Position numbers and translations under genes: made by a program
Notes under the pieces: generated by a model
What the model saw: only the letters and a program-made list of their open reading frames with translations
What the model was told of the DNA's origin: nothing
Databases searched by the model: none
Virus record (IMG/VR): IMGVR_UViG_3300030098_006630
Coordinates: 1 to 64,000 of that record
Length of the DNA: 64,000 bases
Source of the DNA: a virus
Reading direction: 5' to 3' (one strand)
Part shown: positions 1 through 64,000 of the stretch, in pieces
Position numbering within the stretch: the stretch's first letter is position 1
How the letters are laid out: every line of letters begins with the position of its first letter

Positions 1-1724
1 AAAACTACTTTGACCAGTATTCCGCTGATGGTAAAGGGTTTGTCATGGTGAGATTAGAGCATCTTGCTGATGATAATAATGAAAAGAAAATCGCTCTTGT
101 TTATGATAGAGACGGACAGTTAGAAGAAATTTTTAACGCTCCTGATGATTCTATTGATGAAGATTTATGGGAGAACGCTGTTGCTGTAAATATTATTGAA
201 GGTATATTTGAAGGATCCAAATACGCGGGTAAAGGTCAGATGATTTACAATGAAATCTGGGAAACTCACACAAGAAGCGGCTGGGATGAAGAAAAAAAGG
301 TTCCTGGTATTTGGAAAGCAATTGCCAAAGGAATAATCGATAAATACAGTGATGGCGATTTAAGTGAGCCTGATTTTGATGATGGCGATGAATTAGCCGA
401 GTTTATTCACGATAGGCTTCAAGGAATCGGAAAAGAGATTGAATATCAAGGTCAGAACAATATTGAAGAAAACCCTCCTGGACCTGACCCTGCTGCTTTC
501 CAAAATATTCTAGATGAATTTGAACAAAACTCAAAGCACATATATATAAACCTAGAAGACTATGATGAATCAGTATATTTCTCAGGTGGGTTGACTTTTG
601 AATTTGATGAGATTGATGAAATGGACTGGGTTGGCGACCCTGACTTTGGCTGGAATGGCGATGAAGCCGAAAAGGTTACAGATATTGCCAGAGAAGTTAT
701 GGACGACAACTACATTTATCCTGATGAGATTGAAGTAGATTGGTCTGAAGGGTATAGAAGAAATCCAGACACAGGTGCATATGAAAGAACAGGAGATCAT
801 CATCTTTCAATTCGCGTCAGCCTTCACCCTGATTATAACGAACCTCAAACACCCGATGGGTTTAAAGAATTTGCCGATCGCTTGCTAGGATATGATGAAA
901 ACTACGAAGCTGCGAAAGATGCTATATTGCAAGCATTCTACACCAACAATCTTCTTAAGTCCGAAGCACTTGCCAACGCTCAACAAATCCAAGTTGAACT
1001 TGAGAACGATCTTAAGCACTTTGATGAGATTAAGATTGGTGATGGAGAGATTACTGCCTATGGCGACCTTCATGTTCAACTACCCCGCATCCCTGCTGAT
1101 TTCTTTGAACTTTCCCGCAAGATGGGAACAGGCGAGAACCCAGGGGAGTGGTACGATAGGAAAGATGGACTCACTGGTATGGCGCGGGGAATGAAAGAAA
1201 GCTATATTGACTTCCTAAAAAATAAACTTCTTAGATTGATGGATGATGCTGTAACTCGTCAAAGATTTAAATCTTCTATTGGAAAGATTTTTAAGAAAGC
1301 CGAAGAAGATGCTGATAAACAACTGGAACTTCCGCTACAGGAAGCGGACAATCCTTATGAGTTAGGCAACTTTACTTACTCAACAGTTCCAAGTCAAAGA
1401 GTATATCACCCAGAAAGCGGAAAGTTTACAGTTCCTTTCTATGTTGAGATTCCTTTAAGAGACGATTCACTTAAATGGAACATGCAGTTTTTACGAGACG
1501 TTGATAGGTTCTGGAGCTTGATTGAAGATGCTTATGAAGCGGCTTGGACTGGAATGATTGAAGATTTTGTGGCTCACAACACAACCTACGTTAAAAGATA
1601 TCTTTCCATGTGGGATGAGAAAGAAGCCGAAGAAAAACAACAAGCAGCTATTGATGCCGAAAGAAAATCTTGGGACGATGCGATGAATGAACATTTCCAA
1701 GGGTGGAGGAACTTCTTAAAATGA
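1..1724 (+). CDS. Large acidic hypothetical protein, 5' partial
   Basis: The frame is open from the left edge, and the 14 codons before the first ATG (position 45) read like normal protein, so the gene probably starts outside the window. A weak GGG-type ribosome site 7 nt before position 45 means that ATG cannot be excluded. The visible 559+ residues are rich in Asp, Glu, Tyr and Trp, with no signal peptide or membrane segment. A more basic, helical section (about residues 300-440) precedes the sequence LELPLQEADNPYELG. No domain was recognised. The stop overlaps the start of the next gene, so the two are probably co-translated. Function unknown; a virion-associated or internal protein is possible but unsupported. 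Confidence 0.8.
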   Translation, partial: NYFDQYSADGKGFVMVRLEHLADDNNEKKIALVYDRDGQLEEIFNAPDDSIDEDLWENAVAVNIIEGIFEGSKYAGKGQMIYNEIWETHTRSGWDEEKKVPGIWKAIAKGIIDKYSDGDLSEPDFDDGDELAEFIHDRLQGIGKEIEYQGQNNIEENPPGPDPAAFQNILDEFEQNSKHIYINLEDYDESVYFSGGLTFEFDEIDEMDWVGDPDFGWNGDEAEKVTDIAREVMDDNYIYPDEIEVDWSEGYRRNPDTGAYERTGDHHLSIRVSLHPDYNEPQTPDGFKEFADRLLGYDENYEAAKDAILQAFYTNNLLKSEALANAQQIQVELENDLKHFDEIKIGDGEITAYGDLHVQLPRIPADFFELSRKMGTGENPGEWYDRKDGLTGMARGMKESYIDFLKNKLLRLMDDAVTRQRFKSSIGKIFKKAEEDADKQLELPLQEADNPYELGNFTYSTVPSQRVYHPESGKFTVPFYVEIPLRDDSLKWNMQFLRDVDRFWSLIEDAYEAAWTGMIEDFVAHNTTYVKRYLSMWDEKEAEEKQQAAIDAERKSWDDAMNEHFQGWRNFLK

Positions 1725-2143
1725 AAAAATTCTTACCAAAAAACTGGAAGCCGCTATTCATAGAGAACTCTAAAGTTCCTGTGTGGCTTTCTAAAATCGC
1801 ACCCCTTAATATAGGGGCAATCTGTCTTTTCGTCGTTGTCTTCTCAAGAGGCAAAGCCGATGAGGTTACCCGAAGACATGAGACAGTTCACTTCCAACAA
1901 TGCATTGATACTTTAGTTATAGGAACTTTACTTCTTTATCTTTGGGATTGGATTTGGGGTCTTATTAAGTACAGAAAAGATTGGAAGGGTCAAAAAACCA
2001 CTCGTGGTTATGATTACACATCTGCTGCTAATAAAGCTTATCACCGTGTTAGAGCGGAACAAGAAGCTTATACTAATGAACTGGATGTAGATTATCTACA
2101 AAACAGAAAACGTTGGCGATGGATGTGGAAGTATAAAGTGTGA
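1721..2143 (+). CDS. Small membrane-associated HExxH zinc peptidase-like protein
   Basis: The ATG overlaps the previous stop (ATGA) and has GGAGG upstream. The 140-residue product has a hydrophobic segment near residues 27-42, then HETVH (His53 and His57) followed by a second hydrophobic stretch and, near residue 113, RAEQEAY, which could give the third zinc ligand. HExxH followed by a Glu-x-x-Ala-Tyr segment is typical of small zincin-like proteins found in phages and bacteria. It may act at the inner membrane, but no substrate can be named. It is the first of three HExxH proteins in the window. The metallopeptidase fold is likely; activity is inferred. Confidence 0.65.
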   Translation: MKKFLPKNWKPLFIENSKVPVWLSKIAPLNIGAICLFVVVFSRGKADEVTRRHETVHFQQCIDTLVIGTLLLYLWDWIWGLIKYRKDWKGQKTTRGYDYTSAANKAYHRVRAEQEAYTNELDVDYLQNRKRWRWMWKYKV

Positions 2144-2370
2144 AAAAGTTTTTTAAAAAAATAGATTATAAGTTATTGATTTTATTGATTATTATCTTTG
2201 TAGGGATAATCCTATCGGTATGTCTTCCACGTATAGAATACTCGGATAAAATAGTAATTGAGATAGACAAAAAAACTTGTTCTGTATCTCTCCTAGATAA
2301 AGACAAACTGATAGCGAAACTTAAATCTAATAAAAAAGACTGTAAAGTTTACATCTTAAAACACGATTAA
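2140..2370 (+). CDS. Small single-pass membrane protein
   Basis: A GTG start overlaps the previous stop (GTGTGA). The product is 76 residues: a basic start, one strong hydrophobic helix at about residues 12-30, and a charged tail with three Cys that would face the periplasm or the cytoplasm depending on topology. No family was recognised. It follows the membrane-linked peptidase and meets minus-strand genes at its 3' end, overlapping the next gene by 4 nt. Membrane anchoring is well supported; function is unknown. Confidence 0.6.
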   Translation: MKKFFKKIDYKLLILLIIIFVGIILSVCLPRIEYSDKIVIEIDKKTCSVSLLDKDKLIAKLKSNKKDCKVYILKHD

Positions 2371-2621
2371 TACTTGCTTACTAGTTCTAGACTCTTCGGA
2401 TTACACCAGTTTGCTCCGCCTTTAGCGAAGTATACTTCGATGACTTGTTTAATCTCATCATCGCCTTCCCAATTCTCAACACTTAAAACAATGCCAATAT
2501 CAGTTAAATCATTCTTGTTTGGCTCATCTACAATGTAAGGTATCTCAGGCGAAGAGTACCACCATTTTACGAGATCGCCAGTCTTGAAACCTGAAGTTGG
2601 GTTTTTTGAAACCATCTCCAT
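2367..2621 (-). CDS. Small conserved-type protein, paralogue of the protein at 3270-3497
   Basis: This 84-residue protein has a GDLVKW start region, a central GIVLSVEN segment and a strand-rich end with a hydrophobic VIEVYFA and a Trp. The same order (GKLVKF, GIILG, YKIYWF, final acidic Leu/Phe-rich tail) occurs in the plus-strand protein about 650 nt away, so the two look paralogous. A small beta-barrel (SH3-like) fold is plausible. An alternative start is the Met two codons downstream. The start overlaps the end of the minus-strand gene upstream by 55 nt. Function unknown. Confidence 0.6.
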   Translation of the reverse strand: MEMVSKNPTSGFKTGDLVKWWYSSPEIPYIVDEPNKNDLTDIGIVLSVENWEGDDEIKQVIEVYFAKGGANWCNPKSLELVSKY

Positions 2622-2992
2622 AAATATATTTGGTTCTGGAATTTCTTTCTTCTTCTTTCTTGATAGAATTTAATCTTTTTCATCTTACGCTTAAGTTTTC
2701 TCGAACGACGATCCTTAAAAAATTGTAATTTTTTCAAAGCTCTTCTTTCCTTTAGGGAGAGACTGTTTGTTTTCACAAACTGAATATTCAAGGGGTTGTA
2801 TAACTTTTTTCCGTTGGATGGTGTATTACTGATTTTATAAAGATTTAGAGTATTTCCCACTTCAGTATCAACATAGTTTATTTTATCTGAGCGATGTAGC
2901 TGCTTGGTAGTTTGAATAAATTTATTTGCCGATGCGGAGGAGGCAGGAATCATAAGAAACAGCCAAAGCATTAGAATTATTAGTTTTTTCAT
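2567..2992 (-). CDS. Secreted basic hypothetical protein
   Basis: The first 23 residues form a clear signal peptide: two Lys, a hydrophobic run of Leu/Ile/Met, then SSASANKF as a likely signal peptidase I site after Ala. The mature part (about 118 residues) is strongly basic, with runs of Lys and Arg in its second half. It overlaps the next minus-strand gene by 55 nt, so the last 18 codons are shared coding DNA. No domain was recognised. Export to the periplasm is likely; a role in altering the host envelope or binding nucleic acid or polyanions is only a guess. Confidence 0.6.
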   Translation of the reverse strand: MKKLIILMLWLFLMIPASSASANKFIQTTKQLHRSDKINYVDTEVGNTLNLYKISNTPSNGKKLYNPLNIQFVKTNSLSLKERRALKKLQFFKDRRSRKLKRKMKKIKFYQERRRKKFQNQIYLWRWFQKTQLQVSRLAIS

Positions 2993-3090
2993 TTTAAAAA
3001 CACTCCAGTTTGATGTCTTGTCTATACATAGACAGGTCTTTTATTAAGCGACCTTAATATTTTACTTTTTTTTTGACTATTTAAGGAATA

Positions 3091-3114
3091 ATTTTCTACC
3101 TCTTTGTAGAAAAT
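3091..3114 (+). promoter_or_regulatory. Perfect 9-bp hairpin in a divergent intergenic region
   Basis: ATTTTCTAC at 3091-3099 is followed by a 6-nt loop and its exact complement GTAGAAAAT at 3106-3114. It sits between a minus-strand gene (start 2992) and a plus-strand gene (start 3133) and just before a purine-rich ribosome site. There is no T-run after it, so it is not an obvious rho-independent terminator. It may be a repressor operator or an RNA 5' hairpin. Confidence 0.5.
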
Positions 3115-3132
3115 AGAAGAGGGAACTGAGAA

Positions 3133-3285
3133 ATGGAAAAATTTGTAATCACTGAGGGTTATAACGAACTGCATTTAATGATTTTAGAAATTTTTAAAGA
3201 TAATAAAAAAGTTGAAGTAGTTATGGATAGAAGGAATAAGCAAGACAAACTTAAGTATAAGCACGATAAATGTCTCTTTCAATAG
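3133..3285 (+). CDS. Small hypothetical protein, 50 residues
   Basis: ATG at 3133 follows GAGGGA at a good distance and opens a 50-codon frame. The product begins MEKFVITEGYNEL and ends in a very basic Lys/Arg-rich tail. Its last 16 nt overlap the next gene, whose ATG lies inside the frame, which fits translational coupling. It is the first plus-strand gene after the intergenic hairpin. No family was recognised. Confidence 0.5.
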   Translation: MEKFVITEGYNELHLMILEIFKDNKKVEVVMDRRNKQDKLKYKHDKCLFQ

Positions 3286-3497
3286 AAATTTTTAAAACTG
3301 GCAAGTTAGTAAAATTTAAAGATAATTGGCTTAAAGAAAACAAGCAAGATCCCGATGTTAAAGAGTGTCATTTTGGTATTATTTTAGGGGCAGCTACTTC
3401 TGAAAGTCAGATTCTTTATAAAATCTATTGGTTTCCCATAAATAAAATTTTTTATGATGATGATTGGAGAATAGAAGCTTTTGAAGAACAGATTTAA
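3270..3497 (+). CDS. Small conserved-type protein, paralogue of the minus-strand protein at 2367-2621
   Basis: The 75-residue product shares an ordered set of features with the minus-strand protein 650 nt away: a GKLVKFKDNW start, GIILG in the middle, YKIYWFPI and an acidic end. This suggests a duplicated small beta-rich fold placed in opposite orientation. Its start lies within the end of the preceding 50-residue gene. Function unknown. Confidence 0.6.
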   Translation: MSLSIEIFKTGKLVKFKDNWLKENKQDPDVKECHFGIILGAATSESQILYKIYWFPINKIFYDDDWRIEAFEEQI

Positions 3498-3672
3498 AAT
3501 TCTTTATAATATGATAAAGAACACCAAGCATGGTAAACTTTATTTAGGATATTATTTATTAGCTTCTTCTTTAGATAAAATTATCTTCTTTATTACTTTA
3601 GGTTTTCTTAAGGTTAACTTAAAAAGAAGAGTTTATAAGTCTTATATCAAATACAGACTAAAGAATAAATAA
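3481..3672 (+). CDS. Small basic protein with one hydrophobic segment
   Basis: The frame can begin at TTG 3481, inside the end of the previous gene, or at ATG 3511. The product (63 or 53 residues) is very basic, with a hydrophobic stretch LDKIIFFITLGFLKV in the middle and a Lys/Arg-rich end. No family was recognised. It lies before an AT-only stretch that probably ends the transcription unit. Given the uncertain start, this is a moderate call. Confidence 0.4.
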   Translation: MKNRFKILYNMIKNTKHGKLYLGYYLLASSLDKIIFFITLGFLKVNLKRRVYKSYIKYRLKNK

Positions 3673-3721
3673 TACTATTATTATTATATATTATATATAT
3701 TATATAGACTGACGGTTTTTA
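3673..3721 (+). promoter_or_regulatory. AT-only intergenic stretch before the lipoprotein gene
   Basis: The first 36 bases of this 49-nt gap are only A and T, arranged as repeated TAT/ATA steps with short inverted repeats. It lies directly before the MopE/VWA lipoprotein start at 3722, which has no strong Shine-Dalgarno sequence. A late-type promoter (T4 late promoters are AT-rich octamers) or a melting-prone site is possible; the exact element cannot be named. Confidence 0.35.
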
Positions 3722-5638
3722 ATGAGTTTTTTCAAGCAAGCGATTTTATTAATATTTTTTGTTGTTAGTGGTTGCAGTGAATCTTTTTTAGATAAACCTG
3801 AAATTATTCCTACTCCTCAAGAAGCAATAAACGAACCTCCAACTCCTGTCATATCTTCAGAAGAATATGAAAAGAAATGCCACAGAAGAGAATATTATTT
3901 CTGCCCAGGAGTAGGTGGACCTTTACATCGGATTGAAATAGTAAAAGATATTTGTAAAGACCCCCCGGAAGTTATTTCTATTAGTGAATGTCAGGAGTTT
4001 CTTGAGTGTGACCCCAGTCAATTTAAAATGGGTGAAGAAGACTGCACAACGGACGAAGGACTACCAGGAACTAAAACCATCTATTGTGATAAAGGGTTTA
4101 TTAAAGATGGTCAATGTAAAACTGACTGTGTTGAAGAGATCTGCAACGGCATCGACGATGATTGTGATGGAGAGGTGGATGAAGGTCAATTAAATGCATG
4201 TGGCGAATGCGGCGTAGAAGACCCAGAAATCTGCGACGGTATAGACAATAATTGTAATGGAACGACAGACGAAGATTTAATTCAACCTTGTTCAACTATC
4301 TGTGACCAAGGTTATGAAATCTGCGAAGACGGTAGCTGGAATTCGTGCACCGCAAAACAACCCCAGCCAGAAATCTGCGACGGCATCGATAACGACTGCG
4401 ATGGCGAAGTAGACGAAGATTTAGATTGTTTGTGCACTATAAAAGATATCGGGACTTTATTTCCCTGCGAGGAGGAACCTTTATTGTGTGGAACTGGTTA
4501 TAAAACGTGCGAATGTAAAAACGCCGATTGTACAACTTTAGGGTTTACTCCTTGTTTTGCTATGTGTGCATGGATAATACCAGTGGACTCTGATTGTGAT
4601 CCCTATGCAGGAAAGCCTCTTCCTTATGAATTATGTAACAATCATGATGACAATTGCAATCAATTAATAGATGAAGATTTATATGAAGTGTGTTACACAG
4701 GACCTCCTGAGACTATGGACGTAGGCATATGCCAGTCAGGAATTGCAACTTGTTTCGAAGGCTCTTGGGGTAATTATACCGACGCCGGGGATTTTATATC
4801 TGGATACTGTAAGGATGAAATCTTACCTATGCCTGAAGATAAGTGTAATGGCGAAGATGAAGACTGCGATGGCAAAGTCGATAAAGACAAAGAAATGCAA
4901 GATACCGACATATTGTTTATCGTCGATTGGTCAGGGTCGATGATGGATGAGATAGAAGCAGTCTTAATTGCTTTAAATCAATTTGCAAAAAATTATAAAG
5001 ACGAAGAAGTTATACAATGGGGTTTGATTGTAGGACCAAGAGTACCAGGAACTTACGGAAACAATAATTATCTTGAAATAGTAAGCGATCTTAATTCCTT
5101 TGAAGATTTTATGTCAAGCTTTTCTTCTCTAGACAAAGACACTATGGACGGTCAGTTTGAAATGTTATACGATGCACTGTATTTGGCTATTTTAGATCTT
5201 TCAAGTACGGAACCTTGGCAGCTTGATGAGTTGACATGGACCACTATGGTAGGTTCATCAATCGCTGATTCTATCCCTAGTCTTCAAAATTTTAAGATTA
5301 ACTGGAGACCAAATGCCAAAAGAGTTATTATTGTGTTTTCCGATGAGCATGGACAAAGCTATATGATTCCTAAAAGTATCTTAGGGAGTAACTGGAACTC
5401 TAATTATGATGGCGTAACACAAGGTATTTTATTACAAATGCTAGCTTCAACATCAGAGACAACAGTTTATACTTTTACTAATAAAAACAGCAAAGATGCG
5501 AGTATGCCATTTGGAAACACAGGCTGGGAGCCATTAGCTACTCAATCAGGTGGAAAATGGTTTGAGCTTAAACATAGTCCCGCAGAGATGTATAATAACT
5601 TAATGGAAATAATTGATGCGGAAGTTTGCGGAAATTAA
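3722..5638 (+). CDS. Outer-surface lipoprotein with MopE-type Cys/Asp repeats and a VWA domain
   Basis: Residues 1-18 form a lipoprotein signal peptide ending VVSGC, so Cys18 is the likely lipidated residue. Residues about 139-390 contain five repeats of the EICDGIDNDCDGEVDED type, the Cys/Asp-rich putative metal-binding motif of MopE-like proteins common in Myxococcota and related deltaproteobacteria. Residues about 396-638 form a von Willebrand factor A domain, with the MIDAS-like start DWSGSM after hydrophobic ILFIV and a second acidic motif FSDEH. More than 20 Cys suggest an oxidised, extracytoplasmic fold. It should be exported and anchored in the host envelope, which is unusual for a phage gene. 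Possible roles are adhesion, envelope alteration or superinfection exclusion. The domains are well supported; the role is open. Confidence 0.85.
   Translation: MSFFKQAILLIFFVVSGCSESFLDKPEIIPTPQEAINEPPTPVISSEEYEKKCHRREYYFCPGVGGPLHRIEIVKDICKDPPEVISISECQEFLECDPSQFKMGEEDCTTDEGLPGTKTIYCDKGFIKDGQCKTDCVEEICNGIDDDCDGEVDEGQLNACGECGVEDPEICDGIDNNCNGTTDEDLIQPCSTICDQGYEICEDGSWNSCTAKQPQPEICDGIDNDCDGEVDEDLDCLCTIKDIGTLFPCEEEPLLCGTGYKTCECKNADCTTLGFTPCFAMCAWIIPVDSDCDPYAGKPLPYELCNNHDDNCNQLIDEDLYEVCYTGPPETMDVGICQSGIATCFEGSWGNYTDAGDFISGYCKDEILPMPEDKCNGEDEDCDGKVDKDKEMQDTDILFIVDWSGSMMDEIEAVLIALNQFAKNYKDEEVIQWGLIVGPRVPGTYGNNNYLEIVSDLNSFEDFMSSFSSLDKDTMDGQFEMLYDALYLAILDLSSTEPWQLDELTWTTMVGSSIADSIPSLQNFKINWRPNAKRVIIVFSDEHGQSYMIPKSILGSNWNSNYDGVTQGILLQMLASTSETTVYTFTNKNSKDASMPFGNTGWEPLATQSGGKWFELKHSPAEMYNNLMEIIDAEVCGN
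4133..4900 (+). repeat. Five Cys/Asp-rich coding repeats (MopE-type)
   Basis: Five versions of a roughly 17-codon unit begin near 4136, 4225, 4369, 4627 and 4840. Each encodes a Cys, then five or six residues rich in Gly, Ile, Asp and Asn, a second Cys and an acidic DGxVDED-like tail resembling a calcium loop. The copies differ at the DNA level and are spaced unevenly, so this is an old protein repeat and not a CRISPR or a recent tandem duplication. Confidence 0.8.
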
Positions 5639-5668
5639 TACTACTTATAGTCACAAGGAGATTGTAAT

Positions 5669-5968
5669 ATGAAGATTACAAAAGAAAAATTAAAAAACCT
5701 CATTAAAGAAGAATTACAGAGAACCCTAGAAGACGTAGGTTCGGTTAAGGACCAAGCCGATGTACTTACTATCTTTAGAAAAATTCCTGATGAGATGATG
5801 GCTAAAGTAGATAGACCATTAGAAATTTTAGACTTATTAGACGAAATATTCAACAGGTTAGGAGCGCAAGATTTTAAACGTGCAGCGCCAATTATTAAGC
5901 CTTATCTAAGAAATGTTTTACTTCAGCTCGATAGATGGGATGAACCCTCTGAAGAGTCAGAAGTTTAA
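5669..5968 (+). CDS. Small protein with capsid-targeting-like N-terminus
   Basis: AAGGAG lies 8 nt before the ATG. The 99-residue product begins with a basic amphipathic helix, KITKEKLKNLIKEEL, followed by an acidic stretch and a helical body. Similar LIKEEL-type starts occur in other genes of this region and resemble the short N-terminal capsid-targeting peptides that T4-type internal proteins lose to the prohead protease. The rest is soluble and alpha-helical with no recognised domain. It may be an internal virion protein; this is inferred from the N-terminus only. Confidence 0.6.
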   Translation: MKITKEKLKNLIKEELQRTLEDVGSVKDQADVLTIFRKIPDEMMAKVDRPLEILDLLDEIFNRLGAQDFKRAAPIIKPYLRNVLLQLDRWDEPSEESEV

Positions 5969-6002
5969 AATGAGATAAAAATTTTGAAAATATAGGCAAA
6001 CT

Positions 6003-6206
6003 ATGGATAAACTTAATTTTAATTTAGATGTTGAAGAGCTAGATAGTGCAACATGCGAAAACTGCGGAGGCGGATACTTTACTCCTTGTTTTATCATCAA
6101 AAAAGTATCTGCCCTACAGTCCCCTACAGGTCAAAAAATGATGATTCCTATACAAGTGTTTAAATGTGATAGTTGTGGAGAAGTGATTAACACTCTTGAC
6201 AACTAA
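6003..6206 (+). CDS. Small zinc-ribbon protein
   Basis: The 67-residue product has two Cys pairs: CENC near residues 19-22 and CDSC near residues 57-60. Between them is a strand-rich stretch with PTGQKMMIPIQVF. This is a classic zinc ribbon layout. Such small proteins are common in large marine phages and may bind nucleic acid or a protein partner. It sits between the capsid-targeting-like protein and the nucleotidyltransferase. Zinc binding is likely; function is unknown. Confidence 0.65.
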   Translation: MDKLNFNLDVEELDSATCENCGGGYFTPCFIIKKVSALQSPTGQKMMIPIQVFKCDSCGEVINTLDN

Positions 6207-6214
6207 TTATCTGT

Positions 6215-6997
6215 ATGAAAAACTCATGGAAAACATTTAAAAGTGCTATTTTAGAAGGTCGAGTTCTTTCACTTCCTTCTTTGCGAGTGAAAGATGATCT
6301 TGATCGTGAGATTTGGAATGAAAGAGACCAGCTTAAGCCAGAAATTAGAGAAAAACTACTTGAAATTGCTAAAGATTTCTGGGAAAACCAAGATTTAGAC
6401 CATGTAGAGATTAAAGATATCATCTTCACAGGCTCTTTAGCAAATTACAACTGGTCAAAATTCTCCGATATTGATCTTCATATTGTTATTGACTATACAG
6501 ATGTGAATAAAGACGCAGAATTAGTAAGAAAATACTTCAATTCTATTAAAAGCGTCTGGAATAAAGACCATGATATTCGCATTAAAGACTATGAAGTAGA
6601 AATGTATGTTCAAGATTACCTCGAACCGCACATCGCAACCGGTATTTACTCAGTGGAAAACGACGAATGGGTCAAAAAACCAAGCAAATTCAATCCAGAG
6701 ATTGATTATAAGTGCGTGACAATCAAAGCAAACTGCATCATGGACGAGATTGATGATATTCAAAGAGACTTTGATGAAGGTGAGTATGAAAAAGTTCATA
6801 AAAACGCCATTTCTTTAAAAGAAAAAATCAGGAATATGAGAAAATCCGGTCTTGAAACAGGAGGAGCATTCTCTGTTGAAAACTTGGCTTTTAAGGTCCT
6901 CCGAAGAAGCGTATATTTGAAAAAACTTAACGACCTAAAGCTCATGTCATATGATAAACTACAGTCAATGGATGAAAAAATTACAACAGAGGTTTAA
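6215..6997 (+). CDS. Nucleotidyltransferase-superfamily protein
   Basis: The motif GSLANYNWSKFSDIDLHI (Gly73-Ser74, Asp85 and Asp87) is the hallmark of the polymerase beta-like nucleotidyltransferase fold (GS...DxD), with a further acidic residue expected in the EVEMYVQDY segment. It should transfer a nucleotide to a protein, RNA or small molecule. The C-terminal third is helical. The first 15 residues (MKNSWKTFKSAILEG) resemble the T4 capsid-targeting peptide style, so it may be packaged in the head and delivered to the cell. The fold is well supported; substrate and packaging are inferred. Confidence 0.75.
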   Translation: MKNSWKTFKSAILEGRVLSLPSLRVKDDLDREIWNERDQLKPEIREKLLEIAKDFWENQDLDHVEIKDIIFTGSLANYNWSKFSDIDLHIVIDYTDVNKDAELVRKYFNSIKSVWNKDHDIRIKDYEVEMYVQDYLEPHIATGIYSVENDEWVKKPSKFNPEIDYKCVTIKANCIMDEIDDIQRDFDEGEYEKVHKNAISLKEKIRNMRKSGLETGGAFSVENLAFKVLRRSVYLKKLNDLKLMSYDKLQSMDEKITTEV

Positions 6998-6998
6998 A

Positions 6999-7277
6999 AT
7001 GTCTAAAAAGATTACTCCTATGGAATTAGCAGAGCGATGGGGCATAGCCTATATTGTTGATGCTAGCAATCATGAAGTTTGGAAAGAGACTTTTATGGCT
7101 TTAGGCACCGCTACGGTGTATTTAGACCATAAAGAAAAAGAAATTGAAAAATTATTTAATGAATTAACAGTCTTGAGAGAAGATATCGATGTATATACAG
7201 TAGCATTAGAACTGGCATCAAAAAAATATGAATTTAATATTGAAGAATTGCTTTTAGAGGCAGAAAAAACTATTTAA
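6999..7277 (+). CDS. Small hypothetical protein, 92 residues
   Basis: ATG 6999 follows the previous stop directly, with AGAGG a few bases upstream. The product is an alpha-helical, acidic protein of 92 residues with no signal peptide or metal motif. It starts MSKKITPMELAERWG, which could be a short helix-turn-helix-like segment, and ends in a long Glu-rich helix. It is part of the compact run of small genes between the nucleotidyltransferase and the metallopeptidase. Function unknown. Confidence 0.6.
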   Translation: MSKKITPMELAERWGIAYIVDASNHEVWKETFMALGTATVYLDHKEKEIEKLFNELTVLREDIDVYTVALELASKKYEFNIEELLLEAEKTI

Positions 7278-7280
7278 ATT

Positions 7281-7523
7281 ATGAAATTAGCCCAACTTTT
7301 GGAAATATGGAAGAATTTCCTCGCAAAAGAGGAAGAAAAAACACAGAACGAAGACGAAATTCTTGATGAAGTAGAAGATTTCCAAAAAGCAGTCAAGCGC
7401 GGCTATGTAAAAAACAGAAACAAATACTTAAAAAGCGGACCACAAGATCCTGGTCCTGCATATCCTAAAAAACCTAAAGAAACACGAGCATTATCAGGTC
7501 CAGGACCCTTCGCAGGAGCTTAA
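7281..7523 (+). CDS. Small basic hypothetical protein with amphipathic N-terminus
   Basis: The 80-residue product begins MKLAQLLEIWKNFLAKEEE, an amphipathic helix like the other capsid-targeting-like starts nearby. The C-terminal half is basic and Pro/Gly-rich (GPQDPGPAYPKKPKET). It sits 2 nt before the metallopeptidase gene. A small packaged virion protein would fit the N-terminus and context, but there is no direct evidence. Confidence 0.55.
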   Translation: MKLAQLLEIWKNFLAKEEEKTQNEDEILDEVEDFQKAVKRGYVKNRNKYLKSGPQDPGPAYPKKPKETRALSGPGPFAGA

Positions 7524-7525
7524 AA

Positions 7526-9529
7526 ATGACCAATACAACTTTAAAATTAACGAAAAGTACAGAAAATGAGATAGTAACTGCAACAATGGTCCACCTTCTT
7601 AAAGAATCAGGAAAACTAAATGAAGCTTCTTTAGATTGGCTGACTAAAATTCCTGTTATTGGCAAAATATTTGACAAAGAACAACAAGCTGACGACAGTC
7701 AAGGTCAAGGAGAGGTAAGACCTTCGGATATTGACTCCGTTAACCTCCCCGTACCATACCCTGAAGATAAAAAGAAAGATATTTTGAAAAACCCTGAAGT
7801 CAAAAAACTTCTTGCTAAGTTCAATTATAGCATGGGAATAGACAAATATGCTCATGATTTTGCTAAAGTTCTGATAAAATATCCCGAACAAGTAGATGAA
7901 ATACTTAATCAGTATATGGTGATAGCTGCCGTAGAAAATACATATTCTCCCGAAGAAGACGGAAATATCTCCTCTTCTGTTGAAATAGAAACTCCAATAA
8001 ATTTATTTACGGGAAAAGACAATCTAGGTCAACGGCTTTTTCAGTCTATACAAGCAAGAAAAAACAATTTTAGAAATGATGATGAAATTAAACAAGCAGT
8101 CAAAGACATATTGAAAGACTTGTCATCTCAATTAAGATTTAATGGCTTTAAAATTGAAGAGTCTTTAAAATATGAACCTGGAGGGTTTTCCACTGCTATA
8201 AAAAATCGTAAAGGCGGAAGAGTAAAACCTGTTAAGGGAGAAATTAATGCTGGAAGCGCAGTCGGGGGCAAGATCAGTGCAGATACTCACCCATCAGGAC
8301 GAGGAATAACAAATCAGCAGGACATCACTAGGATTATTTTAAATTTAGTAAAACCTTGGATAGAAAAAGAAATTAACAAAAGAGGCAAATCTCAAGAGAT
8401 TAAATTAAAAGAAAACTTGTCTATACGCAACTTATCAGAAACAGATATGAGCGATTTAATTAATGAAATCAACAAGTTTTATCCTTATGCTAAAAATTAC
8501 ATGGGCTTTGATCAACCCGTCGAGCTGAATTTAATTTCAGACCCAGATAACGCTAAGGATACATTTGGAAAAACAGCTTATTATAGTCCTTCTGAAAAAC
8601 AAATAACTATTTTTGTTGATGCTCGTCATCCCAAAGATATTATTAGATCTTTTTCTCATGAGCTTGTACATCACGCTCAAAACTGTCGTGGAGAATTTGA
8701 TAGAGAATTTAACGTCGGAGAGAACTATATAGAGACAGATGATCATTTAAACTTGATGGAACGTGAAGCCTTTAGAGAAGGTAACATGTGCCTTCGATAT
8801 TACGAAAGTTACTTAAAAAAGGAGAACAAAACAATGAATGAGGAAACTTTAAGGAAATCAATTCGCGAAGCCATTAAGCGGGTTGTTGAAAACAAATCAG
8901 TGGAAGAGAGTCGCTGTGCTTCTCATAAGCGCGACTACATGGAAGAAGATAGTGTTACTATGAAAGAAGATAGCGGTGAAGAAGAAGCATGGCACCAGTG
9001 GAAGAACGAACACGCTGACGATGACCATATTAAAGAGATTGAGCATCATCTACGCGCCCTAAGAGACGACCGTGACCACGAACGTGATAAAGCAGAATAC
9101 GACGACGACAAGTATGAAGACGAAGGCATGGAAGAAGATCAAAACCGAGCCGGTCACACTGAAGATCCAAAGGGTAAATTCCAAACTTCTTATGGACATG
9201 AAGTTAAAGAGGAACTCGAAGAAACAGGTGCTAAAAGAACTGGTGCATCCAAGGGTGACAAAGGAAAGGACAAAGAAGATCCCAAAGACCGTGATTACAG
9301 CGGACACGGCGAGCGCAAAGGCGACAAGTCTGATACACACCCCGGTGAGAAGGACGATACTACCAAGAAAGATGACGAACTTAAACATAGCGGAAAAGGT
9401 CGTGGAGAAAAGAAAGGCGATAAAGCTTACGTCAACGAAGAAGAAACAACAACTCCTCTTAACGAATCAATGGCTGCTAGAAAAGGACAAATCGTCTTTG
9501 ACAAATTGGTGAAAAAATGGTGTAAGTAA
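7526..9529 (+). CDS. Zinc metallopeptidase with a long charged C-terminal region
   Basis: The 667-residue protein has a zincin motif HELVHH (His378, Glu379, His382) in the segment SFSHELVHHAQ, with a likely third acidic ligand in the LMEREAFREGN segment about 40 residues later. The N-terminus (about 1-60) contains HLLKESGKLNEASLDWL, like the targeting peptides of neighbouring genes. From residue 437 the sequence changes to a very charged, low-complexity stretch rich in Asp, Glu, Lys, His and Gly. This stretch begins MNEETLRKSIREAIKRVVE, which again looks like a targeting helix and has its own strong ribosome site. The gene may therefore make both a full-length peptidase and a separate C-terminal protein. 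A head-packaged protease is a reasonable inference. Confidence 0.75.
   Translation: MTNTTLKLTKSTENEIVTATMVHLLKESGKLNEASLDWLTKIPVIGKIFDKEQQADDSQGQGEVRPSDIDSVNLPVPYPEDKKKDILKNPEVKKLLAKFNYSMGIDKYAHDFAKVLIKYPEQVDEILNQYMVIAAVENTYSPEEDGNISSSVEIETPINLFTGKDNLGQRLFQSIQARKNNFRNDDEIKQAVKDILKDLSSQLRFNGFKIEESLKYEPGGFSTAIKNRKGGRVKPVKGEINAGSAVGGKISADTHPSGRGITNQQDITRIILNLVKPWIEKEINKRGKSQEIKLKENLSIRNLSETDMSDLINEINKFYPYAKNYMGFDQPVELNLISDPDNAKDTFGKTAYYSPSEKQITIFVDARHPKDIIRSFSHELVHHAQNCRGEFDREFNVGENYIETDDHLNLMEREAFREGNMCLRYYESYLKKENKTMNEETLRKSIREAIKRVVENKSVEESRCASHKRDYMEEDSVTMKEDSGEEEAWHQWKNEHADDDHIKEIEHHLRALRDDRDHERDKAEYDDDKYEDEGMEEDQNRAGHTEDPKGKFQTSYGHEVKEELEETGAKRTGASKGDKGKDKEDPKDRDYSGHGERKGDKSDTHPGEKDDTTKKDDELKHSGKGRGEKKGDKAYVNEEETTTPLNESMAARKGQIVFDKLVKKWCK
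8819..8836 (+). promoter_or_regulatory. Internal in-frame ribosome binding site and start codon
   Basis: AAGGAG at 8819-8824 is followed 9 nt later by ATG at 8834, in frame with the metallopeptidase gene (codon 437). Translation from here would give a 231-residue, highly charged protein ending at 9529, starting with a LRKSIREAIKRVVE helix. Both the consensus site and the sudden change in composition at this point support a real internal start, or an old fusion of two genes. Confidence 0.55.
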
Positions 9530-10392
9530 TGCCTGTTGCTGTACTAAATGGCTATCCTGGTGAAGAGCCAGTTACCTTAGTTGGCAACAATAACTGTGGT
9601 TACGTCTGGTCTTCTAATTCGACCAACTGGACAACAGTTAGAAATGGCAGTGCTACTCTTACAGAAATTTCTACTACTTTAGAAGTGGGCGCAGATTATA
9701 ATGCCCTTGGTGGAAATAAATATAGAGCAAAAAGAGCTTTCTTGCAGTTTGAATTACCTAGTAATTTTACACATTGTGATGAAGCCCCACAGCTTAAAAT
9801 AAGAGCTAGAAGCATCACAGGTAACGGTAGAGTAGCGATTACTAGTGTTAATTATACTAACTTTGAAACGCCTTGGACAGATTGGAGTCCTGTATATTCT
9901 TGGGATTCTCCTTACTTCGATCAAATTCCAAACTATTCTAAGCTTTATTATGCCACTTCAACATTGCGTTATTATACCTTTAGTGATACTACCGACTACA
10001 GCACTATAACTTTAATCAATGAGCGATATTTATCGACAGCAGCACCGTACAATTTAGCTAAAAATGATTGTAATACTAAGAAGTATATTATTATTGGTTT
10101 AATGCAATATACAAATGATTTTCTTGACTCTGCTCCCTCTTCTACATCAAGATTTATTTTTGATGACACCACAGATAGTTTTCCTCCTCAACTTATTCTC
10201 CGTAAACCTTGGTTTATTAATGATAGAGGTAATGAGCCAAAATATCTTGAGTTTCCTACTAATGTTATAAAACCGTATGACGTAGGCATCAATCAGCATA
10301 ATAGAAGTGTCCCGCAGCTACCATTCAGTACAGCTATAAAAGGACCAATATCTTTAAGAGGAAAAAATGTTCCTTATAAGGTAACAACTTAA
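9529..10392 (+). CDS. Putative virion/adhesion protein with DNRLRE-like beta domain
   Basis: The start overlaps the previous stop by one base (TAATG). The 287-residue protein is rich in Thr, Asn, Tyr and Ser, with strand-like segments. The order of an early turn region (residues about 30-60), then RAKRAFLQFELP followed by a run of beta strands, resembles the DNRLRE/disaggregatase-type carbohydrate-associated fold. A similar order occurs in the tail protein at 54282-55814. It ends with a Pro-rich, ordered tail. It is probably a head decoration or tail surface protein. The family call is by eye and moderate. Confidence 0.5.
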   Translation: MPVAVLNGYPGEEPVTLVGNNNCGYVWSSNSTNWTTVRNGSATLTEISTTLEVGADYNALGGNKYRAKRAFLQFELPSNFTHCDEAPQLKIRARSITGNGRVAITSVNYTNFETPWTDWSPVYSWDSPYFDQIPNYSKLYYATSTLRYYTFSDTTDYSTITLINERYLSTAAPYNLAKNDCNTKKYIIIGLMQYTNDFLDSAPSSTSRFIFDDTTDSFPPQLILRKPWFINDRGNEPKYLEFPTNVIKPYDVGINQHNRSVPQLPFSTAIKGPISLRGKNVPYKVTT

Positions 10393-10397
10393 TACTT

Positions 10398-10414
10398 ATA
10401 ATATATAATATTAT
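10398..10414 (+). promoter_or_regulatory. AT-only palindrome before gene 10430
   Basis: ATAATAT and ATATTAT form a perfect 7-bp inverted repeat around a 3-base centre in the only gap between two adjacent structural-type genes. AGAGGA then provides a ribosome site for ATG 10430. The site could be a late promoter, an operator or a melting element. Confidence 0.35.
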
Positions 10415-10429
10415 CAAGAGGATAATTCA

Positions 10430-11098
10430 ATGCAAATAAATAGAGAAGAATTTTTACAAGAAATGAAGTTAAGAAAACTTATCAGAGAGCATATCTCTGT
10501 TGTAATGAAAGAAGAAGAAGAAATTCTTAAAGAAGAAAAACAGCTTCGTTCTATTGTTCGCAAACTTATTATAGAACAGGAAGAGTACAAGCCCACAACC
10601 ACTGCTGAAGCGGCAGCAGATAGAGCATTAGAAGCAACCACTACTCAAGTTTATGATGAGGTGGAACTTTTAATGGAACCGGACGAAAAAGAATCTTTTG
10701 AAGAACATTTTTTAAAATATTTAAGTGATTTTTTCAAAGAGAAGGACACACAAGAACCAAACAAGCTTCAAGAACAAGAAGAAATTAACGTTTCACTGCA
10801 AGACAAAGAGGAGACTCCAGACGACCCTATTATTATCCCTCCTAAAGATGAAAGACCATCTCAAGAAGAACTGGAAGATGAAAAGAAAAAAATTCCTGGT
10901 AAAGAATATGAAGGTGCTGATTACACAGGAAAAGAATATGCCGAACGCGCCTGGAAGAGTGTGGAGAAACAAATAGGTAATTATTATTCTCCACTTACAG
11001 GTAAGACAAGACAAAAGTTTAAAGATTTAATGATTGCAAACTACCAACAGTATTTACAAAACTGGATGTCTGATGAAAGTGAAGTTGCCCCAGTTTAA
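10430..11098 (+). CDS. Acidic protein with tandem targeting-like helices
   Basis: The first 50 residues carry two basic/amphipathic helices, KLRKLIREHIS and QLRSIVRKLIIEQEE, each followed by acidic residues, much like the LIKEEL starts of nearby genes. The middle (about residues 85-165) is acidic and Pro-rich and likely disordered, and the end is more ordered with many Tyr and Gln (QQYLQNWMSDESEVAPV). No enzyme motif was seen. The pattern fits an internal head or scaffold-type protein processed by a prohead protease, but this is inference. Confidence 0.6.
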   Translation: MQINREEFLQEMKLRKLIREHISVVMKEEEEILKEEKQLRSIVRKLIIEQEEYKPTTTAEAAADRALEATTTQVYDEVELLMEPDEKESFEEHFLKYLSDFFKEKDTQEPNKLQEQEEINVSLQDKEETPDDPIIIPPKDERPSQEELEDEKKKIPGKEYEGADYTGKEYAERAWKSVEKQIGNYYSPLTGKTRQKFKDLMIANYQQYLQNWMSDESEVAPV

Positions 11099-11140
11099 TT
11101 AAATCTTTAATTTTTAGAACAATGGTTTTATAATCCTTAT

Positions 11141-11482
11141 ATGGAAGAGAAACAATTTAGTTCTATTGCGGTTCAATTGAGGAATGAACATCGTTCTAGT
11201 GATGAGTTTGAAATTATGCTTCAAAACTTATCTCTTGAAGAAGTGATTTCATTAAAGCTAGAACTATCTGCGAAGACTACCAATAAGAAATTATTTGGCT
11301 TTAACTTGTGGAAATCAATACCAGACATTACTCGCTGTGCTGTTCTTACTTACGCCCATAAGGCTGCTAAGACTAAAAGCGAAGCTGCTTCTTTTCTTGG
11401 AATCTCTATGTATGAATATTATCTCTATATCGAACGATATCTAGATATTAAACAAACCAACATCTTTAAGCCAAAAAAATGA
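11141..11482 (+). CDS. Small HTH-like protein
   Basis: The 113-residue product has a C-terminal segment, KTKSEAASFLGISMYEYYLYIERY (residues about 79-102), that fits a helix-turn-helix of the Fis or MerR type, preceded by helices. It overlaps the Smr-domain gene by 4 nt (ATGA), so the two are probably translated together. It may be a small DNA-binding protein or regulator. No strong promoter was picked out in the 42-nt AT-rich gap before it. Confidence 0.55.
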   Translation: MEEKQFSSIAVQLRNEHRSSDEFEIMLQNLSLEEVISLKLELSAKTTNKKLFGFNLWKSIPDITRCAVLTYAHKAAKTKSEAASFLGISMYEYYLYIERYLDIKQTNIFKPKK

Positions 11483-11697
11483 AAACTTTAGATTTACACA
11501 ACGTGAGACATAAAGACGTAGAGAGGAAAGTTGAAGATTTTCTTTCCTGGGAAGATTTACCAGTAAAAATTATAACTGGTAATTCTGAAAGAATGAGAGA
11601 ACTAGTTATTAGTGTAGTCAAAAGATGTAATCTTTTTTGTCATTATGAAAATTTAAGAAATTCGGGTTGCCTAATTGTAACTCGTAAAGATTTATAA
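11479..11697 (+). CDS. Smr-domain protein
   Basis: The 72-residue product is close to a single Smr (small MutS-related) domain. It begins KTLDLHN (Asp5-Leu6-His7, the catalytic DLH motif of Smr nucleases) and has VKIITGNSERMRELV (about residues 29-43), corresponding to the second Smr motif (usually a Gly-Lys-Gly or Gly-Asn-Ser turn). Smr domains occur in SmrB, which cuts mRNA between collided ribosomes, and in MutS2. This is shorter than usual (about 80-90 residues) and has no partner domain. It lies about 0.5 kb before a tmRNA gene. The domain call is good; the role in ribosome rescue is inferred from context. Confidence 0.7.
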   Translation: MKTLDLHNVRHKDVERKVEDFLSWEDLPVKIITGNSERMRELVISVVKRCNLFCHYENLRNSGCLIVTRKDL

Positions 11698-11705
11698 GGA
11701 AAACA

Positions 11706-12176
11706 ATGGAGCGTTGGTTTAGCGGAGCAGGGCAGCTTGTTGATTATGATGCTATTATGGCTGACATAAAATTACATTCTGAGCTTCAAGGTTCCGTTTA
11801 TATTGGCACGGATAGCCACCTGATAAAATCCGAGTGCGTTTTTTCAACTGCCATATGTTTACACGGAGCGCATGATCAAACCGGTGGAAGATATTATTTT
11901 AAAAAAACGCGCTTTCAAAAATCAAAGTTCCCAACACTTCTAGAGAGAATAACATCAGAAGTTCAAAGTTCTATTCATATTGCTATGAATGTATTGGAAG
12001 TGTGCCCTACTGTAGATATTGAACTTCATTTAGATGTTTCTCCGGCTTCAGGAAAAGAAGCTACAAGCAGATTTTCAGACATGCTTGTGGGATATGCCCG
12101 AGGTGTAGGGTTTCCTTGTAAGGTTAAACCAGACGCCTTCGCAGCAACAACCGTAGCAGACAAACATACAAAATAA
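11706..12176 (+). CDS. RNase H-like (DUF458/YkuK-type) protein
   Basis: The 156-residue protein contains VYIGTDSH (residues 31-38, Asp36), the first active-site strand of the DUF458/YkuK-type RNase H-like family, and later IELHLDVSPASGKEATSR with further acidic residues. A C-terminal segment (VADKHTK) matches the family layout. It probably binds or cuts RNA/DNA hybrids or RNA. It lies between the Smr gene and the tmRNA promoter. The fold is likely; the substrate is unknown. Confidence 0.65.
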   Translation: MERWFSGAGQLVDYDAIMADIKLHSELQGSVYIGTDSHLIKSECVFSTAICLHGAHDQTGGRYYFKKTRFQKSKFPTLLERITSEVQSSIHIAMNVLEVCPTVDIELHLDVSPASGKEATSRFSDMLVGYARGVGFPCKVKPDAFAATTVADKHTK

Positions 12177-12184
12177 AAAAAGAC

Positions 12185-12213
12185 TTGAAAACTTGACTGT
12201 TTGATACTATACT
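12185..12213 (+). promoter_or_regulatory. Sigma70-type promoter for the tmRNA
   Basis: TTGAAA at 12185-12190 and TATACT at 12208-12213 are separated by 17 bp, close to an ideal sigma70 promoter. Transcription would begin around 12220, shortly before the mature tmRNA 5' end at 12237. The promoter fits recognition by the host polymerase, so expression may not need phage factors. Confidence 0.7.
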
Positions 12214-12236
12214 TACGGTAAGATCTTTAACAATTT

Positions 12237-12577
12237 GGGGGTGAACAGGTTTTGACTGGTTAAGGAAGATTCTCTGTGCAAGACAGAGGGCTGCGTGGCT
12301 CTGTATAAACGCAGAACTTTTTAAACGCCAACGATAACGTTGTCAACGATTACGCCTTAGCGGCTTAATCAGGTGGTTGTTTCACACCATCTAAACCAAG
12401 TGAAACAAAATAAGAGAAAACTTATAAAAATCAAAACCATCTACTGCAACAGGACGGTAAGCGGTAGATTATAACCGTCTAACTTTGTTGGTTTGTGATA
12501 GAAAATCAACTAATCTTGTGAATGACAGATTATTGGATTTAGACAGGACCTCGGTTCGACTCCGAGCACCTCCACCA
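12237..12577 (+). ncRNA. ssrA: One-piece tmRNA (transfer-messenger RNA)
   Basis: The 5' end GGGGGTG pairs with CACCTCC before a 3' ACCA, giving a 7-bp acceptor stem with a G.U at the third pair, the alanine identity mark. A T-arm with loop TTCGACT (stem CTCGG/CCGAG) lies near 12550-12565. A stem with CTGCG/CGCAG forms the first pseudoknot before the resume codon. The internal frame encodes ANDNVVNDYALAA, with the usual ALAA end. Length is 341 nt, close to bacterial tmRNAs. It would be charged by host AlaRS, bind host SmpB and rescue stalled ribosomes, tagging proteins for Clp-type proteolysis. No SmpB gene was seen in the window. Confidence 0.9.
12327..12368 (+). other. tmRNA tag-peptide reading frame
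   Basis: Thirteen codons from GCC 12327 to TAA 12366 encode ANDNVVNDYALAA. The start ANDNV and end ALAA match the usual style of bacterial tags; the inner VVND is unlike the E. coli tag. The C-terminal LAA is the ClpX recognition signal, so tagged proteins should be ClpXP substrates in a typical host. Confidence 0.85.
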
Positions 12578-12583
12578 AACATT

Positions 12584-12659
12584 GCCATCTTAGCTCAGTT
12601 GGTAGAGCAGCTGATTTGTAATCAGCAGGTCGTCAGTTCGAGTCTGACAGATGGCTCCA
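12584..12659 (+). tRNA. tRNA-Thr (anticodon UGU)
   Basis: The 76-nt sequence folds as a complete cloverleaf: acceptor GCCATCT/AGATGGC, anticodon stem GCTGA/TCAGC with loop TTTGTAA (anticodon TGT at 12617-12619) and T-loop TTCGAGT. CCA is encoded. It reads ACA (and ACN) Thr codons. It starts 7 nt after the tmRNA, so both are probably one transcript. Confidence 0.93.
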
Positions 12660-12670
12660 ACGGAGAAATT

Positions 12671-12820
12671 ATGACAACAGAAGAATTATTATGGATGTTA
12701 ATTGGATTTAACGTTGCATCTTTTATATATTTTAATTGGCGACTTATTTTACACAGCCGAGTAGTAAGAAATATGGTGAAAGAACAACCTAACTTGAAAA
12801 ATAAACCAAAAAGGAAATAA
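12671..12820 (+). CDS. Small membrane protein, 49 residues
   Basis: ATG 12671 follows CGGAG 11 nt after the tRNA. A longer frame in the same register runs back through the tRNA and tmRNA and is not real. The product has one hydrophobic helix (about residues 6-28) and a basic tail (NLKNKPKRK). It is probably translated from the same transcript as the tRNA and tmRNA. Function unknown; other short membrane proteins follow directly. Confidence 0.55.
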   Translation: MTTEELLWMLIGFNVASFIYFNWRLILHSRVVRNMVKEQPNLKNKPKRK

Positions 12821-12821
12821 A

Positions 12822-13025
12822 ATGTTTAGTTCAGGAGATTTTTTAATTATCTGGTGCTCGGTTGCCATTCCCTGGTGGGCTGGCGCTTTGTATCTTGGCA
12901 AGAAACTGGACGACATGTCCAAGGTTTTAGATAGAATGTGCGACTCTCTCGGAAACATGAAACAACTTACAGCATGTGGAAAGCCAGTTAAAGTAAAGAA
13001 GGTGATTCGTGGCAACGACAAGTGA
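12822..13025 (+). CDS. Small membrane protein, 67 residues
   Basis: The gene starts 1 nt after the previous stop. Residues about 5-27 form a Trp-rich hydrophobic helix (FLIIWCSVAIPWWAGALYL), followed by a helical stretch and a basic C-terminus. The last 17 nt overlap the next gene, which begins with GTG inside it. Membrane insertion is likely; function is unknown. Confidence 0.55.
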   Translation: MFSSGDFLIIWCSVAIPWWAGALYLGKKLDDMSKVLDRMCDSLGNMKQLTACGKPVKVKKVIRGNDK

Positions 13026-13266
13026 AATTTTAAGAGAGCTTAATCAAAGTTTTCCAAACGTTCTTAGTAAACTCCCTAAAAACCCCAAGAAATCGCTCAT
13101 TAAAGCCGTTTGCTTGGAAACGGGGGTCCTTCATAGTATTGATGAAAGAGTTGCCTTAAAGAGGGCATTAACTAGGCGCAAAATCGATTTTAAACATGAT
13201 ACTCACACATCCGAACTAGTTAATCTTGCGTTGAGCAATAAACTCAACTTTGACAACATAGGATGA
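13009..13266 (+). CDS. Small basic hypothetical protein
   Basis: A GTG start (13009) lies within the previous gene. The 85-residue product is basic and helical, with segments such as LSKLPKNPKKSLIKAVCLET. The ordered pattern, ending in VNLALSNKLNFDN, could be a small RNA- or ribosome-binding domain, but no family was recognised. The ProQ-like theme (VCLETGVLHSIDER... RRKIDFKHD) was considered and is too weak to call. Confidence 0.5.
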   Translation: MATTSEILRELNQSFPNVLSKLPKNPKKSLIKAVCLETGVLHSIDERVALKRALTRRKIDFKHDTHTSELVNLALSNKLNFDNIG

Positions 13267-13272
13267 AACACA

Positions 13273-13551
13273 ATGAAAAATCTTTCCAAAAAGACAATTC
13301 TCTTGGCAATTGTTATTATGACAGCAGGAATCATGATGGTTATGGGAGCTATCATTTCTAAAGCCGAAGCCAAAACCCCAAAAGCAAAATTTTACGATTT
13401 CTCTGAGCAACTTATCGACGGAGATATTAAAAAACCAACTGCTCTTTACACAGACGCAAGACAACAAGTTAAGTTTGAAAGACTGCTGAAGTTAAAGAAA
13501 AGTTTTATACCTTCCTTGCTAAACACAAGCAAGGACCCAGTTTTCAAATAA
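13273..13551 (+). CDS. Small exported or membrane-anchored protein
   Basis: The 92-residue product has a basic start (MKNLSKK) and a hydrophobic helix at about residues 9-28 followed by SKAEAK, which could be a signal peptidase site or the end of an anchor. The rest is soluble, basic and Lys/Arg-rich. It is the third membrane-type protein in a row after the tRNA. Function unknown. Confidence 0.5.
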   Translation: MKNLSKKTILLAIVIMTAGIMMVMGAIISKAEAKTPKAKFYDFSEQLIDGDIKKPTALYTDARQQVKFERLLKLKKSFIPSLLNTSKDPVFK

Positions 13552-13560
13552 GGAAATAAA

Positions 13561-13851
13561 ATGACTGAAGAAGTTAAAGAAGTACAAAAGTCCGGTCCTA
13601 AATGGTCTCTTGGCAAAACATTCCCTACTTATGAGGAAGCTACTAATCAAGTAGAAGTTCTTAAAAAAAGCTTTACAGAGAACAACCAAGAAAATATGCA
13701 AACTAAAATTCGTCGCAAAGCGAATGGCATGTTTCTTGTAAAATACCGTAAAGACCCAGCGTTTGCAAAGGAGGCTAAAAATGGGAGTGGTAACAAAAAA
13801 AATAAAGGAAATACAAAAAAAGGAAAAACTGACACTGGAACAAGTGTTTAA
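13561..13851 (+). CDS. Small basic protein
   Basis: ATG follows AAGGA by 6 nt. The 96-residue product has a compact N-terminal part with Trp, Thr and Tyr (WSLGKTFPTYEEATNQV) and a middle MQTKIRRKANGMFLVKYRKDP that reads as beta strands. The tail is very Lys/Gly/Asn-rich and likely disordered. A nucleic-acid-binding role is plausible given the charge, but it is not shown by a motif. The next gene overlaps it by 71 nt. Confidence 0.55.
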   Translation: MTEEVKEVQKSGPKWSLGKTFPTYEEATNQVEVLKKSFTENNQENMQTKIRRKANGMFLVKYRKDPAFAKEAKNGSGNKKNKGNTKKGKTDTGTSV

Positions 13852-13960
13852 GAAGTATCCACACTTAGCTGCTCTTCAACATGAAGAGATCTTGGCTGAA
13901 CAAGAAGCTAAGAAAAAACTCGAAGAAAACAAAGAAAAGAAAAAGCTACTCTTGAGTTGA
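13781..13960 (+). CDS. Small coiled-coil protein, 59 residues
   Basis: ATG 13781 has a very good ribosome site (AAGGAGG, 6 nt upstream), which makes it a better start than the in-frame codon at 13763. The product is almost all charged helix (KEIQKKEKLTLEQVFKKYP, then AEQEAKKKLEENKEKK) and likely forms a coiled coil. The gene overlaps the previous gene by 71 nt and a minus-strand gene at its 3' end. Function unknown. Confidence 0.55.
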   Translation: MGVVTKKIKEIQKKEKLTLEQVFKKYPHLAALQHEEILAEQEAKKKLEENKEKKKLLLS

Positions 13961-14548
13961 TTTAAGATATTCTTGAAAAGCTTCTTCGTTAATTCCCATT
14001 ATTTTTCTTATGTGGATTCTTATTAAATCTTTATCTTCTTGAGGGGCATTAGCCCAAACCCATGCGGTTGTGTTTTGTAAGTTTTTTATTTTTTTATTTG
14101 TTTCAATAATATTGTTTTTAATCTTATGCCTGAGTTCTTTTGTGAGCTTGGGCGTTTTTATTTTTAAGCTTGTTGCGATATTTACTAACGATATCCAATC
14201 GTTCCGGTTCATTGCATCAGTTGCTTGATTGAAAACATCAACAAAATTTTCATTTCCTGTTCTGTCTGGATGAGTCTTCATTACTATTTTTTTGTATATT
14301 TTATAAAGCTCTGGATCTCTATCAGGCTTTTCTTGTAATTCTTTTATTTCTGTTTCTTTGTCTTCTGGTTTGGGAGTTTGTTTCGCCTCTTCTTCTACAA
14401 GACCTTTAGATTTAAAGCTAATTTCCTTTTTAAAATCTTGCTTGAATAAATCCTCATAAATATAAAATAGCTCTTGTGACTCTGATAAAAACATTTGTGC
14501 TGCTTTCATTTCCATTTTTATTTTTTTATTTAAGATTTCTTCGCTCAT
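13946..14548 (-). CDS. J-domain (DnaJ-like) co-chaperone
   Basis: The 200-residue protein starts best at MSEEI (14548); longer in-frame extension reads as noise. Residues about 99-140 hold LYKIYKKIVMKTHPDRTGNE, containing the HPD motif that activates Hsp70 ATPase activity, followed by a helix with FNQATDAMNRNDW, as in J-domains. The C-terminal region is helical, with two Trp (VWANAPQE). There is no Gly/Phe-rich or zinc region, so it is a type III co-chaperone. It should recruit host DnaK to a chosen substrate. It is convergent with the small coiled-coil gene and divergent from the ClpP-like gene. J-domain proteins are known in large marine phages. Confidence 0.8.
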   Translation of the reverse strand: MSEEILNKKIKMEMKAAQMFLSESQELFYIYEDLFKQDFKKEISFKSKGLVEEEAKQTPKPEDKETEIKELQEKPDRDPELYKIYKKIVMKTHPDRTGNENFVDVFNQATDAMNRNDWISLVNIATSLKIKTPKLTKELRHKIKNNIIETNKKIKNLQNTTAWVWANAPQEDKDLIRIHIRKIMGINEEAFQEYLKSTQE

Positions 14549-14621
14549 ATTTATTAAGTATTCTGCGGAAAGTATATATTTACAGTTAGACACGTAGCAT
14601 TTTGTGCAAAGGTAAAAAAAA

Positions 14622-15242
14622 ATGAAAGATTTAATGTGGCTCTCTAAAGAACAAGAAAACAATATTTTTGATGATGGATTTGAGAACAGCTCTTCCTCCT
14701 CAAAAAACAAACTTGAAGTATTGAATAACAAAATTTATTTCTACTGCAATGTAAATCATGTTAACAACCTTCATCTTAATAAAGAGCTTAAAACTCTTGA
14801 ATCAAAACTTATTACTTCTCAAGAACTCCTAGAAACTGAAGAACCAGCACCGATTCATCTTCACATTAGTTCTTATGGTGGTTCCGTTTTCGCTGGATTT
14901 TCTACTATAGATTACATTCTTAAATCTAAAGTACCAGTCACCACTATTATCGACGGCTGTGCTGCTTCTGCTGCTACTATGATGAGTATTTGCGGAGCCA
15001 AGCGATTAATGCACGAGCACGCATTTATGCTCATACATCAGCTTTCCTCTATGTCTTGGGGAAAATACGAAGAATTAAAAGATTCTATGCAAAACAATGA
15101 CTTGCTCATGGAAACAATCAAAAACCTTTACATTGAAAGAACAAAAATTCCTAAAAAAGAGCTTGAAGAAATGTTAAAACGGGATCTTTGGTGGGACGCC
15201 AAGACGTGTCTTAAATACGGATTAATTGACGAGATTATATGA
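14622..15242 (+). CDS. ClpP-like serine protease
   Basis: The 206-residue protein has the ClpP/crotonase-fold peptidase signatures: HLHISSYGGSVFAG (the oxyanion region), GCAASAATMM with the nucleophile Ser116, and FMLIHQLSS with His139. The length matches ClpP. The first 27 residues are Ser/Asn-rich and lack a clear propeptide. A typical ClpP needs a Clp ATPase (ClpX or ClpA) to unfold substrates, and none is seen here, so host ATPases would be needed; alternatively it processes virion proteins. It overlaps the next gene by 4 nt. The gene 2 kb upstream is a tmRNA, which tags proteins for such proteases. Confidence 0.85.
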   Translation: MKDLMWLSKEQENNIFDDGFENSSSSSKNKLEVLNNKIYFYCNVNHVNNLHLNKELKTLESKLITSQELLETEEPAPIHLHISSYGGSVFAGFSTIDYILKSKVPVTTIIDGCAASAATMMSICGAKRLMHEHAFMLIHQLSSMSWGKYEELKDSMQNNDLLMETIKNLYIERTKIPKKELEEMLKRDLWWDAKTCLKYGLIDEII

Positions 15243-15973
15243 AAACTGTCTACATGTTTGACGTCGATGGGACTTTAACTCCTGCTCGACAACGAATGAA
15301 ATCCAGTTTCAGAAAGTTTTTTCTGGAATGGAGTAAGGATAAGATTTATTATCTTATCACAGGCAGTGATATAAAAAAAACCCGAGGACAAGTGCCTGAA
15401 AGGATTCTTGATAATGCTCGCGGTATTTTTACTTGCATGGGTAATGTTCTACATGTAAAGGAAGAAAAAATATATGAGAACAAATTTGAACCGCCACCCC
15501 GATTGTTAAATCATCTTAATCGTTTTCTTCAAAAAACAGGCTATGTTTTACGCACAGGAAATCACATTGAATCCCGACCAGGAATGATAAACTTCTCTAT
15601 TGTAGGCAGAAACGCCTCACACATGCAAAGGGAAGGATATTATACTTACGATTGTCGCGTCAAAGAACGAGAAAAGATTGCCCACTTTATTAATGAAAAC
15701 TTTAAAGATCAAATAGAAGCTTCAATTGGTGGCAAAATAAGCGTTGATATTTACCCCGTAGGAAGTCATAAGGGACAGGCTTTCCAATGGATTCATCACA
15801 AGGTAGGTACACCACGCACTCACTATGTGTTTTTTGGAGACCAAGCAAAGCCTGGTGGTAATGACTGGGATTTAATTAAAGAAATGGAGCGCTCCAAAGT
15901 AAGTTATTCTTATCACTGCGTAAACAGTGATAATGAAGCTTTATCAATATTAAAAGAAATTAAAAAAAAATAA
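15239..15973 (+). CDS. Eukaryotic-type phosphomannomutase (HAD superfamily)
   Basis: The start is YMFDVDGTLTPAR (Asp8 nucleophile, Asp10), typical of the HAD-fold PMM family. Other PMM signatures follow: RPGMINFSIVGRNA near residue 116 (sugar-phosphate binding), GGKISVDIYPVGSHKGQ near 162, and FFGDQAKPGGNDWDL near 197. Length (244) matches eukaryotic PMM1/PMM2 (about 250). It converts mannose-6-phosphate to mannose-1-phosphate, the precursor of GDP-mannose, and could feed the sugar-nucleotide enzymes further along. The bacterial PMM (ManB) belongs to an unrelated fold, so transfer from a eukaryote or rare bacterial donor is possible. The family is well supported; the sugar is inferred. Confidence 0.8.
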   Translation: MKTVYMFDVDGTLTPARQRMKSSFRKFFLEWSKDKIYYLITGSDIKKTRGQVPERILDNARGIFTCMGNVLHVKEEKIYENKFEPPPRLLNHLNRFLQKTGYVLRTGNHIESRPGMINFSIVGRNASHMQREGYYTYDCRVKEREKIAHFINENFKDQIEASIGGKISVDIYPVGSHKGQAFQWIHHKVGTPRTHYVFFGDQAKPGGNDWDLIKEMERSKVSYSYHCVNSDNEALSILKEIKKK

Positions 15974-15978
15974 CCTCT

Positions 15979-16791
15979 TTATTTTAACTTGATATCTAAG
16001 AGATGATTTTTAGTATCAAATACACTATCTTCCTTGGTTCCATCTACTTCTAAAGATACTCCATCTGGTACATGAAACGGCGTATGTTTATAAATGTAAT
16101 TTATAAGTTGTGAATGTGTAGGTCCAAAAGATAAATGGTGGAATCTAGTGTGCACCGAATGAATCATTCCAACTAATTTTCCTCTAGTATTAAAAAGAGG
16201 AGAACCGGAAGAACCTCCAATCGCAGGGACTGTGTATAAAGAAAATCCCCATTTATACCCAGAGTATCTCCCCTCCAATACAGGCGCAGTTTGGGTATTA
16301 AACATTCCAACTGGTGCAGCAATATTATAAATCATATCACCAATAACTGGTGCATCATTTCTTTCTATTCTAACAGGAGCTTTAGAAAATCCTTTTGCGT
16401 ATAATATACATGTATCCAGTTTGTTATTGATATTTATGGTTATAGTTTGGTGTTTTATACCATTCATATCAATAAGGAATGTTTTTTGTTTTATCTTCGC
16501 CCCGCCCCCTAAATCATGTAGAATCGCACGAGGATCACAGCTGTGCCCTGTAGTTAAAATATAAGAACCATGCTCATAAGCTCTTACTACTGCTCCACTT
16601 GATGTAGCTCCGAGTTTAAAGTTCATGCACGTTTTTCCAACGCACTTAACCACATCATAACTGGCAACAACTTTTACAAACGAATCAAAAGGAAGTTTGT
16701 TTTTTAATGAAAAATGTCCATTAAGTGTACCTCCGCAAGATGCCAAAAATATCAATGAAATCATTAATATAAGAAATTTCAAACTTTTCAT
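15979..16791 (-). CDS. Trypsin-like serine protease, exported lipoprotein
   Basis: Residues 1-19 are a lipoprotein signal peptide ending LASC (Cys19 likely lipidated). The catalytic triad of the trypsin (S1) fold is complete: His83 in LTTGHSC, Asp126 in NNKLDTCIL and Ser195 in GGSSGSPLF. Cys pairs near 50/55 suggest a disulfide. There is no PDZ domain, unlike HtrA/DegP. The protein should work in the periplasm or at the cell surface, perhaps on host envelope proteins or on incoming phage. It is on the opposite strand to its neighbours, with its own promoter region facing the PhoH gene. AAGGAG lies upstream of the ATG. Confidence 0.85.
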   Translation of the reverse strand: MKSLKFLILMISLIFLASCGGTLNGHFSLKNKLPFDSFVKVVASYDVVKCVGKTCMNFKLGATSSGAVVRAYEHGSYILTTGHSCDPRAILHDLGGGAKIKQKTFLIDMNGIKHQTITININNKLDTCILYAKGFSKAPVRIERNDAPVIGDMIYNIAAPVGMFNTQTAPVLEGRYSGYKWGFSLYTVPAIGGSSGSPLFNTRGKLVGMIHSVHTRFHHLSFGPTHSQLINYIYKHTPFHVPDGVSLEVDGTKEDSVFDTKNHLLDIKLK

Positions 16792-16861
16792 GGGATTTTT
16801 TCTCCTTGTAAAAATAACTAGAACCTATTTGGTTTTCTATTTATTAATGTAAGGAATATCC
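16792..16861. promoter_or_regulatory. Divergent promoter region between protease and PhoH genes
   Basis: The 70-nt AT-rich gap separates the minus-strand protease and the plus-strand PhoH gene. It holds AAGGAG sites for both starts (reverse strand at about 16800-16806; forward TAAGGAA at 16850) and a short imperfect inverted repeat with AACC/GGTT around 16822-16836. Two promoters must lie here, but no consensus box could be assigned. Confidence 0.4.
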
Positions 16862-18187
16862 ATGAAAAAAACATACGTCTTCGACACAAGTGCTATTTTG
16901 TCAGACTATAAATGCATCTATGAATACAAAAAAAACGATATTGTTATTCCTTTTAAGGTGTTAGAAGAAATTGACGCGCAGAAAAAACGACAAGATGGTG
17001 TCGGGTTTAATGCACGTATGATTATTAGAGAGCTTGATCTTTTAAGAGCTAAAGGAAATATTTATCGAGGTGTCCGTATAGAAAAAGGGAAAGGTTTATT
17101 ATCTATTCGAGGGTATGATAAAAATCTTTTACCTGATGAATATAAATTATCGAGTGCAGACAATGAGATTATTGGAACAGCCATAACAGAAAGAAAAAGA
17201 AATTTCTCTCGTCAAGTTATCATGGTCACTAAAGATATCCACATGCGTGTTAAATGCGATACATTAGAATTGCCATGTGAAGATTATGATAAAGATAAAA
17301 TAAACAATACTAGCCACGAATCATACACCGGAGTAGTTGAGCATGTTTTAGATGATAAACTTATAGATTATTTTTATGAAGGTCAAGAAGTTTATCTAGA
17401 CAAAAAAGAAATCCAATTGCACCCTAATCAGTGCATTCTTTTTAAATCAAATCAAGATTTTAAAAAAACCGCACTCGCAAAATTTGTTGATTATGACACG
17501 CCAATTAAAAAAATTCCCACTATCAAAAGAGGTATTTGGGGAGTAAAACCAAAAAACAAAGAACAGGTTTTTGCTTCTAATCTTCTCATGAGTGAAGACA
17601 TTCCTATTGTGTCTTTAGTAGGACCAGCAGGTTCAGGAAAAACGTTACTAGCTATAGCAGCGGGCTTAGAACAAACACTTGGCATGGGTCTTTACAATAA
17701 ACTTGTAATCTCTAGACCTGTCCAGCCAGTTGGTAAAGACATTGGATTTTTACCAGGAACCGTCGAAGAAAAAATGAACCCTTGGCTTGCTCCGATTAGA
17801 GACAACCTTGAGTTTTTAATGTCCTACTCTTATTCTAAAAGAGATAACTACGAAACTCTTGATACCTATATTGAATCAGGCGTCATTGAAGTAGAAGCCT
17901 TGACTTACATCCGAGGTCGCTCTATTGCAAATGCTTATATTATTATTGATGAATCTCAGAACTTAACAGCACATGAATTAAAGACTATAATAACTCGTGT
18001 AGGAGAAAATACAAAAATTATCTTAACAGGAGACGTTGAACAGATAGATAATCTCTATGTTAATCAACAATCAAATGGTCTATCATATGCGATAGAAAAG
18101 TTTAAAGAACACGATTTAGCAGCCCACTTAACTTTAAAAAAAGGCGAAAGAAGTGCAGTTGCGACATTAGCATCAAAAATATTATAG
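16862..18187 (+). CDS. phoH: PIN-PhoH fusion ATPase
   Basis: Residues about 1-140 form a PIN-type nuclease domain (YVFDTSAIL at the start, with Asp and Glu in VLEEID and a second acidic site near SADNE). Residues about 235-441 form PhoH: Walker A GPAGSGKT at 254-261, a Walker B-like IIIDESQN, and ILTGDVEQID. This is the YlaK/PhoH2 layout (about 440 residues), in which a PIN ribonuclease is joined to an RNA-helicase-like ATPase. It should unwind and cut RNA. PhoH is common in marine phages. Key PIN acids are present, so the nuclease is probably active. An AAGGAA site precedes the start. Confidence 0.88.
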   Translation: MKKTYVFDTSAILSDYKCIYEYKKNDIVIPFKVLEEIDAQKKRQDGVGFNARMIIRELDLLRAKGNIYRGVRIEKGKGLLSIRGYDKNLLPDEYKLSSADNEIIGTAITERKRNFSRQVIMVTKDIHMRVKCDTLELPCEDYDKDKINNTSHESYTGVVEHVLDDKLIDYFYEGQEVYLDKKEIQLHPNQCILFKSNQDFKKTALAKFVDYDTPIKKIPTIKRGIWGVKPKNKEQVFASNLLMSEDIPIVSLVGPAGSGKTLLAIAAGLEQTLGMGLYNKLVISRPVQPVGKDIGFLPGTVEEKMNPWLAPIRDNLEFLMSYSYSKRDNYETLDTYIESGVIEVEALTYIRGRSIANAYIIIDESQNLTAHELKTIITRVGENTKIILTGDVEQIDNLYVNQQSNGLSYAIEKFKEHDLAAHLTLKKGERSAVATLASKIL

Positions 18188-18196
18188 GAGAAAAAA

Positions 18197-18475
18197 ATGC
18201 AAACAGAAAACCCTCTCGAAGAAGTTGTAGAACCTGACACTGATTTAAAAAATATACTAGTAGAATATGTAGGAGAAAAAAATGATCCAGAAGATGAACT
18301 AGTTACTGTAGAGATGATAGTTGGAACTTTAGCTGATGAGTTTCCTGAATTGGTGCTAGCCGTAGCGGAAGAAAATTGGCATCGCGGATATCACCAAGCT
18401 CTTACTGACATAGAGGTAGGAGAAAAGCTGTACGCTGAAGAACTCGAAAAACAAAAAAATGAAGAAGAAAATTAA
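18197..18475 (+). CDS. Small acidic hypothetical protein
   Basis: GGAG lies 10 nt before the ATG. The 92-residue product is acidic, Glu/Asp-rich and helical, with one Trp-His-Tyr stretch (NWHRGYHQALTDIEVGEKLY) that could bind a metal or a partner. It overlaps the next gene by 17 nt. No family was recognised, though such small acidic proteins with a Trp/His core are frequent in large marine phages. Confidence 0.55.
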   Translation: MQTENPLEEVVEPDTDLKNILVEYVGEKNDPEDELVTVEMIVGTLADEFPELVLAVAEENWHRGYHQALTDIEVGEKLYAEELEKQKNEEEN

Positions 18476-19142
18476 AGACATTGTTACACACTCTTACAAC
18501 AAGGCTCTTGCTGAAAGGAAAGAATTTAATTTAAATGGAGCTTTGATTCAAATCGTAGATCCGCTCACTCGTAATATCAATATTCCTGCGATTGTTTCAT
18601 TCTTAACTAAAAAAATTCCTGTTGAAATATTAAACCTTGTAGATGTGTATTACATAGGAAATTTTGATGTCTTTAAAAAAAGAAACACTAATGCCGCATA
18701 TATGGATGGAGCCATATATTTAAGTTCTGATCAAGATACAGAAAAAGACTTGCTTGATGATATTATTCATGAGCTAGGGCATGCTTTAATTGAGAAAGAT
18801 AATATTAATATTTTCGGTGATGGCTTAATTAAGCGAGAATTTATGGCAAAAAAAACTGCCCTTAAAAGGATACTGAGGTCGAAAGGATATGATATACCAA
18901 AATTTTTTAATACAACTTCTTTTTCACCAGAAATGGATGACTTTCTATACAAAGAAATTGGATACGAAACACTGAAGCCAATGATCAATGGCTTATTTAT
19001 GAACCCTTATGCTATAACTTCATTAGAAGAATATTTTACATCTGGGATGGAGGATTATTTTCTTGGCAAAAGCACGTTGTTAAAAAGTATATCCCCAGCA
19101 CTATTTACTAAACTGGAGTCTTATGATGAATTGGAATATTGA
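18459..19142 (+). CDS. Zinc metallopeptidase, lethal-factor-like fold
   Basis: The 227-residue protein has HELGHA (His104, Glu105, His108) and, about 90 residues later, SLEEYFTSGMEDYFL. A Glu in an EEYF helix is the third-ligand pattern of anthrax lethal factor-type (ATLF/M34-like) zincins. There is no signal peptide, so it probably acts in the cytoplasm or in the virion. It sits between a small acidic protein and a short protein, with overlaps on both sides (17 and 20 nt). Substrate unknown; host proteins or virion processing are possible. Confidence 0.7.
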   Translation: MKKKIKDIVTHSYNKALAERKEFNLNGALIQIVDPLTRNINIPAIVSFLTKKIPVEILNLVDVYYIGNFDVFKKRNTNAAYMDGAIYLSSDQDTEKDLLDDIIHELGHALIEKDNINIFGDGLIKREFMAKKTALKRILRSKGYDIPKFFNTTSFSPEMDDFLYKEIGYETLKPMINGLFMNPYAITSLEEYFTSGMEDYFLGKSTLLKSISPALFTKLESYDELEY

Positions 19143-19431
19143 AATAACAAAAGAACAAGTTGTTGTATCACTTACTGTAGAACATATTCGCAACACTAGA
19201 GACGAAAAAGCTACTTATACTGTCGATGATGCTCGCGATTATCTAGCGCAACAAAACATTAAAACTAACAAAGTAGTGAGTGATTGTGTTGTTCACAATT
19301 ACCAAACCCAGCAAAGATGCTCTGGGGTTTGGATTTTTTCTCTTCCTAATAAACCAAAAAAACCGCCTAAGACTGTTGAAAAAAAAGAAAATGTGACTAA
19401 AATAACTAATAAGAAAACCATCAAGAAGTAG
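19123..19431 (+). CDS. Hypothetical protein with basic tail
   Basis: The start (ATGATG at 19123 or 19126) lies within the last 20 nt of the metallopeptidase gene. The 102-residue product has a compact N-terminal part with strands and helix (NWNIEITKEQVVVSLTVEHI) and a Lys/Thr/Pro-rich basic tail from residue about 70, likely disordered. No family was recognised. Position suggests co-translation with the metallopeptidase. A Lys-rich end may bind DNA or RNA. Confidence 0.5.
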   Translation: MMNWNIEITKEQVVVSLTVEHIRNTRDEKATYTVDDARDYLAQQNIKTNKVVSDCVVHNYQTQQRCSGVWIFSLPNKPKKPPKTVEKKENVTKITNKKTIKK

Positions 19432-19435
19432 TTTA

Positions 19436-20215
19436 ATGCCACATATATCTTTTTCTGAGTTAGTTACTTGGAACGAATGTCCTTATAAGCACAAGCTTAT
19501 TTATCAAGATAAGATTCGTCAATTCCAAGGTAATGAGTTTACGGCGTTTGGAACGTCCATTCATAATGTCTGTGAAAAGGTCCTCTTGGATGAATCCATC
19601 GACATGAAAAAAACCTTCCTAGAATCAATGGATAAGGAGCAAAAATCTTTAGAGCGCAAGGGGATAGAAGTAAACAATAAATTCTATTCCGATCTGAAAG
19701 AACAAGGCGTTCAGTTAACCAAGCACATCTTACCTGGAGTAAAACAATACTTTGGCTCTTATGAGGTTATCTCTACAGAAGAAAGATTATTAGAACCATC
19801 TCTTGTAGATGATGATTATAACTTTAAAGGTTTTATTGATTTAGTTGTCAAGACCGAAGACGGCAAATATCATATTATTGATTGGAAATCTTGCTCATGG
19901 GGTTGGGATTTAAAAAAGAAAACTGACCCTATGGTAACTTACCAATTGACACTTTACAAATATTATTTTGCCCTAAAACACAACATTGACCCAAAGATGA
20001 TTGAAACCCACTTTGCCCTACTTAAACGCACGGCAAAAGATAATAACATTGAGATTTTTCGTGTGACTTCTGGTCCAAGAAAAACAAGAAATGTCTTAAC
20101 ATTGCTTGAAAAAGCAATATACAATATAAAAGCAAAAACACACGTTAAGAATCGCTTATCTTGCTTTCTTAACAGAAAGTGTGAGTTTTGTCATACTGAA
20201 CATTGCAAAAAATAG
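19436..20215 (+). CDS. PD-(D/E)XK nuclease, Cas4/RecB-like
   Basis: The 259-residue protein has the motifs of PD-(D/E)XK exonucleases: ISFSELVTWNECP at the start, His43 in FGTSIHN, Asp135 in FKGFIDLVV, and IIDWKS (Asp149, Lys151). Cys15 together with Cys249, Cys252 and Cys257 would make a four-Cys iron-sulfur site, as in Cas4 and AddB. Such nucleases process DNA ends in recombination or degrade host DNA. No cas genes or helicase lie next to it, so a role in phage recombination or host DNA breakdown is more likely than CRISPR. It precedes the glycan cluster by 9 nt. Confidence 0.78.
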   Translation: MPHISFSELVTWNECPYKHKLIYQDKIRQFQGNEFTAFGTSIHNVCEKVLLDESIDMKKTFLESMDKEQKSLERKGIEVNNKFYSDLKEQGVQLTKHILPGVKQYFGSYEVISTEERLLEPSLVDDDYNFKGFIDLVVKTEDGKYHIIDWKSCSWGWDLKKKTDPMVTYQLTLYKYYFALKHNIDPKMIETHFALLKRTAKDNNIEIFRVTSGPRKTRNVLTLLEKAIYNIKAKTHVKNRLSCFLNRKCEFCHTEHCKK

Positions 20216-20224
20216 AGGTACACA

Positions 20225-21484
20225 GTGACAGAAAAAATGAAGATCTTAACGATTTCTGACAGCCCCCTCGCTCCTAGTGGCGTTGGAACACAGACTAATT
20301 ATATGATTCAAAGCCTTCTTAGGACAGGGAAATATAAATTTGTTTCTATAGGCGGCGCGATTAAACATCAAGATTACAAACCTATCAAGACGGAAGAATG
20401 GGGAGATGATTGGGTTATTATTCCTGTCGATGGATATGGAAGTCAAGAACAAATTCGTTCAATGATTAGAACTGAAAGACCCGACATGCTTTGGTTCATG
20501 ACAGATCCTCGTTTCTTCGGTTGGTTATGGGAAATTGAAGATGAAGTAAGACCGTTATGTCCCATGGTGTATTACCATGTATGGGATAATTTTCCTTATC
20601 CTCACTATAATGAACCTTTATATTCATCTAATGACGTTATTGTCACTATTTCTAAGGTTACAGATGAGTGTGTAAGAAATGTGTCTCCTGATACTGAATG
20701 TATCCATTTGCCCCATGCCGTCCCTAGTGATACTTTTAAACCTTTTCCTAAAGATGTGGTAGAAAATCTAAAGAAAGACAACTTTGGAGATGAAAAAGAA
20801 AAATTTATTTGTTTTTGGAATAACCGAAACGCTCGAAGAAAGCATTCGGGTACTCTAATTTTTTGGTGGAAAAAGTTTTTAGATAAAGTGGGGCACGATA
20901 AAGCAAAGCTTGTCATGCATACCGATGTAAGAGATCCTTACGGACAAAATCTTCAATCTATTATTGAAGCGACAGGACTAACAAATGGAGAAGTTGTGTT
21001 CTCTCAAAATAAAGTCAATCTTAAAGACTTAGCTGCACTTTACAACATGGCAGACTGTACCATTAATATTTCCGACGCCGAGGGGTTTGGTTTGGCAACA
21101 CTAGAGTCCCTATCTTGCGAGACTCCGATTATTGTTACAATGACCGGGGGTCTTCAAGAACAGGTGACAGACGGAGAAGATTGGTTCGGCGTAGGAATTG
21201 AGCCCAGCTCTAAAACAGTAATTGGCTCTCAAGAAATTCCTTATATTTATGAAGATCGTATTAATGAAGATGATTTTATAAATGCACTTTTAAAAATTTA
21301 TAACATGTCCAAAGAAGAACGAGAAAACCTTGGAAAGAAAGGAAGAGAACATGTTCTTAATAATTACAGCTTCGATCTTTATACAAAAAGATGGGACGAA
21401 GTTTTCGAAAAAGTAAAAAATGAACGTGGTTCATGGAGTACGAGGAAGAATTATCAAACTTGGAATTTAAGCGAGGTTAAGTAA
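20225..21484 (+). CDS. GT-B glycosyltransferase (family 4-like)
   Basis: The 419-residue protein starts with a GTG (MTEKMKILTISDS). The C-terminal half holds SDAEGFGLATLESLSCETPII and MTGGLQEQVTDG, the nucleotide-sugar binding signature of GT-B (GT4-type) enzymes (E-x7-E motif). The N-terminal half has a Gly-rich SGVGTQTNYM acceptor-side loop. It transfers a sugar from a nucleotide donor to a glycan or lipid carrier. It is the first gene of the glycan cluster and overlaps the next gene by one base. Donor and acceptor cannot be told from sequence. Confidence 0.85.
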   Translation: MTEKMKILTISDSPLAPSGVGTQTNYMIQSLLRTGKYKFVSIGGAIKHQDYKPIKTEEWGDDWVIIPVDGYGSQEQIRSMIRTERPDMLWFMTDPRFFGWLWEIEDEVRPLCPMVYYHVWDNFPYPHYNEPLYSSNDVIVTISKVTDECVRNVSPDTECIHLPHAVPSDTFKPFPKDVVENLKKDNFGDEKEKFICFWNNRNARRKHSGTLIFWWKKFLDKVGHDKAKLVMHTDVRDPYGQNLQSIIEATGLTNGEVVFSQNKVNLKDLAALYNMADCTINISDAEGFGLATLESLSCETPIIVTMTGGLQEQVTDGEDWFGVGIEPSSKTVIGSQEIPYIYEDRINEDDFINALLKIYNMSKEERENLGKKGREHVLNNYSFDLYTKRWDEVFEKVKNERGSWSTRKNYQTWNLSEVK

Positions 21485-22731
21485 TGAGAAAAAAGATTTT
21501 AGTTAATGGACCGGCTCTATCTCAGTCCGGGTATGGAGAGCATACAAGATTTTTATTGCGCTCTTTAAAAACAAGAGAAGACGTTTTTGATATTTATCTA
21601 AACAATCTTAATTGGGGAAAAACAAATTGGTTGTTTGAAGATAATGACGAACGTCGCTGGATTGATTTCTTGTTGCAAAAAACGATGTTTCATGCTCAAC
21701 AGCGTGGCTCATTCGATTTATCCGTCCAGGTCACCATCCCTAATGAATGGCAACAAATAGCCCCGGTGAATATTGGCGTAACAGCAGGTATCGAAACGAC
21801 TAAAGTCGCGCCCCAATGGATAGAGAAGTCTTGGGGAGTAGATAAAATAATCACCATTTCAGAACATTCTAAAAATACGTTTGAAAATACTTCTTACCAG
21901 GCTACGAACAATCAGACAGGAGAAAAATTTACTGCTAAGTGCACCACTCCCATAGAGATTGTTCATTATCCTGCCAAAGTACAAGAAAAGAAAACATTGG
22001 ACATGGATTTTGATTATGACTTTAACTTTCTAACTGTTGCTCAGTGGGGTCCTAGAAAAAACCTGGAAAACACAGTAAAATGGTTCATGGATGAGTTTAA
22101 AGATAAGGAAGTAGGGCTAATTGTTAAAACAAATTTTGCTAAGAACTGTCTTTTAGATAGAAGATTAACATACAATAACCTACGCGGACTATTAGAGCAG
22201 GATAAAGATAGAAAATGTAAAGTTTATTTACTTCATGGCTACTTGACTGACGCAGAAATGAATTCGGTATATCAACATCCTAAAGTTAAGTGTCTCTTGT
22301 CTGCAACTCATGGTGAAGGCTTTGGTCTTCCTATATTTGAAGCTGCATATAACGGATTGCCTATTATTGCACCAGCATGGTCAGGTCATGTAGATTTTCT
22401 TTACATGCCCAAGAAAGATAAAAATGGCAAGATTAAAAATAAATCCATGTTTTCTAAGGTGGATTATAATCTCATACCAGTCGCAGAGCAAGCTGTCTGG
22501 GAGGGTGTTGTTCAAAAAGACTCTATGTGGTGCGATGTCAAAGAATCGTCTTTTAAAATTAAAATGAAAGACATGATAGACAACTGGGAACGTCATAAAA
22601 AACGAGCGCTAGACTTACAAGAATATGTTTTAGATAATTTTAATCAAGAAAAACAATATAAAACATTTGTAGACAGTATTTTATCGGTTGTGGAGTCTCC
22701 TAAAGAAGAAGAGCTTGTTGAATTTGATTAA
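21484..22731 (+). CDS. GT-B glycosyltransferase (family 4-like)
   Basis: The 415-residue protein has the GT4-type signatures HGEGFGLPIFEAAYNGLPIIAP near residues 275-300, and FLTVAQWGPRKNLENTV near 185. The start overlaps the previous stop by 1 nt (TAATGAG). The N-terminal half begins VNGPALSQSGYGEHTRF, an acceptor-side glycine-rich loop similar to the previous gene's. The two may add consecutive residues, since both share a layout. Function beyond glycosyl transfer is not visible. Confidence 0.85.
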   Translation: MRKKILVNGPALSQSGYGEHTRFLLRSLKTREDVFDIYLNNLNWGKTNWLFEDNDERRWIDFLLQKTMFHAQQRGSFDLSVQVTIPNEWQQIAPVNIGVTAGIETTKVAPQWIEKSWGVDKIITISEHSKNTFENTSYQATNNQTGEKFTAKCTTPIEIVHYPAKVQEKKTLDMDFDYDFNFLTVAQWGPRKNLENTVKWFMDEFKDKEVGLIVKTNFAKNCLLDRRLTYNNLRGLLEQDKDRKCKVYLLHGYLTDAEMNSVYQHPKVKCLLSATHGEGFGLPIFEAAYNGLPIIAPAWSGHVDFLYMPKKDKNGKIKNKSMFSKVDYNLIPVAEQAVWEGVVQKDSMWCDVKESSFKIKMKDMIDNWERHKKRALDLQEYVLDNFNQEKQYKTFVDSILSVVESPKEEELVEFD

Positions 22732-22740
22732 AGGAAGAAA

Positions 22741-24351
22741 ATGAATATAATTTATATCTCAGATTTCTTTGTAGAGCATATAGCCGGTGGAGGGGAACTT
22801 GTTGACGATTGTCTAATAAAGCATCTTTCTTCACGCGGCTTTTCTGTTTCCAGGGTTCAATCTAACAGCGTTACCCCTGTTTTTATTCAACAGAACAAGG
22901 ACAAGTTTTTTATTGTTTCTAATTTTGTTAATCTTGATAAACCTCAAAAGAAAGCTCTTGAGAATTGTCGATATATTATCTATGAACATGATCACAAATA
23001 CATTCTAGAGAGAGATCCTTCCCCATATAAAGACTTTATTGTCCCTGCGGATAGATTGTATAACTTATCTTTTTATAAAAGCGCTCAAGCAGTGATTTGT
23101 CAATCCAAATTACATGCCGAAGTTCTTCGCAAGAACATTAAATCAGATAATATCGTTTCTGCTGGTTGCACCCTATGGTCAAAAGAACATCTAGAGATTC
23201 TTAAAAAACACCTAGACACAGAAAAAACTAATAAAGTCGCAGTGTTAGATTCTGACAATCGCGTAAAAGGTCGTATTCAGGCTTTAGATTACTGTCAAAA
23301 GAAAAACTTGGACTATGAACTCATTAAATCACCCAACTATGAGGAGTTCATTGGACAACTTGCCTCAAAAAGTTCGTTAGTCTTCTTCTCGCAGGTATTA
23401 GAGAGTTTCTGTAGGCTCGTCGTAGAAGCCCGTATTCTCGGTTGTAAGCTCATTACGAACAAAATGAATGGTTGTGCATCTGAAGATTGGTTTAAAGCCT
23501 CTAAGGGGGCAAAACTCCTTGAATATGTGGAAAATAAACAAGAAGAAGTGGTGGATTTGTTTGTTTCTCTTATAAATGAAGAGAAAAAAGCTTCAAAAAA
23601 CCAAAAAACAGGCGATATTACAGTAATTTTAAACTCCTACAGGCGTCCATACAACCTAAAGATGCAGATTGAGGCTTTAAAAGCCCAATCTGTAGTCCCA
23701 AAAGAGATTTGGTTGTGGGTAAATGCCCATGAAGACAACAAAGATTTCGATTATTCGGGTTTAGGGCTCGATAAAATCTTCAATAACGACTTTAATTGGA
23801 AGTTTTACGGCAGATTTGCCGGTGCTTTACTTGTAGATACCGAATATGTCGCTATTTTCGACGACGACACGATTCCAGGCTCAAAATGGTTCGAAAATTG
23901 TCTAAATACGATGAAAACACACGAAGGTATTCTTGGATCTGCCGGAATCGTGCTAAATGACAAGTTTTATGTCCAACATGACCGTTGTGGTTGGCCAACT
24001 AGCAATAAAGAGACCACAGAGGTCGATTTAGTGGGTCATGCATGGTTTTTTAAGCGAGATTGGCTCCAATACCTCTGGAAAGAGAAGCCACCGACCTGGG
24101 ATAACGCAGAAGACATACAATTTTCTTATTCTGCTCAAAAATACGGCAATATCAAGACATATTGCCCTCCACACCCTCCAGAAGACCGAGAAATGCACGG
24201 ATCTATCCTTGGAAACGAACTTGGCATAGATAATAAGGCAACTTCGACCAATTCTGCCGTTTCTCACCAACAATTCTTCTCTGAAAGGGACTTTTGTGTG
24301 CAATATGCCCTTAAAAATGGGTGGAAAACAGTACGAGGAGTCACATTATGA
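22741..24351 (+). CDS. Two-domain glycosyltransferase (GT-B-like plus GT-A)
   Basis: The 536-residue protein is a fusion. The N-terminal part (about 1-285) is a GT-B-like fold with a Gly-rich IAGGGELVDD loop near the start and SQVLESFCRLVVEARILGC near its end, similar to the E-x7-E region. From residue about 292 a GT-A/GT2-like domain follows: ITVILNSYRRPYNL, then AIFDDDTIPG with the metal-binding DDD at 374-376. One polypeptide may add two sugars in turn. It overlaps the WecB-like gene by 4 nt (ATGA). Confidence 0.82.
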   Translation: MNIIYISDFFVEHIAGGGELVDDCLIKHLSSRGFSVSRVQSNSVTPVFIQQNKDKFFIVSNFVNLDKPQKKALENCRYIIYEHDHKYILERDPSPYKDFIVPADRLYNLSFYKSAQAVICQSKLHAEVLRKNIKSDNIVSAGCTLWSKEHLEILKKHLDTEKTNKVAVLDSDNRVKGRIQALDYCQKKNLDYELIKSPNYEEFIGQLASKSSLVFFSQVLESFCRLVVEARILGCKLITNKMNGCASEDWFKASKGAKLLEYVENKQEEVVDLFVSLINEEKKASKNQKTGDITVILNSYRRPYNLKMQIEALKAQSVVPKEIWLWVNAHEDNKDFDYSGLGLDKIFNNDFNWKFYGRFAGALLVDTEYVAIFDDDTIPGSKWFENCLNTMKTHEGILGSAGIVLNDKFYVQHDRCGWPTSNKETTEVDLVGHAWFFKRDWLQYLWKEKPPTWDNAEDIQFSYSAQKYGNIKTYCPPHPPEDREMHGSILGNELGIDNKATSTNSAVSHQQFFSERDFCVQYALKNGWKTVRGVTL

Positions 24352-25355
24352 TGTTAATTTGCTTCGGCACACGCCCCGAATACATCAAAATTAAGCCTAT
24401 TTTGGACGTTTTTAAGGGTGAAATACCCTATAAAATCCTGTTTACAGGGCAACATACCGACCTTTTAGCCCATATTGAGGGTGATTTTGTGCGTTTAAAT
24501 GTCCAAAATGGCGATAATCGCCTAGATTCTATTGTTTCGTCTATAATGAATCAGGGTCATATTTTTGAAAACGTTACCTCTGTAATGGTTCAAGGAGACA
24601 CAACATCGGCATTTGCAGTGGCTTTGGCAGCATTTCACAGGCAAATTCCTGTTATTCACCTTGAAGCTGGGCTTAGAACCTATGATTTAGCCCACCCTTA
24701 CCCTGAAGAATTTAATAGACAAGCTATTTCGCGCCTAGCAGCGGTTAATTTATGCCCTACTGCGAGAAGTTACTCGAATATAGAGGGAGAAAAGACTCCA
24801 GGGCAACGTTTTATAGTGGGAAACACTGTTTTAGACAATTTAACTCATTTAACGCCTTCTTATAATGATAATGTAATTGTAACGATGCATCGCCGTGAAA
24901 ATCACCACTGGATGGACCAATGGTTTATTAAAATAGATGAATTGGCGGCAAATCACCCTGAATTAAACTTTATTCTACCATTACATCCTAATCCCAATGT
25001 CAAAAAGCACGTAGAGCTTCTTCAAAACGTTCTTGTGATAGATCCGGTGCCATATGACGATTTCATGAGCATGCTAGCATCTTGCAAATTTGCTATCACT
25101 GATAGTGGAGGACTACAAGAAGAATTATCTTTCTTTAACAAGCTTTGTATCGTATGTAGAACCCAAACCGAACGGAAAATGGGTATTGGAACTTTTTCTT
25201 TTTTATGTAAGCATCCTGATGACCTGTCTAGACTCTTTGATAACGTAAATAGTAACTACCAATCGGCAGAGGGTATATCGTCGCCCTATGGTGACGGAAA
25301 ATCTTCAGAAAAAATATTAAAACTTATAAAGGATGGCTATGTCCAAGGGATTTAA
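24348..25355 (+). CDS. wecB: UDP-N-acetylglucosamine 2-epimerase-like protein
   Basis: ATG 24348 overlaps the previous stop (ATGA) and has GAGGAG upstream; a longer in-frame start at 24321 is less likely. The 335-residue protein has the family signatures GTRPEYIKIKPI, QGDTTSAFAVALAAF, HLEAGLRTYD, PEEFNRQAISRLA, TMHRRENHHW and TDSGGLQEELSF. WecB/MnaA converts UDP-GlcNAc to UDP-ManNAc, or in related enzymes makes other amino-sugar nucleotides. It is slightly shorter than usual (about 375). In this locus it would supply a ManNAc-type donor. Confidence 0.88.
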   Translation: MMLICFGTRPEYIKIKPILDVFKGEIPYKILFTGQHTDLLAHIEGDFVRLNVQNGDNRLDSIVSSIMNQGHIFENVTSVMVQGDTTSAFAVALAAFHRQIPVIHLEAGLRTYDLAHPYPEEFNRQAISRLAAVNLCPTARSYSNIEGEKTPGQRFIVGNTVLDNLTHLTPSYNDNVIVTMHRRENHHWMDQWFIKIDELAANHPELNFILPLHPNPNVKKHVELLQNVLVIDPVPYDDFMSMLASCKFAITDSGGLQEELSFFNKLCIVCRTQTERKMGIGTFSFLCKHPDDLSRLFDNVNSNYQSAEGISSPYGDGKSSEKILKLIKDGYVQGI

Positions 25356-26121
25356 GGAAGATTTTTTTAATCTTCTCAATAAATTAAAAAATAATGAGCA
25401 TTTTGCCTTTACTCGCTTCTCAGACGGCGAAGTTTTCGTTATGGAGAACAAGCATTTGATCTTACAGGAGAAATTTTGTAAAGTCGGTGATTTAATACAT
25501 AATTTTGGATACTCTGAGGATGATCATAAGGAATTCGACCCTGACAAGCATCAATTTGTGCGTAAAAAGCTCATGGACGCTTTTAACTTCAAGAAAGAGA
25601 ATTATTTTGTAGGTGCAGGATGTAACAACTGTACTTGTGAGATTAGAAACCAAATTCCTTGGCTAAAAGAAATGAGACCAGGAGACGAAGAGCACTGGAC
25701 TTCTCCCAATCTGCTTGTTAACTCGAATTATCCTCTTTTCGTGACACAATTTGTGCCAGAGTTTGCAAATCACAAGGTGGTAATGATTTGCAGCGAGAAA
25801 GCCAAGTTTGATAAGGCTCCTTTTGATGTTGTAAAAGATTTCAGAGTTGGAAAGAATTGTATTGTCAACGACCATCATCTTGAAGAGGAAATCAAGACCT
25901 GGATGGATGAGAATAATGTCGAGGATCATTTATTTTTATTTTCTGCGTCAAGTTTAAGTGAGATACTTATTCACAAGCTCTTTGAGCATAACACTAAAAA
26001 CACTTATATGGATATTGGGACATGTCTACATCCATATCTCGGATTGACAGTGGAAAGAGATTATCTTAGAGCTTATTGGAACAATGGATTCCACCCTGAT
26101 TTGTTTAAGGAGTGCGGCTGA
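25339..26121 (+). CDS. GT-D fold glycosyltransferase-like protein
   Basis: The second ATG (25339) follows AAAGGA at a good distance, so it is favoured over ATG 25333. The product (260 residues) begins with HFAFTRFSDGEVF, whose Asp29-Gly30-Glu31 matches the conserved DxE of the GT-D (DUF1792-like) glycosyltransferases. Four Cys lie close together in GCNNCTCEI. It overlaps the end of the WecB-like gene by 17 nt, and its stop shares a base with the next start. Glycosyl transfer is likely; the donor is unknown. Confidence 0.65.
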   Translation: MSKGFKEDFFNLLNKLKNNEHFAFTRFSDGEVFVMENKHLILQEKFCKVGDLIHNFGYSEDDHKEFDPDKHQFVRKKLMDAFNFKKENYFVGAGCNNCTCEIRNQIPWLKEMRPGDEEHWTSPNLLVNSNYPLFVTQFVPEFANHKVVMICSEKAKFDKAPFDVVKDFRVGKNCIVNDHHLEEEIKTWMDENNVEDHLFLFSASSLSEILIHKLFEHNTKNTYMDIGTCLHPYLGLTVERDYLRAYWNNGFHPDLFKECG

Positions 26122-26501
26122 TGGATTTTGTAAAGAATAAAAAAGAATACTGGGAATTTATTCGTGAATTAAGAAACGATGAACGAGTCAAGAACGGATT
26201 CATCCAGCAAGACCATATTGAAAGGGAAAATCACTTAAAATACATGGAAAAATATGGTAATAATTTCTATATCTGTTTGATTGACGGAACTCCTGCTGGT
26301 TATGTTGGAGTTATCGATAGAGATATAAGAGTCGCTACCCATCCAGATTATCAAGGAAAAGGCGTAGGTAAATTTATGATAAACGCTATGATGAACTTGC
26401 ATCCTGATGCATTCGCAAAGGTGAAAATAGAAAACATTCCCAGCTTAAGATTATTTGAAGCGTGCGGATTTACTAAGAAGTATTACATTTTGGAGAAATA
26501 A
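26121..26501 (+). CDS. GNAT-family acetyltransferase
   Basis: ATG 26121 overlaps the previous stop (TGATG), with AAGGAG 8 nt upstream. The 126-residue protein shows the GNAT fold: RVATHPDYQGKGVGKFMINAM, whose QGKGVG (78-83) is the acetyl-CoA-binding motif A, and later FEACGFTKKYYILEK. It may N-acetylate an amino sugar made by the neighbouring aminotransferase, as in viosamine- or bacillosamine-type pathways. Sugar acetylation is inferred from the next gene. Confidence 0.8.
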   Translation: MDFVKNKKEYWEFIRELRNDERVKNGFIQQDHIERENHLKYMEKYGNNFYICLIDGTPAGYVGVIDRDIRVATHPDYQGKGVGKFMINAMMNLHPDAFAKVKIENIPSLRLFEACGFTKKYYILEK

Positions 26502-27124
26502 TGTTACATAACCCATATAAAATAGTGAAAATGTTTGAAGAGGAAGTAGCATACTATACCGGAGCGCCTTTCGCTGTCTCTCTGAATAGTTGCACTAACG
26601 CTCTGTTTCTTGCTTGTAAATGGGCTGGAGTCAAAGACAAGGAAGTTATCATTCCTAAAAGAACATACCTATCTCCTCCTCAATCAATCCTTCAAGCAGG
26701 AGGAAAGCTCGTTTTTGACGACCGAAAGTGGGAAGGGATTTATCAATTAAAGCCGTTCCCTATATATGACGCAGCAAAGCGTCTTACCTCTGGCATGTAT
26801 ATACCGGGTACATTCATGTGTTTAAGTTTTCACATCAAGAAACACCTTAAAATCGGCAAGGGAGGTATGATATTATGTGACAGTGAAGAGGCTGTTAAGT
26901 GGTTCAAAGCCCGCCGCTATGAAGGACGAACTGATGGCATGAAGTATCATGAAGACACCATAGATGAAGAAGGGTGGAATATGTATATGACACCAGAACA
27001 GGCAGCTAGAGGATTAATGCTTATGCAAAATTATCCTCAACATATGTCGGATATACCAGAAAACCCTCCATATCGAGATTTAACGGAATTTGACTTATTC
27101 AAAGACATAGAGGTAAGGAAATAA
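26501..27124 (+). CDS. Very compact DegT/StrS-type aminotransferase
   Basis: The protein has 207 residues, against 360-400 for usual sugar aminotransferases, yet keeps the core: NSCTNALFLA near 29-38 (phosphate loop), IYDAAKRL with Asp90 (PLP pyridine contact) and SFHIKKHLKIGKGG with the Schiff-base Lys114. The section of about 50 residues that normally precedes the Asp is missing, and so is most of the C-terminal small domain. It may be a small new branch of the family or a degraded copy; intact motifs and tight packing between genes argue for function. Expected product: an amino-sugar nucleotide. Starts 1 nt into the previous stop. Confidence 0.72.
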   Translation: MLHNPYKIVKMFEEEVAYYTGAPFAVSLNSCTNALFLACKWAGVKDKEVIIPKRTYLSPPQSILQAGGKLVFDDRKWEGIYQLKPFPIYDAAKRLTSGMYIPGTFMCLSFHIKKHLKIGKGGMILCDSEEAVKWFKARRYEGRTDGMKYHEDTIDEEGWNMYMTPEQAARGLMLMQNYPQHMSDIPENPPYRDLTEFDLFKDIEVRK

Positions 27125-27125
27125 A

Positions 27126-27746
27126 ATGCTTAGAAGTGATATTGTCAATAGTTTTATAAAAAAATACGACTACAAGACTTACTTGGAAATTGGCTACGGG
27201 AATGGGGATACTTTTCATAAGATAGAGCTTCCTGTAGAAGATAAAATTGGCGTTGACGGCGGAAATGGAACCCCTCAAAACGACGCATATGTTACACGAA
27301 TGACATCTGATAAATTTTTTGAATTAAATAAAAAATTCACTAATAAAAAATTTGATATTATTTTTATTGACGGCTCTCATCTTTGGGAGGATGTAGAAAA
27401 TGACATGATTAATTCTTTAGACTGTCTAAACGAAGGCGGAACAATTGTGATGCACGATTGCAATCCTGAAAATGTTCACTGGCAAGAAAGAAGCCAATCT
27501 CCTCTTGTACCTGGGTGGAACGGCGATACTTGGAAGGCATTTGTTAAGTTTAGATCAACACGGGAAGATTTAGAGATGTTTGTAGTAGATACAGATTTTG
27601 GCTGCGGAGTTGTAAGACGCGGCTCTCAAGACCCTTTGAATCTAAATTTAGAAAAATCTTTATTATATGAAGCTTTTGAGCCAAACAAAAAAGAGTGGCT
27701 TAATTTAATTTCCATTGAAGAGTTTACAAGCAAGGTCGAGGTTTAA
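27126..27746 (+). CDS. SAM-dependent methyltransferase
   Basis: The 206-residue protein has class I methyltransferase motifs: YLEIGYGNGDT (residues 19-28, SAM-binding loop), IGVDGGNG, FDIIFIDGSHLWEDV (the Asp-Gly-Ser-His of the Methyltransf_24 type) and GGTIVMHDCNP. It probably methylates a sugar or glycan in this cluster. It starts just after the aminotransferase gene. The site of methylation is unknown. Confidence 0.82.
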   Translation: MLRSDIVNSFIKKYDYKTYLEIGYGNGDTFHKIELPVEDKIGVDGGNGTPQNDAYVTRMTSDKFFELNKKFTNKKFDIIFIDGSHLWEDVENDMINSLDCLNEGGTIVMHDCNPENVHWQERSQSPLVPGWNGDTWKAFVKFRSTREDLEMFVVDTDFGCGVVRRGSQDPLNLNLEKSLLYEAFEPNKKEWLNLISIEEFTSKVEV

Positions 27747-27749
27747 AAA

Positions 27750-28574
27750 ATGATTTACTTTGTTACGATGCACCATAACACTGATAATTTTGTCAACCTA
27801 CAAGCCCAGAACATTAAAAACTATACTCCTGAAGTTTTTACAAAATATAAAGTTTATTGCGGCTTATCAGGGGTCCCGGATTACCGAGGCGAAGAAAATA
27901 ATTTCACTAATTATTCATTTTTTAATATTACTGAAGTCATGAATCAGCATTGGTTTAGAATGAATTGGTTAGTAGACAGAATTAAAGAAAATGAAACTAT
28001 TGAAGATGATGATATCTTAGTGTTCCTGGACGGTGACGCTTTCCCAGTAGATTTTTGGTATCCTAAAATTGTAGAACTTCTTAAAGAAAATGAAATGGTC
28101 GCCGCCGACCGACGCGAAGATATTGAACCTCTTTTAGCCGAAGAAATGAAGCCCTACCCTCATCCTTTGTTTTTGGCAACAAAAGCAAAATTCTGGATTG
28201 AGAATGAATTAAAATGGGGAATTGATGAAAGCAAAGGAATATCTACTCCTGGCTGTCTTTTAAAATTATGGCTTGAAGAAAATGATTATTCTTACGCACC
28301 TTTAGTACGAACAAATGTATTTGATATTCATCCTTTGTTTTTTGGTGTTTACGGAGACTTAATTTATCATCATGGAGCAGCTTCTGGTTTGGAAAAAGTA
28401 TATGGCTCTAGTGACATATGGACGCGACCAGACCTATCCAAAAAATATGGAGTAGCTTTAGATATCCATGTCCCAGCTATTCCGGCTTTTAATGGATATA
28501 TGTCAAATTTAGTATGGCAAGCTATAATCAACTTACCTAATTTCATTAATGTATATTTCCGTGGAAAGGAGTAA
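27750..28574 (+). CDS. GT-A fold glycosyltransferase-like protein
   Basis: The 274-residue protein carries DDDILVFLDGDAFPVDFW near residues 90-105; the DGD corresponds to the metal-binding DxD of GT-A enzymes. A second conserved-looking block, FGVYGDLIYHHGAASG, supplies His residues near the end that could bind the metal. It may transfer a sugar or a nucleotide-sugar component. No closer family was recognised. It ends 1 nt before the start of the next gene's ATG. Confidence 0.68.
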   Translation: MIYFVTMHHNTDNFVNLQAQNIKNYTPEVFTKYKVYCGLSGVPDYRGEENNFTNYSFFNITEVMNQHWFRMNWLVDRIKENETIEDDDILVFLDGDAFPVDFWYPKIVELLKENEMVAADRREDIEPLLAEEMKPYPHPLFLATKAKFWIENELKWGIDESKGISTPGCLLKLWLEENDYSYAPLVRTNVFDIHPLFFGVYGDLIYHHGAASGLEKVYGSSDIWTRPDLSKKYGVALDIHVPAIPAFNGYMSNLVWQAIINLPNFINVYFRGKE

Positions 28575-28575
28575 T

Positions 28576-29403
28576 ATGAAGAATTTAAAAAGATTAATTT
28601 TTGGATCAGGGAAGCTAGGGCAACACCTATCTAACGAAGAGACTTTATGCATTCCTAGAGAAAAGTGTGATATATCTGATAGCGCTAAAATTCAACAAAT
28701 TTTTGATTCGCTCCCTATGAAGCCAGAAGTAGTGATTAATTGTGCAGCAAAGACCAATTTGGAGTTTTGTGAAAGCAATAAAGATGTTGCCTTTCAGACG
28801 AATACTGTAGGTGTAGCCAATTTACTAGAGAACTGCGCTCAGAAAAATATTAAATTTGTTCATATTAGTAGCGGGTGTCTTTTCGACGGCAACGATTCCA
28901 TATCCACAGAAGAAAGTATCCCTACACCTGCTGCATGGTATACATATACAAAAAAATGGGCAGATGAATATATCGAGAATTATGGATATGAAAATTACCT
29001 AATCTTGCGCCCAAGACAAATGATTTCAGCCAGAGCAAACCCTACCAACATGTTAACCAAGTTCTGTAATTATAAGCGCATTTTTGTTCATAAAGAACCT
29101 AACTCTATTACTTGCGTTGAGGATTTTTGCGATATGTTAAATTTCTTGGTTGAAAATAATAAAAATGGCATTTATAATTGTTGTAATGATGGTGTAGTCA
29201 CTCCTTATGATATCGCCACAGGAATTAAAGAGTATATTTTACCTGAACTTGAAGTAACTGAAGCATCCTATGAACATACTCTTACTTTGCAGGCAAATAA
29301 GCGCGTGAATACAATTTTATCTAATGACAAACTTAAGGAAGCAGGATTCACTCCCCGCCATGCTAAGGATGCCTTAAGGTGGTGTTTAGAAAATTATGAG
29401 TAA
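28576..29403 (+). CDS. RmlD-like sugar-nucleotide reductase (SDR)
   Basis: AAAGGAG sits 6 nt before ATG 28576. The 275-residue protein is an extended SDR: LIFGSGKLGQHL (GxGxLG cofactor loop), VINCAAKTNLEFCE, VHISSGCLFDG and Tyr122-x-x-x-Lys126 (YTYTK). The CESNKDVAFQTN and SGCLFDG blocks match the RmlD family (dTDP-4-dehydrorhamnose reductase), which reduces a 4-keto sugar nucleotide. With the RmlB-like gene at 37600 it could complete a 6-deoxyhexose such as rhamnose, but RmlA and RmlC are absent. Confidence 0.78.
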   Translation: MKNLKRLIFGSGKLGQHLSNEETLCIPREKCDISDSAKIQQIFDSLPMKPEVVINCAAKTNLEFCESNKDVAFQTNTVGVANLLENCAQKNIKFVHISSGCLFDGNDSISTEESIPTPAAWYTYTKKWADEYIENYGYENYLILRPRQMISARANPTNMLTKFCNYKRIFVHKEPNSITCVEDFCDMLNFLVENNKNGIYNCCNDGVVTPYDIATGIKEYILPELEVTEASYEHTLTLQANKRVNTILSNDKLKEAGFTPRHAKDALRWCLENYE

Positions 29404-30151
29404 AATCGCACTTGTTATAAATACCATTAGCAAAAATAAAGATATCTGGAATATGTTCTTTAATCAGATTGAAAAGCACGTTCCTTCGTCTTTTTTTGCA
29501 AAAAAATACATCTTTGTTGATAAAACAGAAGACGCATTACCAGACGATTACGAAGTAATATATTATGATACGAGCAAAAAATATAGAGATCAATTTTTAA
29601 CTGGAATATCGCAAGTACAGGAAGAATATTGTATCTATATTTCGGAAGATTACATCCTTTACGAAAACATCGCAGGAGACTTAATAAAAGAATATGCGAC
29701 CGTATTAAACAATAACCCTCATTTGTCTTTTGTTAGATTTGTAAAAGGGGGAATAATAAACATCCCTTTTCCATGTTTTCAAGGAAGGAAAGACCTTTTT
29801 GAACTCCACCACTCTATACCTTATTTCTACACTAATCAAGCAGCGGTTTGGAAGACTAGAGATTTAGAAAAAATACACTACCATGGACCTAACTTACATA
29901 TTGCTAATATGGATTATGAAAATTCTTTTGAGTGGCGGGCAACAAAAACCTGCCAAGAACTTGATATAAAAGGTCTTTTTTGTTATCATGGCGAACCAAA
30001 GAGAGGTATGTATCACTATGACTCCACTGTTTTTCCACACGTAGCTACCGCACTAGTCAAAGGCAAATGGAACTTGAGTGAATATACAAAAGAATTGTCT
30101 CCTTTAATAGAAGAATACAAGATAGACACTAGTCAACGAGGAGCTGTTTAA
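29396..30151 (+). CDS. Probable GT-A glycosyltransferase
   Basis: The 251-residue protein starts IALVINTISKNKDIWNMFF and has an acidic metal site candidate in YCIYISEDYILYENI (residues about 77-90, Glu-Asp-Tyr). The end has many aromatic and His residues (KRGMYHYDSTVFPHVAT). This fits a GT-A-like fold, but no signature family was recognised. It overlaps the SDR gene before it by 8 nt and the next by 1 nt, so it is clearly part of the coupled operon. Confidence 0.6.
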   Translation: MSKIALVINTISKNKDIWNMFFNQIEKHVPSSFFAKKYIFVDKTEDALPDDYEVIYYDTSKKYRDQFLTGISQVQEEYCIYISEDYILYENIAGDLIKEYATVLNNNPHLSFVRFVKGGIINIPFPCFQGRKDLFELHHSIPYFYTNQAAVWKTRDLEKIHYHGPNLHIANMDYENSFEWRATKTCQELDIKGLFCYHGEPKRGMYHYDSTVFPHVATALVKGKWNLSEYTKELSPLIEEYKIDTSQRGAV

Positions 30152-31110
30152 TGAAGATAGTTGAGGATCTGTCCATAGAAGTTCCAGATACAAATGCACA
30201 TCACTGGAAGTTGAATGAACTTAGTAAAAATTCTCATGATGCTGTTTTGATGTACGGATTTAATGCTTCTGCAAATGCTCAACTACATGCTGAATATAAA
30301 GACTTTAAAAGAAAAATTTACTTTAATAACTGGGCACCTTGCGAATTCGCTCAGTATAGACCTCATAACAACCAAACAGGCTTTGAATATGAAGGTTATT
30401 TTGACGAAGTATATTCTATATGTCCATATAGTAGCGAGTGGCTCAATAACTTCGATCTGAAAAGAGAATACAAGCCAATATTTTATCCTTTCAATTCCAA
30501 GATTATACCTGAAAATTGTGAAAAACAATATGATGTCATTTATCATGGAGGTATTCACGGTCAAGAACACTACAACTGTCTTTTGACAATGAAAGAGTTT
30601 AATTATAGATATGTTACGATGACTAGTCATATAAATCAAATGACTCAACACTGCCTGCCTTTTGCTACTAATGTAAATTTAAATTTTCAAGAAAAGATAA
30701 ATTTAGTAGCTAAAAGTAAAATTTCAGTATGTTATAATTTAGTACACATAGCTCCTTCACATGTTCCAGCTATAAAGTCTTACGACAGGTGGAGAGAAAA
30801 TAAAGCTTTTAGCGAAGTAGACAAATGGAATGTGATGCCGCAATTCAAGACCAGGGCACATGAAGCAGCTATATCTAAAACTTTAAATTTAGTACAGAAA
30901 GATTCGTGGAATATAATGGAGAATTATTATGAACCTGATAAGGATTTTATTTATTTCAACAATGAAAGCGATTTAAGAAATAAAATTATTGACGTAATCA
31001 ATAATTGGCAAGATTATCAAGTTATCATTGAGAGCGCTTACAATAAAGCCATGAATTATACAACTGAAAAATTTATTCAACTAATAGCATCAGGAGAAGA
31101 ATGGAAATGA
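30151..31110 (+). CDS. GT-B (CgeB-like) glycosyltransferase
   Basis: The 319-residue protein has a C-terminal block TRAHEAAISKTLNLVQKDSW followed by EPDKDFIYFNNESDLRNKI, which is the layout seen in CgeB-type and related GT-B enzymes (acceptor-domain phosphate and E-x-D region). The middle has YDVIYHGGIHGQEHY, a Gly/His-rich nucleotide-sugar loop. It shares one base with the preceding gene and overlaps the next by 10 nt. Donor and acceptor unknown. Confidence 0.68.
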   Translation: MKIVEDLSIEVPDTNAHHWKLNELSKNSHDAVLMYGFNASANAQLHAEYKDFKRKIYFNNWAPCEFAQYRPHNNQTGFEYEGYFDEVYSICPYSSEWLNNFDLKREYKPIFYPFNSKIIPENCEKQYDVIYHGGIHGQEHYNCLLTMKEFNYRYVTMTSHINQMTQHCLPFATNVNLNFQEKINLVAKSKISVCYNLVHIAPSHVPAIKSYDRWRENKAFSEVDKWNVMPQFKTRAHEAAISKTLNLVQKDSWNIMENYYEPDKDFIYFNNESDLRNKIIDVINNWQDYQVIIESAYNKAMNYTTEKFIQLIASGEEWK

Positions 31111-32315
31111 AATGTAGAGGATGTGGGTCAGAAAAAATAAATTTGGTATTAGACCTGGGAAATCAACCTTGGTGTAATGATTTCTTGACAGAAGAAAGGG
31201 TCGGAAAAGAAGAAAAATACCCTCTTCGCCTGTGTTATTGCGAAGATTGTGAGTTGTTGCAGCTTGATCATACTGTTCCGAAAGAGATTATGTTTGCAGA
31301 CCATCAATACCTTTCTGGGATGACTACCACCTTAGTAAATCATTTTTATGAAGTAGCCGAAGAAAACGTCAAGCAGTTTGACATGCAACCTGATGATTTA
31401 GTGGTTGATATCGGAGGAAACGATGGAAGTCAGCTTCTACAATATAAAAAAGCCGGCGTTAACAATGTTTTAAACATCGAATCAGCCAAGAGGGTATCGA
31501 GAATCTCTAGAGATGCTGGCGTAAAGACAGTCAATGAGTTCTTTAACGAAGATAGTGCCAAGAAGCATTTGGGAGAAAAATCTGTAAAGCTCTATAACGC
31601 TTCTGGGGTCTTTTTTCATTTAGAAGAATTACACAGCGTCATTAAAGGAATTAAATATTCCCTGCGTGATGATGGAGTACTAATTGTCCAGTTTATGTAT
31701 GCAGGTGCTATGATAGAGAACGGGAACTTTGATACGATATACCATGAGCATTTGTGTTATTATACCATTAGAAGTTTAAATAATCTTCTCAAACCATACG
31801 GAATGGAGATCTTTGATGCCTATGCCTCCGATATCCACAGTGGCTCTATTATAGCTAAAATTTGTCACGAACATAGTGAATTAAATGTAAAGACGAAAAG
31901 ATTTTTAGCTCTTTTGGAAAAAGACAATGAATACTCCATTGAAAGAACCTTAGAATTTGCTGATAATGTAAAACAGAATAGAAGTGCCTTAAGAGACTTG
32001 TTGACTGAAATTAAAGACAAGAATGAAAGTGTCTATGTCTATGGAGCACCTGCCAAAGGAAACACTTTGCTCAATTATTTTGGCATTGACAAAACTCTAG
32101 TAGACAAGGCAGTTGAAATCAACCCAATGAAGATTGGTCACTACCTACCTCAATCACACATACCTATTTGTCAAGAAACCAAGGATGATACACCAGACTA
32201 TTATCTTCTTTTATCACACAATTTTGCAAAAGAAATTATTAATAAAAATCAAGACATTATAGCTCAAGGTGTTAAGTTTATCATTCCTTTTCCTAAACTT
32301 GAGGTGATTGGTTGA
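31101..32315 (+). CDS. Sugar C-methyltransferase (Methyltransf_13/12/14 type)
   Basis: The 404-residue protein has an N-terminal zinc-binding part with MKCRGCGSEKINLVLDLG and LCYCEDCELLQLD (two Cys pairs), a central SAM domain with VVDIGGNDGSQLL, and a C-terminal domain with VYVYGAPAKGNTLLNYF. This matches the NDP-hexose C-methyltransferase architecture (TylCIII-like), which adds a methyl to C3 or another carbon of a deoxysugar. The presence of this enzyme with RmlB- and RmlD-like SDRs suggests a branched-chain deoxysugar. The start is ATG 31101 or 31107. Confidence 0.85.
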   Translation: MEMKCRGCGSEKINLVLDLGNQPWCNDFLTEERVGKEEKYPLRLCYCEDCELLQLDHTVPKEIMFADHQYLSGMTTTLVNHFYEVAEENVKQFDMQPDDLVVDIGGNDGSQLLQYKKAGVNNVLNIESAKRVSRISRDAGVKTVNEFFNEDSAKKHLGEKSVKLYNASGVFFHLEELHSVIKGIKYSLRDDGVLIVQFMYAGAMIENGNFDTIYHEHLCYYTIRSLNNLLKPYGMEIFDAYASDIHSGSIIAKICHEHSELNVKTKRFLALLEKDNEYSIERTLEFADNVKQNRSALRDLLTEIKDKNESVYVYGAPAKGNTLLNYFGIDKTLVDKAVEINPMKIGHYLPQSHIPICQETKDDTPDYYLLLSHNFAKEIINKNQDIIAQGVKFIIPFPKLEVIG

Positions 32316-33229
32316 AGGTTTTAGTAACAGGAGCGACAGGTTTTCTTGGAAGGCATTTGACACCAAAGTTAGACGCCCTCGGGTGGGACATATATTTTTC
32401 AAACACTAGGACAGCAAATCTTAATGATATTAATAACTTAAATCTTTTTAAAGACATTAAATTTGATTACATCTTTCATCTAGCGGCGGTAACTAAAGCA
32501 GGAGATTATTGTTTAAAACACCCCGGCGACCAATGGCTTAAGAATCAAATTATTAACACTAATATTTTAACCTACTGGTCACAAAGTCAACCTCAAGCAA
32601 AAATGATTTGCATGGGAACAAGCTGCTCTTATACACCAGATATTTTTATGACTGAAGACAATTATCTATTAGGAGAACCAGAGCCAAGCCTTTATACCTA
32701 TGCCATGACTAAAAGGATGCTTCTCATAGGTCTTCACTCGCTTCAAAAAGAATTTGGACTTAAGTGGCTTTATTTTGTTCCTTCGACCTTGTATGGACCC
32801 GACTTTGAGCTAGATGATAATCATTTTATTTTTGATTTTATTAGAAATTGTTATAACGCTAAATATAACAATAAAGATTTTGTGATATGGGGCGACGGGA
32901 ATCAACGACGAGAGCTTATCTACGTCGATGACGCAGTATCAGCTATGATTAATCTCATTGACAACGAAAACGAAGTTTTTAACTTAGGCTCAGGAATAGA
33001 TCATTCTATTAATGAATTTGCAGAAAAAATTTGCAAATGCTACAATTATGATTATAATTTAGTAAAGCGTGATTTGTCTAAATATGTCGGAGTTAAAGAA
33101 AAGAAAATTGACACCACCAAGGTATTGAAAGCTCTGGGTAACAAGGTTTTCTTGAATACATCTCTTGATGAAGGTTTGAAAAAAAGCGTGAAATATTTTA
33201 TAAATGCAATGGAGAAAGTAAATGATTGA
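32312..33229 (+). CDS. NAD-dependent epimerase/dehydratase, GDP-fucose-synthase-like
   Basis: A TTG start (32312) overlaps the previous stop by 4 nt. The 305-residue SDR has GATGFLG (7-13, NAD(P) loop), YAMTK (Tyr130, Lys134), and WGDGNQRRELIYVDDA in the substrate region, as in GDP-fucose synthase and related epimerase/reductases. It could act on a GDP- or dTDP-4-keto sugar. Its exact substrate cannot be told from sequence; the phosphomannomutase 16 kb upstream would fit a GDP-mannose origin. Confidence 0.8.
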   Translation: MKVLVTGATGFLGRHLTPKLDALGWDIYFSNTRTANLNDINNLNLFKDIKFDYIFHLAAVTKAGDYCLKHPGDQWLKNQIINTNILTYWSQSQPQAKMICMGTSCSYTPDIFMTEDNYLLGEPEPSLYTYAMTKRMLLIGLHSLQKEFGLKWLYFVPSTLYGPDFELDDNHFIFDFIRNCYNAKYNNKDFVIWGDGNQRRELIYVDDAVSAMINLIDNENEVFNLGSGIDHSINEFAEKICKCYNYDYNLVKRDLSKYVGVKEKKIDTTKVLKALGNKVFLNTSLDEGLKKSVKYFINAMEKVND

Positions 33230-34163
33230 TATAAACGTCTTTGCGACAAACTCTTATCTGTATTTAATACAAAAAATCCTACTCCCCAGTATTGTAGCCT
33301 ATCACCCAGGCGCAGAGGTTAATGTCCTTTTTACTGAAAAAGGTGCTCTTCCCAATATCGGTGGCTCGACTCATGACCCTCAGTTTAAAGACTTAATGAC
33401 TCATCGCATGGCTCATTATTTAAGAGTTTTAAAGAAGAATAAAGGTAAGAAAGTTTTATTTCTAGATGGCGATATAATCATTTTACAACCTTTTCTACAC
33501 GATTTAGAGGAGCGATTAGATAATTATGACATTCTGCACCAAGGCGGAGGGATTCTTGCTTTTAATTCAAACGAACACACTATTAAGCTGTTTGAAGATT
33601 TTGTAAACCAGTGTATAGCAACAAAACCAGAAGATCGACCCCCTGGTTTCCCGGAGTTCGAACTGCAAGCAGCTTTTAAAGAATATTACGACTCTTCTTT
33701 GGTGTCGCTCCTTCCTGAACAATATGGTTATTTGTGCGAAGATCCTTACATGTATCACGCCATGAATAGTGGAAATACAATGCCTGAAAAAATGGTCATT
33801 CTTACTTGGGCAGAACAAATAGCTATTAAACTTAGAAATGTCAAACCAACTGAGTCAGAGCGATTTAAAAGATTTAAGAAAAATAAAGAAAATATATTAT
33901 TTGGGTGCGGTTATGTAAAATATAACGACCCCGCCGACCCCTCTAAAGGATTAGATTATTTTGCCTTCGACTCTTCTAAAACCGAAGCCTTTGTGGATTT
34001 GGACATTATTAAAGCCCATGCTGATCATCTTTATTTTTGTTTTGAAGCCTCTTGGGATAACGAAGAGGGTATAGAAAAAGACGATAAAATAGTATATTTC
34101 GCTGATATGCGAGAGCCTGGTTTTCCAATTTTTGTTACTCAAAAAGCGGCTCCGTTCTTTTAA
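33222..34163 (+). CDS. GT-A (GT8-like) glycosyltransferase
   Basis: The 313-residue protein has KKVLFLDGDIIILQPF (Asp-Gly-Asp about residues 82-84), the DxD metal site of GT8-like or nucleotide-diphospho-sugar transferases. FLHDLEERL follows. It starts within the end of the SDR gene (8-nt overlap). A later FGCGYVKYNDPADPSKG is loop-like. Sugar specificity is unknown. Confidence 0.72.
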   Translation: MIDINVFATNSYLYLIQKILLPSIVAYHPGAEVNVLFTEKGALPNIGGSTHDPQFKDLMTHRMAHYLRVLKKNKGKKVLFLDGDIIILQPFLHDLEERLDNYDILHQGGGILAFNSNEHTIKLFEDFVNQCIATKPEDRPPGFPEFELQAAFKEYYDSSLVSLLPEQYGYLCEDPYMYHAMNSGNTMPEKMVILTWAEQIAIKLRNVKPTESERFKRFKKNKENILFGCGYVKYNDPADPSKGLDYFAFDSSKTEAFVDLDIIKAHADHLYFCFEASWDNEEGIEKDDKIVYFADMREPGFPIFVTQKAAPFF

Positions 34164-34179
34164 CGTCAAAGGAAAAATT

Positions 34180-34581
34180 ATGACTAATAGAAAATATTTA
34201 CCCACACTATCCGAGCTTATAGATCGCCTCTCTATTGTTCAATTAAAAGAGGTGTTTATTCCTGAGCACAAAATGGAATATTCTCAGGAAATCAAAGATA
34301 TTGTTCACGATATCCAACTATCTCTAAATGAAGGTGGAAAAATTACTGCCGAAACAATTAGAGCAATCGTTGTTCTTTCACAGATGAACTTACACATTTG
34401 GCACAATGAATCCAACTATCGCAAAGGAATTAAAGATGGCAACAATCTTGAATTAACTCACGGTATCAATGGCATTAGAAACACTGCTAAAAATAAAATC
34501 CAAGAGATTGTTGGAGGCAGGAAAGACTACAAAATTGATTGTCTCGCCGCAGATTTCAAAGATTGGGAAGTAAGCTGGTAG
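34180..34581 (+). CDS. Hypothetical protein in the glycan cluster
   Basis: ATG 34180 has AAAGGA 7 nt upstream. The 133-residue helical protein starts RKYLPTLSELIDRLSIVQLKEV, followed by an acidic helix and NLHIWHNESNYRKG (possible metal or ligand site). The strong pattern of a helical bundle with LPTLSELIDRLSIVQLKE looks familiar from small proteins near phage and bacterial glycan genes, but I cannot name it. It overlaps the next gene by 1 nt. Function unknown. Confidence 0.55.
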   Translation: MTNRKYLPTLSELIDRLSIVQLKEVFIPEHKMEYSQEIKDIVHDIQLSLNEGGKITAETIRAIVVLSQMNLHIWHNESNYRKGIKDGNNLELTHGINGIRNTAKNKIQEIVGGRKDYKIDCLAADFKDWEVSW

Positions 34582-35324
34582 TGAAAGTTTTAGTCATAGG
34601 AGACGCTTGTGAGGATGTTTATATCTATGGAGACTGCTCCAGGCTAGCACCAGAAGCCCCTATTCCGGTATTTGTACCCCAAGATAAAACGACCAATGGA
34701 GGCATGGCTATGAATGTTTTTGCAAACTTAAAGTCACTGGGTACGGATTGCGATATTCTTCATAATGTTGAAGAAATTACCAAAACACGATATGTGGACA
34801 AAAAGACTAATCATATTTTCCTGCGAGTAGATACAGATGATAAAAAATTAAAGAGGATTGAAGAGAATAATCTTGATAAAGATTTCCTTAATCAATATGA
34901 TGCTATTGTAATATCCGATTACAATAAAGGCTTTCTAACCGAAGAGGATATTGAAAAGATTTGTTATAATCATCCTTTGACTTTCATGGATACAAAAAAA
35001 AATTTAGGTCGTTGGGCAAAAGATTGCACTTGGATTAAAATAAACGAAGAAGAATATAATAAAACTTTTAATAAAATCGCCAACTTAGGGCACATTTTTG
35101 ATGATAAACTCATCGTAACTTTAAGCGAAAAAGGTTGCCGCTATAAGGGAGACATATTCCCAGTAGAAAAAGTAGAGATTAAAGATTTAAGCGGAGCTGG
35201 AGATACTTTTCTCGCAAGTTTTGTTTCGGATTATCTTAAAAATAAAAATGCTACACAAGCAATAATTTTTGCTAATGAATGCGCTACGCAGGTTGTACAA
35301 AAGAGAGGGGTAAATGTCATTTAA
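34581..35324 (+). CDS. PfkB-type sugar kinase, HldE N-domain-like
   Basis: A GTG start overlaps the previous stop; the in-frame start further upstream reads as noise. The 247-residue product matches the PfkB/HldE kinase fold: VLVIGDACEDVYIYGDCSR near the start, AIVISDYNKGFLTEEDI, and DLSGAGDTFLASFV with Asp208 as catalytic base. It lacks roughly 60 residues compared with the usual HldE kinase (about 315). HldE kinase phosphorylates heptose-7-phosphate at C1. With the nucleotidyltransferase at 36538 it splits the bifunctional HldE into two genes. Substrate inferred from that pairing. Confidence 0.8.
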   Translation: MKVLVIGDACEDVYIYGDCSRLAPEAPIPVFVPQDKTTNGGMAMNVFANLKSLGTDCDILHNVEEITKTRYVDKKTNHIFLRVDTDDKKLKRIEENNLDKDFLNQYDAIVISDYNKGFLTEEDIEKICYNHPLTFMDTKKNLGRWAKDCTWIKINEEEYNKTFNKIANLGHIFDDKLIVTLSEKGCRYKGDIFPVEKVEIKDLSGAGDTFLASFVSDYLKNKNATQAIIFANECATQVVQKRGVNVI

Positions 35325-35604
35325 AGAATATTACGAGCACTATCTAACACTACATCAAAACAAATGGAATCGAAGATTACACGTTCTTGGGAACGCTGCG
35401 ACTATTACATTCGTAACTCTTTGTATTTTACATTCGCTCTGGTTTATGCTACTATTAACACCATTCATAGTTTATCCTTTTGCTTGGAGCGGGCATTTTT
35501 TCTTTGAGAAAAACAAGCCTGCTGCCTTTTCTAACCCTTTATGGGCAAAAGCGTGCGACTGGGTAATGTTAAAAGACATCCTAACAGGAAAAATAAGGTG
35601 GTAA
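35314..35604 (+). CDS. Mpo1-like (DUF962) membrane protein
   Basis: The 96-residue protein reads as DUF962/Mpo1-like: SFKEYYEHYLTLHQNKWNRRLHVLGNA, a hydrophobic helix, PFAWSGHFFFEKNKPAAF, then WVMLKDILTGKIRW. The His residues (at about 9, 14, 23 and 66) match the iron-binding set of Mpo1, a dioxygenase that shortens 2-hydroxy fatty acids in yeast. It is rarely discussed in phages. Here it might alter a lipid carrier, but only the family resemblance is well supported. It overlaps the kinase by 11 nt. Confidence 0.78.
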   Translation: MSFKEYYEHYLTLHQNKWNRRLHVLGNAATITFVTLCILHSLWFMLLLTPFIVYPFAWSGHFFFEKNKPAAFSNPLWAKACDWVMLKDILTGKIRW

Positions 35605-35607
35605 CAA

Positions 35608-36537
35608 ATGGCTAATGTATTAATTACAGGGGGAGCAGGCTACATTGGAAGTGAGTTGGTCGAGTTTCTTCTTCCAGAGCACAAGGTAACAGTGGTAGAT
35701 AACCTGATGTACGACAGAGATTCGCTTTTACGATATGTTCCAAATAAGAACTTTGATTTTATCAGAGGAGATGTAAGAGACACTGCTTTATTTGAAAAGC
35801 TCTTAAAAAATTCTGACATTATCATTCCGCTTGCAGCATTGGTGGGGTTTCCTTTGTGTGACCGCAAACCTGTGGAGGCTATCGATGTTAATTGTGGAGC
35901 GAATGAGTGGCTTGCACAAAAAAAATCCAATGATCAGATTGTTATTTATCCTTGCACAAACTCTGGCTATGGCAAAAGCATCGATGGCTCTGTGGTCACA
36001 GAAGAATCTCCTCTTAATCCTGTATCTTTGTATGGAAAAACCAAAGTTGAAGCCGAGGATGTTTTTAGACAAACTGACAACTGCGCTACTTTTCGCTTAG
36101 CTACCGTTTGCGGTCCATCTAGCAGAATGAGAACTGACCTTTTAGTTAACAACTTTGTCCTGCGAGCCCTACGCGATAGAGTTTTGGTTCTTTACGAATG
36201 CGAGTTTATGAGGAACTATGTTCATATTCATGATGTCTGTCGCTCGTTTAAGTTTTTGATTGATAATTGGGATGATTGTAAAAACGATACTTATAACCTT
36301 GGTCATGATGCAATGAACATGAACAAGCTTCAGTTAGCAGAGAAAATCGCTGGGCACACTCCGCTTGAGATTATCAAGGCAGAGTTCACCAAAGATCCAG
36401 ATGTAAGAGATTACATTGTCAGCAGTCAAAAGATTTACGACAAAGGCTTTGAGTGTCTATACGACCTCGACACCAGCATTGAGCAGCTTATAAAGGCTTA
36501 CAAGATTATTGACTCTCCTTGGTACGCGAACTACTAG
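35608..36537 (+). CDS. NAD-dependent sugar-nucleotide epimerase
   Basis: The 309-residue extended SDR has GGAGYIGSE (8-16), YGKTK (Tyr142, Lys146), and MRNYVHIHDVCRSF in the substrate part. It is a GalE/dTDP-glucose-type epimerase or dehydratase. It lies 3 nt after the Mpo1-like gene and ends directly before the nucleotidyltransferase. A heptose or deoxysugar substrate would fit the neighbours, but the exact reaction is not visible. Confidence 0.8.
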   Translation: MANVLITGGAGYIGSELVEFLLPEHKVTVVDNLMYDRDSLLRYVPNKNFDFIRGDVRDTALFEKLLKNSDIIIPLAALVGFPLCDRKPVEAIDVNCGANEWLAQKKSNDQIVIYPCTNSGYGKSIDGSVVTEESPLNPVSLYGKTKVEAEDVFRQTDNCATFRLATVCGPSSRMRTDLLVNNFVLRALRDRVLVLYECEFMRNYVHIHDVCRSFKFLIDNWDDCKNDTYNLGHDAMNMNKLQLAEKIAGHTPLEIIKAEFTKDPDVRDYIVSSQKIYDKGFECLYDLDTSIEQLIKAYKIIDSPWYANY

Positions 36538-36942
36538 ATGAAAGTTATCTGGACTAATGGCTGTTTCGATATTCTTCATCGAGGGCATGTAGAGCTTTTT
36601 AAGTTTTGTAAATCACAAGGGGACTACCTTGTTGTTGGCATAGATACCGACAGTCGCGTAAAAGAAAGTAAAGGACCCAGCCGCCCTTTCAACAGCCAAG
36701 AAGACCGAAAGTTTTTCCTTGAAGCAATCAAGTACATTGACAAGGTTGTGTTATTTTCAACCGATAACGAGCTACGACAAAGGCTTGCTGAAAGCAATGT
36801 AGATACAATGATTGTTGGCTCTGATTGGAAAGGTAAACGAGTCGTAGGACAGGAAAAAGTTAACAAAGTTTTATTTTTTGATAGAATAGGAACATACTCT
36901 ACCACAAGCATTTTGGAGGCAAATAATGACGTATGTAGTTGA
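36538..36942 (+). CDS. HldE C-domain-like heptose-1-phosphate nucleotidyltransferase
   Basis: The 134-residue protein has HRGH (His14-x-x-His17) in CFDILHRGHVEL, the catalytic motif of cytidylyltransferase-fold enzymes, and GIDTDSRVKESKGPSRPFN typical of the RfaE/HldE domain II. It should activate a heptose-1-phosphate as its NDP sugar. HldE normally joins the kinase and this domain; here they are separate genes 1.2 kb apart. The start codon follows the previous stop without a gap. The name is by similarity; the sugar is inferred. Confidence 0.85.
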   Translation: MKVIWTNGCFDILHRGHVELFKFCKSQGDYLVVGIDTDSRVKESKGPSRPFNSQEDRKFFLEAIKYIDKVVLFSTDNELRQRLAESNVDTMIVGSDWKGKRVVGQEKVNKVLFFDRIGTYSTTSILEANNDVCS

Positions 36943-37255
36943 TATTGATGGAACAATCTGTGAAAAGGTCTCTGGTAACGACTACACACAAGCAGAGCCG
37001 CTACACAATCGTATAAAGGTTATTAACCAGCTTTACGACGACGGTTGCGAGATTATTTATTTTACTGCGAGAGGAATGGGTCGTCACAACAATGATGCTG
37101 AAAAAGCCATCGCTCAGTTTTACGATCTAACCGAAAAACAACTTGCCTCTTGGGGAGCTAAGTATCATAAGCTTATGCTTGGCAAGCCGGCTGGAGATTT
37201 TTACATTGACGATAAAGGAATAAGTGCTCATGTCTACTTTGAATCAGGCTCCTGA
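36926..37255 (+). CDS. Small HAD phosphatase
   Basis: The 109-residue protein begins TYVVDIDGTICE (Asp6, Asp8), the HAD motif I, with YFTARGMG (motif II Thr) and DFYIDDKGI (motif IV Asp pair). GGAGG precedes the ATG, which lies within the end of the previous gene. In the heptose pathway a GmhB-type phosphatase acts between the kinase and the nucleotidyltransferase; this enzyme sits beside both and may fill that step, though it is smaller than GmhB (about 190). Confidence 0.75.
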   Translation: MTYVVDIDGTICEKVSGNDYTQAEPLHNRIKVINQLYDDGCEIIYFTARGMGRHNNDAEKAIAQFYDLTEKQLASWGAKYHKLMLGKPAGDFYIDDKGISAHVYFESGS

Positions 37256-37598
37256 AATAATTCATGTCGAAAAAGGCTGGGGTTATGAAAAATGGATAGT
37301 AAATAAGAAAGAATACTGTGGGAAGCTTTTATTTTTTCATCAAGGCAAGAGATGTTCATGGCATTATCATAAGTTAAAAGATGAGGTCTTTTATCTTCAA
37401 TCTGGAGAAATGTTAGTAAAGTTTTCAGAAGAGGATGATATTTCTAAAGCCGAAGAGTTGGTACTAAAACCAGGAGACAATTTTCATGTCTATAGAGGAC
37501 TACGCCATCAAATGATAGCGCTAAAGCCATCAGAGTTGTTTGAGTTCTCTACAGAACATTTCGATTCAGATTCTTATAGGGTTATAAAAGGAGATTAA
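37230..37598 (+). CDS. Cupin-fold sugar-processing protein
   Basis: ATG 37230 is used (a GTG two codons earlier is possible). The 122-residue protein has RCSWHYHKLKDEVFYLQSGE (His45, His47, Glu52) and a later RGLRHQM, giving the two cupin motifs. It resembles mannose-6-phosphate isomerase-like or dTDP-4-keto-sugar epimerase-like cupins in size. It overlaps the HAD gene by 26 nt. An isomerase or epimerase step on a sugar phosphate is likely; which one is unclear. Confidence 0.75.
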   Translation: MSTLNQAPEIIHVEKGWGYEKWIVNKKEYCGKLLFFHQGKRCSWHYHKLKDEVFYLQSGEMLVKFSEEDDISKAEELVLKPGDNFHVYRGLRHQMIALKPSELFEFSTEHFDSDSYRVIKGD

Positions 37599-37599
37599 G

Positions 37600-38550
37600 A
37601 TGAAGTTAGTTGTTATTACAGGATGTCTAGGTTTAATTGGCTCATATGTCACCCGTAAATGCCTCTCTAAGGGCTGGAAGGTCTATGGGGTAGACAACCT
37701 TACCTATGCGGCAAACAAATCGTTTCTAGAGGCATTTAAGAGGGATTCTAACTTTACCTTCTTAGAAGAAGATATCGCCCAGCTTAAATCTTTGCCAGAT
37801 TGTGATTATGTTATTAATATTGCTGCGGAATCTCACGTAGGTAATAGTATCATTGATAGTAGTGATTTTATTGAAACAAACGTGAATGGAGTAAAGAATC
37901 TGCTAGATCTTATCCGCCGCAAGCCCGACAATACAATGAAGCGCCCTGTTTTCTTTCATTTTAGCACTGATGAAGTCTATGGAGATATTGCCGATGGTGA
38001 GCATGTAGAGACAGACCCGCTTATCCCAAGTAACCCTTATTCAGCTTCCAAGGCATCGTCAGACATGCTTATTTTGGCTTGGGCAAGAACTTACGGTGTA
38101 AAATATGTTATTGTTCGCCCAACAAACAATTATGGCGAAGGACAATACCCAGAAAAGCTCATACCTTTGTGCGTAAAGCTTCTCCAGAGAGGGAAAAAAA
38201 TTAGACTTCACGATGAAGGAGAGCCAATTCGAAACTGGCTTCACGCAGAAGATACAGCAGAGGCAGTTACAACTATTGTAGAATCAGGCAAAGTAGATGA
38301 AATCTTTAACATTCCAGGAGATTTTGAACAAAAAAACTGGTTAACTGTTAAAAAAATCATTGAAGCGTACTATAATAGTGAGGTAAACTGGAAAGATTAC
38401 GTGGACTTAAGCCACAAAAGACCTGGACAAGATGTTAGATATGCTCTTAATGGAGATAAATTAGAAGCACTTGGCTGGAAACCTACAAAGGTTTTCGACG
38501 AAGAGATTGTAAAGCTTGTTCAGTTTTACAAAGAAAATTTCAAATGGTAA
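37600..38550 (+). CDS. rmlB: dTDP-glucose 4,6-dehydratase-like SDR
   Basis: The 316-residue protein has GCLGLIGS (8-15, cofactor loop), FHFSTDEVYGD (the Thr-Asp-Glu active site at 123-125 typical of 4,6-dehydratases), and YSASK (Tyr147, Lys151). RNWLHAEDTAEAV and RPGQDVRYALN near the end also match the RmlB family. It makes a 4-keto-6-deoxy sugar nucleotide, the substrate for the RmlD-like reductase and the C-methyltransferase. It closes the glycan operon, with 1 nt before it. The NDP moiety is inferred. Confidence 0.85.
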   Translation: MKLVVITGCLGLIGSYVTRKCLSKGWKVYGVDNLTYAANKSFLEAFKRDSNFTFLEEDIAQLKSLPDCDYVINIAAESHVGNSIIDSSDFIETNVNGVKNLLDLIRRKPDNTMKRPVFFHFSTDEVYGDIADGEHVETDPLIPSNPYSASKASSDMLILAWARTYGVKYVIVRPTNNYGEGQYPEKLIPLCVKLLQRGKKIRLHDEGEPIRNWLHAEDTAEAVTTIVESGKVDEIFNIPGDFEQKNWLTVKKIIEAYYNSEVNWKDYVDLSHKRPGQDVRYALNGDKLEALGWKPTKVFDEEIVKLVQFYKENFKW

Positions 38551-38560
38551 GGAGAAAAAA

Positions 38561-38752
38561 ATGAAACTTTCAAATCAAGGAATGGGCACTCTAATGATGT
38601 GCTTACAAAAATCATTATTAGAACAGAGCGATATTGTACCACTGTTACAGGAGCTTAACTTTGAAGTCGATGGAGATGAAATTGTATGTACAAACCCTCC
38701 TAAAATTGAACTCAATACAACAGAATTTTTTCAAGAAACTGAGGATGCCTAA
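38561..38752 (+). CDS. Small hypothetical protein, 63 residues
   Basis: AAGGAG sits 8 nt before ATG 38561. The 63-residue product starts KLSNQGMGTLMMCLQKSLLEQ and is followed by an acidic, hydrophobic strand-like end. A similar N-terminus seems common among small proteins of T4-like marine phages, but I cannot name the family. It overlaps the next gene by 8 nt. Function unknown. Confidence 0.55.
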   Translation: MKLSNQGMGTLMMCLQKSLLEQSDIVPLLQELNFEVDGDEIVCTNPPKIELNTTEFFQETEDA

Positions 38753-39026
38753 ATATCTTTATAAATGTACAAACACTGAGTGTGCTAAGGTGTTTGAAAT
38801 TGTTCATTCTATGAAAGAAAAGCTAAAATCGTGCTCTGAATGTCTTGATGATTGTGACAAAGAATTCCCTCTAGAGAGATTACCAGCTCTATCTATCTCT
38901 ATTTCTAAGCCATTATCACCTACACAAGATAAAAAAGCAGGTACATTAGTGAAAAAGAATATAGAAGAATTTAGAAAAGCCCTAAAAGAAGAACAACAGA
39001 AGCTGCGAGAGGTGGAATATAAATGA
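38745..39026 (+). CDS. FmdB-like zinc ribbon protein
   Basis: The start at 38745 (MPKYLYKCTNTEC) lies in the end of the previous gene. The 93-residue product has Cys8/Cys13 and Cys30/Cys33, the CxxxxC...CxxC ribbon typical of FmdB-type regulatory proteins, followed by a basic helical tail. It probably binds zinc and perhaps nucleic acid or polymerase. It stands two genes before the sigma factor. Confidence 0.68.
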   Translation: MPKYLYKCTNTECAKVFEIVHSMKEKLKSCSECLDDCDKEFPLERLPALSISISKPLSPTQDKKAGTLVKKNIEEFRKALKEEQQKLREVEYK

Positions 39027-39445
39027 TTAAAATAATTTTATCTTTATCTATAGTGGTTAATTTAGTTCTTATGGCATTGGTTGTTGGATTGATGCCATTT
39101 TTATTATCTCTATCCATAGTGGTGATAGGCGTTTTAATTTGGTATATTTCCAAACTTACAAGTCAGCTAAATGAAATAACAGATAATTTTGACGATTTTT
39201 ATTCTAAAGTTCAAAACTATGAACAACATGTCGAGAATATACATGGCTTAGAGATGTTTTATGGAGATCAGACACTTCAGAGCTTAATGAATCATTCGCG
39301 CACTATTTTAAATGATATTTATGATTTCCAAGAGAAATTTATTATGACCGAGGAAGAAGAACTTGAGCGAGAACCCGAAACCCCGCCGCAGGCGGAAAAA
39401 GAAAAATCTATACTTTACAGAGACTCACCAGAAGGCGATAGTTGA
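39023..39445 (+). CDS. Membrane protein with cytoplasmic coiled coil
   Basis: The 140-residue protein has two adjacent hydrophobic helices (about residues 2-18 and 20-43), followed by a helical stretch with regular hydrophobic spacing (KLTSQLNEITDNFDDFYSKVQN) and an acidic, Pro-rich tail. The last 83 nt overlap the sigma factor gene. The layout (membrane hairpin, coiled coil) could anchor a complex at the inner membrane. No family was recognised. Confidence 0.55.
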   Translation: MIKIILSLSIVVNLVLMALVVGLMPFLLSLSIVVIGVLIWYISKLTSQLNEITDNFDDFYSKVQNYEQHVENIHGLEMFYGDQTLQSLMNHSRTILNDIYDFQEKFIMTEEEELEREPETPPQAEKEKSILYRDSPEGDS

Positions 39446-40064
39446 TTACGCCTTAACAGACTGTAGAAAGATTAGAACAGAACTTTATATTCAATATATT
39501 GGTCCTGTTTTCGATGAGATGGTAGATAAAATTACTTATACCTACAAGTTTACTACATTGCCAAACATCGAAGTTCTCAAGGACGAATGTAAGATCTGGC
39601 TTACAACCATCTTAGATAAGTTCGACCCAGAGAAAGGCTCCAAAGCCTTTTCTTATTTTAGTGTGATTACCAAGAACTGGTTTATTCACAAGGTCAAAAA
39701 GAACTCTAAAAATCTTAAGAAAGAAGTAAATTACGAAGACGCAGTAGGTGAAATAGAGCAGCAATATTTATCTGAAGAAAACATTTATTTAGAAAAAAGA
39801 GAGAAATATGAATTTTGGCAATCGCTGATGAAAGAATTTGATATCTGGGAGAAACAAAACCTTAAAGAAAACGAAAGAAAAGTTTTAAATGCGATTATTG
39901 ATCTTTTTGATAATGTTGATGAACTTGAAATTTTTAATAAAAAAGCTATTTATATGCATATAAGAGAATTAACTAATCTCAACACGAAGCAAGTAGTAAA
40001 TAACTTAAATCGACTTAGAGAAAAATATAGAAATTTCAAAAAAGAATATAATAAGGATATTTAG
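39363..40064 (+). CDS. Late-transcription sigma factor (T4 gp55-like)
   Basis: Start TTG 39363 follows GAGGAAG by 6 nt; the N-terminal PRRRRKKKNLYFTETHQKAI looks like the conserved start of marine gp55 homologues, so the long overlap with the previous gene is accepted. Residues 87-108 (FDPEKGSKAFSYFSVITKNW) match sigma region 2 (the -10 binding and core-binding helix). T4 gp55 directs host polymerase to AT-rich late promoters and needs a clamp. The C-terminal helix-rich part is unlike sigma region 4, as expected. It sits just before the virion genes, whose late promoters it would serve. Confidence 0.75.
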   Translation: MSENPKPRRRRKKKNLYFTETHQKAIVDYALTDCRKIRTELYIQYIGPVFDEMVDKITYTYKFTTLPNIEVLKDECKIWLTTILDKFDPEKGSKAFSYFSVITKNWFIHKVKKNSKNLKKEVNYEDAVGEIEQQYLSEENIYLEKREKYEFWQSLMKEFDIWEKQNLKENERKVLNAIIDLFDNVDELEIFNKKAIYMHIRELTNLNTKQVVNNLNRLREKYRNFKKEYNKDI

Positions 40065-40358
40065 ATGTCAGCGCCTGATTTAGAAAATTGCCTGGATGCA
40101 GCTTTAGAAAATGTTAAAAATGATAGAGCCTTGGCTTTAACATTATTGACTGATCTAATGAAATATATTCAAGCAGAAGAGGCTCGACATAAGGAAGTGG
40201 GACTTACAGCAGCAAAATATCTTGAAACCCTTCAGCGCTCTAATGAACAATTGGTGAAGTTGTCTGGCTTGTTATACAAAAAGAATAATCAAGAAGTAGG
40301 GTTATCAGCCGACGATAAGGAAGATTTATATTCTCTTATTCAAAGCAATGAGGGCTAA
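40065..40358 (+). CDS. Small helical protein
   Basis: The 97-residue product is almost all alpha-helical, with heptad-like spacing (LTLLTDLMKYIQAEEARHKEV and YLETLQRSNEQLVKLSGLL). Such small helical proteins sit near the sigma factor in T4-like marine phages; a small-terminase-like or regulatory role is possible but not shown. It starts right after the sigma gene and precedes the large lysozyme gene by 2 nt. Confidence 0.55.
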   Translation: MSAPDLENCLDAALENVKNDRALALTLLTDLMKYIQAEEARHKEVGLTAAKYLETLQRSNEQLVKLSGLLYKKNNQEVGLSADDKEDLYSLIQSNEG

Positions 40359-40360
40359 AA

Positions 40361-43300
40361 ATGGGGACTAAATCTTTTCGTAGAGCGCTAGACGAACAAA
40401 GAAGAGGCGAGGATGGCTTAAGATTTGTCAGTCGAGCTTTAGATTTGCTAGCGCAGAAAGATGAGATTTTAGACCATGGACCTTTTCTCGCTTTTGTATT
40501 GCGCGTAGAGATACAAGAAGGCGCAAATCCTAAAACAAGCGATAATGATTGGTTATCTATGCTCCAAGCTCAAGAAGCCACTTATCAATCATCAGCCGGC
40601 GGCACCAACAAGCAAGGGAAGCTACCTAATCCCGTCAGAGGAATAAAGAAGATGATTGTGACCGCACGGGTCGCGAAAGATATCTTTCCACGAACGAAAA
40701 TAAGTTCAGCTCCTGGTTCGTTTCCTCAACCAGACATCCACGCATGGATTCCTTTCCCTCAACAATTTGGGAATATAACTGAAGTAGACGCCGTTTCTAA
40801 CTATTATATTTCTCAGCATACTCAATTTATTTCTGAGTCTGAATCTGTGTTTGAGTATGGAATCCCCGCCCCTGGAAGCTTGGTTCTGGTTGATTGGATA
40901 AAAAAAGGTCAAGATGGACCTCGTATGCCCATTTATAAGAAACCTTTACGAACGGGTCAATCGGGAACCAAATCGCTAAATCCTGATTGCGATAAAGAAA
41001 AAAATAAATCACAAACCAACCCTCCACCTGGTGGTAATAAAAAACAAAAAACACATCCTGGAAATAATAAAAAAGGCAAAGTGGCACCTCCACCGCCCGC
41101 CGGGTTTCGCAATTACCCTATATACAGTCACTTAACACCCCGTCTTCGCGGAAAAGGAATTATTCAGGGCAACGCTGCGAGCAAGAATTATTTTAAAAGC
41201 TCTCAAAGTCTTTTGAATAATATAAATTATCTTTTAGCTTCCATGCAGGTAATGCAATATTACGTTCAAGACCTGGCTTTATCAGGATGGATTCAAAAGC
41301 AATTTAAAATTTGTTCCACTTGGCCTGGTGTACGAGCGAAGGTATACTACACGGGAAACGGAGGAGCGACCTATAAGGGACACGCTAAAGCCTCTCAACA
41401 CAAAACAGGTAAAGCGGTAGATTTTGGGATTAAAATCTTTCCCGTAATAGATAAAAATAACGCTCAACATCAACAAATAATGACGGATTATGTTACCGCT
41501 CATCATAAGAGAAGTTTCATGAAGTGGCGCAAAAAACGAAAATCGCGAAGACGCATGTCTGATGCCGACGCCTCGATCGCCTTCGCAAAAAAAGGGGTAA
41601 AATTGAGCTATGATTTTGCTTATGCCGTCATAGCTTCTTTAGTTGTAAAAGGAAAAATTAAAGATGGAGGCTGGGGAACTTACAAAAATGGAAGTTCACG
41701 AACCGGCACCAATCGACCCGGTAAGACATATTACGATAGTTATAAAAATTTGTCTACCGTTCCAGTAGATTCTACTCATTGGGATTACAAGAGTAATCGT
41801 CGCTGGATGTGGGTGGCAGTTGGAAGTTCGAAACGAGTACATTGGTTTAAAAAATATTGGAAAGCATGGCGTAAAAAGAATAATTTAACGAAATCCCAAG
41901 CCTCAAAGATGAAACTTTGGATGAAATTTCAGATGGATTCTAATTTTACCACACCCCAGGTTGATAGTTGGTACAATGCTTTAACTGTTGGTGCTGGTGC
42001 TGCTTTTGGACAACCCATTCCATCTCCAGAGACAGTGTTAAAATATTGGACCGACAATAATTTAATTTTAAGAGTAAAACAGAAGCCGTATGATAAAAGC
42101 TCTTTAAAGATAAAGATCCCACCAGTGCTTCCAACACCGACTAGTACATCTCAAGTTCCGCCACCCGCATCAGCAACTCCGCCCGTGTCTACTGCTACTG
42201 TGATGCCTCCTCCCAAACAAGGACCTGGAACTACAGGAGCACAACATAGAGCAATGTCTATGGGCAACGTAGGAACTCCAGTAGGCGGTGGAGGTGGTGC
42301 AGCATCACCAGCCGCAGCCGCAGCAGCATCCGCAGGGGCAGGAGTAGGAAACACAGCGCCTGGAACGGCAGCATCTAAAGCAGGCGCAGCCGCCGCGAAG
42401 ATTGCAACCAAGACAACTCCCAAAAAATCTACCCCATCACAACCAAATGCCGAGTGTGAAGAAAGCCAGACAAAATCCACCTCTAAGAGTCAAACTTCAA
42501 AGAAAAATACAAATGCGAACAAAAATCAAATAGCACCTGGAAAATCTCAACCTGTAGCAAATGCTCCCGCAGGTACAATACAATATCCTTCTCAAAAATT
42601 AGAGTGGCAAAAGAAGAAATATAATACGGCTTTGAAAGCCACCATGTTGGTAATCCATGAAACAGGCAAATCTAAACCAGCTTACCACGTAGCTAAAGAA
42701 AACTTTGAACGCTCTCAAAAACGCAAAAAAGACGGCGCAGGGTGGATGCATTTTTATGGTGGTCGCGCAGGAGAAATTATTCAACAGCTCCCGACCAATT
42801 CTCCTGCTCTGCATGCCAACTGGGCTAGCACTAACGCTATTGGTTATGAAGTCTGTAATCTTGGTGCAATCTCATCCACATCATCACTTCTTAGTAAAAC
42901 CAAGATAAATAAACTAGGGTATAAGATTTTAGGACCCGAGGGTAACGTTGGAGGTAAATTAGGAAACGGCAAGGTAAAATCTTTGGGATTGTATCCTGGA
43001 AAAAACTACGCCCTTCCTGGTGAAAAACAATGTCTAAGAGTATGGGAAACAATCAAGTGGCTCGTAGGAACATCCAAACCTCATCCAGAATTAGCATTAA
43101 GTATTGTTTTCCCAGCGGTTCTTAACGATACAGCCAAAACCATCGGAACAGGATTGCACAGTTCAAAACTCGGCGGCTCTTCAAAAGAAAAGGTTTTTGT
43201 ATGGGGCAGGTTTAACCCACTTAAACCTCCTTTCTATAAAAATGGAAATTACATGTCTTCGTGGAAAAAAGGACAACCTTCTACTTTTGAAAGTCGATTG

Positions 43301-43666
43301 GCATGGAAAGTGGAGAAACCTTTCCAGCGCGGAATCGTAGGACATCATCGCTGGCAGGATAATGATGGGTGCTTTATAGAATTCTATTGCCTGGGGCGAG
43401 CATTAGGAATGACGTCGCCGGATGCATACTTCGCTGCTATTGGAGCCCTTGCAATGACTTCAGATAAGAATGCCACAGGCGCTAAAAATGTAACATTCTT
43501 GCCGGATTATAAAAAAGCCAACTATGTAAAGACCGGGCGAGATATTTGGGGTAATAATGGCGATATTAACTGGAAACAATGGATGAGCAGCATACCTCTG
43601 GCTCTTCCCAAAGACAGGGACAAGAAATACGAAACCGGAGTAGGAATTTATGAAAAATTTATTTAA
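40361..43666 (+). CDS. Tail-associated double peptidoglycan hydrolase: M15 peptidase plus amidase
   Basis: The 1101-residue protein has three parts. Residues about 1-300 are unrecognised and Pro/Lys-rich near 210-245. Residues about 320-480 hold GHAKASQHKTGKAVDF (His347, Asp354) and VDSTHWDY (His473), the zinc sites of an M15-type D-Ala-D-Ala carboxypeptidase/endolysin peptidase. After a Pro/Ala/Gly-rich linker (about 600-680) comes an Amidase_2 domain: TMLVIHETGK (His766), ALHANWASTNAIGYEV and GIVGHHRWQDNDGC (His995, Cys1004), like T7 lysozyme. It would cut both peptide cross-links and the amide bond between sugar and peptide, to open the cell wall during entry. It starts the baseplate and tail genes. 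Confidence 0.82.
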   Translation: MGTKSFRRALDEQRRGEDGLRFVSRALDLLAQKDEILDHGPFLAFVLRVEIQEGANPKTSDNDWLSMLQAQEATYQSSAGGTNKQGKLPNPVRGIKKMIVTARVAKDIFPRTKISSAPGSFPQPDIHAWIPFPQQFGNITEVDAVSNYYISQHTQFISESESVFEYGIPAPGSLVLVDWIKKGQDGPRMPIYKKPLRTGQSGTKSLNPDCDKEKNKSQTNPPPGGNKKQKTHPGNNKKGKVAPPPPAGFRNYPIYSHLTPRLRGKGIIQGNAASKNYFKSSQSLLNNINYLLASMQVMQYYVQDLALSGWIQKQFKICSTWPGVRAKVYYTGNGGATYKGHAKASQHKTGKAVDFGIKIFPVIDKNNAQHQQIMTDYVTAHHKRSFMKWRKKRKSRRRMSDADASIAFAKKGVKLSYDFAYAVIASLVVKGKIKDGGWGTYKNGSSRTGTNRPGKTYYDSYKNLSTVPVDSTHWDYKSNRRWMWVAVGSSKRVHWFKKYWKAWRKKNNLTKSQASKMKLWMKFQMDSNFTTPQVDSWYNALTVGAGAAFGQPIPSPETVLKYWTDNNLILRVKQKPYDKSSLKIKIPPVLPTPTSTSQVPPPASATPPVSTATVMPPPKQGPGTTGAQHRAMSMGNVGTPVGGGGGAASPAAAAAASAGAGVGNTAPGTAASKAGAAAAKIATKTTPKKSTPSQPNAECEESQTKSTSKSQTSKKNTNANKNQIAPGKSQPVANAPAGTIQYPSQKLEWQKKKYNTALKATMLVIHETGKSKPAYHVAKENFERSQKRKKDGAGWMHFYGGRAGEIIQQLPTNSPALHANWASTNAIGYEVCNLGAISSTSSLLSKTKINKLGYKILGPEGNVGGKLGNGKVKSLGLYPGKNYALPGEKQCLRVWETIKWLVGTSKPHPELALSIVFPAVLNDTAKTIGTGLHSSKLGGSSKEKVFVWGRFNPLKPPFYKNGNYMSSWKKGQPSTFESRLAWKVEKPFQRGIVGHHRWQDNDGCFIEFYCLGRALGMTSPDAYFAAIGALAMTSDKNATGAKNVTFLPDYKKANYVKTGRDIWGNNGDINWKQWMSSIPLALPKDRDKKYETGVGIYEKFI
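42130..42425 (+). repeat. Pro/Ala/Gly-rich low-complexity linker inside the hydrolase gene
   Basis: This stretch encodes the segment running from PTPTSTSQVPPP through GGGGGAASPAAAAAASAGAG to AAAAKIATKTT. The DNA is GC-rich compared with its neighbours and has simple repeats. It is a flexible linker between the M15 and amidase parts. It also makes a long but false open frame on the minus strand. Confidence 0.75.
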
Positions 43667-43683
43667 TATAAAGGAACTTCAAC

Positions 43684-44634
43684 ATGGTCGAATTTAAACA
43701 AAACAACCCTTACGAAGGAATGGCAGAGCCCGAAAAGACAAATTTTTCCAGTCTTAATTCAAGCACAATACCACACCAGACTGGGATTGCGGGAGCCGAA
43801 TTAAAAGAAGCAATCGCGAGATTTAATCAGCTTCCTTGCGAGAAAGTTATTAAAGGAAAAAATGATGCTTTTATTGTACTAGGGAGAGACCGTACAGGAA
43901 CTGCCCTACAAGGTAAAGGAATGGAGGGTGCACCAAAAAGCTCTGCTATCGACCTAGTGGTAGGTCGCTGGGGCGGCGCAGTGCCTGAAACGGATGCCGC
44001 CAATGAACACCTATATTTAGATCCTGAGTTTCATGAAGACGCAGCTCGAATATACATTTCTCAAAACACAGATATCGACAAAAGTTTCGGACTGGCTGAT
44101 GGAAAAGTTGGACATTACACTGACCGCTCCGCCATCGCGCTAAAGGCTGACGGCGTAAGAATAATTTCTAGAGAGGGAATAAAGTTAATCACTAAAAATG
44201 TGCCCGATATTGACGAAAAAAATTCAAAAAATATGTCCATTGAGGTCCCTCAGTTTGGAATCGATTTGATTGCCAACAATAATGATGAAGATTTGCAGCC
44301 GTTGGTTAAAGGAAAAAATCTTGTTTTAGGTCTGAGGTCTTTAACTCGACATATCCATGCTTTAAATAACATAGTAAAGAATTTTTTAATATTTCAAATG
44401 AAATTCAATAGAGCAGTACAAGATCATGTACATGTAAGCCCTTTTTGGGGGGATGAGTGCGCTCCATCGGATAATTTAAGCATGTTTGATGGACCTATAA
44501 ACATGAAAAGCTTGCAAGAAATTGTGGATGAGGACACAAAAAAGTTCAAACGCAATTTGATTGGCTTTGAACTAAAGTATCTTAAAGATAGCGGTAAGAA
44601 ATACATTAATAGTGAATATAACAATACAAATTAA
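43684..44634 (+). CDS. Probable baseplate or tail protein
   Basis: The 316-residue protein has no signal peptide or known enzyme motif. Residues about 60-180 have repeated strand-rich blocks (DAFIVLGRDRTGTALQGKG, SAIALKADGVRIISREGIKLIT), suggesting a beta-rich virion protein such as a hub or spike accessory. The C-terminal half has helices and His/Trp-rich HVHVSPFWGDEC. It sits between the tail hydrolase and the giant gene, so a baseplate part is likely. AAAGGAA precedes ATG 43684. Confidence 0.6.
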   Translation: MVEFKQNNPYEGMAEPEKTNFSSLNSSTIPHQTGIAGAELKEAIARFNQLPCEKVIKGKNDAFIVLGRDRTGTALQGKGMEGAPKSSAIDLVVGRWGGAVPETDAANEHLYLDPEFHEDAARIYISQNTDIDKSFGLADGKVGHYTDRSAIALKADGVRIISREGIKLITKNVPDIDEKNSKNMSIEVPQFGIDLIANNNDEDLQPLVKGKNLVLGLRSLTRHIHALNNIVKNFLIFQMKFNRAVQDHVHVSPFWGDECAPSDNLSMFDGPINMKSLQEIVDEDTKKFKRNLIGFELKYLKDSGKKYINSEYNNTN

Positions 44635-44677
44635 TTATTTTATGATATATAATGAAATTACTAAGTTAGGATAAACA
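44635..44677 (+). promoter_or_regulatory. AT-rich gap before the giant gene
   Basis: The 43-nt gap has TATGATATATAATG and then TTAGGATAA as a ribosome site before ATG 44678. The AT-rich part could be a late promoter for the giant protein and downstream baseplate genes, fitting the gp55-like sigma encoded 5 kb upstream. It cannot be confirmed by eye. Confidence 0.35.
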
Positions 44678-47600
44678 ATGGCAGAAATATTAGATTTTCT
44701 TGATAAACGAGTCACCAAAATAGAGGGCGAGTATGGAAACATGCTAGAGGTTTCTGAATACACCCCCGAAGAGACTGCGGATAAATATTATATCTACGAC
44801 ATAGGATTCGAGGAAGATACTGGACCCGTAGTGAACGCTTCTGATAATTTAAATTATTGGTTCTCGCAAGATTCTACAGATGCTAAAGCCCCATATCATT
44901 TGAAAAATTATACTTTAGTGGCGTGGGATGGGGTTAGATATTTTCTTAACAATAGTGAAAATAGATGGGTCGGAAAAATTACCGTAGTTGATAAAAGTAA
45001 AGAATATGCTAGACAACCCGAGGAGCCAGATTATTTAAAAGATTTTAGCGGAGGCTGGTCAACTGTCGAAGATATACCTGATTTTGATAAACAAGACAGT
45101 TTCTGGAAAAATACCTGGTACGAGCCTACTGTCGTCCCAGATGCTAAAATTTTAAGAACGATAGGCAAGCCAACCAGGGGCGTTGAATATTGGATAGATC
45201 TTAGCAAGATGCTTACCGTAGGACCAAGTGACTTTCAAGAAAGCAATTCTTTGGTAGTAAAAGATGTCATATTAGACAATGCAGAGGATTTAGAGTCCTT
45301 AGATCGTTCTACTCCTTGGCGAGACTCGCCAGACAATACAATATATCAGGATACTTTAAATTATTATGTTCATGTAAATTCGTATAAAAAAACTATCCCG
45401 CTTGAATCTCAAGATGCAGACCGCAAGAAATTTTTTCGGCAATTTGTTATCAATGCAGTAGAGGTCTTAGCAGACAAGCAACACAGAAACATTTCTCAAG
45501 CAAATGCAGAATCAATAGCCAATTATCTTGTAAAGTTGCCCCGAAAGGACGTTTTTACTACCAGTATAAAACCGAGACCTAATTCATTTTGGAAAGCCTT
45601 GGTTAAAATACCGAGAGCATATATTGATCCTTATGAAATTGTTCCAAAGGTTCAATCTACGCATGTAGGAGTCTTTAGATCTTGGCACGACTTAGAAGAA
45701 AGTTATAAGAAAGTAATTAAATATTTCAATAAGTTAATCCCTCTTGTTGAACAAAACACCGTCAGATTAGACATGAAGCAGGAAATAAAATTTTTAGAAA
45801 AGGTGTGGACTAATCTTGCATCTATTAAACAAGCTCCTGTACTTCAAGAAGGCACTATTAGATACTATGGCGCTAAACAACCATCTAATATTCAAATAAC
45901 TGATGATACAATCGTAAAATTTGCGTTCAACAGGCGTAATAATTTTTCTCTTGAAAATATAGAAATTGTGAATCAAATGGAAGGCTCCGGCGTCGTAAGT
46001 ATTACTGAACGAATTTTACGAGCAATGATAGATCTCAATAAATCTGGCATTAAAAATAATGACGTTTTTAAACGAGCCCGAACAATGATTTATTTGATGA
46101 ATTTAGATCTCATGGCTCGCGACATAGATGATAAGGCTTTCGGTGGAGAAAACAAATGGATTGATTTTTTGTTCAAATACACCTACAAAATGCCTGATTT
46201 TCTTCCTTCTAACACTGACTTTGATAAAATAAATTTTCAAAATAATGAAGTGACATCGTTCTTAAACAAGATAGACCGAGCTTTAGACGGACCAAAGACT
46301 TTATTTTCCAACAACAAAATAATGAGAGAAATATCTCCCGATGTTAGGGGGCTTTTAGCAGACGTTAAAAAGTCGGTCTATTCCAAGATAGAAGATCCTA
46401 CTTTACAAAAAATATTTCAGACAATCGATGGGGTTAATTCGTTAGAATCTTTATATAGCGATGTACTAAACAAGGCACCTATTGATAAGCTAATAGAAAT
46501 GGGAAGACAAGTTGCAGACCCTATAGCTAAGCAGCAAATGTTTATGAAGAAGTCGTCACTCTTAAAGTCCCAAGCAAGGCTAAGCGAAGGGCGTTTGGAA
46601 AATTTAAGAGGGAAAAAATCTTTACGCAAAGTGCAGGTTACAACACCTCAAGAGAAAGCCATCACGGACCTTACCGGGCAACAGCCCGACATGATTATGA
46701 AGGCTATTGAGGAGCTTTTTGTAGAGGGCTTGTGTAATAATATAAAACACATTATCAAGACCATTAGGAGAATGGCATTTTCTCCTACCACCACTCAAGA
46801 TACGAAAGATTTTGGAAAGCTTAATATTCAAGATACTGTAAAAGAAAGTCAAGATGAAATAATAAAAAATATCTTGAATTCCATACCCGAGGGAAAAGAT
46901 TTAGATTTATTTGATGTCAAAAAGATACTTACAATAATTTCAGAAAATTGCATTCCTAGAGAGATTGTGGCTCTTGTCGAAGGTGAGGCTTCCTTACCTG
47001 TTTTAGAGATTTTAGGATACTTGATCGGTTATGAGTTTCCCATTCTAGGAGCGAGGCTCGATAGTGTTTATGATATAGAAGAGTTTTTAGCGTTGATATT
47101 GAAGCCATTAAGAGAGCAAATAATTCAAGCTACTGCCAAAATCGAGCTGGACCGAAAAGATGAAGAAGAAAAGGCTACCTATTGTGCGCCTGATTATGAA
47201 GAAGTGACTAATCATCTCGTAGACCGCTTCCCTGAAGATATTGCTAGAGCAGCTATGGACGGCGAAAAAAGCAGCAAGATTGATTTTTTAAATCTCTTGA
47301 ATGACATCGACAGTGCACTTAATAAAGATATAAATGAATTTATTTTTGGAAATAAGCTGGATTCAATTTTAAATCAAATTATGACAGAAGATCAAGGTTC
47401 TTCTTTTCTCACTAGCATGGTTATAGAGAGCTTTTTCTCTCCTTTCATAAGAAATTTTTCTATCGAGGGTTTAAATATTTCAACTTTCTTCTTAGAACCG
47501 CAGCTGGTAGATAAAAACCCTTCAGATACCACCTCTAGAACAGTTTCCCCTCCTGAAATTACATCTAGAATTGGGGAATTGACAGCGGAAAGAGATTCTT

Positions 47601-50600
47601 TAGTTTTAAAGAGAGACTCTTTAGATAAAGACGATAACAAAGCACAACGAAAGAAACTAAAAGAACAAATCGACAATATAAATTCTTTTTTAGAAGCAAC
47701 TACGAATTCCAAAAAAGTTGTCTTGGGATTAAAAAATAGAGTACAATTTTTAAAAGACGTATTTGCAGAAGGGGTAGGTACATGGACAAGAACCTCGACA
47801 GACCCCATAACATATATTCTATCTATCCCTCTTACACAAGAAGACGAAGCCGGAACTTCCAGTTTTATAGAAATGAAGATATATCCGATGGAGGAGGTTT
47901 ATCAAATAGATCCTGATAAACCTTTAGCTTATGATGCTTCCTGGAAGAAGCCTGGTAATTTTCAAGAAAAAGATTCAGTTAGGATAGAAATAAGAGCAGT
48001 TATTACTGACACAGTAGTTGTAGAAAGTAGCAGCATCATAAACACTCGTGAATTATCTATATATGACTTCATATCCAACGACGATACCGGACATACCATT
48101 CAAGCTTCTGCTTTCTCTAACATTATTAAGGCGCAGATAAAAGATTATTTTCCTGACTATATCTGGACAGAGGGTTTAGGAGAAGAAGAAGAACTTGATG
48201 TAGGAAACGCATATAAACTTCAACAGTTGATAAATGATTTTAAAAGTTATTTATTTGATCTGCTAAACCAGCAATTATTAAAACTTGTATCTAAAGAAGC
48301 CTCCAAGTCTTCCTTTTTTAAAGAAAGCGTACTGTCACAACTTAGGATTGCTTCATTACCAGGAGATGCAGAAGCAGGACCTCCTCCTCTCTGCGGCGAA
48401 GAATATAGTGAAGAAGTGGTTCCGCCCGCAGACAGGTCGTTGTTCCCAGAGCTTTTTGATTTAGATGATATTGTAGAAAATGTTAAGACTCGAAAAACGT
48501 ATTTTGATGTTTTGGCTGCGACTGGTCACACAGGGGGCGTCCCCAATCGCTCGTCTTTAGATAATGCAATAATTTTTGAATCTTTAGAATTGCTAATGCA
48601 AGTAATTTGCTTAGAGTTTTTACTTAGTGGAATATCCATCTATGGCGAGGTTAGCTTAGAAACTTTTATAAAAGAAAAAAATAATTTTAAAATTTTGCAA
48701 GATGTTTTAGATTTTTCTCTTGAAAGCCTTGGTGGCGACTTTACTGGAGCTTTCTATAATGTTGTAGATGAATATGCTACTCTTCGACAAGAAGTGGCTT
48801 TTGAGGCATCTGTTATGCCGCCTATGCCTCTTTTTGCACCTGCAACACCGGACGGTAGCATTACTCCTTCAGTTAGAGATGAAATAGTGAAATTTTGTCT
48901 TACCGAGGCTTTGGAAGAAATCTTTCCCATCTTCCAAAGCATTGTTCAGGTTTTTTCTGCTAGTGATAAATTATCGGCTAATGAGTTGTTAGATATTGTT
49001 CCAAATATGGACACCGCCCCACAAACCATATCAAATACAGTAAGATTTGATTTTAATGACGAAAAAATAAAAGATGTGTATGATTTTGGAGGAATCGTAG
49101 TAGAGAAGTATATTAAAGCCATCTACACGCCCCCCGCAGGACTAGAAGATAAAAGCTGGTATCACCCTGCTCATTCTGCCTTGCACAAAATGCTAATAAT
49201 AGATCCTCAAACTCCTTCTTCTTATGTTCAAGATGAATCTGGTCAATGGATTGAGAAAGAAGGCTCTCCTGTGAGCGCAGCCAGAAATATAAAAATTGAG
49301 GAATGGTTAGCAAGTAGAAATCAAGAATTGAACCTTAATCAAAACCCTCCTTACATGGCAGGGGTATCGTGGGAAAGTAAAAAGAAAGCCGAACGATTAA
49401 AGTCTTGGTTAGATATATTCTCTGAACAAGGATTGGAAGGAATTGAAAAGCTTAATATTGCGGGTTATCAAGAATTTGTAATTGAGTTAAACGCTTTTGA
49501 TTATTCGTCGCTAAAAAACAACGAATTTTATCCTATCGGAGGCAAAACAGGTGTTGTAAATTTAAAATCTTTTGAGTTGCTTCAACAACAAATTAATGAT
49601 TATAATGCCCCTTTTATAGAAGAGTCACAAGACAAATTGGATCTTTTAACCAGCGCTTCGACATTTAAGAATAATTTTTTAGCTCTAAAACAAGAAAAAG
49701 AACTTCATCTTTTAACGCTAGAAACTTTAGGCGCTCAGCTGGATGAATACTTAATGGACTACTTAAACACATTTAGAGACGATGGCGCTAACAAAGGAAA
49801 AGAATATATTGTTCAACACGGAACGTTCACGTTCGACGCAGAACCTTCAATGGATGAAGACCCTAGAATTTTTTCGGATAAAGTTATATTTGAATGGATC
49901 TCGGGAGATTCGCCTTATTATCATTCTTTAACAAAAATATTAGAAGGAGGACCAGTACAAAAAAATACTGAAGAGTGGTGGGGGTTAGAATATCCTGGAT
50001 ATGAATTGGCTCAAAAATACTGGACAGCTGTTCTTGCTATGACTGGTCTACAACAAAATGCATGGCTTGTATCAGGTTATGATATGGACACGGTGACAAA
50101 TCTTTTCAAAGCTCAGATGGAAAGTTATCTTAAAGGTGATAAATACATGGCAGAGAATGACCCGTTTCTTTTTGGTCACGTAAAAAAATTACAACAATTC
50201 TTTTTTCTAAATCCTCTTTTTGGCAAGATGATTTCTACCCTTGTAGGTGGAGCTTACTATTCTGATTACACCGGTTTTGAAAACTCAACCGCCGCCGGAG
50301 ATCTTTTTGATCCAGCGGGAATTCTTGGAGGAATATCTAGTTTAATTCAAGCTGTTGATAATCAAGGAACTGAAGCCTATACTGACGACCTGGAGCAAGG
50401 AGGAATGGCAGAGACGACTTCTGTCTCAACTTCTTACTATGATGGATTGATAGAGTATTATGAGAATAGAATAGATCCTATCTGGCGCAAATGGAGCGAA
50501 ACTCTCCATTATCTCTTAAACCCTCCAGAGGCAGCTTTAGAGAAATTTAATTACTGGGACACTCAAAAGAAAATAACTGAAAAAAGAATAGAATGGTTCG

Positions 50601-52024
50601 AAAAAAACATGGAAGCCATGAAGACGATATATACACAATTTCTTTCTGCACAACAAGCAGTATTGACAACCAGTCAAGCGATGTCTTCGTTACTTGCGGA
50701 AGCTGAAGTTAATTTTGAGTCGGACATTGATGACTCTAGCCGAGCTTACGAGCTTTATACTGACCCTACACAATGGTTTGAAAATGCCGAGTTTATTAGA
50801 CAATACCTTCTAGATAAAGCGGAAAAAGAAAAAAATAACAATGTCATTATGGGTGATTATAAGAAATATTTTGGTTCTTTAAAATATGGAATTAGGATTT
50901 CTTATGTTTTTCCGAACTTTGAAGATATTAGTGTTCCCTTCGGTCTCCAGCATAAATTACAGGCAATACTTCCCAGCCTCTCAGAAGATAAAGCTAGGTT
51001 GGCGGAAATTAAAGAGAATCTTAATGAACTGTTTAACGAACCTACGCATAGCAGAAATATCTTTCATAAAGCTTTTAAATTGGAAGAAAAGCTCTTAAGT
51101 AATACTGGAGTTCAAACAACTAAGATTAATTTATTGCCTCTGGTTACTTACGAAGAGGACATAGATAATTTCCTTTTTTCCGATGAGGAACAAACGGGAC
51201 CTACTGTACTAGAAGGTCTCTCTGTTCCTATCGAAAATATGGACATTTCAAATGAAAAATCCTTTCCTTTTAAAGAATTAAAACAATCTTTGATGGAGAC
51301 ACCTGGATATAGAGGGATTTTTGGAGAGTGCATGTATTATGGAGAATTAATTAACTGTCTAGGACTCTTCAGCAGTTTGGTTATTTTAAAAGACTTCTAC
51401 AACACATCGCAATCAGGGATATTTTCAGGTACAAAAATTAACTTAAAAAACATCATGGAAGGGGTTATGGAACAAAGAGATTTTAGAGCCAAATCCGCAG
51501 ATTTAACTCCATTGGAAAAAATGAAAAACAACTTCCTTTCCCTGTCGAATGTGGCGGAGAATCCACGCGGAGAAGGGAAAGACCCTCCCAATAAATCAGG
51601 ATATGCTGCTGTTTTTGCTGCCAAGACCGCGTTAAAAATTCTAAAAGGAGTTGTAGAGACAACTGACCCAGCTATTATTCAAGGTAAAAAGCTTCAATCA
51701 GCTCTAGTGGGAGCGATAAATGCTTCTAAAGATATATCTCAGACTTTAGCACAGATCACTGGTAACGAGATCCCCTCCAGCGATTCAGATAGCTTTTCGC
51801 AAGCCGAAAAAACACTTGTTAATGATGCCATGCTTGGACCCGTCGTCTTTATTGGAGTAAGACCTTTCCCGCCCATTCCTTTCCCGGTAGGGAATCCTAT
51901 ATTCCCCCTTACAGCCGCTGGAGCCACATATTTAGCTTTAACGACTGCCATGTCTTTAGGCGACTTGACAGGAGAAAAGAAATCTAAAGCTGAAAAAGAT
52001 GAACCTTATTGCGTAGAAGGATAG
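44678..52024 (+). CDS. Giant structural protein, 2448 residues
   Basis: The 2448-residue protein is long, mostly helical in the middle (for example residues about 560-680 and 2010-2090) with acidic blocks, and lacks a signal peptide. It has few hydrophobic segments except near the end (GPVVFIGVRPFPPIPFPVGNPIFPL...), where a Pro-rich hydrophobic stretch precedes a final charged tail. No enzyme motif was found. Its place before gp25 and gp6, and its size, suggest a baseplate or tail assembly protein, perhaps a tape measure or hub-like scaffold. The assignment is open. There is a 61-nt gap before gp25. Confidence 0.7.
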   Translation: MAEILDFLDKRVTKIEGEYGNMLEVSEYTPEETADKYYIYDIGFEEDTGPVVNASDNLNYWFSQDSTDAKAPYHLKNYTLVAWDGVRYFLNNSENRWVGKITVVDKSKEYARQPEEPDYLKDFSGGWSTVEDIPDFDKQDSFWKNTWYEPTVVPDAKILRTIGKPTRGVEYWIDLSKMLTVGPSDFQESNSLVVKDVILDNAEDLESLDRSTPWRDSPDNTIYQDTLNYYVHVNSYKKTIPLESQDADRKKFFRQFVINAVEVLADKQHRNISQANAESIANYLVKLPRKDVFTTSIKPRPNSFWKALVKIPRAYIDPYEIVPKVQSTHVGVFRSWHDLEESYKKVIKYFNKLIPLVEQNTVRLDMKQEIKFLEKVWTNLASIKQAPVLQEGTIRYYGAKQPSNIQITDDTIVKFAFNRRNNFSLENIEIVNQMEGSGVVSITERILRAMIDLNKSGIKNNDVFKRARTMIYLMNLDLMARDIDDKAFGGENKWIDFLFKYTYKMPDFLPSNTDFDKINFQNNEVTSFLNKIDRALDGPKTLFSNNKIMREISPDVRGLLADVKKSVYSKIEDPTLQKIFQTIDGVNSLESLYSDVLNKAPIDKLIEMGRQVADPIAKQQMFMKKSSLLKSQARLSEGRLENLRGKKSLRKVQVTTPQEKAITDLTGQQPDMIMKAIEELFVEGLCNNIKHIIKTIRRMAFSPTTTQDTKDFGKLNIQDTVKESQDEIIKNILNSIPEGKDLDLFDVKKILTIISENCIPREIVALVEGEASLPVLEILGYLIGYEFPILGARLDSVYDIEEFLALILKPLREQIIQATAKIELDRKDEEEKATYCAPDYEEVTNHLVDRFPEDIARAAMDGEKSSKIDFLNLLNDIDSALNKDINEFIFGNKLDSILNQIMTEDQGSSFLTSMVIESFFSPFIRNFSIEGLNISTFFLEPQLVDKNPSDTTSRTVSPPEITSRIGELTAERDSLVLKRDSLDKDDNKAQRKKLKEQIDNINSFLEATTNSKKVVLGLKNRVQFLKDVFAEGVGTWTRTSTDPITYILSIPLTQEDEAGTSSFIEMKIYPMEEVYQIDPDKPLAYDASWKKPGNFQEKDSVRIEIRAVITDTVVVESSSIINTRELSIYDFISNDDTGHTIQASAFSNIIKAQIKDYFPDYIWTEGLGEEEELDVGNAYKLQQLINDFKSYLFDLLNQQLLKLVSKEASKSSFFKESVLSQLRIASLPGDAEAGPPPLCGEEYSEEVVPPADRSLFPELFDLDDIVENVKTRKTYFDVLAATGHTGGVPNRSSLDNAIIFESLELLMQVICLEFLLSGISIYGEVSLETFIKEKNNFKILQDVLDFSLESLGGDFTGAFYNVVDEYATLRQEVAFEASVMPPMPLFAPATPDGSITPSVRDEIVKFCLTEALEEIFPIFQSIVQVFSASDKLSANELLDIVPNMDTAPQTISNTVRFDFNDEKIKDVYDFGGIVVEKYIKAIYTPPAGLEDKSWYHPAHSALHKMLIIDPQTPSSYVQDESGQWIEKEGSPVSAARNIKIEEWLASRNQELNLNQNPPYMAGVSWESKKKAERLKSWLDIFSEQGLEGIEKLNIAGYQEFVIELNAFDYSSLKNNEFYPIGGKTGVVNLKSFELLQQQINDYNAPFIEESQDKLDLLTSASTFKNNFLALKQEKELHLLTLETLGAQLDEYLMDYLNTFRDDGANKGKEYIVQHGTFTFDAEPSMDEDPRIFSDKVIFEWISGDSPYYHSLTKILEGGPVQKNTEEWWGLEYPGYELAQKYWTAVLAMTGLQQNAWLVSGYDMDTVTNLFKAQMESYLKGDKYMAENDPFLFGHVKKLQQFFFLNPLFGKMISTLVGGAYYSDYTGFENSTAAGDLFDPAGILGGISSLIQAVDNQGTEAYTDDLEQGGMAETTSVSTSYYDGLIEYYENRIDPIWRKWSETLHYLLNPPEAALEKFNYWDTQKKITEKRIEWFEKNMEAMKTIYTQFLSAQQAVLTTSQAMSSLLAEAEVNFESDIDDSSRAYELYTDPTQWFENAEFIRQYLLDKAEKEKNNNVIMGDYKKYFGSLKYGIRISYVFPNFEDISVPFGLQHKLQAILPSLSEDKARLAEIKENLNELFNEPTHSRNIFHKAFKLEEKLLSNTGVQTTKINLLPLVTYEEDIDNFLFSDEEQTGPTVLEGLSVPIENMDISNEKSFPFKELKQSLMETPGYRGIFGECMYYGELINCLGLFSSLVILKDFYNTSQSGIFSGTKINLKNIMEGVMEQRDFRAKSADLTPLEKMKNNFLSLSNVAENPRGEGKDPPNKSGYAAVFAAKTALKILKGVVETTDPAIIQGKKLQSALVGAINASKDISQTLAQITGNEIPSSDSDSFSQAEKTLVNDAMLGPVVFIGVRPFPPIPFPVGNPIFPLTAAGATYLALTTAMSLGDLTGEKKSKAEKDEPYCVEG

Positions 52025-52085
52025 GTTTTGGAAGTAATAAGGGTAATATTTTTTATAAATCTAATTAGTTAATAGAGGAATCATC

Positions 52086-52466
52086 ATGGGCAACAAAGGC
52101 TATTCTCCATCATTACCATTAAGGGCTTTCCCGGTTCATTACAAGATGATCGATAATATTGGAGCGAATATCCGACAAAATTTAAAAAACCTTATTTTAA
52201 CTATACCTGGAGAAAGAGTAATGATGCCTGAATTTGGTGTAGGTTTAAAACAATTTATTTTTGAAAACAACAAACAAGACATTGCTGCCGAAATCGACGG
52301 AGCTATTAGAGATGCTGTAGAGGAATATATGCCTTTTGTAGAAATTATATATATTGATTTCCCAACAGCTAACAACGGCGAACTTATAGATGAAGAAAAT
52401 CTTTTTATTGTGATATCCTATGCCGTACCTCCTCTGAATTTACAAGATAATCTAATTATTACATAA
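52086..52466 (+). CDS. Baseplate wedge protein gp25-like
   Basis: The 126-residue protein matches the gp25/lysozyme-like baseplate wedge fold (W0025): residues about 30-60 hold LKNLILTIPGERVMMPEFGVGLKQFIFE, and later IRDAVEEYMPFVEIIYIDF. gp25 homologues are parts of the contractile baseplate core and join gp6 to the tube base. Length is like T4 gp25 (132). AGAGGAA precedes the ATG. The family is very clear and shows that the phage has a contractile tail. Confidence 0.9.
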   Translation: MGNKGYSPSLPLRAFPVHYKMIDNIGANIRQNLKNLILTIPGERVMMPEFGVGLKQFIFENNKQDIAAEIDGAIRDAVEEYMPFVEIIYIDFPTANNGELIDEENLFIVISYAVPPLNLQDNLIIT

Positions 52467-52479
52467 CGGAAAGACAAAG

Positions 52480-54282
52480 ATGGTAAAAAAATTCACTCCC
52501 CCTATTGACTATACAGCTAGAGATTTTGATTCTATTAAATCTTCATTAATAGAATACGCTAAGAGATACTACCCCAATACTGCTACAGATTTTAATGATG
52601 CTTCTTTTGGTGCGTTAATGATTGATATGGTGTCGTATGTAGGAGATGTCCTTTCTTTTTACTTAGATTACCAAGCATCCGAGTCTTTTTTGGATTCTGC
52701 AATTGAACTAAAAAATGTAATACGCTTAGCCAAACAGCTAGGATATAAATATGATGGAGAGGTCACTGCATATGGTATAGTATCTTTATATCTCCAAGTA
52801 CCAGCGAATGTTTCTGGTCTTGGTCCCGACACTCGCTATCTCCCAGTCCTCCGCGAAGGAACTCGCTTATCCTCTACATCCCGAGTGCCTTTTATTTTAA
52901 CTCAAGACGTTGATTTTAATTCCGGCGATGCACAGGTTCTTGTTGCACAAGTCGATGAAGAAACCGGAAATCCTTTATCTTACGGAGTAAAGATGTATGG
53001 CGAAGCAATATCTGGCGACATAGGAACCTACACCTTTCCTCTGGGAGAGGACGTTTCATTTCCCAAGGTATTTTTAGATACTCCTGCGGTAGCTGAAATA
53101 TTGTCTGTATTTGACGCCGAAGGACATGAATACTATGAAGTCGAGTATCTATCGCAAGATATAATTTATAAAAGCTTGCCTAATCGAGGAAACGACAAAG
53201 ACATTGTTTCATCTATTTTAAAAACAGTGTCGGTTCCGAGGCGTTTTGTTTTAGATAAAACACCTGAAGGCTCTTTCTTACAATTTGGCGGCGGCTCCAC
53301 ATCAGACGCCATTATTGAAAACGATGAAACCCTTAATCCTAGCAACGTTGCTTTAAAGATGCATGGAAAAAAATATATTAGTGCTACCTCTTTTGATCCT
53401 TCAAAGTTAACTAAAAACAATAGCCTTGGGGTCGCTCCATCAAATACAACTATAACCGTCACTTATCGCTCTAATTTATCTGGATTGGTTAATCTTGGAG
53501 TTGGAGAGCTTTCGAGCGTAGATGTGACTTTGATGTCCTTTGAAGAAGAGAACTCACTTACCCCTGGCATCATGACAACAGTCAGGAACAGCCTAGAAGT
53601 CACTAACGAAGAGCCTATTGTAGGAGATATACAGTTTCCTACTGTTGATGAAATAAGAATACGTGCTCAAAATGCCTACTCTACTCAAAACCGAGCAGTA
53701 ACTGTCGATGATTACAAAAGTCTTGTATATAATATGCCGGCTAAATTCGGAAAAATAAGAAAGTGTAAAATAATGCAAGATAAAGATTCTTTTAAACCAA
53801 ACATGAATTTATATACGATTGGAGCAGGTCTCGATAATACTTTACAGCCTCTTAACAATAAAATTAAAGTAAACTTAAAAAATTGGCTTTCTAACTATAA
53901 AATGATAAATGATACTTTGGATATTTTGGATGCAAATATTGTAAATCTAGGCATAAAGTACAAGGTAATAGGAGAAACTAACATTAATAAGTTTGATTTA
54001 ATGCAAGATATTTCTGTCGCGCTAGAAAATCACTTTAGCAAAATTCCTGAAATTGGAGAGCCTTTTTACATTACAGACGTGTATAATGTTATAAATGTTT
54101 TAGATAATGTAGTAGACACGGTTGATGTAGATATTTTTATTCAAAACGGTGCGCTTTATTCCGATTACAGCATTAATCTCACTGAAGCTCTGTCTCCTGA
54201 CGGACGCTTTATTAAAATACCCCAAGATGCTATATATGAAATAAAATTTATAGAAGATGATATTCAAGGTAAGATTGTATAA
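52480..54282 (+). CDS. Baseplate wedge protein gp6-like (baseplate J family)
   Basis: The 600-residue protein starts PIDYTARDFDSIKSSLIEYAKRYYP, then DFNDASFGALMIDMVSYVGDVLSFYLDYQASESFLDSA and a helical block, the signature of baseplate J/T4 gp6. The middle has the beta-rich insertion, and the C-terminal part begins VDDYKSLVYNMPAKFGKIRK. T4 gp6 (660 residues) forms the inner ring of the baseplate with gp7 and gp53. It follows gp25 by 13 nt, an order typical of T4-like and related tails. Confidence 0.9.
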   Translation: MVKKFTPPIDYTARDFDSIKSSLIEYAKRYYPNTATDFNDASFGALMIDMVSYVGDVLSFYLDYQASESFLDSAIELKNVIRLAKQLGYKYDGEVTAYGIVSLYLQVPANVSGLGPDTRYLPVLREGTRLSSTSRVPFILTQDVDFNSGDAQVLVAQVDEETGNPLSYGVKMYGEAISGDIGTYTFPLGEDVSFPKVFLDTPAVAEILSVFDAEGHEYYEVEYLSQDIIYKSLPNRGNDKDIVSSILKTVSVPRRFVLDKTPEGSFLQFGGGSTSDAIIENDETLNPSNVALKMHGKKYISATSFDPSKLTKNNSLGVAPSNTTITVTYRSNLSGLVNLGVGELSSVDVTLMSFEEENSLTPGIMTTVRNSLEVTNEEPIVGDIQFPTVDEIRIRAQNAYSTQNRAVTVDDYKSLVYNMPAKFGKIRKCKIMQDKDSFKPNMNLYTIGAGLDNTLQPLNNKIKVNLKNWLSNYKMINDTLDILDANIVNLGIKYKVIGETNINKFDLMQDISVALENHFSKIPEIGEPFYITDVYNVINVLDNVVDTVDVDIFIQNGALYSDYSINLTEALSPDGRFIKIPQDAIYEIKFIEDDIQGKIV

Positions 54283-55814
54283 TGGCTATTAAAAGATATT
54301 CCGCAATTAAAGATACGACAATTTCTAACGCTTATAAATCAAACTTAAGCGGAACGGCTACGGGCTCTAATATGGGCTCCGCCGACGCATTGGAAGTTTT
54401 TTCCATATATGGACAGATATCCAATAGCTCTGGTTTTTCAAAAGAGTTGTCTCGTATTTTGGTACAATTTCCAATCACGGGGACCACTAGTATTAAATCT
54501 GATCGAACCTCTGGAGACATTCCAGCCTCCGGTAACGTATCTTTTTATTTAAATCTTTATAATGCAGTAACGCCCAATACTGTGCCGAAAAAGTTTAAAT
54601 TAAATTTATATGCAGTCGATGCCGGCTGGGATGAAGGTTTCGGACTAGACATGGAAGAATATAAAAATATCGGAGTTGCCAATTGGGACCAAAGAGCTAC
54701 GAATGCGGACTGGTCTTATACGGGAGGTTCTTATATTAACACTGCTTCTATGACCGATGGCGGAGCGTATGCGTTTTTCGAAGACGGCACTGAAGACTTA
54801 TCAGTAGATGTCACCCCTTATGTAGAATCCTGGATTAAAGGCGGCGCAGCCGGCGGGTTTGATAACTTTGGATTTTTGGTTGCCTTTACTCCTACTGAAG
54901 AAAGTGCTTCTAGGTCCTATTATGATAAAAAATTCTTTGCTAGAAGTAGTGAGTATTTCTTTAAACGACCCAACATTGAAGCAAGATGGAATAGTTCTAA
55001 TACCGATGATAGAGGAAAATTTTACCTTTCTAGCGCCTTAGCTCCAGCCTCAGACAACATCAACACTCTATATCTTTATAACTATGTTAGGGGGCAACTC
55101 CAAGACATCCCAGGGCTAGGTAGCGATAAATACATTTATGTCAGCTTGTTTTCCGGCTCTCTATTAAATACCGTCCCTACAGGAGCAGCTCTTGAATTGT
55201 CTGCTGACGACGCAGGGCGCGTCCGAGCAGACTATAACACTGTAGTAACTGGTGGGATAGCTTCAACAGGCATATATACCGCCTCTTTTGCATTCACTGG
55301 CTCTTCCGGTTTAACTGATGTGTTTGATGTATGGTTTACGGGTAGTATGACAACTACTAACGCGGAGGATGCTATCATACAATTCCATACAGGAAATGTA
55401 TCAGTTAAGCATCTTGACGCTTCTAATATCAACCCTACTACTCGTTATGTAACTAAAATTACCAATCTAAAACCATCATATACCCAAGACGAAGAGCCTA
55501 AACTAAGGGTATATACGAGAAAAAAAGACTGGTCTCCTAACATATACACTGTTGCCAATTCTCATATTCAAACTGATAATATTGAAAAATCTTATTATCG
55601 AGTGGTGAGAACTGTAGACAATTTGGAAGTTATTGCCTATGGAACAGGAAGCGATCAACAAACAAAATTATCATACGATGTGAGTGGTAATTATTTTAAT
55701 CTAGACATGAGTCTTTTGGAAAGTGGATACATGTATGATTTAAAGTTTGCTTATTATTTAAATGGAACCTACAAGGAACAACCAGAGAGCTTTAAGTTTA
55801 GAGTGGAGGATTAA
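54282..55814 (+). CDS. Tail/baseplate protein with DNRLRE-like domain
   Basis: The start shares a base with the previous stop (TAATGG). The 510-residue protein begins KRYSAIKDTTISNAYKSNLSGTATGSNMGSADAL, followed by ELSRILVQFPI and a beta-rich domain with SFYLNLYNAV and DLSVDVTPYVESWIKGG, the order of DNRLRE-type domains that bind glycans or serve as fibre units. A second half holds further beta-rich blocks. It is probably an outer tail or fibre component. A similar domain order is in the protein at 9529-10392. Confidence 0.65.
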   Translation: MAIKRYSAIKDTTISNAYKSNLSGTATGSNMGSADALEVFSIYGQISNSSGFSKELSRILVQFPITGTTSIKSDRTSGDIPASGNVSFYLNLYNAVTPNTVPKKFKLNLYAVDAGWDEGFGLDMEEYKNIGVANWDQRATNADWSYTGGSYINTASMTDGGAYAFFEDGTEDLSVDVTPYVESWIKGGAAGGFDNFGFLVAFTPTEESASRSYYDKKFFARSSEYFFKRPNIEARWNSSNTDDRGKFYLSSALAPASDNINTLYLYNYVRGQLQDIPGLGSDKYIYVSLFSGSLLNTVPTGAALELSADDAGRVRADYNTVVTGGIASTGIYTASFAFTGSSGLTDVFDVWFTGSMTTTNAEDAIIQFHTGNVSVKHLDASNINPTTRYVTKITNLKPSYTQDEEPKLRVYTRKKDWSPNIYTVANSHIQTDNIEKSYYRVVRTVDNLEVIAYGTGSDQQTKLSYDVSGNYFNLDMSLLESGYMYDLKFAYYLNGTYKEQPESFKFRVED

Positions 55815-55816
55815 AA

Positions 55817-58800
55817 GTGTCTCTAAAAGACTTATTTAAAGACATTGAAAGAATCGGGACAACCACCACAGCATCAGCTCCAGATGTTCCTGTTATTAAA
55901 GAACAGGTAGAGTCTGTCAGCTTTAGTCGCGAAGTTCAAGAAAGACAAAAATCATTTGTTCCTCATGTGGATTTCACACAGGCTAAGAACTTTGCTAAAT
56001 ATGGGTCGGCGGAAGAATATTATGCTAAAGGTATTGAATATATTTATTCCTATTATCCTTACGACGGCTCTCTCAAAGAAAAAGAAGAGTGGTATAATAA
56101 TGTTACTTATTTAGAACAATATGTGTTTGATCATGAATATCCCCGCACTAATGGATACGTGATTTTGTCAGCCGATGGATGGGGGACCACCACTGTAACT
56201 GACGGGTATGGTTTGCCATCATCACTAGAATACATACAAGTGAAGAGTGGACCTCATGAAAAAAACATATGGGATGAAAGTAAACACAGAGAAGAAAATT
56301 TAAAATTTGCTCTGACGGGTGGTCTTACGGTAGAATTTTGGCTAAACAAGACTGAATTTGTTACCAGTAAAACTCAAAAAGAAGTTATTTTTGACCTGTG
56401 GAATGGTAAACATTTTAATGATACTGAATATGGTCGATTTAGAATCGAACTCTCAGGAACGTCACCAGGAGCAGCATTCCGGCTCACTGCTCTGTCAGGC
56501 ACCAGTGGATTTCATGATGCACCGGTTGGTGAGACTGTAACCCCTTCTATTGTTTCTAATAGTGACTGGTCTCACTATGCTTTTTCATTGTATAACACTG
56601 GTTCCTCGGTACTGGTTGAAATGTATAGAGACGGCGTGTTCATAGAATCCATGACCACGGGAAGCGCGATTGGGCATGTTACGGGAACTATGATTGCGAA
56701 CATAGGGGCGCTTCGTACTCCTCCTCGAAATACCTCTGCCGCAACCGGTTCAGGAAAGCTTTCCGGCTCTTTAGATGAGTTTAGGTTCTGGAAATCACGT
56801 CGTACCGCTAGAGATATTGGGAGATATTATATCTCTCAAGTGGGAGGAGGGACAAATACTGATGACGCTAATACTGAACTAGGGCTTTATTATAAATTCA
56901 ATGAAGGGATTACCGGCGATAGCACGTATGATAGGGTCGTTTTAGATTATTCAGGTCGCCTTAGTAATGGAACTTGGACTGGATATAACTCTAATTCTCG
57001 TAATACCGGCTCTGCAATGGTTTTATCAGGAGAGACTACCTTCGAGTTTAAAGACCCTATTATTTACCCAACTCACCCAGCGGTAGTTGCTCTTTTAAAT
57101 TCTAAAAAAGAACTTGGAGAAGAGTACGATATTAATAATCCTGCTAACATGTATAATAGCTTTCCTTCTTGGATTATAGATGAAGATAGCGATGCGGGGA
57201 GTGAGCTAAAAAGCCTTACTCAGATAATGTCTAGCTACTTAGATGAGTTATATCTTCAGATAGAAAACGTCCCTGCGCTCAAGGACAAAGAATATCCTTC
57301 TGGTAGTTTATTAACTGGAAGTCACAAGCCTTATCCATTCTCTAAACAACTCCTCACGAGCCATGGCTTTAACACGCCAGAATTGTTTGTAGATACCAGT
57401 GTTATAGAACAATTCTTATCACGCAATGAAAAAATTAAATACGAAGAGAAAATTTATAACACAAAAAACCTTATTTATCATAACATTTATAACAATCTAA
57501 TAAATATTTTCAAATCCAAAGGAACAGAAAAATCTATTCGCAATTTAATTCGCTCCTATGGCGCTGATGAAGATATCATAGCAATCAATGTTTATGGACA
57601 TAACGAACCATTTGAATTAAGAAAAAATGTCGAACAACGCACTTTTAAAAATAAAGTTATTGATTTTAATCAAAGCGATAGAAATGTAGCTACCATCTTC
57701 CAATATCAAACTGGCTCTGGTACAACTTCTTACATCTCCGGTTCTCGATTAAACGATCTTACGGTCCCTAATACTGTTGAATGCGAAGTGTTCTTTCCTC
57801 ATAAAGCACAAGAGGGTAATCGTAGTTACTATTATTATCCTGATATCTCCTCTTCATTGTTTGGGCAACATACGGTTAACCTTGGAGCAGCGGACATTAA
57901 TGTCTTGCAATGGGCAGACAATGATGATGCATCTTTCCAGGTATACGCAGTCCGTGACGTTATTGATTCAACTAGGGCTAAGTTTGTTATCACAGGAGCT
58001 GCTTTTTCTCCGCTCACCACAAGTTACTACTCTAATGTTTATGAAAATTCCAAATGGAACTTCGCTGTTAGATTAAAGCCGTCTCGTGAATTTGGCGATT
58101 TAGTATATTACGGCTCTAATACTGATTATGATTTAGAATTTTATGGAGTTCATGAAACAATGGGTTCTATTGAACATGAATTTATTCTTACGAGCAGCCT
58201 TTCCGCTACCCGAGGAGAGGCTTGGTCAAACGCCCCAAAACGTATTTACGCAGGCGCTCACCGGACAAACTTTACCGGTAGCTTGTTAGAATATACTGAT
58301 GTAAAGATAGCTAATGTGAGATTCTGGCTTTCGTATTTGACCAATGAAGTTATTCAAGACCATGCGAAAAGTTATGCAACTTATGGACCATCCCAGCCTT
58401 TAAATGATGAAGGATTCACGCATGTAAACTTAGATAATACTGAGATTCCTTCTTTAGAAACTTTAGCATTAAATTGGAATTTCGGCAATGTTTCTTCATC
58501 GGCTGACTCTTCTGGGCGTCTTCTTGTGGATGACTTTTCATCAGGATCATCCGAATTGACTAGTCGATATTCCTGGGTTGGCGACATCACTAAACAGCTA
58601 TATTCAGGAAGGGCAGATTTCTTTTTACCGAACGAGCCGAAAGCTGCCGATATCGAATATGTGTTTTCTACGAGAAATCGACTACCCGAAACCTTTATTA
58701 GCTCTGACATGATTTCTATTGGAGAAGACGCAGATAAAATTTTCACTTTAGATAGCCGACCTGTCCATTATTATTTTTCTATTGAAAATAGCTTGTATAG

Positions 58801-61207
58801 AGTTATTTCGGAAGAAATAATTAATATTTTTTCTTCTATTATAGACTTTAATAATCTTATTGGAGAACCTGTAAATAAATATAGAGAAACTTATAAGGAT
58901 TTATCTAAACTCAAACAACTGTTCTTTGAAAGAGTAGAGAACAAGCCAGATATTGAAAGATATTTCACCTACTTTAAACATATTGACAGCTTCCTACAAC
59001 AGTGCCTGGAAAAGCTTTTGCCGGCTTCAGCCAATGTTTCTGATTCTGTTCTTAATATTGTTGAAAGTCACGTCCTAGAAAGAAATAAGTATAGACATAA
59101 ATTCCCTACACTAGAAAGCAAACAAGGTGACCCCGAAGCTGCGATTCTCGGTATTAATGAGATGCTCTTTGACTGGAAGCATGGTCACGCCCCTATTCCT
59201 GAAAATCAAAATACTAACTGTTTATATTGGCATGACTTAGCCGAACGAGGCGGTTCTGTCTTGACTTCAGGAAATCCAACCGTAGATGAACAGAGAGAAA
59301 CAATAAAAGATATTGTAAATTCTAGTGTATCCGGTAGCAATTACGCCACAAGAAAATTTGCCCAAGTTTATAATTTAACTACCAAAGAACCTCTTGATCT
59401 CGGCGGCGGCGCAAACTTAAAATCTAACAATATATTTGGATTTTACCGCCAAGTTATTAAATTTAACGACAGAAACAATTATATTAAAATACCTTTCGCT
59501 GAAAGCAAACTTAATAAAGATTGCAAGGAAGCCACAGAACCACAAGAATTAACCAAGAGAGTAATGGATGTTCCCGCTATCGCTTACAACGACGGAGAAC
59601 CCCCGCGAGCTAATGATTATAAAGATGGAAATGCAAACTTATTGCTTCCCTTTACTATCTTTTCATCGTCTTTGGATACAGGATATTTAGGTATTGTTGC
59701 CGACGCACACAGCGCTTCTTTTGAAAATATGCATCTAGATGTTGTTGGGACTCATGGAACACTCCCCTTACAGGGTCCATTTACCGAAAAGTATGTTGGA
59801 GGACTCCAGTACCGCCATGCCGGTTTAAATTACAAATCCCCTACCAAAGCTCTAGACAATTCCTTCACCAGACCAGAAGGATGGTTCTTAAAAATTCCCA
59901 CCGCCCCAGGACGCGCTGCAAGCCTCCTGAGCGAATCTTTCTCCGCAACTGACCCTGTGGGTTGGCGGAACGTTGGAAGTACCGCTACAGGACCTTCTGG
60001 GTGGATTCTAACGCATTCTGGACCGACTCCTTCTATGAATACTGGACCAAACTCAGCATTCGATGGAGATTACTACGCTTATGCTGAAACTTCCAACCCT
60101 AATCACCCCGGCAGTGCTTTCGGGCTAGTGACTCCAATAATCGACGCAGCCGATATGGGTGGAGATAACTTTAGTGCGTCTTTTTATTATCATATGTATG
60201 GCGTAAATGTTGGTAGCCTTAAGGTTCAACACTGTGAGAGCCCTTTATTCGGAGCAAGTGTAACTGATTTATCAGTGGTCTGGGATTTTGTATCTGCCCC
60301 TGGCGTTGAAGCGGAGCATATCGCTGGACAGCAACAAGCTAATGCAACAGATCCCTACAAACAAGCTCAAATTGATCTTTCTGCTTATGCAGGAACAGAA
60401 TTTTATTTACGATTCTTCTATGAAGGAGGTATAACTTATCTCTCTGACGTTGCTATTGATGCTATCGAGGTTTCTGGTACATCAGGAGGCTCAACTTATA
60501 AGCTTTTAGATCCTTCATGGGATAATCCAAATAAACCAAGAGCTGTTTATTATAGAGATGAAGTAGCGAAAAGACCTCTTAATATTAGAAATATTAAAAT
60601 GACGAGTTCTTCTCCTACCATTATTGGTAATTATTCTCACAATTATGAAGTTGTTAATATTCCTGGAAGAAACGTGAACAACCTATGGTTTGTTCAAAAT
60701 TCGGGAGCAGTGGGGCAAACAAAGGTTTTATCCGATTTTATAACCTCTAGCTATGATTACTCGCTGAAAAACCGCGACAACCTACAAGACGGTAGTAAAA
60801 ACCGTACTGTGATAGTGGAAAGGTTTTCCGCACCCGGAGGACCTGAAGTTATGAGCCGGGGATTTTTAGATGTAGCCTCAGAAACGTATTCCGTCTATAA
60901 CTGTTTAAACTACAGAAATTCCACTGTCCGAAACAACTTAAATATTTGGGAAAAACATCATAGTATATGGGGAGGGTACGATGGAGTTTATGGTTTCCCC
61001 ACAGCATCATACCATCAGGTTCAAAGGAATACAGGACTGAGACTTCAATTGAGTGGAAATTTAGTATTAGCAGGGTCGAGCATCAATAACGGAATGCCCG
61101 TTGTAACTGCCTCTTATTACGATAATGGCTTTGTAACACACCAGATTCCCCAAACCGACGCAGGATATGCTTGGATTTCTGGTTCTATTACTGGCTCTCT
61201 AATTTAA
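55817..61207 (+). CDS. Giant tail adhesin with LamG-like and MAM-like domains
   Basis: A GTG start opens a 1796-residue protein. Residues about 150-340 form a laminin-G/concanavalin A-like domain (LTVEFWLNKTEF, WSHYAFSLYN, LSGSLDEFRFWKSRRTARDIGRYY). A second such fold may lie near residues 640-850 (EHEFILTSSLSATRGEAW, VKIANVRFWLSYLTNEV). Residues about 1368-1558 look like a MAM-type domain (SATDPVGWRN, DGDYYAYAET, FGLVTPIIDAADMGGDNFSASFYYHMYG, TEFYLRFFYEGG, DVAIDAIEV). Between are helical regions. It would act as a host-recognition fibre or baseplate-linked adhesin, perhaps binding sugars. It ends 24 nt before the next large gene. Confidence 0.75.
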   Translation: MSLKDLFKDIERIGTTTTASAPDVPVIKEQVESVSFSREVQERQKSFVPHVDFTQAKNFAKYGSAEEYYAKGIEYIYSYYPYDGSLKEKEEWYNNVTYLEQYVFDHEYPRTNGYVILSADGWGTTTVTDGYGLPSSLEYIQVKSGPHEKNIWDESKHREENLKFALTGGLTVEFWLNKTEFVTSKTQKEVIFDLWNGKHFNDTEYGRFRIELSGTSPGAAFRLTALSGTSGFHDAPVGETVTPSIVSNSDWSHYAFSLYNTGSSVLVEMYRDGVFIESMTTGSAIGHVTGTMIANIGALRTPPRNTSAATGSGKLSGSLDEFRFWKSRRTARDIGRYYISQVGGGTNTDDANTELGLYYKFNEGITGDSTYDRVVLDYSGRLSNGTWTGYNSNSRNTGSAMVLSGETTFEFKDPIIYPTHPAVVALLNSKKELGEEYDINNPANMYNSFPSWIIDEDSDAGSELKSLTQIMSSYLDELYLQIENVPALKDKEYPSGSLLTGSHKPYPFSKQLLTSHGFNTPELFVDTSVIEQFLSRNEKIKYEEKIYNTKNLIYHNIYNNLINIFKSKGTEKSIRNLIRSYGADEDIIAINVYGHNEPFELRKNVEQRTFKNKVIDFNQSDRNVATIFQYQTGSGTTSYISGSRLNDLTVPNTVECEVFFPHKAQEGNRSYYYYPDISSSLFGQHTVNLGAADINVLQWADNDDASFQVYAVRDVIDSTRAKFVITGAAFSPLTTSYYSNVYENSKWNFAVRLKPSREFGDLVYYGSNTDYDLEFYGVHETMGSIEHEFILTSSLSATRGEAWSNAPKRIYAGAHRTNFTGSLLEYTDVKIANVRFWLSYLTNEVIQDHAKSYATYGPSQPLNDEGFTHVNLDNTEIPSLETLALNWNFGNVSSSADSSGRLLVDDFSSGSSELTSRYSWVGDITKQLYSGRADFFLPNEPKAADIEYVFSTRNRLPETFISSDMISIGEDADKIFTLDSRPVHYYFSIENSLYRVISEEIINIFSSIIDFNNLIGEPVNKYRETYKDLSKLKQLFFERVENKPDIERYFTYFKHIDSFLQQCLEKLLPASANVSDSVLNIVESHVLERNKYRHKFPTLESKQGDPEAAILGINEMLFDWKHGHAPIPENQNTNCLYWHDLAERGGSVLTSGNPTVDEQRETIKDIVNSSVSGSNYATRKFAQVYNLTTKEPLDLGGGANLKSNNIFGFYRQVIKFNDRNNYIKIPFAESKLNKDCKEATEPQELTKRVMDVPAIAYNDGEPPRANDYKDGNANLLLPFTIFSSSLDTGYLGIVADAHSASFENMHLDVVGTHGTLPLQGPFTEKYVGGLQYRHAGLNYKSPTKALDNSFTRPEGWFLKIPTAPGRAASLLSESFSATDPVGWRNVGSTATGPSGWILTHSGPTPSMNTGPNSAFDGDYYAYAETSNPNHPGSAFGLVTPIIDAADMGGDNFSASFYYHMYGVNVGSLKVQHCESPLFGASVTDLSVVWDFVSAPGVEAEHIAGQQQANATDPYKQAQIDLSAYAGTEFYLRFFYEGGITYLSDVAIDAIEVSGTSGGSTYKLLDPSWDNPNKPRAVYYRDEVAKRPLNIRNIKMTSSSPTIIGNYSHNYEVVNIPGRNVNNLWFVQNSGAVGQTKVLSDFITSSYDYSLKNRDNLQDGSKNRTVIVERFSAPGGPEVMSRGFLDVASETYSVYNCLNYRNSTVRNNLNIWEKHHSIWGGYDGVYGFPTASYHQVQRNTGLRLQLSGNLVLAGSSINNGMPVVTASYYDNGFVTHQIPQTDAGYAWISGSITGSLI

Positions 61208-61231
61208 TGAAAACAACTATTTAAGAATAAC

Positions 61232-64000
61232 ATGAACGACGAAAACCTCACATTTATTAGCGCCAGTAGCGTTGGAACTTTCATGGGCACCAACACCAGC
61301 TTCAAGGGAAGGCTTTTTGGTGCAAATCATAAAAACATCGGAGAGTTTTATACAGGTATCTCTAATATTAATAATTTTATTCCTAATGATTTCGTCGGGT
61401 TAAACACTATTATTTTTGAACCATTTGATGCCAACAGTCATACTTTGGGATATCCGGCTTTAACTTTCACGAATAACGACAACGCCCCAGGAACGTTAAA
61501 TCCTGGTCAGACTGAGTATTGTAATTATATTAATTCTTCTATTGTTGTTGGAATGGACCCTTCTACGGGAAAGATAGATAACACGATAAACATGAAAGAC
61601 CCTAGCGGAAACGGCTGGGGAGAGCTAGCTGGAAACTCTACTATACTAAATGCTATCATTCACCACCGCCAAGGTCCTTATGGTTGGCCAACGTGGAAAC
61701 AAGTTCGCACTGGCAACCATCCTCTGGCGAGATATTGGAAAGAAAACAGCACCTGGACAATTACTTTAAAACCCACCATTAATCAACTTACGAGCTTGAT
61801 GTTTTATGACAATAATGCCACTAATTTAGCTGAAGCAGCTCAAGGGGCACCTATAAATCTACAGTTCGTCCAATCTCCAGTTAGCAATAGAGATAAACCT
61901 TTGGTTCATACTTTTCGTGTCCAACAAGATGGCAACACCAACTATCTAACTCTTAGAAGTTCATATGCCAATTTAAAAGATCAGTTTGCCAATAATAACC
62001 AAAACTTATGGTCTCTTAAGACTAACAAATATGCATCTAATATAGAAATAATTTATGATGACTTAAAAAATATTTATATCGATGAAGACTATGGAGACAA
62101 CACTCCTTTTAAAGAATTTATGGTCTTTAGATACGGACAAGGAATTTACCCCAAACAAACCAATAAATTCCTACAGCGAACTCGTCAAAGAACCGTATAT
62201 GGAGAAGTCGCCGGAACTGGACTTAACGGCATCGATCAGATAAATCCACGAACTTTCTGGAAAGTGGTCTCTTCCTCTGCCACTCCCGTTAAGACCGTCG
62301 CTGAGTGGGATTTAAGCCCTAGACGAATAAGAACATCCGAAGCATTAAATTCGCAAGGAAACATTATAGGAGCCAGAACCATAAGTGGCTCCGCTTTAGG
62401 CGGACAGCCATATGCCGCTCTGCACTCCCCTGGAATTCGCAGTGTGTGGTCACTAGATACGGGAATTAATACTGGTAGTGCTTATTCTAACGGCACGATA
62501 GTCGCAGGCGAATTAGGGTGGAGACAGACTCAAGGGAGTGTAGGTGGATTTAGAACGCAGGCTTATAATACTTGCTCCGCAGGTGCTTATAGGCAAGACC
62601 TACGAGCAGATTATAGTGGCACCTACACCCAAATACCTGTGTATGCATCCGACCTAATTTCAGGAAAGCAAGCTTTTTTTAATTCTTACGAAGATTTCGC
62701 GGAAGATATAAGAGGTTTGGGAAAAGGAATGTCTATCTTACCAGAATTCAAAATCTCAGAGCACATGGAATATTATGTAGTAGAAGAGGACGGCGATTTC
62801 TTGGCTCAAAACGATGCTTATCTTTCTTTAGAGGGTGCAGCTATTACCTCAAGCGCTGCAAGCGAGCTACAGTATACAGGCGAGCGTGATAGTGCATTTA
62901 TAATAAACAGCCGCACATCAGGAATGAATGAAACATTTTTCTCTGATTATTCTCACAGCGACTTTCTTAAATATTTTGATATGTTTAAGTCGGATCACAA
63001 AGGTAAAGCTAACTTATCTTCGTATACTCTCAAAACCACAGGGATTAAAAAGCTATTACCTTATAGAGGTTTTTATCCTCACCAACGTGCACTTCAGCTT
63101 GCTACATTATTTTCTCAGTCTTTTGCTGAAAGCTATAATTTTAACGGGACGCATACTAACACTTATTCTCCCAATGAAAAAGCTGGCTGGAATGCAATCT
63201 TACGCCCCTTCTTTAATCCAGGCGTTTGTTTCAACTCTTTAAGATCTGCTGTGGCAGTTAACTTTCCAATGATGACAGGCTCTTCTGTCGTCGATTTGGG
63301 AATAGAAAACGTAGGAGACATTCTTGGATACACTAGTATAGAAGGCGGAACTTCTAATTACAAACTTCCATTTGAAGCTATTATTTCACCTGATCAGTAT
63401 CTTCCGTTGAGCACGGGAGCCACTACTAAATATATATTAAATGACGAAGTAACTCTAGGTGATTGGGCTGCTGGTACATATAATTTTAATACCGCCTATG
63501 CACTTTACGGAGGGACTCATACTGAACTTTATTCACTAGCTGCAAATAACTTTTTCGGAGAAATTCCGCGATTTTTCTTAGAGAATAAAGCCTTTACGAG
63601 CATTACATCTGCTCCGCAAGGAGAGTGGCAAGAAGTTGTGCCGACAAAAACCTACTATATGGACGTGTCTCTATATAAGACAAAGAACATGCTATTATCA
63701 GAAGGCAACGCTGAAGAAAATCTTCGCGGCTCGATATATGGGAATCCAAACGCCAGTAATTATGCGAACACTACCCATTCTAATAAATTTAAAGATCCTG
63801 CTTATGCTGCATACACACCTCCGTATTTTTATGAGAAATCGACTGCTAGAATAGCCTACACGCCCAGCACCCCTGGTCGCCCAACAGTAAAAGAACTTTT
63901 ATCTCGAATTGAACAAGCTATTTCTTTAGATGATAACTTCAAAGCTAATGATTTCGGAGCCACCGCTGTTTCTGGAACTTTTTACACAGGTTCAGCCTAT
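61232..64000 (+). CDS. Large structural protein, 3' partial
   Basis: ATG 61232 opens a frame that, as far as I translated it, continues to the right edge, giving at least 923 residues. The sequence is rich in Asn, Thr, Ser, Tyr and Gly, with blocks such as HHRQGPYGWPTWKQVRTGNHP (about residues 144-164), a motif I recall from large marine phage structural proteins, and a beta-rich middle. The ribosome site is weak (TTAAGAA). It is probably another tail, fibre or virion surface protein, co-transcribed with the adhesin upstream. Its end lies outside the window. Confidence 0.72.
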   Translation, partial: MNDENLTFISASSVGTFMGTNTSFKGRLFGANHKNIGEFYTGISNINNFIPNDFVGLNTIIFEPFDANSHTLGYPALTFTNNDNAPGTLNPGQTEYCNYINSSIVVGMDPSTGKIDNTINMKDPSGNGWGELAGNSTILNAIIHHRQGPYGWPTWKQVRTGNHPLARYWKENSTWTITLKPTINQLTSLMFYDNNATNLAEAAQGAPINLQFVQSPVSNRDKPLVHTFRVQQDGNTNYLTLRSSYANLKDQFANNNQNLWSLKTNKYASNIEIIYDDLKNIYIDEDYGDNTPFKEFMVFRYGQGIYPKQTNKFLQRTRQRTVYGEVAGTGLNGIDQINPRTFWKVVSSSATPVKTVAEWDLSPRRIRTSEALNSQGNIIGARTISGSALGGQPYAALHSPGIRSVWSLDTGINTGSAYSNGTIVAGELGWRQTQGSVGGFRTQAYNTCSAGAYRQDLRADYSGTYTQIPVYASDLISGKQAFFNSYEDFAEDIRGLGKGMSILPEFKISEHMEYYVVEEDGDFLAQNDAYLSLEGAAITSSAASELQYTGERDSAFIINSRTSGMNETFFSDYSHSDFLKYFDMFKSDHKGKANLSSYTLKTTGIKKLLPYRGFYPHQRALQLATLFSQSFAESYNFNGTHTNTYSPNEKAGWNAILRPFFNPGVCFNSLRSAVAVNFPMMTGSSVVDLGIENVGDILGYTSIEGGTSNYKLPFEAIISPDQYLPLSTGATTKYILNDEVTLGDWAAGTYNFNTAYALYGGTHTELYSLAANNFFGEIPRFFLENKAFTSITSAPQGEWQEVVPTKTYYMDVSLYKTKNMLLSEGNAEENLRGSIYGNPNASNYANTTHSNKFKDPAYAAYTPPYFYEKSTARIAYTPSTPGRPTVKELLSRIEQAISLDDNFKANDFGATAVSGTFYTGSAY

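Follow-up and report, generated by a model that had tools for sequence, protein, structure and literature searches.

The genes analysed here, from an uncultured T4-like phage, probably make up an accessory region for translation and proteostasis, rather than one operon-like rescue programme. They lie in a window that covers the first 64,000 nt of a 97,175-bp record (G000). This record is a fragment, in which the terminase and portal genes stand in T4 order, their names being taken from sequence reading and gene order. When 50,697 phage records were searched, the tmRNA DNA and the hyp113 protein gave zero matches; the ClpP, PhoH, RNaseH-like and Smr queries against phage records gave distant matches only, and no close cultured relatives were found in these searches with genes of the region. 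The Smr, RNase H-like, tmRNA, tRNA-Thr, J-domain, ClpP-like and PIN-PhoH features named in a preliminary description were all found near where it had placed them (Table 1). Inside the same “island” lie a HAD phosphatase gene and a minus-strand trypsin-like gene, which that description omitted.

Table 1. Features of the gene region, in window positions
Feature	Position	Strand	Basis
hyp113, 113-aa helical protein; in relatives constantly next to the tmRNA, on its upstream side	11141..11482	+	
Smr-like 72-aa protein, DLH motif, ITGNS instead of GxG	11479..11697	+	PF01713 14.9 bits (cut-off 25.7)
RNaseH_like (YkuK-type) protein	11706..12176	+	PF04308 95.8 bits
sigma70-like promoter TTGAAA-N17-TATACT ahead of the tmRNA, tentative	12185..12213	+	10/12 matches
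one-piece tmRNA, tag ANDNVVNDYALAA, G3-U70 acceptor pair, encoded CCA	12237..12577	+	ARAGORN, cmscan
tRNA-Thr (UGU)	12584..12659	+	ARAGORN; Rfam 72.9 bits
J-domain protein (HPD)	13946..14548	-	PF00226 18.7 bits, E=0.0019 (cut-off 27.8)
ClpP-A, ClpP-fold peptidase, Ser-His-Asp triad	14622..15242	+	PF00574 98.2 bits
HAD-IIB phosphatase (PMM-like)	15239..15973	+	PF03332 92 bits
trypsin-like serine protease, lipoprotein-type signal (LASC)	15979..16791	-	PF13365 40.6 bits (exceeds the cut-off)
PIN-PhoH (PhoH2-type) RNase/ATPase, block marker	16862..18187	+	PF02562 178 bits; PF13638 (PIN_4) 89 bits

The tmRNA and the genes around it

The tmRNA matches RF00023 with 105.4 bits (cut-off 47 bits) over model positions 1-374, the full length (cmscan), and the G3-U70 pair, the CCA end and the tag ORF with its stop were all read from the sequence. 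The G3-U70 alanine signal is kept across 26 distinct clade tmRNAs, and the acceptor stem outside this pair covaries (GGGGGTG/CACCTCC, GGGGATG/CATCTCC, GGGGACG/CGTCTCC and GGGCTCG/CGAGTCC; for several stems, the ARAGORN 3′ end was corrected by 1-2 nt). The tags of these tmRNAs follow the pattern AN...(L/Q/M)AA, and 23 of them end in LAA. We consider it very likely that the phage tmRNA works, and its tag is of the degradation type. As a pointer to the host, the tag motif ANDNVxxDYALAA followed by TAA was sought in the genomes of 84,980 species, where it had no exact match. The tmRNA had also been credited with its own promoter. The promoter-like sequence exists, and it is only suggestive, because the region holds 25 such sites where shuffles predict 24.5. 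An Rfam search found no riboswitch here.

The hyp113 family comprises 62 ORFs, as collected with an iterative HMM, and its member stands upstream of the tmRNA on the same strand in 23 contigs; the contig counts given for relatives include some near-duplicate viruses. In six contigs of one lineage, hyp113 and the tmRNA are inverted as a pair. The AF2 model of hyp113 has a pLDDT of 78.8. Its PDB matches were weak Fis/HTH-like ones, none of them confident, and its identity as a Fis-like HTH protein is tentative at best.

The Smr-like protein stays below the Pfam cut-off and carries the DLH motif, which is invariant in the six aligned members. In the RNaseH_like protein, D36, E85, E106, D110 and D152 are invariant in nine sequences. 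The HPD motif of the J-domain is present here and in five relatives with a complete J-domain. The gene lies on the minus strand with its start placed at ~14548 by comparison with relatives, and so diverges from clpP. The HAD phosphatase scores 46.5 bits against HAD-SF-IIB (cut-off 41.8). The lipobox of the trypsin-like protein was read from the sequence, and its gene is conserved between clpP and phoH in most members of the block described below. PIN-PhoH reaches 378 bits against the PHROG PhoH family and 288 bits against NF053827, under the equivalog cut-off of 680.

ClpP-A, its docking surface and its possible partners

The AF2 model of ClpP-A (pLDDT 85.1) has ClpP structures as its top PDB matches (Foldseek E~4e-14), with identities of ~22-29% to the best of them. 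The catalytic triad S97/H122/D171 is intact in 37/37 aligned ClpP-A sequences. The alignment was referenced to E. coli ClpP, identical to PDB 3mt6, and we compared the residues that dock the IGF loop of ClpX, namely R192 and those we take to be the rest of the pocket (Y60, Y62, F82, M92 and L114). R192 is missing and M92 is replaced by Asp or Glu in all 37 sequences, Y62 is His in 34, and the F82 position is mostly polar, so that ClpP-A does not present the canonical surface of a ClpX-partnered ClpP. The first 26 N-terminal residues are predicted by AF2 to be disordered, and no axial hairpin is predicted. In E. coli, R192K alone abolishes ClpX binding (PMC7112951). The expected partnership, in which the phage ClpP and the host ClpX would degrade tmRNA-tagged proteins, is contradicted by this loss of docking residues, which makes such degradation unlikely. 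It is possible that ClpP-A docks to the host's ClpX or ClpA despite losing the E. coli-type residues.

Is ClpP-A a capsid-assembly protease? Its best PHROG and NCBIfam neighbours carry the name head maturation protease, with 153 bits against phrog_94 and 111 bits against NF045542, slightly below the cut-off of 120. We consider this function highly improbable for ClpP-A: a T4 gp21-type S77 protease occupies the canonical position after the portal (88,934-89,560) in the same record, at a distance of ~74 kb from clpP-A, and the two close relatives have an S77 protease too. ClpP-A lacks a scaffold domain and a portal or scaffold location, and is frequently found among tRNA genes. As the S77 protease adjoins the portal, we rejected ClpP-A as the prohead protease; the suspicion that the ClpP-like protein is nothing else was not borne out.

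A second ClpP, ClpP-B, occurs in 11/11 main-clade records of at least 147 kb and in two shorter ones. Its triad is mostly Ser-His-Asn, and it lies 10-130 kb from ClpP-A and near GroEL wherever the stretch is complete. Because the present record is a fragment, the presence of ClpP-B and GroEL in this phage is inferred from G002 and G003, the relatives nearest to it. A phage ClpX was dismissed as the general partner of ClpP-A, since AAA_2 is above the cut-off in just 1/20 records. The one relative that encodes ClpX is G031, and therefore some members of the clade may run a true ClpXP; the IGF loop of this ClpX appears shortened and altered to MGF when set against E. coli ClpX.

Gene order among relatives and the reading of the region

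In relatives, the tmRNA, ClpP, the trypsin-like lipoprotein and PIN-PhoH belong to a long conserved block, which runs on in the same order through a metalloprotease, a PD-(D/E)XK protein and glycosyltransferases. The tmRNA and ClpP are spaced 0.3-7.4 kb apart in ~20 contigs from several deep lineages of the clade, and they lie tens of kb apart in two genomes. ClpP occurs without the tmRNA in 17 contigs with a complete hyp113-clpP interval. On the PhoH tree, five label changes were counted against 9.4 for shuffles, and the distribution is thus deep. The Smr-like and J-protein genes are patchy, with ~7 contigs each, and so is the HAD gene. Among smr, ssrA, the J-protein gene, clpP and phoH, conservation therefore extends to clpP and phoH only, ssrA being frequently missing.

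The preliminary description proposed that the genes for Smr, the tmRNA, the J-protein, ClpP and PIN-PhoH act as a single coordinated programme: Smr would cleave mRNA where ribosomes collide, the tmRNA would carry out rescue and tagging, and the tagged protein would be degraded by ClpP together with the host ClpX. What stood of it is that the tmRNA, ClpP and PIN-PhoH remain close to one another in many lineages within the conserved block, that the tmRNA looks functional and keeps its degradation-type tag end, that the DLH motif of Smr is invariant, and that ClpP is not simply the prohead protease. The full programme is nevertheless very unlikely, because the Smr, J-protein and HAD genes come and go, ClpP is retained where the tmRNA, often lost, is gone, and the J-protein and trypsin-like genes run antisense; the missing ClpX-docking residues of ClpP-A also oppose it. 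The antisense orientation of the J-protein gene, and of the protease gene found between clpP and phoH, excludes a single operon. Likewise, the region is not a dedicated island, because the proximity belongs to a longer syntenic block reaching into nuclease and glycosyltransferase genes.

That same extension of the block could mean that the lineage simply keeps a long colinear region, in which the tmRNA, tRNAs and ClpP occupy one tRNA-rich site of insertion with no functional linkage. The turnover of the intervening genes fits this explanation, as does the presence of tRNA or tmRNA genes at most 600 bp from ClpP in 38/73 cases, against 0/37 for GT1. However, hyp113 and the tmRNA travel together through the inversion, and the tmRNA and ClpP-A survive where their neighbours were swapped; we regard synteny alone as an unlikely account. 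The tmRNA-ClpP proximity kept across many lineages could reflect linked function.

For the accessory translation and proteostasis region that we favour, we propose the following course of events. The phage would supply a tmRNA from its complete one-piece gene after hyp113. The host AlaRS would charge it and the host SmpB would assist, as in known tmRNA biology; host SmpB is proposed because no SmpB was found among 20 records. The charged tmRNA would release ribosomes that had stalled on mRNA fragments generated in the course of infection, and the added ANDN...ALAA tag would then be read by host ClpXP or other host proteases. ClpP-A, with its intact active site and without the canonical ClpX-docking surface, would probably act together with the ClpP-B that near-complete main-clade relatives always add near a GroEL. 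The result would be a Clp peptidase that stands on its own or has a different partner, and it may trim or degrade proteins in the infected cell without direct partnering with host ClpX on tmRNA-tagged proteins. The Smr, J-protein, HAD and RNaseH-like genes would be exchangeable cargo, and PIN-PhoH a conserved neighbour with an RNA role of its own.

Comparison with known systems

ssrA is reported in 402/18,146 phage genomes, and two-piece tmRNAs are associated with marine and aquatic phages (PMC9004378). The tmRNAs of the mycobacteriophage Bxz1 group, Bacillus phage G, methylophage Melnitz and huge phages come, as here, from a complete ssrA gene (PMC9004378, PMC4131195, PMC7162821). The present tmRNA, unlike the two-piece form of marine and aquatic phages, is one-piece; it is also set apart by the lack of a detected riboswitch, by its linkage to hyp113 and ClpP, and by its place in a T4-like clade for which no close relatives in culture were found. 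ClpP-A shares the fold and the Ser-His-Asp triad with bacterial ClpP of the ClpXP system, but has neither R192 nor the docking residues Y62/M92/L114 nor a predicted axial hairpin. The ClpP-like head maturation proteases of phrog_94 and NF045542 are its best sequence neighbours, whereas ClpP-A has no scaffold or portal context and coexists with a separate S77 prohead protease. Two paralogues per genome, as in this clade, are known from the ClpP1/ClpP2 of Listeria and Mycobacterium, and Listeria ClpP1 is Ser-His-Asn (PMC12900304), as ClpP-B mostly is; in contrast, the clade pair is phage-encoded and ~10-130 kb apart, and its hetero-oligomer is putative. In the sections of PMC5332604 consulted here, ClpP is listed among the Fe-S-linked genes of environmental viral genomes, including T4-like ones, and other groups of marine viruses are noted to have chaperonins; those sections do not mention a pair of ClpPs, a block of ClpP with GroEL, or a tmRNA linkage.

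A more far-reaching possibility, which as a whole we rate as rather unlikely, is that the clade has its own two-subunit Clp peptidase, composed of ClpP-A (Ser-His-Asp) and ClpP-B (mostly Ser-His-Asn). It would be insulated from the host ClpX by the rewritten docking surface, served in some members by a G031-like phage ClpX with the MGF loop, and would work with the phage GroEL and tmRNA as a viral protein quality-control system. Phages equipped with GroEL, a tmRNA and a pair of ClpP paralogues would be evidence that, in some viruses, a proteostasis system is largely brought in by the virus itself and not taken over from the host. The altered surface for ClpX docking predicts that the Clp peptidases of these phages would be shielded from the unfoldases of the host, and the data oppose the view that a phage ClpP must always be either a prohead protease or a partner of ClpX.

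Conserved gene order around the tmRNA

The features that the preliminary description had joined into a possible coordinated rescue and quality-control island (smr, an RNase H-like gene, tmRNA, tRNA-Thr, and genes for a J-domain protein, a ClpP-like protease and PIN-PhoH) are all present in the window. Some details differ from that description: the J-domain gene, which starts at about 14,548 as judged from relatives, is a minus-strand gene oriented divergently to clpP, and the region also contains a minus-strand trypsin-like gene and a HAD phosphatase gene. The Smr and J matches score under the Pfam cut-offs, and retain the DLH and HPD motifs, respectively.

Across some 100 annotated loci, the conserved order is hyp222, hyp113 (a 113-aa helical protein), tmRNA, hyp96, ClpP-A (the ClpP-like protein of the window), the trypsin-like gene (minus strand), PIN-PhoH, hyp92b, metalloprotease, PD-(D/E)XK, and glycosyltransferases. 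Smr and the J-protein do not share this conservation, each occurring in only about seven contigs. In 23 contigs, the tmRNA lies downstream of hyp113 and shares its strand, within 1 kb in 20 of them; in one lineage (six contigs), the two are inverted as a pair. The complete hyp113–ClpP interval lacks the tmRNA in 17 contigs, and for 13 of these a search of the entire record gave no tmRNA above the cut-off; in G013 and G020, the tmRNA and ClpP-A are separated by tens of kb. In the PhoH tree, the tmRNA occurs in several well-supported lineages, and its label requires five changes, as compared to a shuffled mean of 9.4. Most simply, the tmRNA is an old component with several losses, and gains may also have occurred. 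The tRNA or tmRNA genes lie ≤600 bp from ClpP in 38/73, and from GT1 in 0/37.

The trypsin-like protease, which likely has an envelope function, is kept between ClpP and PhoH in relatives. The long glycosyltransferase run of the window suggests surface or glycan modification.

Features of the window, its source record and relatives
Feature	Position	Strand	Remark
Cysteine-rich calcium-binding-like repeats, vWA-like domain	window 3722-5638		638 aa; by eye
HAD phosphatase	window 15,239-15,973
Trypsin-like protease	window 15,979-16,791	-	lipoprotein-type signal
Glycosyltransferase/nucleotide-sugar-type series	window 20225-38550		names by reading sequences
Terminase	record 83,612-85,186		by our reading of the sequence
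Portal	record 85,190-87,136		by our reading of the sequence
Prohead protease	record 88,934-89,560		Peptidase_S77 (gp21-type)
TubZ/FtsZ-like GTPase (PF00091)	L010:8309-9460, L009:8311-9462, L005:2825-3976		one sub-lineage; between RNaseH-like gene and ClpP
TonB C-terminal domain protein	L009:11009-11641	-	same sub-lineage
Small protein, CXXCH haem-like motif	L009:9475-9837		same sub-lineage
S-adenosylmethionine-lyase-like protein	L009:5156-6292	-	same sub-lineage
ClpP-B close to GroEL	L041:544-3770 (G002 about 140.5-143.8 kb)		also L125, L128, L144, L212-L222
ClpX of G031	L182:324-1577	-	near contig start

The tmRNA and its tag

The window tmRNA scores 105.4 bits across the full-length model, and its tag ORF is ANDNVVNDYALAA. 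The acceptor stem, GGGGGUG/CACCUCC, contains the G3-U70 pair, which is what AlaRS reads, and CCA is encoded. With the relatives, collected via ClpP and RNaseH-like searches, the clade has 26 distinct tmRNAs, including that of the window; one additional ARAGORN match, of the permuted type, was left out. The ARAGORN 3′ end was off by 1–2 nt in several tmRNAs, and CCA gave the true register. G3-U70 is retained in all 26, and the remaining acceptor-stem pairs covary. The tags are variable in the middle, start with AN in 25/26, and end with LAA in 23, QAA in two, and MAA in one. The conserved pair and tag ends, together with the covarying stem pairs and variable tag middles, fit selection for charging and a degradation-type tag. 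The closest relatives (L002 and L003) carry the tag ANDNVELNYAQAA, in which Q replaces L ahead of the final AA; this may alter recognition by ClpX. A search of 20 records detected no SmpB (control: detected in 10/14 reference genomes), so the phage tmRNA must rely on the SmpB of the host.

Two ClpP paralogues and their possible partners

The AF2 model of ClpP-A (pLDDT 85) matches bacterial ClpP structures, and the S97/H122/D171 triad (E. coli numbering) is invariant among 37 sequences. As compared to E. coli, R192 is absent and M92 is replaced by D/E in 37/37, Y62 is replaced by His in 34/37, and F82 is mostly polar; residues 1–26 are predicted to be disordered. In E. coli ClpP, R192K by itself abolishes ClpX binding (PMC7112951). 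Given this precedent, the replaced residues and the predicted disorder of the first 26 residues make canonical docking to host ClpX, the partner envisaged in the preliminary description, unlikely. The replaced surface is conserved among ClpP-A sequences, as if fitted to another partner.

HMM searches also identified another ClpP paralogue, ClpP-B. It is present in all main-clade records of at least 147 kb (G002, G003, G013, G014, G015, G017, G018, G020, G026, G031, and G038), as well as in G051 and G058, and is missing from the more distant G047 (159 kb), which has ClpP-A-like synteny. ClpP-B retains Ser and His, and the third triad residue is Asn in most, giving the same triad as Listeria ClpP1 (PMC12900304), and Asp in three. 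Its distance from ClpP-A ranges from 10 to 130 kb, and its conserved neighbourhood is dUTPase, IMPDH, ClpP-B, often amidase, and GroEL, with GroEL near wherever the stretch is complete. The G002 GroEL passes the TIGR02348 threshold, and a peptide deformylase gene is nearby in G002 and others. The gene often found between ClpP-B and GroEL encodes an N-acetylmuramoyl-L-alanine amidase, and the run also has a PolIII-alpha-type DnaE.

The window is the first 64,000 nt of a 97,175-bp IMG/VR virus record, at whose far end terminase, portal, and then the S77 prohead protease follow the T4 order; gp23-type capsid proteins are present in both long close relatives. Since this record stops short of the ClpP-B/GroEL region, we infer that region for the window's phage from G002 and G003.

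G031 carries a full-length ClpX (TIGR00382, 632 bits); nearby are a thymidine-kinase-like gene and another gene that has a G002 homologue. Against what we take to be the E. coli ClpX sequence, its IGF loop is MGF and shorter, and the remainder is highly similar. This ClpX is a lead only, because it occurs in one of 20 records, near a contig end.

Proposed role in infection

Phage tmRNAs are already known (PMC9004378, PMC4131195, PMC7162821), as are phage chaperonins (PMC7185714, PMC5332604), and environmental viral genomes from marine samples are known to carry ClpP (PMC5332604); each is known separately. A limited search of the open literature found no report of the hyp113–tmRNA unit, of two ClpPs together in which the docking surface is rewritten, or of the ClpP-B–GroEL block.

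The best supported model is host-assisted rescue. With host AlaRS and SmpB, the phage tmRNA would release ribosomes that stall on RNA fragments in the course of infection, and host proteases would receive the tagged products. ClpP-A, probably together with ClpP-B, would form a Clp peptidase that has either another partner or no partner.

Follow-up and report, generated by a model that had tools for sequence, protein, structure and literature searches.

The 64,000-nucleotide stretch of viral DNA analysed here (the window) contains at positions 12237-12577 what is probably a working, phage-encoded one-piece tmRNA. tmRNA is an RNA that frees stuck ribosomes, and the unfinished proteins are tagged for destruction. 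The molecule is of a known kind, while its phage-specific tag class and its boxA-like leader were not found described in the open-licence literature. Our explanation builds on computed gene anatomy, structural constraint, tag class, the leader motif with its enrichment, and gene order, and it is from these that we infer expression, charging, use of SmpB, tagging and Nus binding. The features are compiled in Table 1.

An IMG/VR record of 97,175 bases contains the window. It represents a fragment of the phage, near relatives of which attain 158-185 kb. Because the record carries terminase, portal and baseplate genes, gene content leaves no doubt about its assignment to a tailed phage. Among named phages, Flavobacterium phage immuto and Microcystis phage Mel-JY01 have the nearest terminases, with 43-45% identity. 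Phage tmRNAs had been called known but uncommon in a preliminary description of this DNA, a fair statement in view of their presence in 402 of 18,146 phage genomes, i.e. about 2% (PMC9004378). Earlier examples are Bacillus phage G and the mycobacteriophages Bxz1 and Wildcat (PMC4131195), and the OM43 phage Melnitz has a two-piece tmRNA behind a glutamine riboswitch (PMC9004378). With all of these the window phage shares the carriage of a tmRNA gene, a rare but known trait. It differs from Melnitz in that its tmRNA is one-piece, is preceded by a boxA-like leader and is followed by ClpP-like and PhoH genes; the leader and these two genes had gone unmentioned in the preliminary description.

Table 1. 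Features of the tmRNA locus in the window and of RNA elements at related loci
Feature	Position	Strand	Evidence
One-piece tmRNA (ssrA)	12237..12577	+	ARAGORN, Rfam RF00023, fold z -4.79
Acceptor stem 5' strand GGGGGTG, including G3 of the G3.U70 alanine identity pair	12237..12243	+	7/7 paired with 12567-12573
Acceptor stem 3' strand CACCTCC, discriminator A, encoded CCA	12567..12577	+	sequence, pairing
PK1: ACAGAG/CTCTGT (12283-12288 with 12299-12304) and CTGCGT/ACGCAG (12291-12296 with 12309-12314)	12283..12314	+	pairing read from sequence
Tag reading frame, resume codon GCC, ANDNVVNDYALAA, stop TAA	12327..12368	+	ARAGORN, coding part 91-132 of gene
Putative sigma-70-type promoter-like site TTGAAA-17-TATACT	12185..12213	+	consensus scan, 10/12 matches
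boxA-like element GATCTTTAACA	12222..12232	+	sequence; related phages have it at the corresponding place
tRNA-Thr(TGT), 6 nt 3' of tmRNA	12584..12659	+	ARAGORN, Rfam
RNase H-like protein (PF04308), just 5' of tmRNA	11706..12176	+	Pfam E 2.9e-27
Stand-alone ClpP-like serine protease, 206 aa, triad S116/H139/D188	14622..15242	+	PF00574 E 6.7e-28, PHROG, E. coli ClpP alignment
PhoH-like ATPase	16862..18187	+	phrog_2765 E 9e-113; synteny
Upstream RNA element (relatives)	L138:4600-4780; L071:2484-2664; L124:12531-12711; L140:4580-4760; further L150:5895-6075; L155:1849-2029; seven more	+; +; -; +; -; +	
Stand-alone RNA element, interval between MoxR-like AAA ATPase and CCHC zinc-knuckle genes	L178:15921-16073; L164:1832-1983	+; +	T-run after closing helix (terminator-like)

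Identity and structural constraint of the tmRNA

The preliminary description had reported a complete one-piece tmRNA and had proposed a covariance search and an ARAGORN run as a check. Both recover the gene: ARAGORN places a one-piece tmRNA with the tag ANDNVVNDYALAA on the plus strand, its ends falling exactly on 12237 and 12577, and RF00023 is matched at full length (model 1-374) at the same coordinates with 105.4 bits against a cut-off of 47 (E 3.7e-40). This is the sole tmRNA match in the 97,175-base record. The predicted fold of the tmRNA strand lies 4.8 standard deviations below dinucleotide shuffles. Two observations weigh against a working gene: at 105 bits the window tmRNA scores below many relatives (120-140), and TTTGAC replaces the TTCGAC of the RF00023 consensus. 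The T-arm, intact charging signals and encoded CCA that had been described are indeed present: all seven pairs of the acceptor stem GGGGGUG/CACCUCC are formed, with GU at pair 3 and an encoded ACCA thereafter, and the T-stem is paired at 5/5 positions. Around the tag frame, reading the pairing by eye gives a clear pseudoknot PK1 and plausible pseudoknots PK2 and PK3. The near-consensus promoter was likewise recovered, as a 10/12 match at 12185-12213. With RF00023 tmRNAs such as E. coli ssrA the gene shares the full-length model match, the resume codon GCC, a tag that ends in ALAA, G3.U70 and a T-arm, as well as a putative promoter of its own.

The earlier suggestion that the tmRNA is used gains support from a comparison of those non-redundant phage tmRNAs in which a T-loop can be recognised (n=55). 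The seven acceptor pairs and G3.U70 are kept in 55/55, two-sided (compensatory) changes occur at acceptor pairs 4-6, and the T-stems are complete in every one of them, a pattern consistent with a functional RNA. In the sister phage L004 the adjacent tRNA-Thr, located just after position 8000, is shortened and no longer recognised; the tmRNA is intact. One sister phage with a tag ending in YAQAA has an incomplete encoded CCA. In named phages, the relatives of the window tmRNA were T-arm/tRNA matches only, and two related tmRNAs gave no blastn match there.

The tag and its class

The tag had been described as unusual, and this holds: outside the window's own record, which was left out of the scans, exact ANDNVVNDYALAA did not occur in 2.9 million viral contigs or in 84,980 bacterial and archaeal species genomes. 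The class ANDNVxxxYAxAA, in which the three inner residues and position 11 are free, is present in 108 uncultured viral stretches, while the YALAA form (inner residues free, YALAA fixed) was met in one contig among the 84,980 species genomes; the two counts rest on slightly different patterns, with YALAA occurring in most viral tags. The lone bacterial contig stems from a Hyphomonadaceae MAG. Neither ARAGORN nor Rfam recognised a one-piece tmRNA in it, so that the tmRNA of this MAG is probably of the two-piece type, which is the usual one in the class containing Hyphomonadaceae. The ratio of 108 viral stretches to one bacterial contig argues that the tag class is phage-typical, and as far as these scans can tell ANDNVxxxYAxAA is a phage-lineage tag found almost only in viruses. 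This sets the 13-residue ANDNVxxxYALAA tag of the window, almost absent from the bacteria scanned, apart from that of E. coli ssrA. A tag that is typical of phages does not point to a host, and the hint at Myxococcus or its group that had been drawn from the first residues of the tag is not borne out. We rejected this inference, which found no support in the bacterial-genome tag scans or in a literature search; queries for an ANDNV tag in the open-licence literature returned unrelated text matches only. E. coli-type tags in IMG/VR were set aside as a yardstick: among the matches listed, many contigs bear isolate-genome numbers and share the same match offset, and they are probably prophages integrated at the host ssrA.

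Within the class, the commonest tag is ANDNVEFDYALAA (n=29), and the inner VND of the window tag is unique. At position 11, which the search pattern did not fix, 75 of the 76 distinct tags have L, I, V or M, specified by several codons. This would be expected if the tag is translated and has to end as a degron, and it speaks for selection on such a degron. The exception is the tag ANDNVELNYAQAA of the sister phages L004 (7637-8000, plus strand) and L005 (7576-7975, plus strand), which ends in YAQAA and thus has Q at this position. In the E. coli tag, the leucine found there matters for ClpX. Degradation of products carrying the YAQAA tag would therefore be expected to be weaker, and a natural weakening of the degron is possible in these two phages.

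A boxA-like sequence in the leader

In the window, promoter and mature 5' end are separated by GGTAAGATCTTTAACAATTT, and the 24-nt leader carries a boxA-like sequence just before the mature end. This element, GATCTTTAACA, agrees at 10/11 positions with GYTCTTTAANA, a published gamma-proteobacterial boxA consensus (PMC5725501). In the sister phages it reads GTTCTTTAAAA, which matches the consensus exactly, as do the elements of several phages. A second phage family, whose tag is ANTDTYSEYALAA, has GTTCTTTGAAA in its leader. In its near match to the consensus and its early position in untranslated or leader RNA the element resembles boxA of rRNA leaders and of suhB, where NusB/NusE-SuhB antitermination operates (PMC5725501); unlike these, it precedes a tmRNA and resides in a phage. 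We found no report of boxA before tmRNA in the open-licence literature, and non-coding RNAs were outside the boxA search of the authors cited (PMC5725501).

Enrichment was assessed in 59 leaders, non-redundant at 80% identity. A relaxed boxA core, defined by a regular expression that was written after seeing the leaders, is present within 24 nt of the 5' end in 24/59, about five of these hits (L063, L072, L087, L090 and L118) resembling the T-rich ends of the upstream ORF. Other plus-strand upstream windows have the core in at most 2/59 cases, one window inside the tmRNA in four, and the opposite strand of the same leader window in 0/59. In 16 of the 24, the core begins 13-14 nt ahead of the GGGG of the mature 5' end, and the strict form is found in 12 of the 59 leaders. 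The motif was absent from 80 phage tRNAs (0/80) and from 31 Pseudomonadota ssrA genes including that of E. coli (0/31; Fisher p 7e-6), which in this respect differ from the window tmRNA; this bacterial control is richer in G+C than the phages, a bias of which the in-phage flank control is free. Among the 59 leaders, the element is thus position- and strand-specific beyond chance. As a general promoter element of the window phage it was rejected, since other strict matches in the record lie mostly inside long ORFs.

Neighbouring genes

The tRNA-Thr gene is likely to be co-transcribed with the tmRNA. The RNase H-like gene on the other side is also found near tmRNA in other families. The residues S116, H139 and D188 of the ClpP-like protein align with the triad of E. 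coli ClpP. By score it is not a canonical ATP-dependent ClpP, reaching 58.8 bits against the TIGR00493 cut-off of 308.6, and 111 against 120 for Clp_rel_HeadMat. A role as the only prohead protease was rejected, because a second head maturation protease, of gp21 type, is encoded beside the portal gene, together with terminase, elsewhere in the record. Of the related loci that extend 6 kb or more downstream of the tmRNA (n=31), 27 encode PhoH on the tmRNA strand, 22 of these within 5 kb downstream; the PhoH proteins form 23 clusters with a median identity of 62%. In about a dozen of these loci a ClpP-like gene separates tmRNA and PhoH. The conserved order of tmRNA, ClpP-like and PhoH genes may reflect common descent rather than a functional module, and it does show long retention of the tmRNA. 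No SmpB gene was found in the 97,175-base record or in ten relatives. The window tmRNA is thus distinguished from bacterial ssrA by being phage-borne with no phage SmpB found.

Further genes were noted in passing. A trypsin-like peptidase is encoded between the ClpP-like and PhoH genes on the opposite strand (15979-16791, minus strand), and a 638-aa protein with two matches to a MopE-type metal-binding motif (PF11617) at 3722-5638 on the plus strand. Glycosyltransferase, acetyltransferase, aminotransferase-like and two nucleotide-sugar epimerase genes make up a surface-sugar cluster at approximately 20225-38550. In several related phages (L073 and about 20 related loci), a tubulin/FtsZ-like ORF, recognised by eye from a GGGGGTGS motif, lies just 3' of the tmRNA, in L073 at +212 from the tag.

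A pseudoknotted RNA preceding the tmRNA of related phages

A conserved RNA element, about 150-200 nt long and comprising three hairpins and two pseudoknots, is located 5' of the boxA-like element and tmRNA in 13 phages of the tag class. Its alignment (A3) contains 34 proposed pairs, 87% of which are formed and 23 of which show two-sided changes, and its covariation score is 0.396 as compared to 0.216 for shuffled and at most 0.144 for slid alignments. RNAalifold independently predicts a GRCTC/GAGYC helix, the last hairpin and part of the long helix. No Rfam family matches the element. A covariance model finds it 5' of the tmRNAs of the training set. The model also gives new hits to stand-alone copies in two relatives of the window phage, G002 and G003, flanked there by genes for a MoxR-like ATPase and a zinc-knuckle protein; the G002 copy is weak and was not reported in a whole-record search with faster filters. 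Before the window tmRNA the element (R1) is not there according to the covariance model (E 1.7), and the corresponding part of the genome lies outside the window's record. A riboswitch and an autonomous RNA are both open as interpretations.

Proposed mode of action and alternatives

We propose that the tmRNA would be transcribed from its own sigma-70-type promoter together with tRNA-Thr, that RNase P would mature the 5' end to the GGGGGUG acceptor strand and that alanine would be charged via G3.U70. The SmpB that binds it is presumed to be that of the host because none was found in the record or in the ten relatives. Stalled host ribosomes would then be released during infection with addition of the tag ANDNVVNDYALAA, and the tagged product would be degraded by Clp-type proteases, possibly including the phage ClpP-like subunit. 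We give roughly even chances to the idea, drawn from the leader motif, that NusB/S10 antitermination accompanies transcription of the phage tmRNA as it does that of rRNA; bound at the boxA-like leader, NusB and S10 would probably shield the untranslated transcript from Rho and help it to fold, as they do in rRNA.

That the gene is instead a decaying or passenger copy, i.e. a host-derived tmRNA carried along with the tRNA after selection was lost, appears improbable. Relaxed constraint would also fit the unique inner VND of the window tag, and the two sister phages with YAQAA, one of them without a complete encoded CCA, agree with such a view; however, acceptor stem, G3.U70 and T-stem are intact throughout the 55 related tmRNAs, bacterial genomes offer no similar tag class as a recent source, in L004 it is the neighbouring tRNA that decays before the tmRNA, and retention of the tmRNA across diverged phages is old and broad. 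We regard it as very improbable that the molecule mainly titrates SmpB or blocks host trans-translation, as proposed for mycobacteriophage DS6A, the tRNA-like-domain-only molecule of which has been interpreted as a decoy and provides a precedent (PMC4131195). With no SmpB of its own found, the phage would have to compete for that of the host, which would suit such a role, but the mRNA-like domain, resume codon, tag frame, stop and hydrophobic degron end, all of which are kept, would be needless for a decoy.

The leader is a closer case. Its motif could be a conserved initially transcribed or processing sequence rather than boxA, e.g. a leader signal for RNase P or part of a phage promoter, a reading that we place somewhat short of an even chance. 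The fixed spacing of 13-14 nt to the mature 5' end also fits a processing signal, yet phage tRNAs, which are likewise RNase P substrates, lack the motif, the distribution of strict matches over long ORFs in the record argues against a general promoter element there, and several phages match the rRNA boxA consensus exactly. Returning to a working tmRNA with a boxA-like leader, a wider reading for a broad lineage of uncultured large phages can be formulated tentatively, and we consider it rather doubtful as a whole: the tmRNA may be a dedicated gene, organised as an rRNA-like unit under NusB/S10-boxA antitermination and in some phages placed behind a new pseudoknotted leader RNA that maybe senses the state of infection, and it may work with the ClpP-like protein and PhoH as a translation quality-control cassette with a phage-specific tag.

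Biological significance

It is an open question why phages retain a tmRNA although their hosts already have one. A phage-specific tag makes it directly testable, as phage- and host-tagged proteins can be separated by mass spectrometry or with antibodies. If the boxA-like leader works, Nus-factor antitermination would be extended from rRNA to phage tmRNA, and the phage would need a high tmRNA output. The conserved leader RNA of the relatives is a candidate for a new class of regulatory RNA tied to ribosome rescue.
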